DNA from: Mayamaea pseudoterrestris
Lineage: Eukaryota; Bacillariophyta; Bacillariophyceae; Sellaphorales; Sellaphoraceae
Length of the DNA: 64,000 nucleotides
Assembly: GCA_027923505.1 (NCBI GenBank)
Contig: BROI01000032.1
Location: forward strand, 1-64,000
Reading direction: 5' to 3'
Part shown: in pieces, positions 1 to 64,000 of the stretch
Numbering within the stretch: position 1 is the stretch's first letter
Layout: each line of letters opens with the position of its first letter
Made by a program: the position numbers and the translations under genes
The notes under the pieces: generated by a model
What the model was told of the DNA's origin: nothing
Seen by the model: the letters and a program-made list of their open reading frames with translations, nothing else
Databases searched by the model: none

Positions 1-2
1 GA

Positions 3-1601
3 GCTGAAGGCTATGAAGCCAAAGAGCGAACTGTCGCTAATCGAGTCCATTGCAAGATGTTGAGCAAGTCGAGCCAAAAGTCGCGCCAATATGATGATAA
101 AAAGCAAGCAGACGACGCGAGGAGGAATAAGGACGATGTAACCTTCAATACAGAATTGGCGAGACGAGCGAAAAGTAGTGGCGAAAAGTTGATTTTTGAT
201 GAGGAACCAAATATTGTTGCATCAAGAATGCAACGCATGACGCGACGCATGTCCGGTGGCGGACGTATGCTTCGACGAATGTCTGGTAGCGGAAGTGTTT
301 CGAAAAGCAAGCCTCAAAAGCAAAGCGAAAATGCGGCAGACAAAGAAACTTGCTATACTGCTGCTGCCCCTATCATAAAGAGTAGGACCTCGCCGGCACA
401 TAATTTATACAGGTCGATGCGACAAAAGTCGTTTCGTGCGATGCGCCGACACTCAGTTGGTCGCAAGCCACCCACAACGCAAGCTGGCAGTAAAGACAAT
501 CAAAACGTGGAAACAGATGTCAATCTGCTGGCTGAACATGACACGGAGGAGATAATGATGCAAGGTGAAACCACGCTCAATGAGAGTTCACTCTTTCAGC
601 CGGAGCATGATGACTCGTCCTATCCTTTTCCTCATCAGTCTCAATCACTTGATCATTCACCAACTACGGACCAATCAATCTTGTTAGCCGATCAGAACAA
701 ACAAGCGAGTGATAGCGATGATTTGCTTAGCAGTAGTCACGACTCTGAAAGCCATTCGGAGGCGCAGTCGGATGAGGGTCATTACAACAGTGACGATGAC
801 GTTTATAACACGCGAAGGCAAGCTACATCACCAAGACAAAAGCTTAAACCGAAGTTAGCAGCAGCATATGAACGCTTATCTTTGATGAACGTTCTACCAA
901 GGCCAGGCTCTCCGGTCGGTCGTACTCGAAGCGTCTCAAGTTTACCGACTCCTCGAAATGAGCTCGAGGTTGATGACGAGTCTGACTATGATAACGACAC
1001 CATTTCAACCGTTTCAGAAGCATCCGACACTCCCTATTATATTATCGAGTTTGATGATTTAGAGGCAATCAACAATCAGCACTCACAGTCAGTCTCGTCG
1101 CTTTATAATGGAACCCCGACAAGGAATTCCAGGCGACAGCGTAGAACGAGTCGACCACCGCTACACTTTAACAACTCGTTCTGTTCTGATGTATCATCCG
1201 AAGTTGATGATTCTTTGATTGATTCAGTCGTCGGCAGACACCAGAGCACTGGAGTTCAGGCTAGGCGAGTAACGGCTCGACGATCATCCATAGGAACAGC
1301 AACGAGTTTTTCGTCGGAACTTGATGATTCTATTGTCGACTCGCTCGCGGATCACCAACCTCCACCACGAAGGGTTCGTCGTCCCTCAGCAGCACCTGCA
1401 AAATGTGCGACTGGATGGGAGCCAACATTTGTGTCACCAATCAAAGAGAATCGCCGACGTCGATTGTCGCTAAACAACATCCCAAACGCCTTGAACGATG
1501 GAAGCCGAGGATTGCCGAAATTTGATTCACATGGGCTCATGCTAAGCGAGCAAAGCGAGGACACTTTCATGGTTGAACAAGATGATTCATCAGAGGCATG
1601 A
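3..1601 (+). CDS. Ser-rich protein of unknown function, 5' end outside window
   Basis: The frame is open from base 3 to a TGA at 1599-1601. The first ATG is at 57, but codons before it are open and protein-like, so the true start probably lies upstream of the window; from base 57 the product is 514 residues. It is hydrophilic and low in complexity, with no predicted membrane segment. Near the N-terminus there is a basic run built from two similar blocks (RRMSGGGRM and RRMSGSGS). Later comes a twice-used acidic motif (SSEVDDSLIDS and SSELDDSIVDS) and a basic RRRRLSL motif before the end. Clusters such as RRxS resemble sites for basophilic kinases, which is inference. I do not recognise a family. 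Its 3' end faces that of the FNR gene. Confidence 0.8.
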   Translation, partial: AEGYEAKERTVANRVHCKMLSKSSQKSRQYDDKKQADDARRNKDDVTFNTELARRAKSSGEKLIFDEEPNIVASRMQRMTRRMSGGGRMLRRMSGSGSVSKSKPQKQSENAADKETCYTAAAPIIKSRTSPAHNLYRSMRQKSFRAMRRHSVGRKPPTTQAGSKDNQNVETDVNLLAEHDTEEIMMQGETTLNESSLFQPEHDDSSYPFPHQSQSLDHSPTTDQSILLADQNKQASDSDDLLSSSHDSESHSEAQSDEGHYNSDDDVYNTRRQATSPRQKLKPKLAAAYERLSLMNVLPRPGSPVGRTRSVSSLPTPRNELEVDDESDYDNDTISTVSEASDTPYYIIEFDDLEAINNQHSQSVSSLYNGTPTRNSRRQRRTSRPPLHFNNSFCSDVSSEVDDSLIDSVVGRHQSTGVQARRVTARRSSIGTATSFSSELDDSIVDSLADHQPPPRRVRRPSAAPAKCATGWEPTFVSPIKENRRRRLSLNNIPNALNDGSRGLPKFDSHGLMLSEQSEDTFMVEQDDSSEA

Positions 1602-1939
1602 GTTGCTGCTGAAGTGGTTTGGAGCTGTAGATATGCGAGCGAACTCGTCTTTCCTCGCGAATTTATATCTTTTAATATTCTATTGTTCGTTGTTCTTGAT
1701 TTTTGTTGGCTCTTTATAGATAATCTTAAAGAGCGCTACAAAGCTGGGAATCGTTCTCATACATTTGCGGACAATTTATACGAGGATGCTGTGTTGTATT
1801 AGCGTAAAACACTTGCGATAATAACACGACGCGACAGCGGTGTGATATCTAATTACAGTTCGACATGCCGCCATGATCATTACCAAAATTCGCGCATGAA
1901 TATTCGTAGAACATAAAATAACTCGCCCATATTATCCAT
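1602..1939. other. Convergent intergenic spacer
   Basis: This A/T-rich stretch separates the convergent ends of the Ser-rich gene and the FNR gene. The only open frame (1614-1802) shows no protein-like composition. It presumably holds both 3' UTRs; no other structure was seen. Confidence 0.6.
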
Positions 1940-3127
1940 CTAATATACCTCAACATGCCATTGATGGTTCGCCTTGAGCTCCTTCATCCTGGCCGACCAA
2001 TCAATCCCTCGCTCCACCGCTACTTGCTCCAATGCCTCCAGAATACCCGGCATCATTCCCTTTAAGCCACAAAAGTAAATGATTGCTCCAGCATCAAGGC
2101 GATGCAGCAACTCATCTACTCGCTGCGCCAGCACATCCTGCACGTATAGTTTGCCGCCATTGGCGTTGTGCATTTCTCGACTAATCGCATACGTTACTTC
2201 AAGTCTGCCATGCGCATTCTCCTGCATGACTTTCAACTCATCCGAATACAAGAGCCCAGCCGTGACGGGTACTCCCAAGACCAACCAGGCCTTGGCGGAA
2301 AACATGTGGCGAGCCACAGTATTCTCCATGAATAGCCGATGCAAAAACGCTCGAAACGGAGCAATGCCAGTTCCAGTCGCCACCATGATAATATCCTTGG
2401 TCGGGTCTTCCGGAAGTAGCATAGTCTTGCCAACAGGACCAGCCACTTTGACTTGATCACCAGGATGAAGGTCGCACAAAAAGTTGCTGCAGACACCGGC
2501 TCGGTCCGGATCCGCCAAGCCAGTGACTGGATCAAAGTACTCGGCCCGGCGTACGCACAAGCTCACCGTTGTTCCATCCAGCAAGTCACCGTAGCGAGTG
2601 GACGCAATCGAGTAGAGGCGCGGCTTGTGCGGCTTGCCATCCACTGTCTTTCCGGGTGGAATGACACTCAATGATTGGCCTTCGACGTAGTGCATGCCTT
2701 CGGGTAGCTGCAGTACGACATGCTGTATATCACCGGGCGCTTCGTTTTCAATGAGCTTGACGCGCCCCAAGACAGTCGCTGTGACTGGCTGCGTCGGCTT
2801 GGCAAAGTTGGTTGGCAGTCCAATGTCTTCGAGCCAGTGCTGGGCATCCTGCAGTTCGACTCCATCGGGAATGGATACCGTTGCTTGCGCGGGTAAGTAG
2901 TTGCGTCCCTGCTGTATTCTGACAAAGGTATCGCCAATCTTGCCTTCTACGGATGGATCGAAAAAGAGGGATCCGCTATCAACGACTGGAATGCCGCCTC
3001 CGGCCTTTTTGATGCGAGAAGCGTCGACGGCAAGTAGAGCGGAGGAGGATGAGTGGAATCCTTGTCGCGGCTGGACAACAAAGGCGCTTGTCGCAGTGCA
3101 GAGAATGAAAAAGAGCAACATCCTCAT
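1940..3127 (-). CDS. petH: Ferredoxin--NADP(+) reductase, plastid-targeted
   Basis: Plant-type FNR moves electrons from photosystem-I-reduced ferredoxin to NADP+ through FAD, on the stromal face of the thylakoid. The 395-residue product carries the family marks in order: FAD-binding RLYS (170-173), GVCSNFLC (211-218), the NADP-binding TGTGIAPFR (251-259), YFCGLKGMMPGI near the end, and a terminal aromatic (WHVEVY) that stacks on the flavin. The N-terminus is a hydrophobic signal peptide ending T-S-A before F16, then a Ser-rich, basic stretch: the bipartite presequence of secondary red plastids. Residues 45-110 before the FAD domain match no domain I know. The gene has no intron and is divergent from the NYN gene about 400 bp away. 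Function is near certain; plastid location rests on the presequence. Confidence 0.95.
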   Translation of the reverse strand: MRMLLFFILCTATSAFVVQPRQGFHSSSSALLAVDASRIKKAGGGIPVVDSGSLFFDPSVEGKIGDTFVRIQQGRNYLPAQATVSIPDGVELQDAQHWLEDIGLPTNFAKPTQPVTATVLGRVKLIENEAPGDIQHVVLQLPEGMHYVEGQSLSVIPPGKTVDGKPHKPRLYSIASTRYGDLLDGTTVSLCVRRAEYFDPVTGLADPDRAGVCSNFLCDLHPGDQVKVAGPVGKTMLLPEDPTKDIIMVATGTGIAPFRAFLHRLFMENTVARHMFSAKAWLVLGVPVTAGLLYSDELKVMQENAHGRLEVTYAISREMHNANGGKLYVQDVLAQRVDELLHRLDAGAIIYFCGLKGMMPGILEALEQVAVERGIDWSARMKELKANHQWHVEVY

Positions 3128-3292
3128 TTCGTCGTAACGTTTCTATTGGATTAATGCAGTCTCTTATCTGTAATGATGAAGGACCGGGCAGGAGAGATCG
3201 AGCATTCGAAAAGGATTCGGTGGATGTGTGCGTCGGCGCGGCGCACCATCTGCTGGCTATTCATTCCCGCTACGAGCATGATAATGAATAGA

Positions 3293-3427
3293 TGTACACT
3301 TTAATTCACAGTGCCAAAAACTTTGATTTTCAAATGTACACTTTGATTCACAGTGCCAAAAACTTTGATTTTCAAAGTTATTGGACTACACTCTGACTTA
3401 TAGTGCCAAAAACTTTGATTTTTGGTA
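3293..3427. repeat. Three-copy ~42-bp repeat in the FNR/NYN intergenic region
   Basis: A unit of the form TGTACACTTTRATTCACAG followed by TGCCAAAAACTTTGATTTT occurs at 3293 and 3335, with a diverged third copy from about 3384. The first two copies are spaced exactly 42 bp; the third is about 49 bp on. The core GTGCCAAAAACTTTGATTTT is conserved in all three. It sits between two divergent genes, so it may be a promoter element array. That role is inferred from position only. Confidence 0.75.
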
Positions 3428-3534
3428 CCACACTATGAAGCACAGTGATGTTTTGTCGCACAAAGACACGTTCAAGGACCAAGCTGCACATCCAAGCACC
3501 GTCCGTCAACCTAAACTCTGCAGTCTAATCTGCC

Positions 3535-5619
3535 ATGGAGGATGCGATACCAGGGAGATCAAGCATTACAGTAGTAGTTGGAATGTCTCATGGTGGAGCT
3601 TCGATTCGATGTCAGCGACGAAGGCAGTCAAATCACACGACGATTGCATTGTTTCGACTGATGAGCATGCTCGTGTCAACAATGATGCTAGCCGACCACG
3701 CATGCGCATGGAATGCTCCACAACATCATCAATGTCGAGCTCGGACGTTAATTAGATTACAGCTTAGCAGTCAAAGGTCTGATCAAGACGAAACGACGAG
3801 CATTTTGGAAGATATACAACGAAAACTGGATCAGCAGCAGCGTCAAATCGAACAGCTTTTGAATGTTGTCATTTCCCAACAGCAATCTACAGCAGCCTCC
3901 GTACACTCTACAATTGAACAATCTCCACGCTCTTCAGTCTCTTCTTCTCAGCATCAGCAATTACAACTTACGCCCATCAAGGCCATGCTCTTTATAGACG
4001 GCACTTGGCTTTACTACTCCATTTTTCAAAGGCAAAGTGACAATACTTGCGCAATATCCTCGCGGTTTGGACCGCTTTGGCCGCTCACGCATCGGGTAGA
4101 CTGGCAGGCATTGACGCGCATTGTATCAAGATGTCTCATGGAGCAGCATCAGTCATCCGGTGTACAGTTCTTGTCAACGCCGTCTTCGTCGTCGGCACCA
4201 TCTCAGCACCAAGGCCGCGCCGTCGAGATCGTTAGATCCAGCGTCTTTACAAGCTACAAGGCCGACACACCAACCACATCGCTCCGATACAAAATGTTTG
4301 AGGAACTCCGACAAACTAATTTCGACGTACACATGATGGAAACGGTCGGCAAGTCGGAAAAGTGCGTTGACATTCAACTGGCCGTGGAAATGTTGCACTT
4401 TGCCACGGTACCGCACGCGTACGATGTCGCCGTCGTATTAACGGGCGACAAGGATTTTATGCCGGCCATGATCCGGACCCGACAAAAAGGACGGCAAGTG
4501 GCGCTTGTCTCTATGAAGCGAGGGTGCAATCAGGCGTTGGTCAAGACGGACATGCTCAAGGATTTTGACGTCATATGGTTGGACGACCATATTGAAGAGC
4601 TAATCGTTCCAAAGTCAATGGAAGAACTTCCTCATGGTCAAAGGTCACTGTCAGTTTTTACGTTTATGAAAGTGTTGAGAGACTACATTGAGCAATCGGG
4701 CGAGAAAACAGTTTCTTCGCGCGAAGTTGGTCGGTACCTAAAGACGGTTATAATTGGTTCGACAGTCATGCTCGACGAGCTGAAGAACTCTTGTGGTGGC
4801 ATTTACTTGTTTTTAAATCTCCAAGGCAAAGATGTATTTTCGGTGTCGTTCGATGACGACGCATCGGGAGACTCTTCCGTTCGTAGCTACAGGATTGGCT
4901 TGAAGCCAAAGACTGACACAATTTTGTTGGAGATGGCAGAAAGCGCCGACTTGTCGGCTGCCGAAAAGAGCTTTTTTGAAAGCTATACATTTGCGACTGA
5001 GGAGGAGCGGCCGACTTATACCAGCGCCCTCGGACTACAACAGCGAGCAACCGTGAGGCATCATTTGAGCAAGCTCCAAACGCCTGAATTGCACAAAGAC
5101 GCGGCCCCAGATTACTCGGGGTACACCTTGCAGCAACTTCGAGATTTATGTCGGATGATGGGACTGCCAGTTTCTGGGTTGAAAGCAGCGGTAATTGAAC
5201 GCTTAAATGCAACCAGGAAGGAAACGGTTGGGCAAACTAAAGAATGCGAAATGCGACTAGCGACGCAGCGGCGATTAGCGACTGGCGCAGAACAATCATC
5301 AACACAACATATACCTGATACAACCACCCGCCATCTGATTAGTCTACTCAGAGAGTATATTCAGGCTAGTGGCGGTAAAGCAAGCTCGCGAGACGTCGGG
5401 CGATATCTTGCCGCTAATCGGTCATCGCCGGAGACGAAACGAAAGCATTTAGTGTCAGCCTTGCAAGAGCTCAAGGCATACTATGGGTCCCTAGCCAACT
5501 TCGTACAGGCCTATCCCGATATCTTGCTACGACTAGATGATGTGGACCGTGCCGGGGACGATGACAAGAATTTTGCTTTCTCAATTGGGTTGAACAAAAA
5601 CGTGGGTGTGACGATGTAG
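3535..5619 (+). CDS. NYN (PIN-like RNase) protein with two winged-helix-like modules and a SAP domain, probably plastid-targeted
   Basis: The 694-residue product holds an NYN/LabA-type nuclease fold at about 150-345. Its acidic residues lie where the family has metal ligands: D155 in FIDGTW, D279 in KCVDIQLAVEM, and D305/D307 in TGDKDF. Two related modules follow at about 370-470 and 600-690, each starting with L-x-x-YI-x-x-SG-x-K-x-SSR-[ED]-VGRYL. They look like LOTUS/OST-HTH-type winged helices. Between them a SAP motif (about 527-558, YTLQQLRDLCRMMGLPVSGL) suggests nucleic-acid binding. The N-terminus has a hydrophobic segment (36-55) ending A-C-A before W59, like a stramenopile plastid presequence, then a Gln-rich coiled coil. 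Met17 is an alternative start. An RNA-processing or RNA-decay role in the plastid is inference; the NYN call is firm. Confidence 0.85.
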   Translation: MEDAIPGRSSITVVVGMSHGGASIRCQRRRQSNHTTIALFRLMSMLVSTMMLADHACAWNAPQHHQCRARTLIRLQLSSQRSDQDETTSILEDIQRKLDQQQRQIEQLLNVVISQQQSTAASVHSTIEQSPRSSVSSSQHQQLQLTPIKAMLFIDGTWLYYSIFQRQSDNTCAISSRFGPLWPLTHRVDWQALTRIVSRCLMEQHQSSGVQFLSTPSSSSAPSQHQGRAVEIVRSSVFTSYKADTPTTSLRYKMFEELRQTNFDVHMMETVGKSEKCVDIQLAVEMLHFATVPHAYDVAVVLTGDKDFMPAMIRTRQKGRQVALVSMKRGCNQALVKTDMLKDFDVIWLDDHIEELIVPKSMEELPHGQRSLSVFTFMKVLRDYIEQSGEKTVSSREVGRYLKTVIIGSTVMLDELKNSCGGIYLFLNLQGKDVFSVSFDDDASGDSSVRSYRIGLKPKTDTILLEMAESADLSAAEKSFFESYTFATEEERPTYTSALGLQQRATVRHHLSKLQTPELHKDAAPDYSGYTLQQLRDLCRMMGLPVSGLKAAVIERLNATRKETVGQTKECEMRLATQRRLATGAEQSSTQHIPDTTTRHLISLLREYIQASGGKASSRDVGRYLAANRSSPETKRKHLVSALQELKAYYGSLANFVQAYPDILLRLDDVDRAGDDDKNFAFSIGLNKNVGVTM

Positions 5620-5659
5620 TCCCTCATAGTCAGCATTCTACAAGATCTATCGTACACTA

Positions 5660-6489
5660 TTATTTCTTTGTGCAGACCATCTCGACCTGTCGTTGCTGAG
5701 TCTGCACCTTGAGAAAATTCACGTGCTCGCTGAAGAATTGCCTTGACGTCTGACCATCGCTCGGTGAGCCTGCTTGTGAAAGCAGAGTAAGACCCAGCAA
5801 GTGAATCATTACTTTCAGGTGAGCCCTCGAACGAGTCAACTGTTCGATTTCGTACAAGCATTGGAGATTCTCTTGCAGGTGCTTCGGTCTTGGCTTTTAC
5901 AGTCAGATCAGCGCATTTGATGGGACTGGGGTTGGGGTTGGTGGTACTTTGTCCGCGACAGGCGGCCAGCTATCCCGCTTGCTCGTTCTTTTAAGATTGG
6001 CTGATTTCTGACCAAGTAGACGCTTGGGTCGATTGTCGACAATTAGCTCCGGAATTTCCGAGATGAAACGACCTTGACATTCTTTGTCGGAGTCTGTATC
6101 TGTTTGCGTAAACAGTCGTCGACTTTGGTGGTTGCATCACGTCTTGGACTATACACTGCAAAGCTTGAATCATCTTTGCGGCTGAAGCCGTCATGATTTC
6201 CGTCGAGCAAAGGGCACTTTGTTCCATTGATAATGTCGATGTCACCGTGCCTTTGAAGCATTTTTTCAAGCTTGCGAGCCAATTTGATTAATGCACGGTC
6301 GCCTTCTTTTGCAACGTTCTTTAATGGGTACGCATGTATTGTGTCCTCGCACTGAAGCCCTATCAACGAGGTGTGGTGTGACTTGACCTTTGGGATCATG
6401 TCATTAATTGCAAGTGGCAGCGCGGACAGCTTTCTCACGGTGGCATGGCACTGCTGTACCATATTAACTGTCACACTATTGTGGACCAT
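5660..6489 (-). pseudogene. Possible decayed or multi-exon gene of unknown function
   Basis: Protein-like sequence runs along the minus strand in several frames. From 6489 there is a 148-residue frame with a hydrophilic, helical composition. A second frame begins at about 6060 with RFISEIPELIVDNRPKRLLG. A third covers about 5900-5660 and contains SFEGSPESNDSLAGSY. The frame changes are not at clear GT-AG introns, so two or three small indels in a dead host gene is the simplest reading. An intron-containing live gene is not excluded. No family was recognised. Confidence 0.35.
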
Positions 6490-6790
6490 ACACGCTACGG
6501 AGACGCTGCGCCCACGCGACTACCGTAACTAAGAGAGACCGATATCATAGACACGAAATTCTGTTGCTCCGTGAGTCTTGTTCCAAGCTAAAAATGTTCA
6601 CGCTAATTATAAACTCATATGCCACATTGCGACTCAAGACATAGTACCATTTTTGTGGTAAAATTGGTATTGTTGTGCTAAACGTATTCGTACAAGACCC
6701 AAGACGCTGAAGAAAACTACCGGAATACGGAAGTTAGAGATTGCTATGTATGTCCTGGTCTAGTAGGTCAATTGCGACTAATTGCGTAGC
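6490..6790. other. Intergenic spacer upstream of tRNA-Pro
   Basis: A/T-rich, without a credible reading frame or repeat. It ends directly at the tRNA gene. Confidence 0.5.
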
Positions 6791-6862
6791 GTCCGCTTGG
6801 TCTAGAGGCATGATACCTGCTTTGGGTGCAGGTGGTCCGGGGTTCGATTCCCCGAGCGGACC
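6791..6862 (+). tRNA. tRNA-Pro (anticodon UGG)
   Basis: The 72-nt sequence folds as a full cloverleaf without an intron. The acceptor stem GTCCGCT (6791-6797) pairs perfectly with AGCGGAC (6855-6861). The anticodon stem CCTGC/GCAGG holds the 7-nt loop TTTGGGT, giving anticodon TGG. The T-arm contains GGTTCGATTCC, which is also a perfect Pol III B box, and TGGTCTAGAGG is a good A box. The discriminator at 6862 is C, typical of eukaryotic tRNA-Pro. It decodes CCA, and other CCN codons by wobble. Confidence 0.96.
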
Positions 6863-6866
6863 TTTT
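6863..6866 (+). terminator. Pol III terminator of tRNA-Pro
   Basis: A TTTT run directly follows the discriminator base, as expected for RNA polymerase III termination. Confidence 0.8.
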
Positions 6867-7169
6867 GCCCCCTAAAACGATACTAACAAGGGTAAAATCT
6901 TTTTTCTATGTGTAAAAAAGAACGGGAGGTCCCAAGAAACATTTTGCTGGCTGTCTAATGCATGTTGTTGCACCATGCTTGGCCCTACCGGTAGAAGTTA
7001 GAAAAGATTTGGGTACCTTTCACCAATCAGTGTTGCTTAACCTTACCGTTTTTGACCAGCAGCAGCGTGCCGCTTTGCAACTCTCTGCTTGGTTGTATCA
7101 ACGAGTTTTGGCAAGCCAGGTGCCGTAACCTTTGACAATTTCAAACCAGCAGAAGCATGTCAGATGTGC

Positions 7170-7700
7170 AGTGTGGGCCATGAAGCGCAAGCGGCGCATC
7201 ACTACCGATGGAATCTGCAAGTGAAAAGCCCAACTCAATCTGGATGGGTCCAAGCAGGTCAAGGGAGTCCACTCAAACCAGACCTATGCACCGGCCGCAT
7301 ACTGGGCCACTATCCATCTCATCATAGCCAAGGCACTCCAACTCAAATAGCATACAAGGCAGATTGACTTCGTGCAGGCCTACGGAGGCCAAGTCCAACA
7401 CTATACACGTGGAGAATCCCAAGGCATCGAGGTAACAGGCGAGCAGCCAGGGGACTCCATCCTACACGTCAAAAAAACACGTACGGGATGCGACTCAGGC
7501 AGAACCTGGAACGTGACGCACGCGCCCTAACATGTTCAGGAGTCGCGCCTCTCGGCAGCAACAACATGGCCCTTGTTGGTAGGGTCTCGCTGGACAATAG
7601 AGCAGATAGCACGCATGGTACTGCGACGAGACAATGCCTTGTTCGTGTTGTTTATGTAGTAGCGGCAGCAATTCAAGGTGATTTTGTACCGCTGGCGTTC
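7170..7700 (+). mobile_element. Copia-type reverse transcriptase fossil
   Basis: Short stretches readable in different frames match the Copia RT core in the right order: a NLDGSKQVKGV block, a TYAP..YWATI block, QIDFVQAY, then a VKK..YG..QAG-like region, with a worn catalytic box near 7660. No LTRs or other domains were found nearby. It is broken, with at least several breaks in about 500 bp, and is clearly older than the two Copia elements at 18.6-41 kb. Its closest subfamily cannot be told from this remnant. Confidence 0.65.
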
Positions 7701-7779
7701 ATGTAGTCCCCACCAATCATAGCGTCGTAACAGCGCCGAGCCTTGACGAAATTGTTAAGTGTCGCAACCGTATTGCCCA

Positions 7780-8386
7780 TCATTTTTTCTTTTGCAGTCC
7801 GAAGATCTTATACTCATTCAATTCAGTGAACATTCCATTCACTTCTTCCTCCATGCCATTATCGCCGCTTGACGCTGATGCTGACCGTGACGCCATGCCA
7901 GACGTATCTTGCTTGAGAGATGCGCCAGCTTGCGCTACCAACTATTTAAACCCCGCAAGCATTTGACTAAGCTTGACAGTTTTGTCATTTACTGGCTTCT
8001 GCGACTTGCTGGCATCATCTGCTGCGAGCGCTTTAGCAGGCTCCTCGGGCGACTTGGATGCAACCAATGGAGGCTGCGAATTCATTTTTACCCTTGCTCA
8101 GCATCTTTCTTGGCCGTGCTCTTGAGGTAAACTTGATCAAGAGGTGTGAGACTGACTCGTTTAAAATCGTCGTTGTCCGCAAGCCGTACATTCTCTTCCG
8201 AAAACTTGGGAGTTTCGGAACTCCAGCCTCGTCAAGTCCTGACTCCATTGCAAACTTTTCAATAGGCGTTATTGGAAAAATTGCAAAGTAGAGTCGATGG
8301 CATTCCCATTCGCCCTCATGGTGGGCACAATGGTTCGCGACATGCAGAGCAGAGGAGCGGATATTAGCAGTGCCGATGTTGGACAC
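7780..8386 (-). pseudogene. Degenerate coding region of unknown origin
   Basis: On the minus strand, protein-like stretches follow one another in different frames: ITPIEKFAMESGLDEAG, then SEENVRLADNDDFKRVSL, then SQPPLVASKSPEEPAKALAA, then a last part containing MEEEVNGMFTELNEYKIFG. The series ends at a stop at 7780-7782. It looks like one former gene with about three breaks. The beginning is not clear. It could be a dead host gene or an accessory part of the Copia fossil beside it; no domain was recognised. Confidence 0.35.
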
Positions 8387-8632
8387 GACAAAATGCCTTG
8401 GCTATCAAATGAACAATAATGAACAAATGTAAGCGCGCGTGAGAATAGTAACGTTTATGAGTGTCAAGGCAATGCAGAACGATACTGCTACGAGCGATAT
8501 GGATGCGTCGTTATGTGAGGGGTCGCATTTGATCGTCCGTCGTCATGGTCGAATTCTCGATGGACGAAGCTGTGAGGGCAAACAATGTTTGTTAAGGTTT
8601 AGGTTTCGAAGCGGTACTGGTGAGAAATCACC

Positions 8633-8654
8633 GGTTCGATTCCCCGAGCGGACC
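8633..8654 (+). other. 22-nt exact copy of the tRNA-Pro 3' end
   Basis: The T-arm and 3' acceptor strand of the tRNA-Pro at 6791-6862 recur exactly here (its bases 6841-6862), including the complete B box. No cloverleaf can be made: the expected GTCCGCT is absent at the right distance, although a loose A-box-like TGGTCGAATTC lies at 8546-8556. It is a tRNA fragment, a tRNA pseudogene, or the trace of a tRNA-derived or tRNA-targeted insertion. Confidence 0.7.
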
Positions 8655-8894
8655 CTTCTTTTCGTTTCGACCCATCTAGTTTGTCTATGTACTTTATTTT
8701 GCGAGCATTGGACAGAATAGTATATTTGATACAAACTACTATGTGAATGTTTTGGTATCTCATGGCATATTCATGGTTTGTTCTCAACAGTGATTTTGCA
8801 GTTAAGAATACGAGCAGTGCGTTCGCTATACATGAGACGGATCCCCAACGCTATATGAAGCCAATGGTCAGTCCGCCAGATTTACATTCGAGTG

Positions 8895-8970
8895 AGGATG
8901 TGGTATGCTCGAAGAGACGCAGAGTATGAGGCAGGATGTGGCACGCTCGAAGAGACGCAGAGTATGAGAC
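8895..8970. repeat. Two-copy 38-bp tandem duplication
   Basis: Two adjacent 38-bp units beginning AGGATGTGG differ at only a few bases. Each contains GCTCGAAGAGACGCAGAGTA. This is a recent small tandem duplication in non-coding sequence. Confidence 0.85.
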
Positions 8971-9278
8971 AAGCCTGCCCCGGAGGAAGTCATTCGCTCC
9001 GATCATCTACGGCTACATACTACATACGCGGTAATGTATGCAATCGTTCAGAGATAAATGAAGCTATTGTGCATAAATTGCAGGTGCTTGAATGCACAAG
9101 CAACATTGCCATTCCCTGAGTAGATCGATGAGCACTGAAAGTTGCTGGAAGGATATGGATAAAAATCCTCAGCAAGCCTGTGTCGGCATAAATCAGCTCA
9201 TTAGCGACGTGTTTCTTCATCTAATACGTCAGGGACTTTGAGAGCTGTGCGTCGGACTCCCAAAAAAGAGCGCGTATG
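8971..9278. other. Intergenic spacer
   Basis: Nothing beyond short shadow frames was seen between the tandem duplication and the small gene ending at 9279. Confidence 0.5.
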
Positions 9279-9767
9279 TCACGCGGCATCAGCTGCAAGA
9301 CTGCGCCGCTGCGTCGGTAGCTGTCGAAAAGAATTCGATGACTCGTCATCTTCTTCAAAGATGGAAAGCTTGTCGAGCAACAATGCAGTGACCTCTGATG
9401 CTTCGCAGGTTGAATTAAAGTCCTCGACACTTGATCGACGTCTGGGTATTTGCGGCAGAGTTTGGCTTGATTCTGGATTGTCGATGCTGCCGCTGCTGCC
9501 TTTGGCGCGCAATGCTTGAAAAGGGAGTAGACATTTCACTTCAACGGACCGACGCCTCGAGGGCAAACGTAAGCAATCCTTGGAATGAATCGCATCAGGC
9601 GACCACCGGTTTTCCTTCACTGCAACAAGGCGCCTCTTGTTTTTGTAGCGCGGCATCGTTGGTCTTGAAAAGGCGTGCGAATGCATGTAAGCATTGTCAA
9701 ACACAACGCTTATCCGGCGCGCGTCAATCCCTTTGCTAATCAGGAGCTCATTGACGAAAGAAGGCAT
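9279..9767 (-). CDS. Small basic protein with repeated RRRS motifs
   Basis: A 162-residue frame from ATG at 9767, with protein-like composition throughout. It contains three spaced basic-Ser motifs in similar settings: PSRRRSVEV, PRRRSSVED and PTQRRSLA. Between them lies an acidic segment (IFEEDDESSNS). The motifs resemble basophilic kinase sites (R-R-x-S), which is inference. There is no signal peptide or membrane segment. The overall flavour is similar to the Ser-rich protein at the window start, but I see no alignable homology. No family was recognised. Confidence 0.6.
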   Translation of the reverse strand: MPSFVNELLISKGIDARRISVVFDNAYMHSHAFSRPTMPRYKNKRRLVAVKENRWSPDAIHSKDCLRLPSRRRSVEVKCLLPFQALRAKGSSGSIDNPESSQTLPQIPRRRSSVEDFNSTCEASEVTALLLDKLSIFEEDDESSNSFRQLPTQRRSLAADAA

Positions 9768-9858
9768 GTCTCGATAATAATTTGATATCTATTTGTGCAC
9801 CGCGTGAATTATGAAATTCGTAGCTAGGCAGGTTGAATGATCATATAAATCTATTGCA

Positions 9859-10056
9859 CTATCGAACATGAATCATCAACTGCAATCGATTTGAATCGAC
9901 TTCTTGCTTGCTCGTGAAACTCCAGTCATTGTGACTTGAAGGATAGTCCGGGACATTCTTCTTGGGCCTGTGGCTATAGCTTCTGACGCCCAAGAACTCA
10001 TCCTCAATCTTCCTCGACGTTCGCAAAAGGTAGTGACGCACGATCAACTGCCTCAT
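9859..10056 (-). CDS. Doubtful small ORF, 65 residues
   Basis: The frame MRQLIVRHYLLRTSRK... has a plausible amino-acid mix and its own ATG. It is short, lacks recognisable motifs, and could be chance or a terminal exon. Kept at low confidence. Confidence 0.25.
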   Translation of the reverse strand: MRQLIVRHYLLRTSRKIEDEFLGVRSYSHRPKKNVPDYPSSHNDWSFTSKQEVDSNRLQLMIHVR

Positions 10057-10307
10057 TGATTGCTTTTCTTTGGTTGTTTTTCCAGGGGCAATAGGATATT
10101 GGGAGGGACAATTGACATTACTGTATCTCGAAATGCGTTCGTCTCTTTTAAGTGTCTTGCCTTGCTTGGTCGTGCGATTATGTAATTATGTACTGATCGC
10201 CTCCGATGGCGTTATGGAGCGACGGAAGCTTTTAGTGCGGATAGTATAGTACCAGTATGATCTCTTTACGTGTTTATGTTTATATGTTGTAGGCAGTGTA
10301 ATATTTA

Positions 10308-11282
10308 CTAAGAGTACAGTGTTAAACGATCGATTCTCGCCCCAACTCGTTGGTTTCCAAGTTCCCACCTGCGCAAGTCGCTAAATGTAAATCCAAGACC
10401 GACTCCGCCACCTCCTCCAAGAGCAGTTAGTTGTCCGCACGTTGGACAGAGAACATAATCCAGATTCTGAATGCTAGTCAGCTCAACCTTGCAGGCCTGG
10501 CAGGGCGACGCCTGGTAAAAGTCTCGCTGCAGGCAGCTCCACGTTTCCTGCGCACCTCGCACCTTGGCCATGACGCCGGGACGAATCTCGACAGTGCGCT
10601 GAAAGGGTAGCGAAAGGGTTGGTGCCTTGGAATCAGGTCCAAGCTTGTTTCTGCGCGGCACACTCAAGCTCATATTGTTCAGTTGCGTGTTGACACTCAC
10701 TTGGCGATGGTAGCTAGGAGGCGTGTCAATGTGACTTGTCGAATCCCAAAAGGGATTGCTGTCGCCGCGCAAGTTGCGAGTAGGCAGAGGTGCGTTTCGG
10801 GACGCAACCTCGGAAGTGAAAGCACTGAATCGAGCATTCTGGTGATGCTGTTGGCTTAAGGAGGTCGACAAAGGCGGAATGCCAGTGTTTTCTACTGAAC
10901 CTGAGCGTCGTGGGAGGGAAGGTGGAAGGTCTGTGCTGGGAATAGTTGGCGACTTTGATTGACCTCGAATCGGTGATGCAGGAGAGAGGTTGGACGGACG
11001 AAAGAAGCGGTATTGGGTTTCGTCCTGCTCGCGATTGTTGCAGGATTGGTCGACGAATCGAGGACTGAATGTTGCGTTCTTTGTGTCGTCCACTTCATTA
11101 TGGTGTCGCTCGAGGGCTATTCGGAGATCATCGAGCTTGCGCTTGCTTGCCGCTCTTGTTGTGAATCCGAGCGCCGCATTGGACTTGCGGATCATAGACG
11201 AGTGATCGAAAGGACTGAGCTTGCTGGCACTCTGTCGCTTCGTGCAAGACAGGAGCTTGCTCATGGACGAAGTCTTCTTCAT
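10308..11282 (-). CDS. Zinc-ribbon-tailed protein of unknown function
   Basis: The frame is open from 11411, but Met44 at 11282 is chosen because the segment before it is hydrophobic and unlike the rest; from there the product is 324 residues. The first two thirds are Ser/Pro/Arg-rich and probably disordered. The conserved-looking end has a block with VRGAQETWSCLQRDFYQ and then two CxxC pairs about 20 residues apart (CQAC and CPTC). That is a zinc ribbon, followed by a Gly run and a short basic tail. The ribbon suggests a nucleic-acid or protein contact; this is inference. It is divergent from the disrupted host ORF starting at 11433. Confidence 0.75.
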   Translation of the reverse strand: MKKTSSMSKLLSCTKRQSASKLSPFDHSSMIRKSNAALGFTTRAASKRKLDDLRIALERHHNEVDDTKNATFSPRFVDQSCNNREQDETQYRFFRPSNLSPASPIRGQSKSPTIPSTDLPPSLPRRSGSVENTGIPPLSTSLSQQHHQNARFSAFTSEVASRNAPLPTRNLRGDSNPFWDSTSHIDTPPSYHRQVSVNTQLNNMSLSVPRRNKLGPDSKAPTLSLPFQRTVEIRPGVMAKVRGAQETWSCLQRDFYQASPCQACKVELTSIQNLDYVLCPTCGQLTALGGGGGVGLGFTFSDLRRWELGNQRVGARIDRLTLYS

Positions 11283-11432
11283 AATCAATTTGTTCAGTGC
11301 AATGGAAAATGTATGAAGGCTCCGGAGGATTTGTGAGGCGCTATGGATCGGCAATTGACCAAAATGAGACGCAAGGAACTCGAACAGGAAGGCTCGAAGA
11401 AAAATTGACAAAATGCACCTTTGGAGTTTAAC

Positions 11433-11529
11433 ATGACGTCCAAACCGAACCCCGCCGAGTCGAAGATAGTCTTCAACTTGAAGTAGGCGTCAACTGAAAC
11501 AGGATGCTGATGACAACCATCTGCAATCA
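11433..11529 (+). pseudogene. 5' piece of a host gene split by the tyrosine-recombinase retroelement
   Basis: From ATG at 11433 the frame reads MTSKPNPAESKIVFNLK and meets a stop. One base further on, another frame reads RRQLKQDADDNHLQS up to the retroelement edge at 11529. That second frame continues without loss or gain of bases into the sequence beyond the far edge of the element (42813-42986). This suggests a small host gene cut by the insertion, with one later frameshift or an unrecognised intron near 11484. No family was recognised. Confidence 0.35.
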
Positions 11530-11731
11530 GCACGTGTGCAGATTGCCCTCCGTCGCTCGGCTGCTTCTTTCCGCGGTGCACGGCCAAGGCCGGTCTAGCT
11601 GCCCAACAGGCGGCAGCGATGTCCATGTAGGTTGCGTATGCTATGTGACCCGGAAATCCGGGTCCCTGAGCAACCACGTCATCGATGATGACTGGCAGCG
11701 AGTCCTGTCTTGACAGGAGTCGCCTCAACCC
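11530..11731 (-). repeat. Split direct repeat B2 (3' end of the YR element)
   Basis: This 202-bp segment matches B1 at 11985-12186 at an offset of 455 bp, with a single difference seen (11534 against 11989). It forms the outer 3' edge of the element; host sequence starts at 11529. Confidence 0.9.
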
Positions 11732-11746
11732 GGGTGGGTGGGTGGG
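11732..11746 (+). other. Four-tract G-quadruplex motif between A2 and B2
   Basis: The plus strand reads GGGTGGGTGGGTGGG exactly in the gap between B2 and A2. Four G3 tracts with one-base loops are the archetype of a stable parallel quadruplex. The transcript-sense strand of the element carries the C-rich complement. Confidence 0.9.
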
Positions 11747-11978
11747 ACAAACAAACAAACAAGCTGGCTAGACAACAGGGTTGGCAAGCAAGCAAGCAAG
11801 AGGAATGAGAGGCATCGGATGGGGATCGGCAACTTGGTCTGTGGTTGTCGGTCCTCCATTGATGTCGCATGTGACGTGTCCCGAACCATCGATGATGTGT
11901 ATCACTCAGAGTGTACTCATAAGGTATCTTATGAGTGTCCCCAAGGCAGTCTCCTCGAAGCATCCGCCCTGAGCCGGA
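11747..11978 (-). repeat. Split direct repeat A2
   Basis: It matches A1 (42592-42812), with a few substitutions and an 11-bp segment present only here. It includes the 20-nt palindrome CTCATAAGGTATCTTATGAG (8-bp arms) and short CAAA and GCAA runs. Confidence 0.9.
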
Positions 11979-11984
11979 CAATCT

Positions 11985-12186
11985 GCACTTGTGCAGATTG
12001 CCCTCCGTCGCTCGGCTGCTTCTTTCCGCGGTGCACGGCCAAGGCCGGTCTAGCTGCCCAACAGGCGGCAGCGATGTCCATGTAGGTTGCGTATGCTATG
12101 TGACCCGGAAATCCGGGTCCCTGAGCAACCACGTCATCGATGATGACTGGCAGCGAGTCCTGTCTTGACAGGAGTCGCCTCAACCC
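11985..12186 (-). repeat. Split direct repeat B1
   Basis: The inner partner of B2. At its A2-side edge the sequence CAATCTGCACTTGTGCAGAT and its next bases form an inverted repeat with 10-bp arms, straddling the B1/A2 junction. Confidence 0.9.
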
Positions 12187-12465
12187 ACACGACAACAGCT
12201 AGCTGGATGGACGTCCCGCCACACAACAAAGGCCGTGTGGCGAGAACCGCGAAAGAAACAAAGAAAGAAGGAACGAGAAGAGGAAGAGGCTGAAGATCTG
12301 CTCCCTGTCTCCCTCGGTAGGAGGGATGGAAGCCCAGGACGAGGAGCGCACAAGTGCTGCACAATTTGAGAATTGTGAGACTCGGATGCGAATCCTGAGC
12401 GAGCGACTCGTAGCCAACGATATGCAATAGCTATGATTTGCACAATCAATGATAATAGCTAAGGA
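12187..12465. other. 3' non-coding part of the YR element
   Basis: This lies between the recombinase ORF and B1. It contains an A/G-rich run near 12245-12300 and no credible reading frame. Confidence 0.6.
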
Positions 12466-13767
12466 TTATAATAAAACTGCGCCTTCAATGGCTTTCATAG
12501 TGAGGCGTCCCACCTCGTGAGTGCTCTCCCGTAGATAATGTTGTACGGAGGGAGGCGACCACCGGAGACGGAAGGCAATCTCCTCAATGGAGAGCCCTGC
12601 GTTTTGTAGAGCCACGGCTGCTGTGACCCTATTAGAGTGTGCCACAATCCTGGTGATGTTGCTGCGCAAGTAATGTCGTTTGTCAGGATAGGCCCCGACG
12701 ACGGCCTGGCGCATGACTTTAATAATATCGCGTGACTGGAGGTACTCATACGCTCCTGTGGCGTCTTTGCGAAAGACACCCAGTGGCTCGAGTACAGGCT
12801 GTTTATGTAGTTGTTTGGCACGCTTCAAGATAGAGAGGCTGGCCGCGATAGGGCAGATGAAGGCGTGACCAGAACGGCGGAACCGGCGGATGGTGAAATT
12901 GTTCTGGCTCTTGTCATAGCGAAAGCGCAGGCGCAGCTCAAAAGTCTGAGTGCTATTTACCAAGAGAGCCGCATGTGACAAGAGTATATTATCCTTTGTG
13001 TAAAAGGTGAAATCAATGGCGACGAACGCCAGGGGTTGGCCGGCCCACTCGCCAGCATCAGCGTTAGCTGGCACTTTGCTGAAGCATCCCCGCTTTGCCG
13101 TAGTCTGAGCGTATTCGTTGGCTCGCGAACCTGTGAAAGCCCCCAGGCAAGTCCAATCAAACACTGCAGCGTCTATGTCGAGGGCGTGGCGCACGTCCTT
13201 GGAAGTCTGTTGTTTGAGCTTGCTGAACAAGTAACTGAACATTTCGTGTGTGTAAGGCTCTCGTTTTTCCCTCGCTTGTTGCCATTTGCGGCGGCTGGCA
13301 AGGATATCTGCCAAGACAGGATGAAGGCCTGAGCCGCGAGGGTCGTCGATGGAGAAGCGGCGATGAAGAAATGTTTCAAGGAGAGCGTGAGCGGCATTCA
13401 GGTAACCTACTAGAGTTTTCACCATGAGCGTCTGGTCAGGCTGGTTTGTTTCGCCCTTGGCCTTGCGCTTGTCAATCTCGAGTGAGGTTTCGCCTGCTGC
13501 CACTGCGTACAAGTAGCTGGCAATTACCGGGATTTCCTGCCCCGGTGCGATTTTACGGAAAGACTCGTCGTTGAATCCTGCCTTGAGGCTCCATTTTCCA
13601 AAATGCGAGGCTCTCTGGTCAAACGTGCGATCGTTTCCGGACCGTACATCGCCTCTGGGGCGGTGCCGTTGATTACTGATGAGATTGTTGTAAGCAGTCT
13701 GGATTCCACAAGGAAGACTTTGCAGGTCGCCAATGCCTGCGTTTCCAGCGTGATAACGGATGCCCAC
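12466..13767 (-). CDS. Tyrosine recombinase of the YR retrotransposon
   Basis: A 433-residue frame with the tyrosine-recombinase catalytic marks: the first Arg in TGSRANEY (about residue 217), the HxxR motif in AHSNRVTAA (about 376), a Trp in place of the usual second His (RLRWSPPSV), and the nucleophile Tyr in QHYLRE (about 413). DIRS-class elements use this enzyme instead of a DDE integrase, joining a circular cDNA intermediate to the target. Its start region overlaps the end of the RT-RNase H ORF in another frame by about 240 bp, which is usual for DIRS-class elements. Confidence 0.9.
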   Translation of the reverse strand: MGIRYHAGNAGIGDLQSLPCGIQTAYNNLISNQRHRPRGDVRSGNDRTFDQRASHFGKWSLKAGFNDESFRKIAPGQEIPVIASYLYAVAAGETSLEIDKRKAKGETNQPDQTLMVKTLVGYLNAAHALLETFLHRRFSIDDPRGSGLHPVLADILASRRKWQQAREKREPYTHEMFSYLFSKLKQQTSKDVRHALDIDAAVFDWTCLGAFTGSRANEYAQTTAKRGCFSKVPANADAGEWAGQPLAFVAIDFTFYTKDNILLSHAALLVNSTQTFELRLRFRYDKSQNNFTIRRFRRSGHAFICPIAASLSILKRAKQLHKQPVLEPLGVFRKDATGAYEYLQSRDIIKVMRQAVVGAYPDKRHYLRSNITRIVAHSNRVTAAVALQNAGLSIEEIAFRLRWSPPSVQHYLRESTHEVGRLTMKAIEGAVLL

Positions 13768-16406
13768 GAGGCTGTCGAGGGTGTGAAGCGAGAAAGCCGA
13801 TCCGCCTCGACATTCGTCTTGCCGGGAATGTGGTTTGCCTGAATGCGAATGAACAGAGTGCTGTAAGTGATGAGTGCATGGAAGAACCTAGCCAGGCGGC
13901 GTACATGAGGCTTGTTGCAGCGAGCCGCGTGGCGCATCCATGATAGTGCTGAGGTGTTGTCTGCCAGAACGTTCAGGATGTGATGGTGGTGCCGTCGGAT
14001 GGGGCAGTTTTTGTACACTCCAATGGTGAGGACAACGTTGATAATGATGGCTGCAAACTCCAAGACGTTTATATGGTAATCATCATCGGTGAGAGGCCCA
14101 ATTATTGGGCGGTCTTGGACGTTGCGCGTGCGAAAGCCATGGACTGATAGGTCACCGTCGTGGAGACGCCACATGAATTCGAGTTCCACATTGAACGCAC
14201 CCACGCCTTTTGTGCTGGCATCACTTTTCAAGGTATTGGTGGGTTCACGCTCGACCATGAGGCCAATGGGTTTGCGCCAGATGTGTGCCCAAGCGGGGTT
14301 GTCGAGTGTATCGTGCAGCACTTGCAAATCAGCCAGGGCGCCCTCCGAAATTGCAACTCGAGCTGTGCGCCACCACCGCCGCAGCACTCGTTCTTGGCTA
14401 GGCGTAAGCCTGGATGTGCGAATGGAATGTTTCAATTTTGCATCTGCTTTTCGAGCTTGATCAGTGAGTGATTGCTGCAATCGAATGGACAAGTAGTCGG
14501 CTAAATCAGCCACCGAGCCCCCATGGCGCATGAGCCCTAAGATGGTAGCTTTGTCGGCAACTGGAACCAGAACCGTTTTTGGATGAAAGGCAAGTGACCA
14601 ATCGTCGCGCCAGCGATGCAGCATGTGCTTCAGTTTTTGTTGTTTCAAAAGCGGGAGGCCGACTTCCATGCGGCGAGAGTCCCAGTCGAGACCGAGGTAG
14701 TGTAATTGATGCGAGATGCGAGGCTGCCATTTTGCGGCGTTGATGCAAGCGCCTCTCCATTTGTCATTGACGTCGCCAAACACAATACTTGCCGCAATGA
14801 CACTGCGGTGGACGGCCTCTCTGATGTCTGGCCCTATGGCGGCCACGCCTTGGTCGTCGACGAAACTGGAGAAACCAAACTTGTAATCGGGACCGAGTAA
14901 TTTTCGTGTGCCTTGGTTGTAGCGGTCGCGTAGGGATTGACCAAACCCAGCGGACTCTGCGGCGGACGGCGGGTCGGAGAGAATAATATTGTCTGACAAA
15001 TCCGTAGTAGCTTGGCCGATGTCAAGGGTTGCCGCAATGAGGCTGCGCAACTCTCCCATTTTCATGTACCAGCCAGGGCAAGGTACGCCACCAAAGATTT
15101 GGCCGACGGGTATCACGAGCCATTTGTCAAGAACTGTACCAAACGCTACAGCAATGTCCGGATGGTAATGCAGCCAGCGGAATGCAGCTGAAATGTCGTC
15201 CGCGGCCATGTAGATTTCTTCGTGAGGGTGGTCGAGGCGTAAGTTCCACAAGAGTTTGAGCATGCGCGGGATGACAGTGCCATAATGGACCTTTGGGTTT
15301 TGTCGTTCGTCGTGGCCCTCTTTATAGAGCTTTGGCATCTGGCGATTGACGTTGCCGCGATCATCCGGATGGAGGGGTGTGGAAGGGTCGTTGATAAGGC
15401 GGCCTTCATCACCCAGCCGGCCTTCCTTGGGTGGAATGTAGGATAGTAGAGCGAGAAAGAGCCCTGGTACGTAGGCCCAAAGGAATCGCAGAAACATGAT
15501 ATGATAAGATAGTTTTTCCTCCTTGCGATATTTTTCCATGATGTTTATCCAGTCGGCCTCGAGGCCGCGGTTGTTTTCCTTCTCACGTCGAGCCACATCC
15601 TGGAATGGGCAGGTGAAGACGCTGCGAATGGGAACTCCCTCGGCTATGATGTGTTCTACGCCGGCAAAATCGACTGGTGGGTATCTTGGCGAAATCGATT
15701 TCTTGTGGAGTGTAGCGATAGCGTCGCGCAGTAGGGAGCGATCCTCGTTCTGGTGCGTATAGATGCCGCCTAGCCAACGGAGCAAGTCGCCGTAGTTGAA
15801 ATCGCAGCGTAAAAGTGCCGCGCCCATGTCGTAAACTCTGGACTCGTTAATAGCCGACATGTCTGTCTTTGGGTAGTAGCGCGGCTCGCGGAGATGCCAC
15901 AATGGTGTAGTAACAGCGTGGTGGCGCAAGGTCGCGTATCGATGTGTTGTGTCGTCGTTCAAAGCTGTCGCAATGTTATGTCGTTCCCGTGCGGTTAAAT
16001 AGCCCCAGGCGAGGTGCGTGAGGAGGTGCGGGGACGGAGCGTCATGCGAGGAGCTGATGTCAATCGATGCCTTTCCCCAGCCAAACATCCGTCGCCAGTG
16101 TATGCGATTGTCCAGTGGCAGTATGACTGTCGAGCCGTAAATGGGGTGATTGTGAAAGGGGTTTACTTGTCGCAAATGCATGACATCGAGCGGGTCTAGG
16201 AATTTCCAGACGTTTGCGAGTAACGTAGGCCAGTATGTAGTATCGTGTCGAACGGCTGGCTTTGGCGCTCTCTTTGGTGGTTTGCGACGTCGGCAGGAGG
16301 TGGCGGTGACGGGAAATGGCGGTAATTGTTCGCGTAATGTGCGTGCGCGAGCGATTGTCTCGGATGTGTGGGTCGCGGCGAGGACCGTCGCTTGTGGGCC
16401 GACCAC
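13524..16406 (-). CDS. Reverse transcriptase-RNase H of the YR retrotransposon
   Basis: A 960-residue frame. The RT core has the first catalytic Asp region (YMAADDISAAFRW), a VPVGQIFGG-like block and the FVDD box in FSSFVDDQG. RNase H follows with LKSDASTKGVG, LADNTSALSWM and a C-terminal HIPGKTNVEADRLSR. These are the forms found in DIRS-group pols. The N-terminal 250 residues are not recognised. It overlaps the tyrosine recombinase frame at its end and lies just after the gag-like ORF. The first in-frame start may be non-ATG. Confidence 0.9.
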   Translation of the reverse strand: MVGPQATVLAATHTSETIARARTLREQLPPFPVTATSCRRRKPPKRAPKPAVRHDTTYWPTLLANVWKFLDPLDVMHLRQVNPFHNHPIYGSTVILPLDNRIHWRRMFGWGKASIDISSSHDAPSPHLLTHLAWGYLTARERHNIATALNDDTTHRYATLRHHAVTTPLWHLREPRYYPKTDMSAINESRVYDMGAALLRCDFNYGDLLRWLGGIYTHQNEDRSLLRDAIATLHKKSISPRYPPVDFAGVEHIIAEGVPIRSVFTCPFQDVARREKENNRGLEADWINIMEKYRKEEKLSYHIMFLRFLWAYVPGLFLALLSYIPPKEGRLGDEGRLINDPSTPLHPDDRGNVNRQMPKLYKEGHDERQNPKVHYGTVIPRMLKLLWNLRLDHPHEEIYMAADDISAAFRWLHYHPDIAVAFGTVLDKWLVIPVGQIFGGVPCPGWYMKMGELRSLIAATLDIGQATTDLSDNIILSDPPSAAESAGFGQSLRDRYNQGTRKLLGPDYKFGFSSFVDDQGVAAIGPDIREAVHRSVIAASIVFGDVNDKWRGACINAAKWQPRISHQLHYLGLDWDSRRMEVGLPLLKQQKLKHMLHRWRDDWSLAFHPKTVLVPVADKATILGLMRHGGSVADLADYLSIRLQQSLTDQARKADAKLKHSIRTSRLTPSQERVLRRWWRTARVAISEGALADLQVLHDTLDNPAWAHIWRKPIGLMVEREPTNTLKSDASTKGVGAFNVELEFMWRLHDGDLSVHGFRTRNVQDRPIIGPLTDDDYHINVLEFAAIIINVVLTIGVYKNCPIRRHHHHILNVLADNTSALSWMRHAARCNKPHVRRLARFFHALITYSTLFIRIQANHIPGKTNVEADRLSRFTPSTASWASVITLETQALATCKVFLVESRLLTTISSVINGTAPEAMYGPETIARLTREPRILENGASRQDSTTSLSVKSHRGRKSR

Positions 16407-16562
16407 TGGAGGCGGTCGAGGCGGTGTGGCGGGAGATGGAACGACTGCTGCGCCAGTCGCTGAATCGCCAGATGTATCTGTCCTGGTGGTTGCGTCGGTC
16501 GGCGCGGCGAACGGCGCCGCTGGCGGGCGCGCCGTAGTTGGCGAAACAGGAGTCGAGGCGAG

Positions 16563-18580
16563 TCAAGAGCTTATGAGTCTCGTGTATGCCTCAGTTGGGA
16601 GCAGTTTTTCTTTGACTCTGTCTCGATTAAGGAAGGTTGTCACTGGAGCGAGTGAAGCTCTTGTCCACATGGTTGGATTTGCGCGAATATTGATCTCGCA
16701 ACGGCGGCATGCTGTAGCGTTGCAGCCCCTCATGCCGGCGACAATGAACGGAAAGCATATCTGTGCGTTATTAACAACTGGGACGCGGATGTCTTGTCTT
16801 GTCAAGTCATTGAGGATTTGGCGAATGCTGGCCATGGTAGGTTCGGCGTTGCCAACACAAGTTATCAAGGCAACTGGCAATTTTCGGTACGTACCGTTAT
16901 CGGGCTGTGGATGTTGCTGGGGATGTTGACGCGCCGGTTGCTGGGCTGGCTGTTGTCCACTGTGTCCTGGCAGCTGGCGTCCTGGCTGTTGGTGAGGCGG
17001 CTGGAATGGTTGCTGTCGAGCCGGCAGCACGTATGGTGGCAATGGCCGACTGTACAGAACGGAGGATGGCGGCGCTGTCGAGGTAAAGACAGTGACGTTG
17101 AACGCTGCTGTGCAGTCCTGGCGCCAAGTCGCCAACTCTTCCTTTAAAGGCTTCCAATCGCGCATCCGGATAGAACTGTCGAAGGCTGACACGTCGGATC
17201 GCTCAGGGTACGCCCATAGGAGCACAGGGACGCAGTGTTCCTCGGGGAAGTAATTCTGTGACCAGTCAATGAAGATTTTAAAGAGCCGTTGTAGTGCGAC
17301 TAGTGTAGCCTCTGTAGCGCGGAGTTTGTTTCCGGCGGGAAGGCGTGTCCACGCCTGTTGGGTCGGATGATGCGTGAGTAAATCAATTAGCCAAAACAGA
17401 TGTCCCGCCATTGGTGAGGCAAGTAGGAATGGTGACAGCTCGGAGCTGATCTCTCTGAGCTTGCGGAAGCGGGAAGGGAAGTGGAATATTAAGTGGATCC
17501 ACCAACCCATGTTTCTGATTAGCTGAGCGAGCTGGGCGGGCGCGAAACCGTCCGCCGGGAGTCGGAAGGTGCCATTGCTGGTGATAGTAGTGATGAAGTG
17601 GAATGGCGTGATGCAACTGGTAAGGTTTGAGGCGCTTAGTGTTTCGCCAGTGCCAATGGCTCCAGTTTGCAGCGCCCGCAAGTGATCATTGCCGCGGAAG
17701 AACGCATCGCTCTCGAAAGATGGGCGGAAGCAAGTTGGAAAGGTGGAATGGGATGCCGCTTCGAGCTCGTTTGCAATGTACAGGCCCGCCTGCTGTGTTT
17801 CTTGTTGCCCTTGCTTTCCAGAGAGGACGTTAACACAATAAGCCTTGCTGATGATTCCCGGCAAGAGGAGGGCGTAATTTTCGTAAACGCCCTGACTGGT
17901 GTCCTCAGACGGTGGGCCCATCCGGATTGTTGGAGGGACGGCGTATGCGCCAAAGTGGGCCAACTGGCTCATAGCCGCGGTGAGTGATCCGCCGATATAT
18001 TTTTCGCGAGAGAACATGTTTGGATCATCAATCTGGTCGACCGTGGGGATGAGGCAATGTCCGACTGGATGGCCCTTTGTAGGCTTGTTACCGGGGAAAT
18101 AGGGGCCTAGGCCCGTTCGTTCTTGCTCGTATGGCAGATATATGCCAGATGTACTGAATGGCTTATTATTAGTGTGATCCTTGTGCTGGCGCAGCTGGAC
18201 GCGCGGTGGTGTCGCCGGGTGTGTGGGCGGCTTTCTGACGTCTGTAACTTCCACCGAGCCATCGCTATCACTCCAGCGTTCATGTTGGTGATAGTGCAGC
18301 TTTTTGGCGAGGCTGGAACCCTCCGCTTTCCGTTTGCGTTCCTGGGCTATCCAATCTGGTTCCTCTCTGGGGCGGCTGTCGTGGCCGGTTTGTCCGGACG
18401 GGTGCGCGGCCTGTTGCTCGGCATGGCGCTTGACCAGTGAAGGGCTACTTGCTTGCGACTGGAAACGCTCCCGAATCATATCCGATAATAGGTCTGTAGG
18501 TGGGGGACGACGGCGCTCCTTGTCGGCAGTTGCCGGAGTCTGTCGTTGTGTTTGGCTGGTCTTGGAAACAATTTCCAACT
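16563..18580 (-). CDS. Gag-like first ORF of the YR element, 3' part
   Basis: An open frame on the 3' side of the Copia insertion. It is polar at first, then has an ordered middle and a Pro/Gln-rich tail (APSSVLYSRPLPPYVLP and after). It occupies the gag position before RT-RNase H. No zinc knuckle is visible. The other part of this ORF lies beyond the Copia pair at 41065-42531. Confidence 0.7.
18576..18580. repeat. Target-site duplication CAACT, left copy
   Basis: CAACT directly abuts the left LTR and recurs at 41065-41069 against the rightmost LTR. A 5-bp duplication is normal for Copia integrase. Confidence 0.9.
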
Positions 18581-19123
18581 TGCTTGAGATCCAAGATGAA
18601 GGTCCGTACGGAAGTAGGGAGAAAAGACGGTTTAAACGCTAAAAGACTGGGGAAACTTTGAATCTATTGTTAGTAGATCCTCTAGAATGAGACGAAAGTG
18701 AAGCGGTCGATTTCGCATCCAAGAGTGGCTTCTCATTCATACGTATGTATATTGTCTACCGGTCGTGTCATTTTGTACTGGCCATCCCGTAGGCGGGATG
18801 GCTCTCGTCCGTCTACAGAATTGGCAGTATAGTCTTCACTGCTGGTAGTGTTTGCACGGCTTCGCTCTGTAGAGGCCCAACATTCGCTGTGTACGCCGGT
18901 TCCGGTATTCGATGTACCTGTGGTAGTCTTTCTACGGTTGTCAGTCGTGAATTCTTCGGGTACGGTGAAGTGTGTAGGGTTTGGGCCAGTGGCTGACTTT
19001 CTACTCTCGCCGTCGTAGGAGTGTGGTCGTGAACGGGATGTTCCGTGTCTTGGTGCCGCTGAGACCGTGTCGATGTCCTTTTCAATGTTGCTTTGTTCGT
19101 CGGCCAAAACGGGGATCCCAGCA
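18581..19123 (-). repeat. 3' LTR of Copia copy 1
   Basis: 543 bp with TG...CA ends. The last 130 or so codons of the long ORF are encoded inside this LTR (stop at 18733). It carries G at the one variable site, as does the 3' LTR of copy 2. Confidence 0.95.
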
Positions 19124-22100
19124 CCCTTCCCTTGGAGAGCGATGGCTTCAGGCATTGAATCCATCTTGTAGTACTCATCCTCTCCAACTAGGATCCGTGC
19201 ATGGCGATTGAAGGTAGAAAGGTCCAAGTTCTTGGTGAAGATGTCGGCAGTGTTCTTCTTGGTTTCAATGTACTTGACAAGGAGGATGCCGTGTTCTTTG
19301 AGCTCTCGAGCGAAGTTGTGGCGTACGTCAACATGGCGTGTGCGCCCTCCTGTCTTCCAGCTGTTGATGATGTCGATTGCGCCGCTGTTGTCCATTTCCA
19401 GGACCATTGGCAGTTGGACTTTGAGGCCTATTGACTGAAGAATGGCATGTGTGTGAAGCATGTCTTGTATGACGTCGGTACCTGCGGACATTTCGGACTC
19501 AGTTACTGAAAGGGAGACATGTTTCTGTAGGCGGCAAACTTCGGCGACGGGAACGCCTTCAAGGTAGGTGATGCCACCGGAATGACTCTTGTGCTTGTCG
19601 GGATCCTTGGCGTAATCTGAATCGCTTCTGGCGCTGATGATAAAGACGTGGTTTGGGCCGGTATACTCGCGGTTTGGGAGGAACAGTCTGCCTCTCTTTG
19701 GTGTTGCACACATGTAGCGGATGGCTCGGTACATGGCTTTCTCGTGGGCTTCTTCTCCCGTCTTCATGGCTCGGCATAAGTCATTTATGGCGTAGAGTGT
19801 CTCTGGTCGAGACCATCGGGCGAGGTAAAGTAGTTTGCCTAGGCCTTGTCGAAGGGTCGTCTGCTTGTTGTTGCTTAGGGCGGAAGGATCGCCTTCTTTG
19901 ACGCATGGTAGCACCGTCCCGGGTTGAGCAGGAACGCATGCCTCTTGGCGTTTCGGCGGAGGGATTGTAAACTCGTCTTGTAAGCTTTGTAGGAGGACTG
20001 GTTGCGTCCATCGCATGTAGTTTTCGCCTCGTTCAATCTTGCAACCGATGTACTCGTCCATTGGTCCACCGTCTTCGCCGTCAAAGTGCTGTAGAAGTTG
20101 TTTCTTGGTGTCTTCAATCATGTCTGGAGGGCCGCTTAACAGGAGATCGTCGATGTGCGAGACGATGTGCATGTGGCGGTCGCCATCTTGTTTGTAAAAC
20201 AGGCAAGGGTCGGCAACGCTCCGTTCAAATCCTATTTGTCGAAGTGCTTTGACCAGTTGGTCCCAGAACGCTCGCGCAGCTTGTTTAGTTCCGTATAGCG
20301 TGCGCTTGAGTAGCCAAACGTGATTGGGTGGATAGTCGTCTTGGAAACCTTCAGGTATGTGCATGTAACACTCGTGGCCTTCGTCAAACGTGCCGTAGAG
20401 GAATGCTCCGCTTATATCGAAGATGTGTGGCTCGTATCCCATCATGATGGCAAGAGTTGTGACAATCTTGATGGACGTTGGCGATGCTACTGGAGATGAG
20501 ATCTTGTTGCTGTCGTAATGGATTCCGTCTTCTTGTTCGTAGCCTCTTGCTGTGATTCGTGCTTTGTATGTGCCGTTTGACTTCTTCTTGAGCACCCACT
20601 TGCTTGTCATGCACTTTGTTCGAGGTGGTATCATGCTGCGTGAAACGACTTGGAATGTGCCGTGCTTGATGAGGTTGTCCTTCTCTTTGCGAATTGCCTT
20701 GATCCATTCGGGACGCTCTGGACTGCCCATGGCTTGCTTGAACTTGATCGTATGCAACTCTTCTGTGTTGATGAATCCGCCTCCAATGCCTGCTCCAACG
20801 CACGCAAACTCTCCGAGTGTGGGAATGGGAGACGCGTCGTAGAAGATGCTTGCACTAGACGGCGTGCTGGGCATGTCGCGGAAGAAGTATTCAAAGGTGG
20901 AATTCGTGGGCTCGTTCGGTGGTTCGCTTGTCTCGTCGAGGTTTAAATGGATTTCTGCAGGGATCAAGTCGGCGCTATGGAAGCTTTGTTGATCTTCATG
21001 GTCATTTTCTTGTTGGTATGGCGAATCATGGACGGATGTATGTGTGTCGTCGAGAATCGTTGAAGAGGGAACGTGTAGGAGATCGGCCATGATGGCAAGT
21101 TGTTCTGGCGGTAGATCGATTTGCTGGTTTGTCGACTCGTCGCTTTCGTCTTGTGTCTCGGTGACTAGTATAGATGTTTTATCTTCATGGTCATCTGGGT
21201 TGAAACCCTTCCCGAGTTGAAGAGTCGGGCTGCAAACGTTGGAGACTCGAGTCGTGATCACTGTTTCGATAGACGCTTGAGGTGCGGCTGGTTGAGGTGC
21301 GGGACGTCCATTTGCTTGGGTGAGCTCTTCTTCATATTCATCGTCGTCTGCATTAATGTCCCACAGCTCGATTGCTTGACTGTCTCCTGCACTGCTATGG
21401 TCGTCGGCTCTTGGGACTAAGTCGGGTATGGAATCATTTAATGATACGGAGTCGTCGTCGCGCTCGTGTGATGGCTCGTAGGCAGCTTCGTAACGTTGAT
21501 CTTGTGTAGGCAAACAGAAACTATCTTCGTTGCCCCATAGTTCAGGAGCTTCGCTGTCACCTGCGCTGCTGTAGTCGTCATTTCGAGGTACCAGAGGAGG
21601 TATGGACCCGTTCGATGAGACTGATTCTTCGTCTTGCTGGTCGTCATATGGTCGGTGGTGGAATTCTTGCTCGTCAGACTCGCAGTACTTGTTATATTCT
21701 GATTCAGCTGATCGGTCACTGTCATAGCCGTTGTCGCATGCGTTGTATAGTGTTGTGCGATTGCCGAATCGTTCGTCGAGTGCGGCAAGTATGGCGGCGA
21801 ATGTTGCAGGATTGGTCGGATCGAATCGAGTTGGTGTTCTTGTTTCTCGCGTGGTGCGACGCAGGCCACCAGGATTTGATCGTGTGGAGCGTGTAGATGA
21901 TCTTGAGCTTTGCGATCCTCGTGAGTGATTTGATGAGAATCGAGCGATGTGTCTTTGAATTGCGTTTGCTTGGCGATCGGCGATTGTAGTATGCGCTCTT
22001 GGAGATTGAGGCGTATTGAGTATGTCTGTTCCTTCTTCTTGCGCGCTTGTTGGTGCATTCGCATTTGGGTGGTATATTGTAAGTGCAGTTGGATTGAAGG

Positions 22101-25100
22101 TGTCGGGCGCTGATTGGATTGAGTTTGTTGGTGAGGCTTCCGATGCTTCTGGAGTGTCATGGTCAGTCAGATCAATCAGCGAGGTAGATCGTGTCAGGAT
22201 GCGCTTTGTATGGAACGTTGGTTTCTTCTTGTTCTTGTCGTCTGGAGATTTCGCGGGTGGCGGCGGCAAATTCCCATGGTGATGCGGTGAGAAAAGACTG
22301 CTGTAGTTGCTGCTGCAGGAAATGACGTCAATGAGTGGTGTAGTGACGATTTCGTGACGCGGGGGCTTAGGTTGAAAGTACGGTCGGTGAAGAAATGTGA
22401 CGTCCTTGACGTCATGTACGCGATTGGTCTCGGGATTGAAGACGCGATAGCATCTGCTCGGGTGATTTTTGCTGTAGCCGACAAAGATGCCTTGGAATCC
22501 TTTTGGTGCTAGATGAGACTTTAATCCGGATATCACGACAGTGACTGCTTCGCCGTATGGATGTAGATTCTTGATGATGGGCGACTCGGTGCCGTAGAAG
22601 TGTTTGAATCGAGTTGCTAGAGTGCTCTTGTGCTCGACGATAGCAAGATTGTCCATGTCAGTTGAGTATTCGAAGGCAGATGGTGCCAAATGAAACCGAA
22701 TTGAAGGTGGAATGTTTTGAGCTGTAAATATGGCTCGCGTGCGATTAGTGAGCGTCGGGAATCCAATTTCGACAAGACTGTTTTGTTGCGGGGTGTCTCT
22801 CGCAGTCCATTCGATCTCGATCGGCAATTTCCAAGCGGAGCTCTTCATTGACTTGGCTAATGCTTGGTTCTCTCCGGCGTTGTCCATTCGAAGGTATTTG
22901 ACTGTAATGCCGCGTTGGATGAGATAGTAGAGCATCTGGCATGTCGGCTCAACGATTTCCCCTTTGGTGCGGTACATGGCGCTGTGCTTGTAGCCTGTCG
23001 CTTCGTCGACAATGAGTTGCCATTGCGGTTGTATGGAGGAGAATCCAAGTTCTGATTTGCTCTTCATGACTCTAAATGAAGAGAGGTCCATGTAAAGTCG
23101 CTCGCCTGGCTCTGTGGCTCGGATGCGCGGCGATATTTGAGGGACCGGTTGCTTCTTGGCCTTGCCTATTGCGCAGGCAACACACTTGTTCTTGGACGAT
23201 CCGTGTATTTCCCATCTAAAGTGCTTGGCAATTGCGAGTGTCATTTGGGGGCTTTGGTGTCCACACAGTTCGTGCATTTGTTTGTAGGAGAGACGGCGTG
23301 TCGGAAGCAAGTTGGCTGCAATCATGGCGAACTCGTTACGAGGCGCTTGAACTAATGGCATTGGAATGACTCGTCTCAAGTACATGCAGTAAAGATGACC
23401 TCGCTTGGTAGGAATCAGCAAGTCGAAGACGATGGAGTGTTGGTTTTCTTTCTCTAGCCAAATCTTCTTGTTGCCGCTGCGGAGGTTCCATCCTGTCGCT
23501 AAACGTTGAGTGATGCTGAACAGATTGAAGGCGCAGTCGGGCGCGTAAGCAACGTTGTTGAGGACTCCTTGGTAGAGAGGATTGCCAAATCGATCGCAGG
23601 CGTCGACGCGAAGCTTCGCCATGGTTTGAATGTCGGCGACTGTTTGATTTCCCATTGTGATGCCTTCATTTCGTATCTGACGGGCATCGAACAGGCCTTC
23701 TGGATGAGGTGTACAGTCGACGGTTGCTGCGGTATCGCCGATGAAGATTTCAGGATGCTTCAGGATATCCAAGTTGGTTGGACACGTAATGGATTCGTGG
23801 ATAGTTGCGAGGGCGAATTCGTTGTTGTTGTTGTTTCTTCGAACCGCGTAGGCATTGGCGCTTACGTTGTATCTCAATGCATTGAATGGATTTGGGCTTT
23901 CGTGTTGCAGTTGATTTGAATTGCGAGCTGGAGGCTGGTATCTGCGTGCGCGTTGCTCTGCTGCTTCGCGTGCGTCTCTTGCCTCGCGTTCTGCAAGGAG
24001 GTCTAGTAGTTCCTGTCGTTCTGCTTCTCTCTCGCTTTCTGGAAATTGATCGAGGTAGTTGAAAGTCGTTAAGTCTTTGCTGAATTCCAAGCCGACGTTG
24101 CGGAGGTCTTCTTCTAGTGTGCTGCGCGTTCGCAATGTTCCTTCGAGTGCTCGTCTTTTGACTTCCTTGGCAATTGCATGATCGATGACGACTTTTAAAC
24201 GTTCGTCAAACAGTGCTTCCTCGTCTTCTTCATTGATTTCTTCGAACCAGAAGATGAGATCCTTGAGGAAACGCCTTTGGCTGAAACGTTCAAGCATGCA
24301 CAGTCGTGCGGCGCTTGCAGGGTTTGTCTCGATGTCTTGCTCATCCTTCTTTATTTGTTGGATGGTGGTTTCGTAGCGCGCTCGAGAAACGACATGCTCA
24401 GGCGCTTGATTGCGGTGTTCCCAGGATTGAAGAAAAGCTTGATAGCCTTCATAGGTGAAGGAGTCTGATCCGTAACTTTGACTGCTTGGGTATGCATCTG
24501 AATCGTAAGTTGCGTCGTCTGAATTGGTTTCTTCGTCGCCAGGATTGCTCATGATGATTTCGACTCGCTCTGTATCCCAGACTCGAAGACCGGTGTATTG
24601 GTAGTAGCGGTCTCGCGTTGAGTCAATTGCTTCTTGATGCGTAAAGGCGTGTGGCATGGCTATGTGCTCGAGAAAGAACTCTTGTAGATCTGCAAACATC
24701 ACTTTTACGGCGTCTGACAGCTCGTATAGTGGAGGGTTGATGAACAGGACGCTTTGCAAGACGTGGAATGGCGGTAGATCACTCGAGTTGGCTTGTGGCG
24801 GAATGTTGTTTGGAATCCTTGGAGCAAAGGTTGGATACAAGTGCTCGACTTCTTTTAGCTCGTCTGCTGTGAGGAAGTCTTTGGGTAGCCAGTCTCCTCG
24901 CCATTGCGCAAAGCTTGTCGCTACGAGTTCTTCTACACTTTCTTCTTCTTTCAATTCAATTGGAGGACTTGTTGTTGGAGTTGAATCTTTGTCGGCGCTG
25001 CAAGTTGTGACGTTGTCGGTGCGCTCATGTGTGTCGCATTCGTTGGCGTTTGTGGTTGTTGGCTCAAGATTAGTGGCTTCAGTTGTGTCGCTGCTCGTTG

Positions 25101-27129
25101 TGACGTTATTGGTGCTTTGCGTAGCGTCGTAGACGTGGTAGGAGTCGTTGAGGTTGTTTGCTTGCTCTTCAATTGATGAGTGCACTTGTTGCTCTGATTT
25201 ACTTGGCTCGTCTTGTTTGTGGAATGGCAGACCCTTCCCGTCTTCTTGCTTCGTTTGCTCAAGTGTTTCAATGTTTTGAATTAAAGTGCTGAAGTGTCTC
25301 CGTTCTTGCTCGGTTGGAGTCTTGTTGTTGACAAACTCGTCTTCAAAGTCGCTTTCTTCTTCATCACTTGTGCTTGGGTCGCCGCATATGGATGCCCAAC
25401 TGCGTCCTTTGAGATTTGACGATGGAAGATTTGGCTTTGGCTTTGGTGACTCACTCGTTGTGGACAACTTTGTTAAAGGCACCAATTCGACGGCTTGCTT
25501 CTTGTTGGTGGAGCTTGACGTTGGTCTTGCGCGTTTCGTTCGAGTTGTTGGTGGTGCTGGAGGCTGCTCGATTGATGAATCGTCTTCCGATGAATAGTCT
25601 TTAATCTGATGTGGCTGTAGACCGCGCCAGTTGGTTTGTGGGTATAAAGGCGACGGTGTTGGAGCTGCAGGAGTGCGGGTAGGGAGTGCTGGATAAGTTT
25701 CATCAACTAAGTCGGCATGTATGAAGGCAAATTCGCTCCTTGAGTTTGTAGAAGGATAACGGCGGCTTGAAGAGGAACGTTGCGAAGAGGAACGATGCGA
25801 TCGCTGAGTCAACTGAAGGGCTTCGTGTACTGCTGCAAGTCCTTGTTCGAGTAGTAATGGCGCTTGACGAGGCACTTGTTCGCGCATGATGGTTCGCGGG
25901 TGAGGCTCTTGACGATGGTTTTGATGATCAAGTTGGCGCGGTTGCTCTTGTTGATCTCGGCGACGATAATCATTGTCTCTTGGTTGGTCTCTTGCGCGCT
26001 CGTTGTTGCGATTCTGTCGATAACGACGGTCTTCTTGCTGATCATCTTGTGGAAGACGACGATCTTGCTGTCGATTTGAATTGCGAGGACGCTCTCTTGG
26101 TCGTTCTAAACCACGCTCTTGTTGCTCTCGTGCTTCTTCATCTTCCAATTGACGACGAGCTTCGATTGACAAGCGAGTGTTCCATCCTCGAGGACGACGG
26201 TGGGCGTTTTCGACTCGTTCAAAGCAGTCGGCGCTTCGATGATACGGTTGATGGCAAAGGTAGCATTTGAATGATGGTGGATTTCGCGTGTTGTTATAGT
26301 TGGTTTGCGGGCGTTCATTGCGAGTTGGCGGCGCTTGATGCTGACGAGTGTTTTGTTGGCGTGAAGTTTCTTGTTGCGGCGGTTCTGGTTGTGCTGCATA
26401 TAGAACAATCTCGTTGACTCCTTGTATTAAAGCTTCTTCATCTTCTGCTGCGTAAATCGTTTGGTAGATAGTCGACACGACGCCCTCCATTTCGGTCTTG
26501 GTCAGGGCGCGTTGCTTGGTCTTTTGCTCTTGCGCTAAAGCGAGGCAGTATTGAGGCGGCAGCTTGTTCATGAGCGTAGCCATCAGGTCTTCTGCAAGAA
26601 GCGTTTGGTTGAACTTGATGGCTTGCGATTGCATGAGGTCGATGAGGTCTTGAGGGTTTGCTGTTGGTCGTTCGAGCTTGAGATTTTGAATGCTTCGTCG
26701 GTAAAGTGTTGGCGCCATGAACTTGTCTGGAGAAAACTTGATTTCCAATGCGTTGATAACCTTCCAAGCTTCGCCTCCTGGATACTCTGTTGATTCTGCT
26801 CCGACAAGATGGTCGTTCAACTCGGGGAATGGCGACAATGCGATGGAAAGCATTTGCATGAGCGTTTCATTCTGCTTGCGTTCCGCTTGTTTGTTTCGAA
26901 TGATTTGGATTTCGTCTGCTGTTGCGTTAGCTGCGGGATCAGTAATGACTTCATTTTGAGTAGCTGGTAAGTGCTCGGGTCGACTGCCTCTTATAGGACG
27001 GCGGCAGCCTGCAATTCTTGCATGATTCTTGAACTGGTTGAACCATGATGGAAAGGCTTCGATGGTGTTGGTTATCTTTGGCGTTTTGTAGAGCGCATTC
27101 ATAGTGATGTCTTCTTGTTGGTCGGTCAT
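18733..27129 (-). CDS. Copia gag-pol polyprotein, copy 1 (2,798 residues)
   Basis: One open frame. Gag at the N-terminus is followed by a CCHC zinc knuckle (CYLCHQPYHRSADC, about 288). Protease has GDTAAT at about 1131. Integrase has an HHCC finger (HELCGH...CVAC, about 1288-1320), acidic residues in YMDLSS and RMDNAGEN (about 1348 and 1418), and the Glu in SLVEIG. RT has FDISGAFLYG (about 2240) and the catalytic box HIDD in SHIDDLLLSG (about 2326). RNase H has SDSDYAKD and SVTESEMSAG. Two very long linkers, about 840 residues before protease and about 500 between integrase and RT, are acidic and Ser/Thr/Gln-rich; typical Copia polyproteins are near 1,300-1,500 residues. The last ~130 residues come from the LTR. 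Confidence 0.95.
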   Translation of the reverse strand: MTDQQEDITMNALYKTPKITNTIEAFPSWFNQFKNHARIAGCRRPIRGSRPEHLPATQNEVITDPAANATADEIQIIRNKQAERKQNETLMQMLSIALSPFPELNDHLVGAESTEYPGGEAWKVINALEIKFSPDKFMAPTLYRRSIQNLKLERPTANPQDLIDLMQSQAIKFNQTLLAEDLMATLMNKLPPQYCLALAQEQKTKQRALTKTEMEGVVSTIYQTIYAAEDEEALIQGVNEIVLYAAQPEPPQQETSRQQNTRQHQAPPTRNERPQTNYNNTRNPPSFKCYLCHQPYHRSADCFERVENAHRRPRGWNTRLSIEARRQLEDEEAREQQERGLERPRERPRNSNRQQDRRLPQDDQQEDRRYRQNRNNERARDQPRDNDYRRRDQQEQPRQLDHQNHRQEPHPRTIMREQVPRQAPLLLEQGLAAVHEALQLTQRSHRSSSQRSSSSRRYPSTNSRSEFAFIHADLVDETYPALPTRTPAAPTPSPLYPQTNWRGLQPHQIKDYSSEDDSSIEQPPAPPTTRTKRARPTSSSTNKKQAVELVPLTKLSTTSESPKPKPNLPSSNLKGRSWASICGDPSTSDEEESDFEDEFVNNKTPTEQERRHFSTLIQNIETLEQTKQEDGKGLPFHKQDEPSKSEQQVHSSIEEQANNLNDSYHVYDATQSTNNVTTSSDTTEATNLEPTTTNANECDTHERTDNVTTCSADKDSTPTTSPPIELKEEESVEELVATSFAQWRGDWLPKDFLTADELKEVEHLYPTFAPRIPNNIPPQANSSDLPPFHVLQSVLFINPPLYELSDAVKVMFADLQEFFLEHIAMPHAFTHQEAIDSTRDRYYQYTGLRVWDTERVEIIMSNPGDEETNSDDATYDSDAYPSSQSYGSDSFTYEGYQAFLQSWEHRNQAPEHVVSRARYETTIQQIKKDEQDIETNPASAARLCMLERFSQRRFLKDLIFWFEEINEEDEEALFDERLKVVIDHAIAKEVKRRALEGTLRTRSTLEEDLRNVGLEFSKDLTTFNYLDQFPESEREAERQELLDLLAEREARDAREAAEQRARRYQPPARNSNQLQHESPNPFNALRYNVSANAYAVRRNNNNNEFALATIHESITCPTNLDILKHPEIFIGDTAATVDCTPHPEGLFDARQIRNEGITMGNQTVADIQTMAKLRVDACDRFGNPLYQGVLNNVAYAPDCAFNLFSITQRLATGWNLRSGNKKIWLEKENQHSIVFDLLIPTKRGHLYCMYLRRVIPMPLVQAPRNEFAMIAANLLPTRRLSYKQMHELCGHQSPQMTLAIAKHFRWEIHGSSKNKCVACAIGKAKKQPVPQISPRIRATEPGERLYMDLSSFRVMKSKSELGFSSIQPQWQLIVDEATGYKHSAMYRTKGEIVEPTCQMLYYLIQRGITVKYLRMDNAGENQALAKSMKSSAWKLPIEIEWTARDTPQQNSLVEIGFPTLTNRTRAIFTAQNIPPSIRFHLAPSAFEYSTDMDNLAIVEHKSTLATRFKHFYGTESPIIKNLHPYGEAVTVVISGLKSHLAPKGFQGIFVGYSKNHPSRCYRVFNPETNRVHDVKDVTFLHRPYFQPKPPRHEIVTTPLIDVISCSSNYSSLFSPHHHGNLPPPPAKSPDDKNKKKPTFHTKRILTRSTSLIDLTDHDTPEASEASPTNSIQSAPDTFNPTALTIYHPNANAPTSAQEEGTDILNTPQSPRAHTTIADRQANAIQRHIARFSSNHSRGSQSSRSSTRSTRSNPGGLRRTTRETRTPTRFDPTNPATFAAILAALDERFGNRTTLYNACDNGYDSDRSAESEYNKYCESDEQEFHHRPYDDQQDEESVSSNGSIPPLVPRNDDYSSAGDSEAPELWGNEDSFCLPTQDQRYEAAYEPSHERDDDSVSLNDSIPDLVPRADDHSSAGDSQAIELWDINADDDEYEEELTQANGRPAPQPAAPQASIETVITTRVSNVCSPTLQLGKGFNPDDHEDKTSILVTETQDESDESTNQQIDLPPEQLAIMADLLHVPSSTILDDTHTSVHDSPYQQENDHEDQQSFHSADLIPAEIHLNLDETSEPPNEPTNSTFEYFFRDMPSTPSSASIFYDASPIPTLGEFACVGAGIGGGFINTEELHTIKFKQAMGSPERPEWIKAIRKEKDNLIKHGTFQVVSRSMIPPRTKCMTSKWVLKKKSNGTYKARITARGYEQEDGIHYDSNKISSPVASPTSIKIVTTLAIMMGYEPHIFDISGAFLYGTFDEGHECYMHIPEGFQDDYPPNHVWLLKRTLYGTKQAARAFWDQLVKALRQIGFERSVADPCLFYKQDGDRHMHIVSHIDDLLLSGPPDMIEDTKKQLLQHFDGEDGGPMDEYIGCKIERGENYMRWTQPVLLQSLQDEFTIPPPKRQEACVPAQPGTVLPCVKEGDPSALSNNKQTTLRQGLGKLLYLARWSRPETLYAINDLCRAMKTGEEAHEKAMYRAIRYMCATPKRGRLFLPNREYTGPNHVFIISARSDSDYAKDPDKHKSHSGGITYLEGVPVAEVCRLQKHVSLSVTESEMSAGTDVIQDMLHTHAILQSIGLKVQLPMVLEMDNSGAIDIINSWKTGGRTRHVDVRHNFARELKEHGILLVKYIETKKNTADIFTKNLDLSTFNRHARILVGEDEYYKMDSMPEAIALQGKGAGIPVLADEQSNIEKDIDTVSAAPRHGTSRSRPHSYDGESRKSATGPNPTHFTVPEEFTTDNRRKTTTGTSNTGTGVHSECWASTERSRANTTSSEDYTANSVDGREPSRLRDGQYKMTRPVDNIHTYE
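19124..19133 (-). other. Polypurine tract, Copia copy 1
   Basis: AAGGGAAGGG on the minus strand directly abuts the 3' LTR, the expected primer site for plus-strand DNA synthesis. Confidence 0.8.
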
Positions 27130-27137
27130 GGTTGCGA

Positions 27138-29141
27138 TTAGAATGTGTAGTAAAAGTTTTGGCTATTGGTCGGACGTTGATAGCTAACGTTGTTGTCGGC
27201 GAATGGAGATTGACGGTTTGGGGTAGCTAAACGTTGCTGACGTGGCCAATTGAGTTGCTGATGTGACGGAGTTTGAAAACGTGAACGAGCGTGGAACTGC
27301 TGAGCGTGTTGATCGCGACGATGGACACGTTGTTGATTTGTCACTTGTCGATTTCGTTGAGCTTGTAAGTGCAGCTGTCGTTGTTGTTGATTAAGAAGAT
27401 GATTTAAACGAGTTACTTGAGCTTGAAGACTGTTTATATCGCGTGTATGATGAGTTGTAGTGTTGCGCGTGTCGTTGATGCGAGGCTGGACTCGAAGGGT
27501 TGGATTGGAGGTTCGGTTTTGCTGTCGGGTTGGCGTGACGATTCGATTCGCTTGTTGCTGTCTTAAACGCTGCTGGTAAGGACGATTGCTGTTCGTTTCG
27601 TTGCGTCGTTGATTGCGTCTTTGACTAACAGTGATTCGATTGCGTTGAAGATTGATCGAAGCTTGTTGCGTTGTTGATGCGCGCTCTTGACTTGCTTGTC
27701 GCTGTCCGTTTCGTTGTTGAAAGAGTGCTTGACGACGGTCTTCGACGCTTTGAACTGCTGCGATGCGAGGTGCTTCTTGGTAAGTGCTTGAAACGTTCTG
27801 TGAGCGAAGAGTTTGTTGCGATGGTCTCGTGTCTTGGCGATGCGCTTGTCTAACTGGCGCTTGATTTGCTTCTTGTTGGCGAATTGAATTGATTGATCGG
27901 CAAGTATGCGTCGTGCTTGTTGGCGATGTCTCTAATTGCTCGTTGACTGGCGATGAGTTGCTGCTTGGCGAGGGTACGTGTGTTTGCGTATTGGCGATGC
28001 ACACAGAACAAGCGCACGTCGTCTCTGTGTTTATATCTGGTACTTCAGAAAGTCTTTGCAAGTCTTGACGTCTGTTTTCTTCGTCCTTTTGAAGCAGGAA
28101 ACGAGTCTTCTTGAGGAAGTAAAGAGTTACTGGATGCGATAGGTCTTTTGCTTCGAATTCGTCTCGCTCGTTGCGCAAAGTGTCTTCTAGTAGAAGAATC
28201 TCCTTCTCTTCGGGCGTGAAAGGATTGTTCGGTCGGCAAAGATCAAGGCTCTTGTAAAAGTCTGCTCGCTTTTCGTCAAGGAAGATTAATGACTTTGGAG
28301 AAAAGATGAAGGCTTTGAGAAAGGGTACGTTGCTGTCGATGTAACTTGTTTCGACGCCTGATTGTGCGGTTGACTCGGCAACTTTTGCTAATCCTTCTTC
28401 TTTGAATTCTTCCGCAATGTGACTGTAAAACACTTCGTTGTTGGCAAGGTCTTTAAACTGATTGAAGCGCTGCTCACAAGCTTGTTCCGGGTCGATTGGC
28501 TTTGATGAAGGCGGCGGTAGAATGCCTCGAAAGATCCAGGCGAAACGCTTGTCTTCTTCGTCCCAAGTCCAAGGGGTTGGAGGAGAGACGCGCGGGTCGT
28601 AACGATACCAGCCGTATCGAACGTTCGGGTGGTTGTAAACTGCTTTCTCTTCGTCAGTGGCGGGTCGTCCAGTTAGATGCCAGTCTTCGGGGTTGTTTGG
28701 TGAAAGACGACGAAGGCTGTCGCGTGGGTTGTACTCGGTTGGAAGTCGCTCTCGTTCTTGATTGCTTGCAATTTGATCGGCGGCGGTAAGTCGGATTACT
28801 GGGCGGCCTTCTGGAGCGACCGATTGAGGACTTGAAGGGTTGAACTCGTGTAAAGTAATGTTGGTGAAGAGGACGACGACTTGTAGAAGGCGTCGTGAAG
28901 AATTAAAGACTTGGCGGCTTGTGTTGAAGCGGCGAAGGAAACTGTAAAGAAGGCGCGTGACTTGTGGAGTGAGAGGCGACTTGAAAAGAGTGCTCGGCAG
29001 ACTAGGTAAAGTAGTTCTGCTCAACTGATGGAGACTTGAAATCTGCTCGACGACGTTGGCCTTGATCAAACGCTTGATCCGACTCGAGGTAAACTGAAAG
29101 ATAAAGGCAAAAGGGTCGCTTGTAGGCTTGCTCTTGCTCAC
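27138..29141 (-). CDS. Upstream accessory ORF of Copia copy 1 (667 residues)
   Basis: This ORF starts 138 bp inside the 5' LTR and ends 8 bp before the gag-pol ATG. The N-terminal ~100 residues are basic and Ser/Leu-rich; the middle is ordered with many charged residues; a small CACSVC motif follows. The last 250 residues are very rich in Gln, Arg and Asn, suggesting RNA binding (inference). I recognise no gag, envelope or enzyme domain. Reinitiation or a frameshift would be needed to express both ORFs from one RNA; neither is shown by the sequence. Confidence 0.8.
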   Translation of the reverse strand: MSKSKPTSDPFAFIFQFTSSRIKRLIKANVVEQISSLHQLSRTTLPSLPSTLFKSPLTPQVTRLLYSFLRRFNTSRQVFNSSRRLLQVVVLFTNITLHEFNPSSPQSVAPEGRPVIRLTAADQIASNQERERLPTEYNPRDSLRRLSPNNPEDWHLTGRPATDEEKAVYNHPNVRYGWYRYDPRVSPPTPWTWDEEDKRFAWIFRGILPPPSSKPIDPEQACEQRFNQFKDLANNEVFYSHIAEEFKEEGLAKVAESTAQSGVETSYIDSNVPFLKAFIFSPKSLIFLDEKRADFYKSLDLCRPNNPFTPEEKEILLLEDTLRNERDEFEAKDLSHPVTLYFLKKTRFLLQKDEENRRQDLQRLSEVPDINTETTCACSVCIANTQTHVPSPSSNSSPVNEQLETSPTSTTHTCRSINSIRQQEANQAPVRQAHRQDTRPSQQTLRSQNVSSTYQEAPRIAAVQSVEDRRQALFQQRNGQRQASQERASTTQQASINLQRNRITVSQRRNQRRNETNSNRPYQQRLRQQQANRIVTPTRQQNRTSNPTLRVQPRINDTRNTTTHHTRDINSLQAQVTRLNHLLNQQQRQLHLQAQRNRQVTNQQRVHRRDQHAQQFHARSRFQTPSHQQLNWPRQQRLATPNRQSPFADNNVSYQRPTNSQNFYYTF

Positions 29142-29279
29142 TCAATACTCCGCTTGTTGCTGCAGAGCTTTGGAAATTCGAGGTTGACAGAAAGGGCTTG
29201 AAGAAATCCGCGTCCGGTTTTGTTCAATGCTTTGGAAACTTGGTAAAAAGATCTTGGTTCAATCGGCAAGTAATTACTT

Positions 29280-29822
29280 TGCTTGAGATCCAAGATGAAG
29301 GTCCGTACGGAAGTAGGGAGAAAAGACGGTTTAAACGCTAAAAGACTGGGGAAACTTTGAATCTATTGTTAGTAGATCCTCTAGAATGAGACGAAAGTGA
29401 AGCGGTCGATTTCGCATCCAAGAGTGGCTTCTCATTCATACGTATGTATATTGTCTACCGGTCGTGTCATTTTGTACTGGCCATCCCGTAGGCGGGATGG
29501 CTCTCGTCCGTCTACAGAATTGGCAGTATAGTCTTCACTGCTGGTAGTGTTTGCACGGCTTCGCTCTGTAGAGGCCCAACATTCGCTGTGTACGCCGGTT
29601 CCGGTATTCGATGTACCTGTGGTAGTCTTTCTACGGTTGTCAGTCGTGAATTCTTCGGGTACGGTGAAGTGTGTAGGGTTTGGGCCAGTGGCTGACTTTC
29701 TACTCTCGCCATCGTAGGAGTGTGGTCGTGAACGGGATGTTCCGTGTCTTGGTGCCGCTGAGACCGTGTCGATGTCCTTTTCAATGTTGCTTTGTTCGTC
29801 GGCCAAAACGGGGATCCCAGCA
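29280..29822 (-). repeat. 5' LTR of Copia copy 1
   Basis: 543 bp; carries A at the variable site where the 3' LTR has G. Its outer edge touches the LTR of copy 2 at 29823 with no base between. Confidence 0.95.
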
Positions 29823-30365
29823 TGCTTGAGATCCAAGATGAAGGTCCGTACGGAAGTAGGGAGAAAAGACGGTTTAAACGCTAAAAGACTGGGGAAACTT
29901 TGAATCTATTGTTAGTAGATCCTCTAGAATGAGACGAAAGTGAAGCGGTCGATTTCGCATCCAAGAGTGGCTTCTCATTCATACGTATGTATATTGTCTA
30001 CCGGTCGTGTCATTTTGTACTGGCCATCCCGTAGGCGGGATGGCTCTCGTCCGTCTACAGAATTGGCAGTATAGTCTTCACTGCTGGTAGTGTTTGCACG
30101 GCTTCGCTCTGTAGAGGCCCAACATTCGCTGTGTACGCCGGTTCCGGTATTCGATGTACCTGTGGTAGTCTTTCTACGGTTGTCAGTCGTGAATTCTTCG
30201 GGTACGGTGAAGTGTGTAGGGTTTGGGCCAGTGGCTGACTTTCTACTCTCGCCGTCGTAGGAGTGTGGTCGTGAACGGGATGTTCCGTGTCTTGGTGCCG
30301 CTGAGACCGTGTCGATGTCCTTTTCAATGTTGCTTTGTTCGTCGGCCAAAACGGGGATCCCAGCA
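29823..30365 (-). repeat. 3' LTR of Copia copy 2
   Basis: 543 bp, TG...CA, G at the variable site; abuts the 5' LTR of copy 1. Confidence 0.95.
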
Positions 30366-33300
30366 CCCTTCCCTTGGAGAGCGATGGCTTCAGGCATTGA
30401 ATCCATCTTGTAGTACTCATCCTCTCCAACTAGGATCCGTGCATGGCGATTGAAGGTAGAAAGGTCCAAGTTCTTGGTGAAGATGTCGGCAGTGTTCTTC
30501 TTGGTTTCAATGTACTTGACAAGGAGGATGCCGTGTTCTTTGAGCTCTCGAGCGAAGTTGTGGCGTACGTCAACATGGCGTGTGCGCCCTCCTGTCTTCC
30601 AGCTGTTGATGATGTCGATTGCGCCGCTGTTGTCCATTTCCAGGACCATTGGCAGTTGGACTTTGAGGCCTATTGACTGAAGAATGGCATGTGTGTGAAG
30701 CATGTCTTGTATGACGTCGGTACCTGCGGACATTTCGGACTCAGTTACTGAAAGGGAGACATGTTTCTGTAGGCGGCAAACTTCGGCGACGGGAACGCCT
30801 TCAAGGTAGGTGATGCCACCGGAATGACTCTTGTGCTTGTCGGGATCCTTGGCGTAATCTGAATCGCTTCTGGCGCTGATGATAAAGACGTGGTTTGGGC
30901 CGGTATACTCGCGGTTTGGGAGGAACAGTCTGCCTCTCTTTGGTGTTGCACACATGTAGCGGATGGCTCGGTACATGGCTTTCTCGTGGGCTTCTTCTCC
31001 CGTCTTCATGGCTCGGCATAAGTCATTTATGGCGTAGAGTGTCTCTGGTCGAGACCATCGGGCGAGGTAAAGTAGTTTGCCTAGGCCTTGTCGAAGGGTC
31101 GTCTGCTTGTTGTTGCTTAGGGCGGAAGGATCGCCTTCTTTGACGCATGGTAGCACCGTCCCGGGTTGAGCAGGAACGCATGCCTCTTGGCGTTTCGGCG
31201 GAGGGATTGTAAACTCGTCTTGTAAGCTTTGTAGGAGGACTGGTTGCGTCCATCGCATGTAGTTTTCGCCTCGTTCAATCTTGCAACCGATGTACTCGTC
31301 CATTGGTCCACCGTCTTCGCCGTCAAAGTGCTGTAGAAGTTGTTTCTTGGTGTCTTCAATCATGTCTGGAGGGCCGCTTAACAGGAGATCGTCGATGTGC
31401 GAGACGATGTGCATGTGGCGGTCGCCATCTTGTTTGTAAAACAGGCAAGGGTCGGCAACGCTCCGTTCAAATCCTATTTGTCGAAGTGCTTTGACCAGTT
31501 GGTCCCAGAACGCTCGCGCAGCTTGTTTAGTTCCGTATAGCGTGCGCTTGAGTAGCCAAACGTGATTGGGTGGATAGTCGTCTTGGAAACCTTCAGGTAT
31601 GTGCATGTAACACTCGTGGCCTTCGTCAAACGTGCCGTAGAGGAATGCTCCGCTTATATCGAAGATGTGTGGCTCGTATCCCATCATGATGGCAAGAGTT
31701 GTGACAATCTTGATGGACGTTGGCGATGCTACTGGAGATGAGATCTTGTTGCTGTCGTAATGGATTCCGTCTTCTTGTTCGTAGCCTCTTGCTGTGATTC
31801 GTGCTTTGTATGTGCCGTTTGACTTCTTCTTGAGCACCCACTTGCTTGTCATGCACTTTGTTCGAGGTGGTATCATGCTGCGTGAAACGACTTGGAATGT
31901 GCCGTGCTTGATGAGGTTGTCCTTCTCTTTGCGAATTGCCTTGATCCATTCGGGACGCTCTGGACTGCCCATGGCTTGCTTGAACTTGATCGTATGCAAC
32001 TCTTCTGTGTTGATGAATCCGCCTCCAATGCCTGCTCCAACGCACGCAAACTCTCCGAGTGTGGGAATGGGAGACGCGTCGTAGAAGATGCTTGCACTAG
32101 ACGGCGTGCTGGGCATGTCGCGGAAGAAGTATTCAAAGGTGGAATTCGTGGGCTCGTTCGGTGGTTCGCTTGTCTCGTCGAGGTTTAAATGGATTTCTGC
32201 AGGGATCAAGTCGGCGCTATGGAAGCTTTGTTGATCTTCATGGTCATTTTCTTGTTGGTATGGCGAATCATGGACGGATGTATGTGTGTCGTCGAGAATC
32301 GTTGAAGAGGGAACGTGTAGGAGATCGGCCATGATGGCAAGTTGTTCTGGCGGTAGATCGATTTGCTGGTTTGTCGACTCGTCGCTTTCGTCTTGTGTCT
32401 CGGTGACTAGTATAGATGTTTTATCTTCATGGTCATCTGGGTTGAAACCCTTCCCGAGTTGAAGAGTCGGGCTGCAAACGTTGGAGACTCGAGTCGTGAT
32501 CACTGTTTCGATAGACGCTTGAGGTGCGGCTGGTTGAGGTGCGGGACGTCCATTTGCTTGGGTGAGCTCTTCTTCATATTCATCGTCGTCTGCATTAATG
32601 TCCCACAGCTCGATTGCTTGACTGTCTCCTGCACTGCTATGGTCGTCGGCTCTTGGGACTAAGTCGGGTATGGAATCATTTAATGATACGGAGTCGTCGT
32701 CGCGCTCGTGTGATGGCTCGTAGGCAGCTTCGTAACGTTGATCTTGTGTAGGCAAACAGAAACTATCTTCGTTGCCCCATAGTTCAGGAGCTTCGCTGTC
32801 ACCTGCGCTGCTGTAGTCGTCATTTCGAGGTACCAGAGGAGGTATGGACCCGTTCGATGAGACTGATTCTTCGTCTTGCTGGTCGTCATATGGTCGGTGG
32901 TGGAATTCTTGCTCGTCAGACTCGCAGTACTTGTTATATTCTGATTCAGCTGATCGGTCACTGTCATAGCCGTTGTCGCATGCGTTGTATAGTGTTGTGC
33001 GATTGCCGAATCGTTCGTCGAGTGCGGCAAGTATGGCGGCGAATGTTGCAGGATTGGTCGGATCGAATCGAGTTGGTGTTCTTGTTTCTCGCGTGGTGCG
33101 ACGCAGGCCACCAGGATTTGATCGTGTGGAGCGTGTAGATGATCTTGAGCTTTGCGATCCTCGTGAGTGATTTGATGAGAATCGAGCGATGTGTCTTTGA
33201 ATTGCGTTTGCTTGGCGATCGGCGATTGTAGTATGCGCTCTTGGAGATTGAGGCGTATTGAGTATGTCTGTTCCTTCTTCTTGCGCGCTTGTTGGTGCAT

Positions 33301-36300
33301 TCGCATTTGGGTGGTATATTGTAAGTGCAGTTGGATTGAAGGTGTCGGGCGCTGATTGGATTGAGTTTGTTGGTGAGGCTTCCGATGCTTCTGGAGTGTC
33401 ATGGTCAGTCAGATCAATCAGCGAGGTAGATCGTGTCAGGATGCGCTTTGTATGGAACGTTGGTTTCTTCTTGTTCTTGTCGTCTGGAGATTTCGCGGGT
33501 GGCGGCGGCAAATTCCCATGGTGATGCGGTGAGAAAAGACTGCTGTAGTTGCTGCTGCAGGAAATGACGTCAATGAGTGGTGTAGTGACGATTTCGTGAC
33601 GCGGGGGCTTAGGTTGAAAGTACGGTCGGTGAAGAAATGTGACGTCCTTGACGTCATGTACGCGATTGGTCTCGGGATTGAAGACGCGATAGCATCTGCT
33701 CGGGTGATTTTTGCTGTAGCCGACAAAGATGCCTTGGAATCCTTTTGGTGCTAGATGAGACTTTAATCCGGATATCACGACAGTGACTGCTTCGCCGTAT
33801 GGATGTAGATTCTTGATGATGGGCGACTCGGTGCCGTAGAAGTGTTTGAATCGAGTTGCTAGAGTGCTCTTGTGCTCGACGATAGCAAGATTGTCCATGT
33901 CAGTTGAGTATTCGAAGGCAGATGGTGCCAAATGAAACCGAATTGAAGGTGGAATGTTTTGAGCTGTAAATATGGCTCGCGTGCGATTAGTGAGCGTCGG
34001 GAATCCAATTTCGACAAGACTGTTTTGTTGCGGGGTGTCTCTCGCAGTCCATTCGATCTCGATCGGCAATTTCCAAGCGGAGCTCTTCATTGACTTGGCT
34101 AATGCTTGGTTCTCTCCGGCGTTGTCCATTCGAAGGTATTTGACTGTAATGCCGCGTTGGATGAGATAGTAGAGCATCTGGCATGTCGGCTCAACGATTT
34201 CCCCTTTGGTGCGGTACATGGCGCTGTGCTTGTAGCCTGTCGCTTCGTCGACAATGAGTTGCCATTGCGGTTGTATGGAGGAGAATCCAAGTTCTGATTT
34301 GCTCTTCATGACTCTAAATGAAGAGAGGTCCATGTAAAGTCGCTCGCCTGGCTCTGTGGCTCGGATGCGCGGCGATATTTGAGGGACCGGTTGCTTCTTG
34401 GCCTTGCCTATTGCGCAGGCAACACACTTGTTCTTGGACGATCCGTGTATTTCCCATCTAAAGTGCTTGGCAATTGCGAGTGTCATTTGGGGGCTTTGGT
34501 GTCCACACAGTTCGTGCATTTGTTTGTAGGAGAGACGGCGTGTCGGAAGCAAGTTGGCTGCAATCATGGCGAACTCGTTACGAGGCGCTTGAACTAATGG
34601 CATTGGAATGACTCGTCTCAAGTACATGCAGTAAAGATGACCTCGCTTGGTAGGAATCAGCAAGTCGAAGACGATGGAGTGTTGGTTTTCTTTCTCTAGC
34701 CAAATCTTCTTGTTGCCGCTGCGGAGGTTCCATCCTGTCGCTAAACGTTGAGTGATGCTGAACAGATTGAAGGCGCAGTCGGGCGCGTAAGCAACGTTGT
34801 TGAGGACTCCTTGGTAGAGAGGATTGCCAAATCGATCGCAGGCGTCGACGCGAAGCTTCGCCATGGTTTGAATGTCGGCGACTGTTTGATTTCCCATTGT
34901 GATGCCTTCATTTCGTATCTGACGGGCATCGAACAGGCCTTCTGGATGAGGTGTACAGTCGACGGTTGCTGCGGTATCGCCGATGAAGATTTCAGGATGC
35001 TTCAGGATATCCAAGTTGGTTGGACACGTAATGGATTCGTGGATAGTTGCGAGGGCGAATTCGTTGTTGTTGTTGTTTCTTCGAACCGCGTAGGCATTGG
35101 CGCTTACGTTGTATCTCAATGCATTGAATGGATTTGGGCTTTCGTGTTGCAGTTGATTTGAATTGCGAGCTGGAGGCTGGTATCTGCGTGCGCGTTGCTC
35201 TGCTGCTTCGCGTGCGTCTCTTGCCTCGCGTTCTGCAAGGAGGTCTAGTAGTTCCTGTCGTTCTGCTTCTCTCTCGCTTTCTGGAAATTGATCGAGGTAG
35301 TTGAAAGTCGTTAAGTCTTTGCTGAATTCCAAGCCGACGTTGCGGAGGTCTTCTTCTAGTGTGCTGCGCGTTCGCAATGTTCCTTCGAGTGCTCGTCTTT
35401 TGACTTCCTTGGCAATTGCATGATCGATGACGACTTTTAAACGTTCGTCAAACAGTGCTTCCTCGTCTTCTTCATTGATTTCTTCGAACCAGAAGATGAG
35501 ATCCTTGAGGAAACGCCTTTGGCTGAAACGTTCAAGCATGCACAGTCGTGCGGCGCTTGCAGGGTTTGTCTCGATGTCTTGCTCATCCTTCTTTATTTGT
35601 TGGATGGTGGTTTCGTAGCGCGCTCGAGAAACGACATGCTCAGGCGCTTGATTGCGGTGTTCCCAGGATTGAAGAAAAGCTTGATAGCCTTCATAGGTGA
35701 AGGAGTCTGATCCGTAACTTTGACTGCTTGGGTATGCATCTGAATCGTAAGTTGCGTCGTCTGAATTGGTTTCTTCGTCGCCAGGATTGCTCATGATGAT
35801 TTCGACTCGCTCTGTATCCCAGACTCGAAGACCGGTGTATTGGTAGTAGCGGTCTCGCGTTGAGTCAATTGCTTCTTGATGCGTAAAGGCGTGTGGCATG
35901 GCTATGTGCTCGAGAAAGAACTCTTGTAGATCTGCAAACATCACTTTTACGGCGTCTGACAGCTCGTATAGTGGAGGGTTGATGAACAGGACGCTTTGCA
36001 AGACGTGGAATGGCGGTAGATCACTCGAGTTGGCTTGTGGCGGAATGTTGTTTGGAATCCTTGGAGCAAAGGTTGGATACAAGTGCTCGACTTCTTTTAG
36101 CTCGTCTGCTGTGAGGAAGTCTTTGGGTAGCCAGTCTCCTCGCCATTGCGCAAAGCTTGTCGCTACGAGTTCTTCTACACTTTCTTCTTCTTTCAATTCA
36201 ATTGGAGGACTTGTTGTTGGAGTTGAATCTTTGTCGGCGCTGCAAGTTGTGACGTTGTCGGTGCGCTCATGTGTGTCGCATTCGTTGGCGTTTGTGGTTG

Positions 36301-38371
36301 TTGGCTCAAGATTAGTGGCTTCAGTTGTGTCGCTGCTCGTTGTGACGTTATTGGTGCTTTGCGTAGCGTCGTAGACGTGGTAGGAGTCGTTGAGGTTGTT
36401 TGCTTGCTCTTCAATTGATGAGTGCACTTGTTGCTCTGATTTACTTGGCTCGTCTTGTTTGTGGAATGGCAGACCCTTCCCGTCTTCTTGCTTCGTTTGC
36501 TCAAGTGTTTCAATGTTTTGAATTAAAGTGCTGAAGTGTCTCCGTTCTTGCTCGGTTGGAGTCTTGTTGTTGACAAACTCGTCTTCAAAGTCGCTTTCTT
36601 CTTCATCACTTGTGCTTGGGTCGCCGCATATGGATGCCCAACTGCGTCCTTTGAGATTTGACGATGGAAGATTTGGCTTTGGCTTTGGTGACTCACTCGT
36701 TGTGGACAACTTTGTTAAAGGCACCAATTCGACGGCTTGCTTCTTGTTGGTGGAGCTTGACGTTGGTCTTGCGCGTTTCGTTCGAGTTGTTGGTGGTGCT
36801 GGAGGCTGCTCGATTGATGAATCGTCTTCCGATGAATAGTCTTTAATCTGATGTGGCTGTAGACCGCGCCAGTTGGTTTGTGGGTATAAAGGCGACGGTG
36901 TTGGAGCTGCAGGAGTGCGGGTAGGGAGTGCTGGATAAGTTTCATCAACTAAGTCGGCATGTATGAAGGCAAATTCGCTCCTTGAGTTTGTAGAAGGATA
37001 ACGGCGGCTTGAAGAGGAACGTTGCGAAGAGGAACGATGCGATCGCTGAGTCAACTGAAGGGCTTCGTGTACTGCTGCAAGTCCTTGTTCGAGTAGTAAT
37101 GGCGCTTGACGAGGCACTTGTTCGCGCATGATGGTTCGCGGGTGAGGCTCTTGACGATGGTTTTGATGATCAAGTTGGCGCGGTTGCTCTTGTTGATCTC
37201 GGCGACGATAATCATTGTCTCTTGGTTGGTCTCTTGCGCGCTCGTTGTTGCGATTCTGTCGATAACGACGGTCTTCTTGCTGATCATCTTGTGGAAGACG
37301 ACGATCTTGCTGTCGATTTGAATTGCGAGGACGCTCTCTTGGTCGTTCTAAACCACGCTCTTGTTGCTCTCGTGCTTCTTCATCTTCCAATTGACGACGA
37401 GCTTCGATTGACAAGCGAGTGTTCCATCCTCGAGGACGACGGTGGGCGTTTTCGACTCGTTCAAAGCAGTCGGCGCTTCGATGATACGGTTGATGGCAAA
37501 GGTAGCATTTGAATGATGGTGGATTTCGCGTGTTGTTATAGTTGGTTTGCGGGCGTTCATTGCGAGTTGGCGGCGCTTGATGCTGACGAGTGTTTTGTTG
37601 GCGTGAAGTTTCTTGTTGCGGCGGTTCTGGTTGTGCTGCATATAGAACAATCTCGTTGACTCCTTGTATTAAAGCTTCTTCATCTTCTGCTGCGTAAATC
37701 GTTTGGTAGATAGTCGACACGACGCCCTCCATTTCGGTCTTGGTCAGGGCGCGTTGCTTGGTCTTTTGCTCTTGCGCTAAAGCGAGGCAGTATTGAGGCG
37801 GCAGCTTGTTCATGAGCGTAGCCATCAGGTCTTCTGCAAGAAGCGTTTGGTTGAACTTGATGGCTTGCGATTGCATGAGGTCGATGAGGTCTTGAGGGTT
37901 TGCTGTTGGTCGTTCGAGCTTGAGATTTTGAATGCTTCGTCGGTAAAGTGTTGGCGCCATGAACTTGTCTGGAGAAAACTTGATTTCCAATGCGTTGATA
38001 ACCTTCCAAGCTTCGCCTCCTGGATACTCTGTTGATTCTGCTCCGACAAGATGGTCGTTCAACTCGGGGAATGGCGACAATGCGATGGAAAGCATTTGCA
38101 TGAGCGTTTCATTCTGCTTGCGTTCCGCTTGTTTGTTTCGAATGATTTGGATTTCGTCTGCTGTTGCGTTAGCTGCGGGATCAGTAATGACTTCATTTTG
38201 AGTAGCTGGTAAGTGCTCGGGTCGACTGCCTCTTATAGGACGGCGGCAGCCTGCAATTCTTGCATGATTCTTGAACTGGTTGAACCATGATGGAAAGGCT
38301 TCGATGGTGTTGGTTATCTTTGGCGTTTTGTAGAGCGCATTCATAGTGATGTCTTCTTGTTGGTCGGTCAT
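29975..38371 (-). CDS. Copia gag-pol polyprotein, copy 2 (2,798 residues)
   Basis: The predicted product is identical to that of copy 1, with the same domains: CCHC knuckle, DTA protease, HHCC/DDE integrase, HIDD reverse transcriptase and RNase H. The C-terminal ~130 residues are again encoded in the 3' LTR. Confidence 0.95.
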   Translation of the reverse strand: MTDQQEDITMNALYKTPKITNTIEAFPSWFNQFKNHARIAGCRRPIRGSRPEHLPATQNEVITDPAANATADEIQIIRNKQAERKQNETLMQMLSIALSPFPELNDHLVGAESTEYPGGEAWKVINALEIKFSPDKFMAPTLYRRSIQNLKLERPTANPQDLIDLMQSQAIKFNQTLLAEDLMATLMNKLPPQYCLALAQEQKTKQRALTKTEMEGVVSTIYQTIYAAEDEEALIQGVNEIVLYAAQPEPPQQETSRQQNTRQHQAPPTRNERPQTNYNNTRNPPSFKCYLCHQPYHRSADCFERVENAHRRPRGWNTRLSIEARRQLEDEEAREQQERGLERPRERPRNSNRQQDRRLPQDDQQEDRRYRQNRNNERARDQPRDNDYRRRDQQEQPRQLDHQNHRQEPHPRTIMREQVPRQAPLLLEQGLAAVHEALQLTQRSHRSSSQRSSSSRRYPSTNSRSEFAFIHADLVDETYPALPTRTPAAPTPSPLYPQTNWRGLQPHQIKDYSSEDDSSIEQPPAPPTTRTKRARPTSSSTNKKQAVELVPLTKLSTTSESPKPKPNLPSSNLKGRSWASICGDPSTSDEEESDFEDEFVNNKTPTEQERRHFSTLIQNIETLEQTKQEDGKGLPFHKQDEPSKSEQQVHSSIEEQANNLNDSYHVYDATQSTNNVTTSSDTTEATNLEPTTTNANECDTHERTDNVTTCSADKDSTPTTSPPIELKEEESVEELVATSFAQWRGDWLPKDFLTADELKEVEHLYPTFAPRIPNNIPPQANSSDLPPFHVLQSVLFINPPLYELSDAVKVMFADLQEFFLEHIAMPHAFTHQEAIDSTRDRYYQYTGLRVWDTERVEIIMSNPGDEETNSDDATYDSDAYPSSQSYGSDSFTYEGYQAFLQSWEHRNQAPEHVVSRARYETTIQQIKKDEQDIETNPASAARLCMLERFSQRRFLKDLIFWFEEINEEDEEALFDERLKVVIDHAIAKEVKRRALEGTLRTRSTLEEDLRNVGLEFSKDLTTFNYLDQFPESEREAERQELLDLLAEREARDAREAAEQRARRYQPPARNSNQLQHESPNPFNALRYNVSANAYAVRRNNNNNEFALATIHESITCPTNLDILKHPEIFIGDTAATVDCTPHPEGLFDARQIRNEGITMGNQTVADIQTMAKLRVDACDRFGNPLYQGVLNNVAYAPDCAFNLFSITQRLATGWNLRSGNKKIWLEKENQHSIVFDLLIPTKRGHLYCMYLRRVIPMPLVQAPRNEFAMIAANLLPTRRLSYKQMHELCGHQSPQMTLAIAKHFRWEIHGSSKNKCVACAIGKAKKQPVPQISPRIRATEPGERLYMDLSSFRVMKSKSELGFSSIQPQWQLIVDEATGYKHSAMYRTKGEIVEPTCQMLYYLIQRGITVKYLRMDNAGENQALAKSMKSSAWKLPIEIEWTARDTPQQNSLVEIGFPTLTNRTRAIFTAQNIPPSIRFHLAPSAFEYSTDMDNLAIVEHKSTLATRFKHFYGTESPIIKNLHPYGEAVTVVISGLKSHLAPKGFQGIFVGYSKNHPSRCYRVFNPETNRVHDVKDVTFLHRPYFQPKPPRHEIVTTPLIDVISCSSNYSSLFSPHHHGNLPPPPAKSPDDKNKKKPTFHTKRILTRSTSLIDLTDHDTPEASEASPTNSIQSAPDTFNPTALTIYHPNANAPTSAQEEGTDILNTPQSPRAHTTIADRQANAIQRHIARFSSNHSRGSQSSRSSTRSTRSNPGGLRRTTRETRTPTRFDPTNPATFAAILAALDERFGNRTTLYNACDNGYDSDRSAESEYNKYCESDEQEFHHRPYDDQQDEESVSSNGSIPPLVPRNDDYSSAGDSEAPELWGNEDSFCLPTQDQRYEAAYEPSHERDDDSVSLNDSIPDLVPRADDHSSAGDSQAIELWDINADDDEYEEELTQANGRPAPQPAAPQASIETVITTRVSNVCSPTLQLGKGFNPDDHEDKTSILVTETQDESDESTNQQIDLPPEQLAIMADLLHVPSSTILDDTHTSVHDSPYQQENDHEDQQSFHSADLIPAEIHLNLDETSEPPNEPTNSTFEYFFRDMPSTPSSASIFYDASPIPTLGEFACVGAGIGGGFINTEELHTIKFKQAMGSPERPEWIKAIRKEKDNLIKHGTFQVVSRSMIPPRTKCMTSKWVLKKKSNGTYKARITARGYEQEDGIHYDSNKISSPVASPTSIKIVTTLAIMMGYEPHIFDISGAFLYGTFDEGHECYMHIPEGFQDDYPPNHVWLLKRTLYGTKQAARAFWDQLVKALRQIGFERSVADPCLFYKQDGDRHMHIVSHIDDLLLSGPPDMIEDTKKQLLQHFDGEDGGPMDEYIGCKIERGENYMRWTQPVLLQSLQDEFTIPPPKRQEACVPAQPGTVLPCVKEGDPSALSNNKQTTLRQGLGKLLYLARWSRPETLYAINDLCRAMKTGEEAHEKAMYRAIRYMCATPKRGRLFLPNREYTGPNHVFIISARSDSDYAKDPDKHKSHSGGITYLEGVPVAEVCRLQKHVSLSVTESEMSAGTDVIQDMLHTHAILQSIGLKVQLPMVLEMDNSGAIDIINSWKTGGRTRHVDVRHNFARELKEHGILLVKYIETKKNTADIFTKNLDLSTFNRHARILVGEDEYYKMDSMPEAIALQGKGAGIPVLADEQSNIEKDIDTVSAAPRHGTSRSRPHSYDGESRKSATGPNPTHFTVPEEFTTDNRRKTTTGTSNTGTGVHSECWASTERSRANTTSSEDYTANSVDGREPSRLRDGQYKMTRPVDNIHTYE
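30366..30375 (-). other. Polypurine tract, Copia copy 2
   Basis: Same AAGGGAAGGG tract against the 3' LTR as in copy 1. Confidence 0.8.
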
Positions 38372-38379
38372 GGTTGCGA

Positions 38380-40383
38380 TTAGAATGTGTAGTAAAAGTT
38401 TTGGCTATTGGTCGGACGTTGATAGCTAACGTTGTTGTCGGCGAATGGAGATTGACGGTTTGGGGTAGCTAAACGTTGCTGACGTGGCCAATTGAGTTGC
38501 TGATGTGACGGAGTTTGAAAACGTGAACGAGCGTGGAACTGCTGAGCGTGTTGATCGCGACGATGGACACGTTGTTGATTTGTCACTTGTCGATTTCGTT
38601 GAGCTTGTAAGTGCAGCTGTCGTTGTTGTTGATTAAGAAGATGATTTAAACGAGTTACTTGAGCTTGAAGACTGTTTATATCGCGTGTATGATGAGTTGT
38701 AGTGTTGCGCGTGTCGTTGATGCGAGGCTGGACTCGAAGGGTTGGATTGGAGGTTCGGTTTTGCTGTCGGGTTGGCGTGACGATTCGATTCGCTTGTTGC
38801 TGTCTTAAACGCTGCTGGTAAGGACGATTGCTGTTCGTTTCGTTGCGTCGTTGATTGCGTCTTTGACTAACAGTGATTCGATTGCGTTGAAGATTGATCG
38901 AAGCTTGTTGCGTTGTTGATGCGCGCTCTTGACTTGCTTGTCGCTGTCCGTTTCGTTGTTGAAAGAGTGCTTGACGACGGTCTTCGACGCTTTGAACTGC
39001 TGCGATGCGAGGTGCTTCTTGGTAAGTGCTTGAAACGTTCTGTGAGCGAAGAGTTTGTTGCGATGGTCTCGTGTCTTGGCGATGCGCTTGTCTAACTGGC
39101 GCTTGATTTGCTTCTTGTTGGCGAATTGAATTGATTGATCGGCAAGTATGCGTCGTGCTTGTTGGCGATGTCTCTAATTGCTCGTTGACTGGCGATGAGT
39201 TGCTGCTTGGCGAGGGTACGTGTGTTTGCGTATTGGCGATGCACACAGAACAAGCGCACGTCGTCTCTGTGTTTATATCTGGTACTTCAGAAAGTCTTTG
39301 CAAGTCTTGACGTCTGTTTTCTTCGTCCTTTTGAAGCAGGAAACGAGTCTTCTTGAGGAAGTAAAGAGTTACTGGATGCGATAGGTCTTTTGCTTCGAAT
39401 TCGTCTCGCTCGTTGCGCAAAGTGTCTTCTAGTAGAAGAATCTCCTTCTCTTCGGGCGTGAAAGGATTGTTCGGTCGGCAAAGATCAAGGCTCTTGTAAA
39501 AGTCTGCTCGCTTTTCGTCAAGGAAGATTAATGACTTTGGAGAAAAGATGAAGGCTTTGAGAAAGGGTACGTTGCTGTCGATGTAACTTGTTTCGACGCC
39601 TGATTGTGCGGTTGACTCGGCAACTTTTGCTAATCCTTCTTCTTTGAATTCTTCCGCAATGTGACTGTAAAACACTTCGTTGTTGGCAAGGTCTTTAAAC
39701 TGATTGAAGCGCTGCTCACAAGCTTGTTCCGGGTCGATTGGCTTTGATGAAGGCGGCGGTAGAATGCCTCGAAAGATCCAGGCGAAACGCTTGTCTTCTT
39801 CGTCCCAAGTCCAAGGGGTTGGAGGAGAGACGCGCGGGTCGTAACGATACCAGCCGTATCGAACGTTCGGGTGGTTGTAAACTGCTTTCTCTTCGTCAGT
39901 GGCGGGTCGTCCAGTTAGATGCCAGTCTTCGGGGTTGTTTGGTGAAAGACGACGAAGGCTGTCGCGTGGGTTGTACTCGGTTGGAAGTCGCTCTCGTTCT
40001 TGATTGCTTGCAATTTGATCGGCGGCGGTAAGTCGGATTACTGGGCGGCCTTCTGGAGCGACCAATTGAGGACTTGAAGGGTTGAACTCGTGTAAAGTAA
40101 TGTTGGTGAAGAGGACGACGACTTGTAGAAGGCGTCGTGAAGAATTAAAGACTTGGCGGCTTGTGTTGAAGCGGCGAAGGAAACTGTAAAGAAGGCGCGT
40201 GACTTGTGGAGTGAGAGGCGACTTGAAAAGAGTGCTCGGCAGACTAGGTAAAGTAGTTCTGCTCAACTGATGGAGACTTGAAATCTGCTCGACGACGTTG
40301 GCCTTGATCAAACGCTTGATCCGACTCGAGGTAAACTGAAAGATAAAGGCAAAAGGGTCGCTTGTAGGCTTGCTCTTGCTCAC
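38380..40383 (-). CDS. Upstream accessory ORF of Copia copy 2 (667 residues)
   Basis: Same as in copy 1 apart from one Ser/Leu difference at about residue 106. This is the only protein-level difference seen between the two copies. Confidence 0.8.
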   Translation of the reverse strand: MSKSKPTSDPFAFIFQFTSSRIKRLIKANVVEQISSLHQLSRTTLPSLPSTLFKSPLTPQVTRLLYSFLRRFNTSRQVFNSSRRLLQVVVLFTNITLHEFNPSSPQLVAPEGRPVIRLTAADQIASNQERERLPTEYNPRDSLRRLSPNNPEDWHLTGRPATDEEKAVYNHPNVRYGWYRYDPRVSPPTPWTWDEEDKRFAWIFRGILPPPSSKPIDPEQACEQRFNQFKDLANNEVFYSHIAEEFKEEGLAKVAESTAQSGVETSYIDSNVPFLKAFIFSPKSLIFLDEKRADFYKSLDLCRPNNPFTPEEKEILLLEDTLRNERDEFEAKDLSHPVTLYFLKKTRFLLQKDEENRRQDLQRLSEVPDINTETTCACSVCIANTQTHVPSPSSNSSPVNEQLETSPTSTTHTCRSINSIRQQEANQAPVRQAHRQDTRPSQQTLRSQNVSSTYQEAPRIAAVQSVEDRRQALFQQRNGQRQASQERASTTQQASINLQRNRITVSQRRNQRRNETNSNRPYQQRLRQQQANRIVTPTRQQNRTSNPTLRVQPRINDTRNTTTHHTRDINSLQAQVTRLNHLLNQQQRQLHLQAQRNRQVTNQQRVHRRDQHAQQFHARSRFQTPSHQQLNWPRQQRLATPNRQSPFADNNVSYQRPTNSQNFYYTF

Positions 40384-40521
40384 TCAATACTCCGCTTGTT
40401 GCTGCAGAGCTTTGGAAATTCGAGGTTGACAGAAAGGGCTTGAAGAAATCCGCGTCCGGTTTTGTTCAATGCTTTGGAAACTTGGTAAAAAGATCTTGGT
40501 TCAATCGGCAAGTAATTACTT

Positions 40522-41064
40522 TGCTTGAGATCCAAGATGAAGGTCCGTACGGAAGTAGGGAGAAAAGACGGTTTAAACGCTAAAAGACTGGGGAAACTTT
40601 GAATCTATTGTTAGTAGATCCTCTAGAATGAGACGAAAGTGAAGCGGTCGATTTCGCATCCAAGAGTGGCTTCTCATTCATACGTATGTATATTGTCTAC
40701 CGGTCGTGTCATTTTGTACTGGCCATCCCGTAGGCGGGATGGCTCTCGTCCGTCTACAGAATTGGCAGTATAGTCTTCACTGCTGGTAGTGTTTGCACGG
40801 CTTCGCTCTGTAGAGGCCCAACATTCGCTGTGTACGCCGGTTCCGGTATTCGATGTACCTGTGGTAGTCTTTCTACGGTTGTCAGTCGTGAATTCTTCGG
40901 GTACGGTGAAGTGTGTAGGGTTTGGGCCAGTGGCTGACTTTCTACTCTCGCCATCGTAGGAGTGTGGTCGTGAACGGGATGTTCCGTGTCTTGGTGCCGC
41001 TGAGACCGTGTCGATGTCCTTTTCAATGTTGCTTTGTTCGTCGGCCAAAACGGGGATCCCAGCA
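40522..41064 (-). repeat. 5' LTR of Copia copy 2
   Basis: 543 bp, A at the variable site as in the 5' LTR of copy 1; outer edge followed by the CAACT duplication. Confidence 0.95.
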
Positions 41065-41069
41065 CAACT
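41065..41069. repeat. Target-site duplication CAACT, right copy
   Basis: Partner of 18576-18580. The two copies bracket 22,484 bp, i.e. both Copia elements together. Confidence 0.9.
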
Positions 41070-42531
41070 GCGACAAGTCCTCTGCTGAGAGAGAGGCTGT
41101 GATGTCCACCCGCGCGTACTCCTCTAACAACGTAGGGAGCTCTGTTTTCTGGAACTGTATTTCGAAGTGTTTCACCCAACTGTTTGTTTTAACGTTGATG
41201 AGTGCTGGGAGATACCACATATCGTCGATGCGCGACGTGTGGAAACGTGCAATGTCTGGCGAGCGGTCGAAAATGGTCAGTGCATGTGCTCCCAGCTGCT
41301 TCAGTTTTTCTGGCCAGGTTCCTTCCAAGGTATGCAAGAGATGGTCCCATAGCAGGCGACTGCGCAGAACCAAATCAGGATGGTTAAATGTGTCGAAGGA
41401 AGCCCTTGTGTGTAGCGATTTGAAGTCGCTCCAAGTTTCCGTCGCTTGCGACATGAAGACTGTGTCCACTCGGAGTAACGCTGGACTAACGCGGCAGCCT
41501 GTTAACCACATATCCAAGAGTGGATTATCAATCATCCACGTGTATACCTCTTCGTCGAGGCCGGTGAACGCCACGCAATGGCTGCGCAACTCGGCGCCCG
41601 AGCGACAAGTACCTGGGTTGAAACCGACAGCGAGTGGAACGCCGTGATTTTTGGGAAGAAAGAAGCACCGTCCCATGGGGGCTAGCCAAGTACTCTCGGG
41701 TGTCAAGTCGCTATCCGTTGCGTAGGCAAGTAGGGCTGTTTCACCATGAGGATAGAGCAATGGTTCCTGCATGGTCGCCGTCAGCGTGCCCTTGCCTCCA
41801 AGGATGCAGGCTTCCATCGCATCGTCTGGCGGCGCCTCGTCCTGATGAAAGACAAGGACTACTGGCTGCATAACTTCGTCTCCCCTTGGAAAGAGGATAT
41901 GGTCGCTGCTAATCGCCTTGTACCACTCGTCAATCTTGGCGTTTCTTGGGGCCCTCGTCTGACACGAGGCTGCGGCCAAAATCGGGTTTACTGCTTTGGG
42001 TATCGGAAAGCCGCTTGGTTTAAAGCGCTGCGTGTCCGAGTTGTTGCTATCACTGTCGGCTAAGTGTTCGTCAGAACGCAGGAGGAACTTGCTTCCATCC
42101 TTTGTGCCAGCCGGTCGAGCGGAGCAGATGATGACCGTCTGCTCGTGCGTCGCCAATGGGTCTTCAGGTTTGGGCTGGTCCCCAAGATACTTGCTTTGGA
42201 AAACAGAGAGCGTCATGATGCCTCCAATATCCTGCACGTTCAGCTGATGGAGGCGATCGGGTGTACCGAGCCAGAGCTGCTTGTCGCTGGCCATCGGGTC
42301 GCTGGCCAAGATCATCCTCTTGTTCAATGCGAACACTTCCTCCTTGGTGAGGACTTCTTGTCCTTCTGTCCAACCGTCAATCTGAAACGCCATGGCTTCA
42401 GCACGCTCTTCCTGCTTTGTCATCTCCTCGCCCAACCAAGTAGTCGAGGCTGAGGTTTGGATCGGCAAACGGAAAGCTGGCGAAGCGCCTCCAAACTCTT
42501 TGAGAGCACCTGGAAAACGGACGAGCGTCAT
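41065..42531 (-). CDS. Gag-like first ORF of the YR element, 5' part
   Basis: An open frame from the ATG at 42531 (an earlier in-frame ATG at 42603 lies in the repeat edge) up to the Copia pair. It contains ordered stretches such as LLWDHLLHTLEGTWPEKL with no enzyme motif. Its place between A1 and RT-RNase H marks it as the gag-position ORF. It is interrupted by the Copia insertion. Confidence 0.7.
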
Positions 42532-42591
42532 GATCGAATGGAAGTGAGAGAATAAGTGGCAGAAAACGCGGTTCGAGCAACAAAGGCAAGA

Positions 42592-42812
42592 ACAAACAAA
42601 CAAACAAGCTGGCTAGACAACAGGGTTGGCAAGCAAGCAAGCAAGAGGAATGAGAGGCATCGGATGGGGATCGGCAACTCGGTCTGTGGTTGTCGGTCCT
42701 CCATTGATGCCGCATCTGACGTGTCCCGAACCATCGATGATGTGTATCACTCAGAGTGTACTCATAAGGTATCTTATGAGTGTCCCCAAGGCAGTCTCCG
42801 CCCTGAGCCGGA
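42592..42812 (-). repeat. Split direct repeat A1 (5' end of the YR element)
   Basis: 221 bp matching A2 at 11747-11978; it holds the same CTCATAAG/CTTATGAG palindrome. Its outer edge is the 5' end of the element. Confidence 0.9.
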
Positions 42813-42986
42813 TTATTGTGTCGATTGGAGGAACCATTGGAAGCCAAATCTAATCCAAAAGCAACTTGGCGGGATCGTCAAGCTATGCCCCCAGGCTATT
42901 GCGATGCCAGAGGCATTCTTTCAAATGGCATTGGAACAACCGGCCGTTCAGGAGGATCCTTTCCAAAACTAAACTACTCCGCATAG
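42813..42986 (+). pseudogene. 3' piece of the host gene split by the YR element
   Basis: The frame that runs up to the element at 11529 continues here directly, as LLCRLEEPLEAKSNP, to a stop at 42984-42986. A second frame is also open over most of this stretch, so the choice rests on continuity with the left piece. No family was recognised. Confidence 0.35.
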
Positions 42987-43087
42987 CACATGCATAGTTC
43001 TCCGTCATTGGCTAACCTACGAGTCTACATGATCCTCCTACAAATGCGTCCAAATGTTACTAGCACGTGGTTGCTGCATTGAAGTCT

Positions 43088-46000
43088 TTACTGCTCTAAC
43101 TGTGAGTTATCCGAAAATGGCAATGGATCGCAAGGGCCTTCCATTACTTCTCCGTCAAGAACTGGTCCCATGCCAAGCTTTGTTGATGCTTCCTCGTCCT
43201 TCCCATTCACCGCAGCAACTTCACTAACTAGTTCTTCGTCGCAAAATCCATCAGATACATCATTAGCCGCATTGTCAGTATTCCACCGCCGTCGAGCGGC
43301 GAACCAGCGACGAGCACCGTTGACGATGAAGTATTCCCAGGCAGATACTGCAATCGCGTTGGCAATCATAATGCCCAGCAAACCTCGACGAAAGTCCGCG
43401 GGCATAAATGTCGTATTAAACGAGTTTTGAATTGGAACAGGCTCTGTTGATGTGACTGCAGCAACTGCCCAATCATTCATGCAATTGACGCGCCAAATGC
43501 AGCTGAAATGTCCCGGCACGAGCGTGATATAGAATTGCATGACAGTAAAAGCCGTCACAAAAGCCATAAACACATAGTTGCGAAACCAATGTTGGCGCCA
43601 TTCGTAGCCAAAGTTAAAAGCAAAAGCGGAGCTAATGTACTGGTACCCAGTGACCAGAAAGATAACTTCAGACTCGTAGTTGTCCCCGATAACCTGAACG
43701 TTCGACACATCCTGCCCATCCCACTTGCGGCACTGCGTTCGGGGAAGGAATGAAAGTATGTGTGAGAAATATCTCGTGCGAAAGAAAGTCTGAATGACGA
43801 TGTACGTACTTGAAACCAATCCTGAGAAAACAGGTATGCGAGCGCACCGACGAGAAAGAGAAAGTTCAAACCTAGCACTCCCAGCACACTAGTCATGGTG
43901 GCAGATCCAAACAACGACGCCGTTGGCCGTGTTTTTGATAGCTTCGACGCGCATCGAGCTAATGGGAGGGAGAACGCCATGGTAATGACCCACACCCCAT
44001 CCTGGAAGCATGAGAAAGAAAATCTTAGTTGTAAAGGGTTAGGTGATTGAGCATGGTGCGTTCAACGAATGACCTTACATAGAAAACCCAGCAATATTCA
44101 GTGAAGGTGATAAGCAGACTTGCATTGATCAGCTGGTTGATAGTTTCAATGTTCCCGTATATCATCATGTATCTATAAGCCGCCAAGCTGTTCGTCAAGC
44201 TGCAGCGGCCTTCAAGAAGGACGTCGACCACTGATGTGATGGCCTTGTCGAGCGATGTGAACGGAGCTACCGTGCTGGCTTCCGCGTCGCTTAAGGCAAC
44301 CCCAACATGTGCGGTCTTTAGCGCTCCACAATCGTTACCTGTAAAGTACTTTGTGAATACAAATAGATGCTACAACATCGCGGCAAAGGCAACCAAAGAA
44401 GTCGCAACTTACCGCCATCGCCGCACATGAGCGTAACGCGACCCAGCTCGTTGTACGCGCTCACGACGGACACTTTGTCGTAGGGGGTGCAGCGTCCATA
44501 CACTCGTATGACATCCATTAAGCGAGCTGCCTCCTTCGGATCTGCTGTCCTGAGTACGTCAAATGCCTGCCCAGAGATAGCAAGCTCCGTCCCGGAACGT
44601 AGGAGTTCTTCAATTGAGGGACGGGTGCATTGCTCTCCTAGCGAGTTCGACCAATATAATGATCCGGACTCGTCGCAGCTCCCGATAATAATGTCACAAT
44701 CGGACCCCACAATCCCAGCTTCTCTGCCAATGCAAATGCCTGTCAAGACACTGTCGCCTGTGAGCATAACTGTCTTCACCCTACCGCTGTGCAAGTGACT
44801 AATCACGCCGGCTGTTTCAGGGCGTATAATGTTTTTGAAATCGACAGTCCCAATGAAGGAAAGGGAATTTTCAATCTCGTCTCGAGTAACAGTAAGCGCG
44901 TCAATGGTTGCAGGTAGTTTCTTCATCGCCACGGAAATTTGGTAGAGGCCAGCCATGGCAGCGTGTTGTAGAGCTTCGTCAAAATCGATTGGAAGGTCGT
45001 CCTGCATACACAGCTTTTTGATACTTTCTCCGCTACCCTTTACAAACGCAATGAGTGAATTATCCGAATCCTTTCGCACAAGAACAGATTGTGTCATGCG
45101 ATGATGGTCGAAATCAAAATGGCGGACAATTTTAGCTGACTGTCCATTGCGATCAGTCACTTTCTCAACTTGTCCGCTACTTGAGTTAACAACTGAACCA
45201 CTCTTTTCAAACATTTCTTGATCGACGGGGTTGCCCGCAAGTTTCCCGTCTTTTGTCATGCTCAACGTATGGCAGCTTCCCATCGCCAAGAAAAATTCAG
45301 ACTCGACCCCGCTCCGAGCACTTGCAGCAACAAATTCCAACCCTTGTTTGGTCAAAGTGCCCGTCTTGTCAAAACAGGCAGTGTCGCACTTGCCGCAAAC
45401 AAGAATAGCTTCAGCATTGGTGCAGCTAATGCGCTTGCCAGCCAGTCTGTCGCTTGAGATGCCAACCGATACGGTAAACACTGTGGGAAGCAAGGGCGGC
45501 AACGCGGACGCGACGACAAACATGCCGTAGAACCAGCTGTAGATGATCGTGTCCTTGATGAAGAAAACAACCATAGCAAAGCCGAAAATGGCATAGAAAC
45601 ATAAAATTGAAATGACAATTGGCACTTCGACGTCAAACTTGAATTGGTGCCGCTTGTAGGAGTAAATGTCGCGAATGAGCTCACCGCGAGCCGTGTAAGA
45701 AGCAGTTTGGGTGACGACAGCAACAGTTTTCTCTGTCTCGAGCACATTGGTGCCCGCCAAAATAGTGTGGCGCTTAAATCGGTTGGCATTGTAAACATTT
45801 TTACCATCTGCTTGATCGACAGGAGTCTTGAGCATTGGCGTTGCTTCGCCAGTCAGAGCACTCTCGTCCATTAGTATCGTTGAAGAGGCCACGACAACCA
45901 TATCGCAATACGTCAATCCTGGAGAGACTTCAACTACATCACCTGGTACGAGTTCTCTCGGTGACACCTGGATGACCTGGCCATCGCGGCGGATGCAGAC

Positions 46001-47452
46001 TTCGCCGGTAATGTTGGTTATTTCGTACAGTTTGCGTTCGTTGCGATATTGAAAGTAGCAAACTGTAAGTCCCCCCGTTGTGATGACAACTGTCCAAGTG
46101 AACGCCATGTAATAGTAGTACAATGGGACCCAAGTCCAAACCATGAACAGCTGATAAGTGTAAAAGGGCTTCAAAAATTCCTTGGTGATGATTTTGATGA
46201 GGTTTGGTTTGTCCATCTCGATCGCATTCGGGCCGACAATTTGACGCCGCGCGTCGGCTTCTACATTCGTCAAACCGCCTGGGACTGTACCAGCTGTCAC
46301 AATCTCGGAAATAGTCGCTCCAATCGAGTATACTCCTGGTTTAAAGCGACCATCATCCGCGTCAAAGTTGTAGTGCCGAAACCCAAAGACAAAGTAGCGC
46401 GAGCCCTCCAAGTTCGTCTGGATTACGCAAAAACGATAGGTGCCATTCTTTCCCTTCTTTTGACCAAAGTCGTCGACGTCAGAAAAGATCATCGACATGA
46501 TGCGCCCCATGGTGAGACGGACGTTAGCAAAGAGTAATCGCAGAAACGACATGTAACCAGAGTTGAAAGTTTCCTCCGACTCGGTGGCCGCCTTGTGAAT
46601 GCAAACGGCCACATGCGTTGCTCGATGCAGCTCACATCGTCGAAGGAACAAGCTCTTGATTGAGTAAGGCCATTTGAGAGCAAACGAAAAGACAAAGGAA
46701 ACCATCCACAGAATTTCAAAGACTTTAAGCAGGTTTTCTTCGTCCTCAAACTTTCCGCCAACGACTTCAGTCAGCAGCTCCTGCTGAATGTAGTACTGCA
46801 CCGAGAGCCATCCGAGCAATGCGTGCATGCCCAAGAGAGTCAAGCAGGTCCACCCATACAACAGGGATCCGATTGGATGACGCCGATATCCAGTTTGCCA
46901 GCTCGTCGCTTCCTCCTTGTCGACTTGCACATTGAGCGGCTGCACCGATCCCGATACAGGAGCAATTCTTTGATTGTAGGCGCACCACGCAACGATACAA
47001 AGCGTCAAAAGGCTGATCCAAACGTAGAGAATGACAAAGACTGGTTCGCGCATGCTCCACTTGTGCAGCAGCTCCTCCTCCGTCTCGCCGCATGTGGTTT
47101 CGTTATTGTACCAAGGCCCGTACGTACTGAGGCATGAATCATAGTAAGCATCCACCTTGTGGCACGCCACGGGCGCACAATCGTACTGGCAAGGACTCTC
47201 GAGCGAAGCATCGCAAGTGCCAACGCTGCTGCAGCTTCCATCCTTGCAGAGCGTTTGATTCGCAGGGCAAAGCATTTCGTCTGGGCAATCTTGAGCCTTG
47301 GCGACGCAAACTTGCTTGCAGGTGGTGAACGCTGGACAGTTAAAGGTTGGATCGACGGCATCTCCAAAGTCCGCGTTGACAACAACTGAGCGAGACGCTG
47401 TCAGTAGAATCAGCATCCAACCGATCGACGGCTTGAGCGGCGAAAGCATCAT
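43088..47452 (-). CDS. P5-type (ATP13A-like) transport ATPase, four exons
   Basis: Exons by GT-AG junctions: 47452-44413, 44338-44079, 44001-43810 and 43732-43088. Introns are 74, 77 and 77 bp, and the protein is 1,378 residues. P-type ATPase marks: LTGEA (E536), the membrane motif PPLLP (652-656), the phosphorylated D695 in DKTGTLTKQG and the hinge GDGGND across intron 1. DKTGTLTKxGL and PPxLP fit the P5B branch (ATP13A2-like, lysosomal polyamine export in animals). The substrate here is not shown. Unusual is a signal peptide followed by a Cys-rich luminal domain (about 38-127, some 16 Cys) before the first membrane helix. The tail is acidic and cytosolic. It was checked for reading-frame continuity at every junction. 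Confidence 0.93.
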
Positions 47453-48099
47453 GTCGGACGAGTCTCTTGTCTCTTGCGTCTCTTGCTCTCTGACTTTGAT
47501 AAATCTGTCTCTTGCTCTTTAATCGCAAATCAACCAACGACTCAGGTTGTAGCTGCGTTATAGCAGCGTGAAGATGTCGTGAAGGATTGGAGCGACAAGA
47601 TGCGACCGTTTTGCCCTGTCAACAAGCTTCACTTCGCAGAATGACCTGAATCAATCTACGCCCGACGAATGTATCCGAGCTTCAACGGAAGTTTGTTGTC
47701 TGCATGGCGAAAGTCGTTCAACGAATGGCGGCATGCAAAAAATGCTTTCGCGGTCGTGCCAAATCGGATTGGCCATAATTAAAATGTGAATGCCAGCTGC
47801 AGCCGGATTAAGCCTCATGACTCGATTCGCACATTCGCTGTCATACTTGCCGGTACTGTCACAAAAAGCAATGCATTGCTGCTTCACTGTACCACTTTAG
47901 CTCTATGCGAGTACGCTAACTCAAGCCATATCTCAAATCTACAATATGTAAAGCTAGATCTAAATTGTCAGTGACTCTTCTTTGTGCCTAGCATTGCTAG
48001 GTAGAATGCAAGAGAACATTGGAACAAATTTCGGGGACAAAATCTTGTCGATTCTGTGAATATTGCAACCTATAATTGGAAACTTCAGGTTAATTTAAA
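47453..48099. other. Intergenic region between ATPase gene and satellite array
   Basis: Upstream region of the ATPase gene. Only shadow frames; no repeat, RNA gene or clear promoter motif was recognised. Confidence 0.5.
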
Positions 48100-51000
48100 A
48101 GTATCACTTGCTACTTGAGGTGCACCACTAGCAGATCCAACAAGTTGTTGGATCTGCTCAGTCCTGTGGCATACATGGTGATGGATACTGAGGTGCAACT
48201 GACCAACTTATGGCCCATCATGACAACAAACATGATATGAAAGATATAGGAGGGCTCACCAGGCAAGGCTGGTGATCCCTGCAGCCAAAATGGGAGCAGG
48301 GCTGGCACATTCAACCAGTTGTTGAATGTGCGGAGTTTCAGGGCATAGTGATGGCTTCCTCACCTAAATGGACAAGTCTATGAGTCCCATGCACTGTTCC
48401 AGTCCATGTTTGTTGTATTGTGGGGTCTGCAGGCCATTTTGGAGGTCTCACTTGCCACTTGAGGTGCATTGCTAGCAGATCCAACAAGTTGTTGAATCTG
48501 CTCAGTCTCACCTAGGCGTACATGGTGATGGATACTATGGTGCAACTGACCCACTTATGGCCCATCATGACAACAAACATGATATGAAAGATATGGGAGG
48601 GCTCACCAGGCAAGGCTGGTGATCCAAAAAGGGAGCTGTGCTGGCACATTCAACCAGTTGTTGAATGTGCGGAGTTTCAGGGGCGTAGTGATGGCTTCCA
48701 TACCCCTAAGAACAAGTCTATGCGTCCCATTCACTGTTCTAGTACATGTTTGTTGTATTGTGGGTCTGCAGGCCATTTTGAAAGTCTCACTTGCCACTTG
48801 AGGTGCTATCTGCTCAGTCTCACCTTGGCGTACATGGTGATGGATACTATGGTGCAACTGACCCACTTATGGCCCATCATGACAACAAACATGATATGAA
48901 AGATATAGGAGGGCTCACCAGGCAAGGCTGGTGATCCCTGCAGCCAAAATGGGAGCAGGGCTGGCACATTCAACCAGTTGTTGAATGTGCAGAGTTTCAG
49001 GGCATAGTGATGGCTTCCTCACCTAAATGGACAAGTCTATGAGTCCCATGCACTGTTCCAGTCCATGTTTGTTGTATTGTGGGGTCTGCAGGCCATTTTG
49101 GAGGTCTCACTTGCCACTTGAGGTGCATTGCTAGCAGATCCAACAAAGTTGTTGAATCTGCTCAGTCTCACCATGGTGTACATGGTGATGGATACTATGG
49201 TGCAACTGACCCACTTATGGCCCATCATGACAACAAACATGATATGAAAGATATTGGGAGGGCTCAGCAGGCAATGCTGATGATCTCTGCAGCCAAAAAG
49301 GGAGCTGTGCTGGCACATTCAACCAGTTGTTGAATGTGCCGAGTCTCAGGGCATAGTGATGGCTTCCACACCCAAATGGACAAGTCTTTGAGTCCCATTC
49401 ACTGTTCAAGTCCATGTTTGTTGTATTGTGGGGTCTGCAGGCCATTTTGGAAGTCTCACTTGCCACTTGAGGTGCATTGCTAGCAGATCCAACAAAGTTG
49501 TTGAATCTGCTCAGTCTCACCATGGTGTACATGGTGATGGATACTATGGTGCAACTGACCCACTTATGGCCCATCATGACAACAAACATGATATGAAAGA
49601 TATGGGAGGGCTCAGCAGGCAATGCTGATGATCTCTGCAGCCAAAAAGAGCAGGGCTGGCACATTCAACCAGTTGTTGAATGTGCGGGGTTTCAGGGCAT
49701 AGTGATGGCTTCCACACCCAAATGGACAAGTCTTTGAGTCCCATTCACTGTTAAAGTCCATGTTTGTTGTATTATGGGGTCTGCAGGCCATTTTGGAAGT
49801 CTCACTTGCCACTTGAGGTGCACCGCTGGCAGATCCAACAAGTTGTTGGATCTGCTCAGTCTCACCATTGCACAGGTGGCAATGGATACTGAGGTGCAAC
49901 TGACCCACTTATGGCCCATCATGACAACAAACATGATATGAAAGATATGGGAGGGCTGTCCAAGGCCCAAGGAGGGCTGTGCTGGCACATTCAACCAGTT
50001 AATGAATGTGCGGAGTTTCAGGGCATAGTGATGGTTCTACACCCCAAAGAACAAGTCCATGAGTCCCATTCACTGTTCCAGTCCATGTTTGTTGTATTAT
50101 GGGGTCTGCAGGCCATTTTTAAAGTCTCACTTGCCACTTGAGGTGCATTGCTGGCAGATACAACAAGTTGTTGAATCTGCTCAGTCTCACCATGGCGTAC
50201 ATGGTGATGGATACTATGGTGCAACTGACCCACTTGTGGCCCATCATGACAAAAAACAGGTTATGAAAGATATTGGGAGGGCTTAGCAGGCAATGCTGAT
50301 GATTCCTGCAGCCAAAAAGGGAGCAGGGCTGGCACACATTCAACCAGTTGTTAAATGTGCCGAGTTTCAGGGCATAGTGATGGCTTCCACACCCCAAAGA
50401 ACAAGTCTATGAGTCCCATTCACTGTTCAAGTCCATGTTTGTTGTATTATGGGGTCTGCAGGCCATTTTGGAAGTCTCACTTGCCACTTGAGGTGCACCG
50501 CTGGCAGATCCAACAAGTTGTTGAATCTGCTCAGTCTCACCATGGCGTACATGGTGATGGATACTATTGTGAAACTCACCCACCTATGGCCCATCATGAC
50601 AACAAACATGATATGAAAGATATTGGAGGGCTCACCAGGCAATGCTGGTGATCCCTGCAGCCAAAAAGGGAGCAGGGCTGGCACATTCAACCAGTTGTTG
50701 AATGTGCGGAGTCTCAGGGCATAGTGATGGCTTCCACACCCCAAAGAACAAGTCTATGAGTCCCATTCACTATTCAAGTCCATGTTTGTTGTATTATGGG
50801 GTCTGCAGCCCATTTTGGAAGTCTCACTTGCCATTTGAGGTGCACCACTGGCAGATCCAACAAGTTGTTGAATCTGCTCAGTCTCACCATGGCGTACATG
50901 GTGATGGATACTATGGTGAAACTGACCCACTTATGGCCCATCATGACAACAAACATGATATGAAAGATATTGGGAGGGCTCAGCAGGCAATGCTGATGAT

Positions 51001-54000
51001 CCCTGCAGCCACAAAGGGAGCAGGGCTGGCACATTCAACCAGTTGTTGAATGTGCTGAGTCTCAGGGCATAGTGATGGCTTCCACACCAAAAAAAACAAG
51101 TCTATGAGTCCCATGCACTGTTAAAGTCCATGTTTATTGTATTATGGGGTCTGGAGGCCATTTTGGAAGTCTCACTTGCCACTTGAGGTGCACCGCTGGC
51201 AGATCCAACAAGTTGTTGGATCTGCTCAGTTTCACCTTGGCGTACATGGTGATGGATACTGAGGTGCAACTGACCCACTTATGGCCCATCATGACAACAA
51301 ACATGATATGAAAGATATTGGAGGGCTCAGCAGGCAATGCTGGTGATCCCTGCAGCCAAAAAGGGAGCAGGGCTGGCACATTCAACCAGTTGTTGAATGT
51401 GCGGAGTCTCAGGGCATAGTGATGGCCTCCACACCCAAAAGAACAAGTCTATGAGTCCCATTCTCTGTTCAAGTCCATGTTTGTTGTATTATGGGGTTTG
51501 CAGGCCATTTTAGAAGTCTCACTTGCCACTTGAGGTGCACCACTGGCAGATCCAACAAGTTGTTGAATCTGCTCAGTCTCACCATGGTGTACATGGTGAT
51601 GGATACTATGGTGCAACTGACCCACTTATGGCCCATCATGACAATAGACATGATATGAAAGATATTGGAGGGCTCAGCAGGCAATGCTGATGATCTCTGC
51701 AGCCAAAAAGAGCAGGGCTGGCACATTCAACCAGTTGTTGAAAGTGCGGGGTTTCAGGGCACAGTGATGGCTTCCACACCCAAATGGACAAGTCTTTGAG
51801 TCCCATTCACTGTTAAAGTCCATGTTTGTTGTATTATGGGGTCTGCAGGCCATTTTGGAAGTCTCACTTGCCACTTGAGGTGCACCGCTGGCAGATCCAA
51901 CAAGTTGTTGGATCTGCTCAGTCTCACCATTGCACAGGTGGCAATGGATACTGAGGTGCAACTGACCCACTTATGGCCCATCATGACAACAAACATGATA
52001 TGAAAGATATGGGAGGGCTCACCAGGCAAGGCTGGTGATCCCTGCAGCCAAAAAGGGAGCTGTGCTGGCACATTCAACCAGTTAATGAATGTGCGGAGTT
52101 TCAGGGCATAGTGATGGTTCTACACCCCAAAGAACAAGTCCATGAGTCCCATTCACTGTTCCAGTCCATGTTTGTTGTATTATGGGGTCTGCAGGCCATT
52201 TTTAAAGTCTCACTTGCCACTTGAGGTGCATTGCTGGCAGATACAACAAGTTGTTGAATCTGCTCAGTCTCACCATGGCGTACATGGTGATGGATACTAT
52301 GGTGCAACTGACCCACTTGTGGCCCATCATGACAAAAAACAGGTTATGAAAGATATTGGGAGGGCTTAGCAGGCAATGCTGATGATTCCTGCAGCCAAAA
52401 AGGGAGCAGGGCTGGCACACATTCAACCAGTTGTTAAATGTGCCGAGTTTCAGGGCATAGTGATGGCTTCCACACCCCAAAGAACAAGTCTATGAGTCCC
52501 ATTCACTGTTCAAGTCCATGTTTGTTGTATTATGGGGTCTGCAGGCCAATTTGGAAGTCTCACTTGCCAATTGAGGTGCACCGCTGGCAGATACAACAAG
52601 TTGTTGAATCTGCTCAGTCTCACCATGGCGTACATGGTGATGGATACTATTGTGAAACTCACCCACCTATGGCCCATCATGACAACAAACATGATATGAA
52701 AGATATTGGAGGGCTCACCAGGCAATGCTGGTGATCCCTGCAGCCAAAAAGGGAGCAGGGCTGGCACATTCAACTAGTTGTTGAATGTGCGGAGTCTCAG
52801 GGCATAGTGATGGCTTCCACACCCCAAAGAACAAGTCTATGAGTCCCATTCACTGTTCCAGTCCATGTTTGTTGTATTATGGGGTTGCAGGCCATTTGGA
52901 AGTCTCACTTGCCACTTGAGGTGCACCGCTGGCAGATCCAACAAGTTGTTGAATCTGCTCAGTCTCACCATGGCGTACATGGTGATGGATACTATGGTGC
53001 AACTGACCCACTTATGGCCCATCATGACAACAAACATGATATGAAAGATATTGGAGGGCTCAGCAGGCAATGCTGGTGATCCCTGCAGCCAAAAAGGGAG
53101 CAGGGCTGGCACATTCTACCAGTTGTTGAATGTGCGGAGTCTCAGGGCATAGTGATGGCTTCCACACCCCAAAGAACAAGTCTATGAGTCCCATTCACTG
53201 TTCCAGTCCATGTTGGTTGTATAGTGGGGTCTGCAGGCCATTTTGGAAGTCTCACTTGCCACTTGAGGTGCATTGCTACCAGATCCAACAAGTTGTTGAA
53301 TCTGCTCAGTCTCACCATGGCGTACATGGTGATAGATACTATGGTGCAACTGACCCACTTATGGCCCATCATGACAACAAACATGATATGAAAGATATTG
53401 GAGGGCTCAGCAGGCAATGCTGGTGATCCCTGCAGCCAAAAAGGGAGCAGGGCTGGCACATTTAACCAGTTGTTGAATGTGCGGAGTCTCAGGGCATAGT
53501 GATGGCTTCCACACCCCAAAGAACAAGTATATGAGTCCCATTCACTGTTCCAGTCCATGTTTGTTGTATTTTTGGGTATGCAGGCCATTTTGGAAGTCTC
53601 ACTTGCCACTTGAGGTGCATTGCTAGCAGATCCAACAAGTTGTTGAATCTGCTCAGTCTCACCATGGCATACATGGTGATGGATACTATGGTGCAACTGA
53701 CCAACCTATGGCCCATCATGACAATAACAATGATATGAAAGATATGGGAGGGCTCATCAGGCAATGCTGGTGATCCCTGCAGCCAAAAAGGGAGCAGGGT
53801 TGGCACATTCAACCAGTTGTTGAATGTGCCGATTCTTAGGGCATAGTGATGGCTTCCACACCCCAAAGAACAAGTCTATGAGTCCCATTCACTGTTTCAG
53901 TCCATGTTTGTTGTATTGTTGGATTGTTGGGTCTGCAGGCCATTTTGAAAGTCTCACTTGCCACTTGAGGTGCACCGCTGGCAGATTTAACAAGTTGTTG

Positions 54001-54410
54001 GATCTGCTCAGTCTCACCATTGCACAGGTGGCAATAGATACTGAGGTGCAACTGACCAACCTATGGCCCATCATGACAATAAACATGATATGAAAGATAT
54101 TGGAGGGCTCAGCAGGCAATGCTGATGATCTCTGCAGCCAAAAAGGGAGCAGGGCTGGCACATTCAACCAGTTGTTCAATGTGCAGAGTCTAAGGGCATA
54201 GTGATGGCTTCCACACCCAAATGGACAAGTCTTTGAGTCCCATTCACTGTTCAAGTCCATGTTTGTTGTATGGTGGGGTGTGGAGGCCATTTTGGAAGTC
54301 TCACTTGCCACTTGAGGTGCACCGCTGGCAGATTCAATTAGTTGTTTAATCTGCTCAGTCTCACAATGGCATATATGGTGATGGATGCTGAGGTGAAACT
54401 GACCAAGTTG
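48100..54410. repeat. Tandem array of ~19 units of a ~345-bp hairpin-rich repeat
   Basis: Marker sequences such as CTTGAGGTGCA and ATGGCCCATCATGAC recur about every 345 bp from 48114 to 54311 (19 occurrences). Each unit carries several inverted repeats: CAGATCCAACAAGTTGTTGG with its continuation (first at 48132-48156, 12-bp arms around one base), GCACATTCAAC/GTTGAATGTGC (first at 48305-48331, 11-bp arms, 5-nt loop) and usually CACCATG/CATGGTG. Unit length is not a multiple of three and frames shift from unit to unit, so the long open frames are not a repeated protein. Edges are diverged: the first unit reads TATCACTTGCTACTTGAGG, and the last fades at about 54405. Confidence 0.92.
49612..52480. 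repeat. Six-unit higher-order duplication inside the array
   Basis: The stretch at about 49612-50397 recurs at about 51674-52480, nearly identical, at an offset of 2,062 bp, rising to 2,083 bp after a ~20-bp indel near 49960. The offset equals six basic units. This points to unequal exchange or segmental duplication within the array. Confidence 0.8.
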
Positions 54411-55152
54411 TAGTATCTTGCGCAAATGGGAGACAAACGCCACTAACAATCACGACTGGGTCCAATGGGTGGACTGGATGGGCTGTGGCAAATGCACATG
54501 CACTCTGAATTTAAATGACCTTTTGTGGTGGAGAGAGCCAAGTGATGCAGTAATGAAAGCATGTAGTTAGAGCAGCAGTTGAATGCACCCGGCGTCGCAA
54601 ATGCCAAGATCCCGAATTGGCGTCACGGGATTCGTGACGCGCCGCGCCAGCGCGCGCACAAGTTGGAATAGCCAAGCTAATGTCCCAGGAAAGAGCCACC
54701 GCATAATGACACCAAAAATGACCTCAATCGTGGTTCTAGGTGGCGAAACTAATGTTAGGCCGCTTGTATGATCATTGAGGCCTTGACATGAGCCACCATA
54801 TAGAGCGAAGCGGAGATGTAGAGTAATCGTACAGGTAAGTAAGTTATACGCGATAAGAAGTAATTCTAGATGTAGAATATTATATAGTGAAAGCAAACCA
54901 CGTCGTCGAACTTTGTGATTTGTAAAAACAAAATGACAAAGGCAAGACGAGTGGTATACATTTTGTGGAGTTGCAATTGTATAACTGAAAAGCATGTAGG
55001 GGGCTCAAAATAGCGATGCGCGTACTGTTACGAGTCTGTACAGACAGCATCGACTTCTTCTGGAAAGTTGCCTTCCAAGCTGATAGCTTGAACACACTTT
55101 TCAGCATCATAACTCGTCAAGAGCTGTGAACGTAATCGACAACTAGAAGTTT
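54411..55152. other. Spacer after the satellite array
   Basis: No convincing gene. One perfect hairpin lies at 54620-54640 (GCGTCACG/CGTGACGC, 5-nt loop), followed by a GC-rich patch. Open frames on both strands have no protein-like features I trust. Confidence 0.5.
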
Positions 55153-55878
55153 TTAATCATCGTAGGACGGCCGCCGAATATGCCCCTTGTCCCCCTTTTG
55201 CCAAACAGCCTGCCGTCTTGTCGGTTTGATGCGCTTGTCCAGCAATCCCGAAGTAGGTGCTGCTACCCGGAGCTCGAGCTGCTGCAACTCATCTCGACCA
55301 AGGGCTGGCATGAACTCAAGAACGCGTTCGCGGCGCTCGTCGGTTGAAAGGTACTTGGCCAGCTTGTTCGATGGCAGCCACAGGGAGCAATCCCCATCGT
55401 CGATGCTTTCATTAATGTTGTTTACATCATTATAGTCAACGACTTGAGTTTCCGTATGGGACCAATCCAGCGTGAGCGCGCATGGACCATGGCAGCTTGG
55501 ATTATCGCCAATCGTGACGGCGTATTCCCTTTGCTCCACTGCGTCGGCAAAGCGGATCCGTTGGCGCAAATGCTTGTTCTCTGGCACTGGAAACTGCGGA
55601 ACGTAAAGCCATGTGCCGGAAGATTCTGGATCAAAAGCAGAACAAAGGCTTGCTTCGTCGGGACAAGAACGCTTATCGTATGCAGTCTCTAGTGCCTTTT
55701 CGTCGTCGCTACTCATTGTCAAGGCCAGCTCGTCACCTCCAAAGCAAGGCATGGAGATGGAAGGTCGTCGCTTTGGTACCTTGAGCAACAAAACTTCTCG
55801 ATCACTCTTCTCCCAACGGTCGCAAGAATTGAGCAATGTGTTCAAGCTAGTGGTGCTGCCATCGAATGATCGATTCAT
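55153..55878 (-). CDS. Small protein with a GDNPSC-type motif, unknown function
   Basis: 241 residues from ATG at 55878. The middle contains RIRFADAVEQREY (107-119) followed by the turn TIGDNPSC (122-129) and ALTLDW. From memory, this 'x-F-x-x-V-x-x-R-x-Y...GDNPxC...L-x-W' pattern recurs in many unnamed stramenopile proteins. The N-terminal third is Ser-rich with Arg clusters (KRRPSISMP). The C-terminal region is charged and helical and ends with a basic tail. There is no signal peptide or membrane segment. Function unknown. Confidence 0.8.
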   Translation of the reverse strand: MNRSFDGSTTSLNTLLNSCDRWEKSDREVLLLKVPKRRPSISMPCFGGDELALTMSSDDEKALETAYDKRSCPDEASLCSAFDPESSGTWLYVPQFPVPENKHLRQRIRFADAVEQREYAVTIGDNPSCHGPCALTLDWSHTETQVVDYNDVNNINESIDDGDCSLWLPSNKLAKYLSTDERRERVLEFMPALGRDELQQLELRVAAPTSGLLDKRIKPTRRQAVWQKGDKGHIRRPSYDD

Positions 55879-55924
55879 GGTTGGCCAGTGCGTTTGAGCA
55901 AGTTTGAGCTGTGGGCATGTAGAG

Positions 55925-56300
55925 CTAATGATTGTATGACAATATTGAGATCACAGTTGCACAGATGTCGTAGAGTATGAGGAAACCGAGGTGCTGGCGT
56001 GCTTCTTCTGTGGCTTCGTCCGAGGGCAGTCGAGCTTTCGGCCTGACCAGATCTGAGTCTCCAAAGCGGTTTTTACTCGGGCTATCGAAGCCGAAGGAAG
56101 TGCCTACGCCACGTGCTGAATCGTTGTTCGTTCCGACAGTCACTCAGAAGTTGATTCGATTGACAGTCGGCATATGTAATATCTTGTTCCACGGTGAGCC
56201 TATTTCTTCCATCGCGACCCAGCCCCAAGCGTGCTGAATAAAAGATTTTCCGTGTTGATGACTCATTCGCTTCCACCTCCTGCTTCGACTTATCGACCAC
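55925..56300 (-). CDS. Doubtful small gene, two overlapping frames
   Basis: Two short frames overlap: 56300-56082 begins MVDKSKQEVEANESS, and 56143-55925 contains GFDSPSKNRFGDSDLV and ends ICATVISILSYNH. Both have plausible composition, and a small intron or frameshift could link them, but no clean GT-AG pair was found. It may be real or chance. Confidence 0.25.
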
Positions 56301-56593
56301 CTGCGACCAAGACTAGTTTATTTGCGCCCCAAGGTCGCGGTTACATGTGGCAAGCAGTGTCAATGCTTTTGATATGGACGTATTGTTCCGAAGAAACGAC
56401 AATGAATGCTGGTCGTCAATGCCAGTTGAGATTGATTCACCGCGACCACCTTTGGTCGTCCTGCGACCCGAATCACTTCTGCGCTTCGATGATGCTTTTC
56501 AAAGTGACTGATGAGTCATTTCATGAAATGCAGCTGATGCACGAGCACAAATATTGATGACGTCATTGATGAATGGCGCGTGACTCGTGACTC

Positions 56594-59500
56594 GTGAAAC
56601 TGCATCTCATCCATTGCGACGCTACGAGCGTCTCGCCTTTCGTCCATTCGCTCATTCGCTCAAAAGAAGCAATGAAGGGCCCGACGAGTTGCCATCAAGA
56701 CCATGGTGACATGTACTTGGGCACAAGCAGCAGCATGTTTATCAAGCTTCTCGTCTGTTACGTGCTTTGTGGCGCCATTCACGAACTGACGCATGTAGCG
56801 ACAGCAACCATTTTCCACGGGTGGAGCCTCGTCATTCCATCCAACGATATTTCCTTTTGGTGTCACGTTTTGCTTGGCCGACAGACGCGACTCTTGCAAG
56901 ATGAAGATTTACATTATCTGGTTCGACATGCAGGATGGATGATGAGTGTGTTGCTTGCCTTGTTTCTCATGAATCATTGTCGGACCTCGGCATTATCCGG
57001 CATGATGCGAATCGCATCTGCCTTGACGGCTCTCGAGGCCATTTCCACCGACTTGCTTGGTTTCCCAACTATTCCATTTGCTCCGATTGGTACCAATACT
57101 TTACTTTGCGGTAATTTCGGCATTATTGTCTTGCACCAAGCCTGGTTAGCGCACAATGGAAAGGCCGCCTTGGACGTGCTGGAAAAGATGATTGAAGTCA
57201 CCATGATGCGAGGCGCGCAGTCGGGCGGAGTTGTAACGCTTGACAAGGACGGCCGCTTCACGAGGACTCGCGTTGTGAACCAGAAACGAACTGCACTGAG
57301 TCGCAAACTCCGAAAGAAATTGGAGGCAAACGTTAACTTTGCCAATCTACCAATCACTGGAACGGCCTTGAGCGGACACACGCGATTTGCTACAAGCTCC
57401 AAGGCAACCATGGATGGAACGCACCCGCAGCAATGGTCCCCCAAGACGATGCGCAAGATATTTATTGAGAATGAAAGTGGAGGTAGCTTTGTCGATACTT
57501 TGGTCGAGAATTTCGTCACGCACAATGGCGATTTTGAATTCTATACTCTTGGAGGGAAAACCTGCGATTTGCACATTGTGCAGCAGTTTCTGAGTCATGT
57601 TACAGAGGTTCAGACGCCCGCGGTGGTTGATTCGTGCGCCGTTGCGGGTATGCTGGACGTTTTACGTACAAAGGGGTGCTTTGGGCTGTCGATTCGCGGC
57701 GTCTTGGCCTTGAACATGCCGAATAGTGCTATGACAATCACCAGCTTTCCCACCTACAAGCAACTCGATGCGATTGCCTCTGTCTTTGAGCACGTACTAC
57801 TAGAAATGTTAAAAACAACGTTGTTTCAGCGTCTTGAAGAGGAGAAAGGTTTGCGACACTCGTACGCGCTTCGGGTTGTTTCCAAACTAAAAGTTCGCTA
57901 CGACGAACTCTTTGGGAATCAAGGGATCGACAAGTACGTTACATCTATTGACGACGAAGAGCAAAGCGACTCGCTGCTTACTTTTGCGTTAAAGGTAATG
58001 AATTCCTTTCTTGACGGGGACTTGTTTTTCGCCATGAAGACGTTTCTGCATCACGCCAAGGGATCTTTTGGGCTTTGTTTTACGTCGTCGCTGGATGCCA
58101 AACACCAAGTCTGCCTAGCCGCTCGTGGACAAACCATGTCAGTGGCATTTTACCCTTCCAAAGGACTTATCTGTTACGGTTCTGAGCAAGCAGCCGTCAA
58201 AGCTGGCATGTCATTTGACTTTCCTGGTCGAACGGCCGACAGTTTAGGTCGATCGCGAGGAGAAATTGACAATGAAGCACTGCGACTAGATTTGGATGAC
58301 CTTGGCGGCGAAGTTATACTACTGGATTGGAGCAAACCCAAAGCGGCTCATCCTGTATCGTTTCCAAGTCGCAATTTGGAGGTGTACGAGCTAATGAATG
58401 GCGCAGTTTCGGCTGTGATATACCAGGAGAGCAAAGGCTCAACGACCAATAAGATTTTGTACCACCGACTCACGCGACTATCTAATAATCCTTTCATTCG
58501 GCCATTGGAGGAAGAGCCCAAAGATCTCATTCTGGATGACATTATGGACATTCCAAATGCTTTGCAAACTATCCAAGATGACTTTGGGGTTGAAAAGGCA
58601 TCCTCGAGTCTTAATCGTTTGACTGCATTTCACCTTTCGCGCTGCCTTCGCAAGAGATTGGAAGCGCGCATTGCTGGAACGCTGCCCACGCAGTCTATCG
58701 ATATTTTGTTGACAGGATGTGAAGTCTCATTGTGGGTGGCGGAGCAATTTGCGAGTGACCTTAAAAATTCTTTTCCTGGATTAATAATCCATGCGATCAG
58801 CAGCAACAAAATCTTAGGGTCCTTTGGACAGGAGATCGCTATACCGGCCACTGGATTTCCGTACTCGCGGAAAACATATTCATTACATGATTCGATTGTT
58901 ATCATTGTGAGCCACAGGTACGAACAATAACGCGCGACGCCGTTGCTTGAAACTCATTGCGTTAAGTATCTCATGTCGTTGCTCGATATTCATGATGATT
59001 ATGAGATTAGTGGCGGTACCTTTGCTCCCTTAGCCTGCTCCAATCTACTGCAAAGTGCGACCAGGAACCTGTTTGTAGTTACCTCGGAATGGGACACGCA
59101 AATTTCGAAACAGCTTCGTGCGATGGACGCTATGGACGGGAAGATCGCCCAGCTGTGCGCGAGTCGAATATTTTCCACTGAAGTGGGGATGCGTCCGGCG
59201 GAACCATGCTCCATCTCAGTCGCAGCTACGCATCAATTACTGACTAACTTGCTTCAGTATTTAGCCGTCGTCATTCTCAGCGAAGAGCGATTTCGCAAAT
59301 TTACGCAAGCCATAATCACAGAATATGACATTCAGATTCTTGAGAAGTGTAACCAAATGAATATCCAGGCCCTAGAAGACATTGTTGGGGCGGATCGCTT
59401 CCAGCAGTCGATGGATTACGAAGAGGATCGAGCTGAACTAGCGCTGCGCATCGTTGGCGACCTGTGGGCTAATCACATACTTGAAAATGCAAAGGCATAC

Positions 59501-61290
59501 ATCATGTCTTTCATATACATTTTCGCTACCGTCATTAGCGGGTATCCATTGTTTTTTGGTATTGCAGTGGCTGCTGGTTTAGATAGGACGAGTCGGTTCG
59601 CATTTTTAAGTAAGTTTTGTTCTGCTATCGCAAACGTTTGTTAGGATACGACACTAATTGCATTTGCTTTTTGGAAATTCAAAGTCCGAGTTCTTGATGC
59701 GGCGACCTACTTTTGGATACCTCAGATCAACATCACGATTATTCGGTTGGTAGAAGGACGCAATGTGCGACACCGAATGGTCGGACGTACCGTAGTAATA
59801 GGTGACATTCCTTGGGTTGCGCAGAGTGCCGAGGCATTTCTCAGCAAGGCAAGTACAAAAAGCAAATTAAAAATGAGACAGTGCTTTCAACTCACATCGC
59901 CTTCTCTCGATAGATATTTGCCGTCTCGTACTCGATCGCTGGACTTAACGTCCACAGCGGAAATCCTACCGACCATTTTGTTCATCGCCACACTCATCGT
60001 GTCGTACGAGGATCGCTGGTTGTTTGCGGACGACCTGACGGACGACTGTCGGCTCTGTCGACGGCTGAAGCTGCTGTTTGCCTATCTGTTAATCAAGCCA
60101 GCAGCATTCAGAGTTTAGGTGGCACCTGCGAAAGCATCACTATTGGCCATAATCCTTTCACGCTTCCATTGACTGAGGCAGCCATTTTCTTGAAACGAAA
60201 ACGTCCCCTCTTCTTGTGCGAGCGCATGCTCATTGAAGGTGATGCTAAGGCGGAGAAAACAGCAGAGTCGTCGACGTCGGGAGAGTCTCGCTCTCAGCCA
60301 CTTGAACGAGGATTTTTCGCGGCAGTAAGGCGGCTTTTGCGCGGCAAGAAGTCTTCTGACGTTTTAAACAGATCCCTATCAAAGAGCATGCATGATCCAA
60401 GCATCCGCCCTCGTGTGCACAAGTATCGATCTGCTGCGGCCCTCATTGGCGCGTACACGAGTCCTGTTGAAGGTGATGAAGAAAAGACAGCTGAAGATTT
60501 ATCCGAAGAAAAGGGAGAAGAAGAATTATTGCTCGACCTTGTCGTCGAAGAGGCCATTTTGGAAAAGAAGTTTGGGGACAAGACTCGCAAGCTGTTCGCA
60601 GCTTTTGAAGTGGACAAGGATGGTTTACTGAAGGAAGATGAGTTTGTTGATGGTGCACGAAAGCTGAACACTGACATGAACGAGGAGGAATTGAGGGCTT
60701 TGTTTCGATTATATGACGCAGATGGCGTGGGTGTGGATTATCATGAGTTCCTCGATCTGATCAAGAGCTCTCGAATTGAATCTGATTTGAAGCTTCCGCC
60801 GAGCAATAGGGACGCACGTGGGGTTATTAAAATCGAGCCAAGTCGAGAAAAATACTTTGGAGAAATCGTCCGAAAACTCAACATGGGCGCGGGCGACCTT
60901 GACTTTCGTGCTGCAAGGAATCAGCACTTTGCGCAGGAATTGTACGAATCTCGAATCGCTTCGCTGCAGCGATTTGTGGCCATGACGGTCATGTTCCACC
61001 AAATTGGGAAGCGAGTTGAGCGATTCTTTGCCAAAATAAGTTTTGGTCTCTTGGCATACCGGATGGATCGCACGCACAGCATTATGCGCATTGCTACAAC
61101 TGCATCCCCCGTCAGTGGAGCTGATGTCAAGCAGCAGATGCGTCACTTGCAGCTGCTGAAGAGAATTCAGCATTCGGTCCATGTTATTTCGGTAGCGTAT
61201 GCGAACTACAAGTCTAGGAAAGAGCTACCAAAGCCTCACAGCACCGAGCAGGACTTTGTGGCGCGCGAAGAAGTAAAAACTGCTGGTTAA
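56594..61290 (+). CDS. M50-like membrane metalloprotease + GlmS-like amidotransferase/SIS + EF-hand-like fusion protein
   Basis: Exons 56594-58917, 59011-59609, 59685-59848 and 59914-61290 (introns 93, 75 and 65 bp; the last is GC-AG) encode 1,487 residues. Residues 48-170 form membrane helices with HELTH (63-67), an AGWMMSVLLALFL helix and STDLLGF, like M50 site-2 proteases. A class-II glutamine amidotransferase follows: C172 in LLCGNFG, RGAQSGG, R264 in GHTRFAT, HNG (310-312) and D346, matching the GlmS catalytic set. A SIS region has TGCEVSLWVAE and SHSGGT, completed exactly across intron 1 (S775). Another membrane segment lies at about 937-965. EF-hand-like loops lie at about 1255-1312; both are non-canonical (Glu at position 1; one residue short). 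Glutamine-dependent amino-sugar chemistry is the family role; the fused arrangement is what is odd. Met27 or Met48 are alternative starts. Confidence 0.88.
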
Positions 61291-61533
61291 AGCACAGCCA
61301 GGTTACACAAAGGTTGGGATTGGGAGTTTTGCCAGTCAATCGCTTGGCTGCTACAAGTGCAAGCTCAGATATATGATCAACTATAAACACACTAACTGAT
61401 AATTGATTAGTATTGGAACATGGATGACACATTATTGTTTTTTAAGCGAGAAAGAGCATAGCTAAAGCTACTGACGTCATCGATCCTTGGTCACGCATCG
61501 ATCCGTTTCCCACTCACTTTTTCGTTCGCCACC

Positions 61534-62700
61534 ATGAGACTTCCCTGGATCGTCGCGGCTCTAGCAGTGCCTCCACCACCGGAGCAGCATGTAATAACAA
61601 CTTTTCGTACGTCGTCTGACATGCAAGCAGCAACGAATGTACACTCGCTGCACCAGGCATCTTCAGTTTGGCTCGCCGCATCAACACCCGCCTCGCCACC
61701 CTCCAAGGACGATGTCATTTTGCTGCGACAAGCATTCGCCGAGTTCTATGGCGTCGATCGCGATCTTGCCAAAAGTGAACAGCTTCTCAGTGATGCTATC
61801 GGCCGATGGCAGAACCAACCTCCGGATGAGCTTGCCGGCCTCTACCGAGTGAGAGGTGATTGCTACATGCTACAAGCAGATGCATTGAAAGCAGCAAGCG
61901 ACTACGATCAAGCCGTCAAGTTACTACAAGAACCTGGTGGAGACAAGGCTGATCCATCGGAGCTACAAGCATCGCTACTGGGAAGGGCGCGTGCCGTTCG
62001 GTCACAGCGTGGTATCAGCGCTTTTCAAGCAAAGCAAAGCGCCAATGATTACAAACTGGCTCTGCAATTATCTAGTCGAGAAGAATGGGAAACAGAGCAG
62101 GAGCTTATTGAAGATGGGGCTACCAGAAACCCGTACGCTGCATGGGAATGGGGAAGCATGCTGCGTCAATCGGGTCAGCTAAAGGAGGCAGCAACCGCGC
62201 ACCTTTTGGCGTCACAGGCGTTTGACGAGGTGGGAGATAAAGCTCGCTCAGTCATGAGTCTCATTGATGCCGGCGTTGACCTCGCTGCTGCTGAGCAAAT
62301 AGATGAAGCCGAGTCTTTGTTGGAGAAGGCTGTGCAAAAGACAAAAGGTGTTGAAGGCCGTGACACGGCGTTGTTGCAGCGCGTCATTGCCAAGGAAGGC
62401 GAAGGTCGCATGGCATTGGCAGCCACATTGTGGAACGATGGCAATCGAGCAAAAGCAGAACAGATACTAGGTGATGCATGCATTCGCATGGAGCAGCTCC
62501 AGGCCGATGCTGCTCGACGTGTTCCTGCCAAAAGTGACGATGTTGCAGCGCCCAAGGCACTGGCGTATAGCATTGATGACTCGATTCGACCACTGGAATA
62601 TTCATGTCCCAGGTTTAAGAATGAGGCCTTTCTCTCCGAGCAGCTTGGATGGCCCGAGAGCTTGCAAAAGAAGGTGCGAAAACTACAACTACTCCAATAG
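61534..62700 (+). CDS. TPR-like repeat protein
   Basis: 388 residues from ATG at 61534, no intron. After a short hydrophobic start (MRLPWIVAALAV) that could be part of a signal peptide, helical pairs typical of tetratricopeptide repeats run from about 65 to 330: DLAKSEQLLSDAIGRW, LYRVRGDCYMLQADAL, AAWEWGSMLRQSGQL and AEQIDEAESLLEKAV. The end has YSCPRFKNEAFLSEQLGW. TPRs act as protein-binding scaffolds; the partner is unknown. Plastid or secretory targeting is possible, but no clear A-F site is seen. It follows the fusion gene on the same strand about 240 bp downstream. Confidence 0.8.
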   Translation: MRLPWIVAALAVPPPPEQHVITTFRTSSDMQAATNVHSLHQASSVWLAASTPASPPSKDDVILLRQAFAEFYGVDRDLAKSEQLLSDAIGRWQNQPPDELAGLYRVRGDCYMLQADALKAASDYDQAVKLLQEPGGDKADPSELQASLLGRARAVRSQRGISAFQAKQSANDYKLALQLSSREEWETEQELIEDGATRNPYAAWEWGSMLRQSGQLKEAATAHLLASQAFDEVGDKARSVMSLIDAGVDLAAAEQIDEAESLLEKAVQKTKGVEGRDTALLQRVIAKEGEGRMALAATLWNDGNRAKAEQILGDACIRMEQLQADAARRVPAKSDDVAAPKALAYSIDDSIRPLEYSCPRFKNEAFLSEQLGWPESLQKKVRKLQLLQ

Positions 62701-63081
62701 CGGCCGATTGAGCATTACAAATTTTCGTGCACGCTAGTAGATAGAGCCAAGATAGATCAATCTTGTTTACAGCATATTCTTACTATTCGTGCATTCATGG
62801 ATATTGCGCGAAGATGAGATGCGGCAAGCATTCATGCCTTTGTTGCGCTGCGGCTCAGCATGTGAGCATGTTGCGCAGTTTTAGTTGATAGTGATTCTTG
62901 CCGACTGGTTTCGGCACTGCTGGTAATTTTAGTTTCAGGAAGCTGCCTACTATGGACATAAACAACTACTCCTAGCATAATTAAGAATTTATGAATTACA
63001 TTCACCTTCCCATTAGCATCATACTGTGATGAACTGCAATCAAGAGAGCCAAGCCAAGCTTGACATAATATAGTCACTTCG
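62701..63081. other. Convergent intergenic spacer
   Basis: 3' sides of the TPR gene and the gene ending at 63082. A/T-rich, no credible gene or repeat. Confidence 0.5.
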
Positions 63082-64000
63082 TTACGCCACACTTGATGGC
63101 TCCATGCTGCCTTCCAATATCTTGCTGATACGCGTTCCACTCGGTTTTAGCAGCGGGACCACCAATGGTTCCACGACAAGAGGTTGGTCGGATCTGCCTG
63201 CTGGGACAGTCACGCCATCTTGCAAGCGTTGCTGCCAAGTTGATCCCCAGTACTCGTTCCGATCCAATGACACCAATGCAGAGCGCACCTGGAGCGTTGG
63301 ATCAGTTTTTAACTGTTGATCTGGCTTAGAGTCGCCACTGGAAGCCCCAGCAAGAGCCTCTTTTTTGTGCAACTGCTCTTCAACCTGCTCCAGCACGGTT
63401 CGCGACATGGTGGATGTAGCCTTTGGATAGTCGGGGAAGAAGCATGGTATGAACAAACGATCCTCCGATGCAGCCTCGTCAGTAGCAGAGCTGGCGTTAT
63501 CCTTGTCAAAGCGAAGCTTCTTCGGAGAAGGACCATCTTCGTTGTCCACATCCATCTCATCTGTTGATCGTTTCTTGCTATTCAGAGTGCCCCATTCACT
63601 TGTAAACAAGGCATCAGGAGTTGTGTCCAGCTTATTTGCTTCATCAGTTCCTTTCTCTTCTTCCATTGCATCCATCACTAATGACTGTCCCACATGCTCC
63701 GGAAGCGCGTGAGGATTGGCAACGGGCGCGTCGCCCAGGACGACTGGAAATCGAGGCACTTCGTCCGGATATGGAGCGTTCCATCCTCGAAACGTAGATT
63801 GTGAAGCATTGCATTGTAACGTAGACGACGGACCAAGCTTGCCGCCTCTGGCGCTGCCTAAAGTGGCGGATGACGATGCATGAGCTAACGATAGCTGAAC
63901 TTCATTATCTGCAGCATCAAATGATTCCGTCTGCCAGTCGGGCCCAAAGCAAAAAGCAGCTAGCCCCTTCCAAGATTTGTCTTGTGCTGCTGCATTACAA
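63082..64000 (-). CDS. Nuclear-type protein, possibly TAF8-like; 5' end outside window
   Basis: The frame is open from the right window edge to TAA at 63082-63084 (about 305 codons visible). The first visible residues include KSWKGLAAFCFGPDWQTESF. The middle is acidic with a basic stretch, SPKKLRFDK, that could be a nuclear localisation signal. The C-terminal part reads IPCFFPDYPKATSTMSRTV, then a block with VRSALVSLDRNEYWGSTW. The 'IPxFFPxYPxxxT...' block recalls the C-terminal region of TFIID subunit TAF8. No histone fold is visible because the N-terminus is cut off. The gene is firm; the TAF8 name is tentative. Confidence 0.7.
   Translation of the reverse strand, partial: CNAAAQDKSWKGLAAFCFGPDWQTESFDAADNEVQLSLAHASSSATLGSARGGKLGPSSTLQCNASQSTFRGWNAPYPDEVPRFPVVLGDAPVANPHALPEHVGQSLVMDAMEEEKGTDEANKLDTTPDALFTSEWGTLNSKKRSTDEMDVDNEDGPSPKKLRFDKDNASSATDEAASEDRLFIPCFFPDYPKATSTMSRTVLEQVEEQLHKKEALAGASSGDSKPDQQLKTDPTLQVRSALVSLDRNEYWGSTWQQRLQDGVTVPAGRSDQPLVVEPLVVPLLKPSGTRISKILEGSMEPSSVA

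Follow-up and report, generated by a model that had tools for sequence, protein, structure and literature searches.

The diatom Mayamaea pseudoterrestris carries, in a single open reading frame (contig BROI01000032.1, positions 56594–58930 of the forward strand), a membrane segment resembling the site-2 proteases (S2P, family M50) and, directly after it, a class II glutamine amidotransferase of the GlmS type, the nucleophile cysteine of which is internal to the chain. This in-frame fusion is supported by the sequence comparisons described below, where the window denotes the whole 64,000-nucleotide stretch that was analysed. Residues are counted from an in-frame GTG; the first in-frame ATG, at 56672, corresponds to Met27, and when numbered from this ATG the cysteine C172 becomes residue 146. 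The two parts share exon 1, with no intron between them.

The gene model (Table 1) comprises four exons and is predicted to encode 1461 amino acids followed by a stop codon at 61290. Three introns were taken out, 58918–59010, 59610–59684 and 59849–59913, the last of which is a GC-AG intron. The first was preferred for making the SIS-like motif SHSGGT whole again, a decision guided by GlmS, and an alternative at 58907–58966, worked out by hand, likewise keeps the frame. A search of the exon 1 protein against its own genome gave no second match at E values up to 0.01; the gene is single-copy in this diatom genome, and the finding is one of a single gene in a single genome. Rfam had no match between 55000 and 63000.

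Table 1. Features of the gene and its predicted product, with window coordinates
Feature	Residues	Coordinates	Strand	Basis
Gene model		56672..61290	+	Exons 56672-58917, 59011-59609, 59685-59848, 59914-61290
S2P/M50-like membrane segment	48-169	56735..57100	+	tblastn, profile, hhalign, window-frame rank; Pfam negative
HELTH	63-67	56780..56794	+	Aligned with HExGH of S2P proteins
FPTIPFAPIGTNT	157-169	57062..57100	+	Gap-free alignment with FNxIPxxPxDGGR; Gly166 in the Asp column
GlmS-type class II amidotransferase domain with insertion	172-581 (end approximate)	57107..58336	+	NCBIfam, profile, hhalign, tblastn
C172 in LLCGNFG, predicted nucleophile	172	57107..57109	+	hhalign, on the GlmS Cys
HTRFAT, including R264	262-267	57377..57394	+	Aligned with HTRWAT of GlmS
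HNG (N311, G312)	310-312	57521..57529	+	Equivalence to GlmS HNG by eye
D346	346	57629..57631	+	Equivalence to GlmS Asp123 by eye
SIS-like stretch; SHSGGT 773-778 across intron 1	about 703-791	58700..59059	+	hhalign, weak
Second hydrophobic stretch	937-966	59495..59584	+	Hydropathy
EF-hand-like pair	loops 1261-1272 and 1297-1307	60607..60747	+	Pfam EF-hand_7, pattern

Profile comparisons show the amidotransferase half to be a relative of GlmS. A profile of 22 GlmS sequences gives the protein 21.4 bits, a score that none of 1000 shuffles attains (342 sequences were reported, the reversed protein among them, with a best score of 4.8), and the frame comes first among the 626 frames of the window with E=9.8e-7. 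Residues 172–281 are placed by hhalign on GlmS 2–90 with a probability of 95.2 and E=2.7e-8, and 14 of 20 tblastn alignments among the matches listed for this part begin precisely at C172. The preliminary description had placed the nucleophile inside the chain, and C172 does indeed stand within LLCGNFG in one open frame. Of the GlmS-type residues that it lists, C172 and R264 are assigned by profile alignment, and N311, G312 and D346 are present at positions whose equivalence was judged by eye. MAFFT alignments of the protein with GlmS go wrong past HTRFAT and were used no further except as input to a structure model; they left the HNG and Asp unaligned, and HNG and D346 follow in GlmS order. 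Among the NCBIfam models the GlmS model alone matched the protein (E=4.4e-4, 18.8 bits against a cut-off of 381), Pfam found no GATase or SIS family in the full protein or its pieces, and this locus was not listed in a genome search with NF001484. A PDB sequence search gave no match for residues 27–1138 and three weak, unrelated matches for the amidotransferase part (E 0.42 to 1.2). The remaining Pfam matches, EF-hands apart, were weak and to unrelated families, with E values from 0.03 to 0.22.

Like GlmS/GFAT, the protein combines Cys and HTRxAT in an N-terminal amidotransferase stretch, where a putative HNG and Asp come next in the same order by eye, and an SIS-like SxSGxT follows. Unlike these enzymes, it holds its Cys behind a membrane segment, contains a long insertion ahead of GSFGLC and has in addition a hydrophobic stretch and an EF-hand-like pair. 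The SIS-like stretch is weak by hhalign (P=0.0044, probability 8%), which detected no second SIS domain, and the C-terminal GlmS-like motif LAKSVTVE is absent from the model by eye; the protein is no complete GlmS.

Profile scores suggest a probable relationship between the membrane half and the site-2 proteases of family M50. The HELTH motif that had been pointed out earlier is present and falls within the S2P-like alignment, although by itself it is no evidence for M50, because an HExxH arises by chance in 207 of 20,000 shuffles of residues 27–171. When the N-terminal 145 residues were used in tblastn, 46 Sinorhizobium records were returned with E values of 1–4, and both of the annotated ones among the 20 matches listed are site-2 proteases; control queries had no annotated M50 among their matches, and the same 145 residues found no match in phages. 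Against a nine-sequence profile of CBS-type S2P cores the segment scores 18.5 bits, which is reached by 0 of the 985 block shuffles reported (of 1000) and by 0 of 1000 shuffles with HELTH fixed, and this frame ranks first of the 626 in the window. Since this profile includes relatives of the tblastn match, a hold-out profile was made without the four closest, and the segment again lies above all shuffles, narrowly, at 14.2 bits against 13.8 for the best HELTH-fixed shuffle. The M50-like module of the preliminary description is thus upheld by the CBS-type profile but not by Pfam, which has no M50 family in the full protein or its pieces, nor by two small M50 profiles. For the profile built on three M50B-type sequences, the query is equalled or surpassed by 18 of the 497 block shuffles reported (of 500) and by 80 of the 500 with HELTH fixed; for the one built on four M50 proteins of the diatom's own genome the counts are 77 of 497 and 260 of 500. 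NCBIfam had no match in 56672–57160, and genome searches with PF02163 and PF13398 did not list this locus. Three weak PF13398 matches occur elsewhere in the genome, in frames that, recognised by eye, we take to be M3-type oligopeptidases.

The membrane part may be a hydrophobic leader with a chance HExxH and no S2P relative, which would accord with the shuffle frequency of that motif, the blank Pfam result, the two small M50 profiles on a par with shuffles and the tblastn E values of only 1 to 4, but the 18.5 bits on the nine-sequence profile, above all reported block and HELTH-fixed shuffles, the first rank among the window frames and the control queries make this decidedly unlikely. Translation might instead start inside the frame, for instance at the in-frame ATG codons of Met116 or Met138, to leave a short, ordinary propeptide, with the upstream part not, or not always, translated. 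On the composition-sensitive codon score the membrane part does rank low, under the 5th percentile for coding segments though over the 95th for non-coding frames, yet its synonymous codon score is the highest of its six frames and the S2P similarity spans residues 48–169, and an internal start is considered highly improbable.

In SpoIVFB the zinc-coordinating residues are given as H43, H47 and D137 (PMC11486902). Like the CBS-type site-2 proteases (PF02163; for instance L069 of Sinorhizobium meliloti), the segment has HExxH, AG and FxxIPxxP in order and similarly spaced; unlike them, it has AGW for AGP, FP for FN and a glycine for the Asp of PxDGG, the replacing residues being Trp115, Pro158 and Gly166, and it is joined directly to the amidotransferase, with no CBS domains by Pfam. 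D153, once proposed as the third ligand, aligns two columns past another conserved Asn and away from the ligand column, which is occupied by Gly166; the hydropathy windows that include it peak at 1.17, and residues 154–171 have no Asp. The three membrane helices described ahead of C172 are also reduced to two segments, 40–71 and 108–127 (19-residue window, cut 1.3), since a third, 162–180, covers C172 itself. Given this alignment the protein is therefore not filed as an M50 peptidase: the S2P-like core keeps HExxH but has probably lost the third ligand at the homologous place, and ordinary metalloprotease activity is probably gone.

The same replacements weaken the earlier proposal that the module is an active intramembrane metalloprotease, whose cleavage ahead of C172, either within its own chain or in a sister molecule, would activate or release the amidotransferase. 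HELTH stands at the right place, C172 lies just six residues past the third-motif position, and the substrate pro-sequence of SpoIVFB is described as threading next to HExxH (PMC11486902), but with the AGP, FNxxP and PxDGG residues all exchanged and D153 off the ligand column this is now quite unlikely. Another possibility is a membrane-bound zymogen, in which the Asp-less site would hold the amidotransferase start, with Asn168 or the C172 thiol as substitute metal ligand in a cysteine-switch-like lock, until release or a cut at L171/C172 allowed glutamine hydrolysis at the membrane. An Ntn amidotransferase would then gain its N-terminal nucleophile by a novel route; this reading is very improbable. 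A pseudo-enzyme is simply unlikely: the uncut Ntn domain could have been kept, for example, as a sensor of glutamine or of a sugar phosphate that is linked to a calcium-binding part, in keeping with the internal Cys, the degenerate look of the S2P site and of the SIS part, and the EF-hand-like pair, but the apparent retention of C172, R264, N311, G312 and D346 is unexpected for a domain freed from catalysis.

The explanation that we tentatively prefer, at somewhat less than an even chance, is a GlmS-derived membrane amidotransferase that sits behind a degenerate S2P-like core and needs a cut ahead of C172. The product would be a membrane protein, about 1461 residues long, the N-terminal part of which, on sequence statistics, would descend from a site-2 protease core and now serve as membrane anchor and propeptide, with the amidotransferase and its conserved catalytic residues following almost without a linker. 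Class II amidotransferases use the free alpha-amino group that a Cys at the N-terminus provides, and for this reason the glutaminase would work only after a cut at L171/C172. The cut would most likely be autocatalytic, as in PurF, or made by another protease, after which the enzyme may stay in the membrane through its second hydrophobic stretch and the SIS-like part may take up the ammonia. As the genome has a separate, ordinary GlmS, this gene need not supply glucosamine-6-phosphate. Several observations count against the preferred explanation, namely the tblastn E values, the blank Pfam and small M50 profile results, the slim hold-out margin, the low rank of the membrane part on the composition-sensitive codon score and the weak SIS.

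Known class II amidotransferases either lack a propeptide or have a short, self-removing one, and no case in which autocatalysis crosses a membrane segment is known to us. A leader that removes itself has a precedent in the eukaryotic GPRATs, every one of which is said to possess a short propeptide and to lose it autocatalytically, leaving an N-terminal Cys (PMC7056826). The PurF-type AtGPRAT2 (Cys87) is likewise a class II amidotransferase with residues preceding its nucleophile, but it is described as a chloroplast protein whose short propeptide removes itself (PMC7056826), whereas here a membrane segment takes that place and Pfam has no phosphoribosyltransferase match. A protease-like membrane core that acts as leader and ends six residues ahead of the nucleophile would represent an uncommon way to reach an active N-terminus, or else an Ntn domain retained for a different task or an S2P core turned structural.

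A literature search of titles and abstract openings found no report of an S2P-amidotransferase fusion there. Scans of viral contigs with window queries gave no homologue, and neither did a genome contig scan with the exon 1 protein; the diatom's own GlmS likewise matched nothing in the genome contigs, a sign of the narrow reach of these scans. Structure models were too low in confidence to use, with a pLDDT of 34.5 from the single sequence and 43.2 with 17 GlmS rows, the input of the latter being one faulty MAFFT alignment.

The EF-hand-like loops of the preliminary description have weak matches. Any calcium control would depend on one near-canonical loop and on scores below threshold: all four Pfam EF-hand matches fall under their curated cut-offs (EF-hand_7 has E=1e-4 and 23 bits against 30), and the strict pattern matches no loop. 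By eye, the second loop lacks one residue of the full length, but the first, EVDKDGLLKEDE, fits a relaxed EF pattern.

The gene is described by a four-exon model that starts at the first in-frame ATG (56672) of an open frame of 778 codons (56594-58930), with residue numbers kept throughout from a GTG 26 codons upstream. Introns 1 and 2 have GT-AG borders, those of intron 1 having been picked because they restore SHSGGT. Intron 3 (59849-59913) is of the GC-AG type, with a consensus-like GCAAGT donor that preserves the frame and an AG acceptor. HELTH, D153, C172, R264, N311, G312 and D346 are all found where the preliminary description had placed them.

Exons of the 1461-residue gene model
Feature	Positions	Strand	Basis
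Exon 1	56672-58917	+	joined exons
Exon 2	59011-59609	+	joined exons
Exon 3	59685-59848	+	joined exons
Exon 4	59914-61290	+	joined exons

The finding concerns one gene in one genome of 30.6 Mb, whose contig C32 begins with the 64 kb of the window. Searching this genome with the exon 1 protein returned no second match at E up to 0.01, and a separate ordinary GlmS is encoded on contig C29. Two structure predictions gave unusably low pLDDT values (34.5 and 43.2). A 347-base tandem array (48808-54404; 16.2 copies, 91% matches) ends about 2.3 kb upstream of the gene. At 56703 (+) an out-of-frame ATG, set in ACCATGG, starts a frame of 28 codons whose end, CFVAPFTN, presumably resembles the diatom plastid-targeting motif.

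Pfam searches with the protein and its pieces gave no match for the amidotransferase half, and the NCBIfam GlmS model matches the protein with E=4.4e-4, far under the model's cut-off. Against a 22-sequence GlmS profile the gene model scores 21.4 bits; among the control sequences (1000 shuffles plus the reversed protein), 342 received a reported score, the best being 4.8 bits and none near 21.4, whilst an earlier seven-sequence profile had given 12.4 bits versus 4.1 for the top of 400 shuffled sequences. Over the 626 frames of the window, the GlmS profile ranks this gene's frame first (E=9.8e-7). Alignment with hhalign lays residues 172-281 on GlmS 2-90 (probability 95.2, E=2.7e-8), pairing C172 with the GlmS Cys and HTRFAT with HTRWAT. 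A tblastn search of plasmids at E up to 10 returned 21 records (best E 0.02); among the 20 matches listed, the annotation reads glmS or glucosamine 6-phosphate synthetase in 16 cases and is absent under the match in four, and 14 of the alignments start exactly at C172. These statistics bear out the proposal of a GlmS-type amidotransferase with an internal Cys. Its catalytic residues had been described as kept, which the profile alignment confirms for C172 and HTRFAT; HNG and the Asp, assigned by eye, stand in the right GlmS order. Further along, hhalign also places residues about 469-523, which include GSFGLCF, in order on GlmS, though with a probability of just 10% (P=0.003).

Despite this GlmS-like start the protein is not a GlmS, since the match to the first SIS domain is weak, the second is not detected, and a hydrophobic stretch and EF-hand-like pair are added. 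The SHSGGT stretch resembles SQSGET of the first GlmS SIS domain weakly (hhalign P=0.0044, probability 8%); 2 of 356 reported sequences (of 1001) score as high or higher in a shuffle test, and the spliced stretch alone reaches 4.1 bits, equal to the best of 400 shuffled sequences. Profile comparison with GlmS detected no second SIS domain. Residues 937-966 are strongly hydrophobic. The EF-hand-like loops give a Pfam pair match (E=1e-4), yet score under the Pfam cut-off.

The membrane half is probably related to site-2 proteases (S2P), judging from sequence comparison. The M50-like module proposed earlier draws support from an S2P profile and tblastn matches; Pfam finds no M50 in this half, and two small M50 profiles score it no better than shuffles. 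Shuffling residues 27-171 yields HExxH in 207 of 20000 cases, and shuffling the whole protein does so in 366 of 5000, so the motif by itself is no evidence. When the 145 residues upstream of C172 were searched by tblastn against 72,556 plasmid records (E up to 10), 46 records were returned, all Sinorhizobium and each spanning at least 80% of the query. The 20 listed matches cover query 17-145 at 25-26% identity with E of 1 to 4; a gene annotation exists for two of them, in both cases site-2 protease family protein, and is lacking under the match for the other 18. One examined match carries Peptidase_M50 (Pfam E=6.2e-25) and CBS domains. Control queries gave one record (reversed) and two (block-shuffled with HELTH in place), spanning 45-54% of the query and none with M50 annotation.

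A profile of nine S2P cores gives the segment 18.5 bits, a score reached by none of the 985 block shuffles reported out of 1000 (best 10.6 bits) and by none of 1000 HELTH-fixed shuffles (best 12.3 bits). With a hold-out profile of five cores, lacking the four nearest to the tblastn hit, the segment scores 14.2 bits versus 13.8 for the top shuffle. The corresponding hhalign values are probability 86, P=5.3e-6 and, for the hold-out, 55 and 1.2e-4. Over the 626 window frames the S2P profile ranks this frame first (E=0.0012; hold-out E 0.049). The S2P similarity speaks for translation of the membrane part, as does a synonymous codon score that is the highest of its six frames. Its composition-sensitive codon score (-0.003) exceeds the 95th percentile of non-coding frames (-0.024), but falls short of the 5th percentile for coding segments (0.058), which counts against translation.

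In the alignment to S2P cores, HELTH falls on HExGH and AG on AGP, and FPTIPFAPIGTN aligns gap-free with FNxIPxxPxDGG, placing Gly166 in the column of the DGG Asp, which we take to be Asp137 of SpoIVFB. One account gives Asp137 as the third zinc-coordinating residue of SpoIVFB besides two His (PMC11486902). D153, suggested earlier as this third ligand, aligns two columns past the Asn of an earlier stretch; given that position and Gly166 in the Asp column, D153 is not the ligand if the alignment is right. Residues 154-171 contain no Asp. C172 lies six residues past Gly166, so that the amidotransferase start adjoins the end of the M50 motif.

Because the chemistry of class II amidotransferases relies on an N-terminal Cys whose amino group is free, a cut between L171 and C172 would be required, or the glutaminase could not work. 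In AtGPRAT2 propeptide removal exposes Cys87, and eukaryotic GPRATs are said to remove the propeptide autocatalytically (PMC7056826). In the present model C172 is internal. Any cut at L171/C172 is itself presumed. Were the protein's own metalloprotease site to make it, that site would have to act with HExxH kept but, compared with S2P proteins, with Gly166 for the Asp of DGG and Trp115 for the Pro of AGP; since the site is degenerate in this way, autocatalysis or another protease seems the likelier cutter.

Elsewhere in the window, a tandem repeat of a block some 11.2 kb long occupies about 18550-41100, with an offset of 11242 bases. Of 23 compared 500-base blocks (18501-29501), 20 are identical, one is at 0.998 and two end blocks are partial, reflecting either recent copies or an assembly effect. 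The block holds a 2808-residue open frame with a copia-type reverse transcriptase (RVT_2). Ten silicon transporter matches, six of them strong, were found in the genome and mark the host as a diatom; at 2970661-2974680 of contig C1 three consecutive units, each reported in a 1445-residue open frame, suggest a triple fusion.
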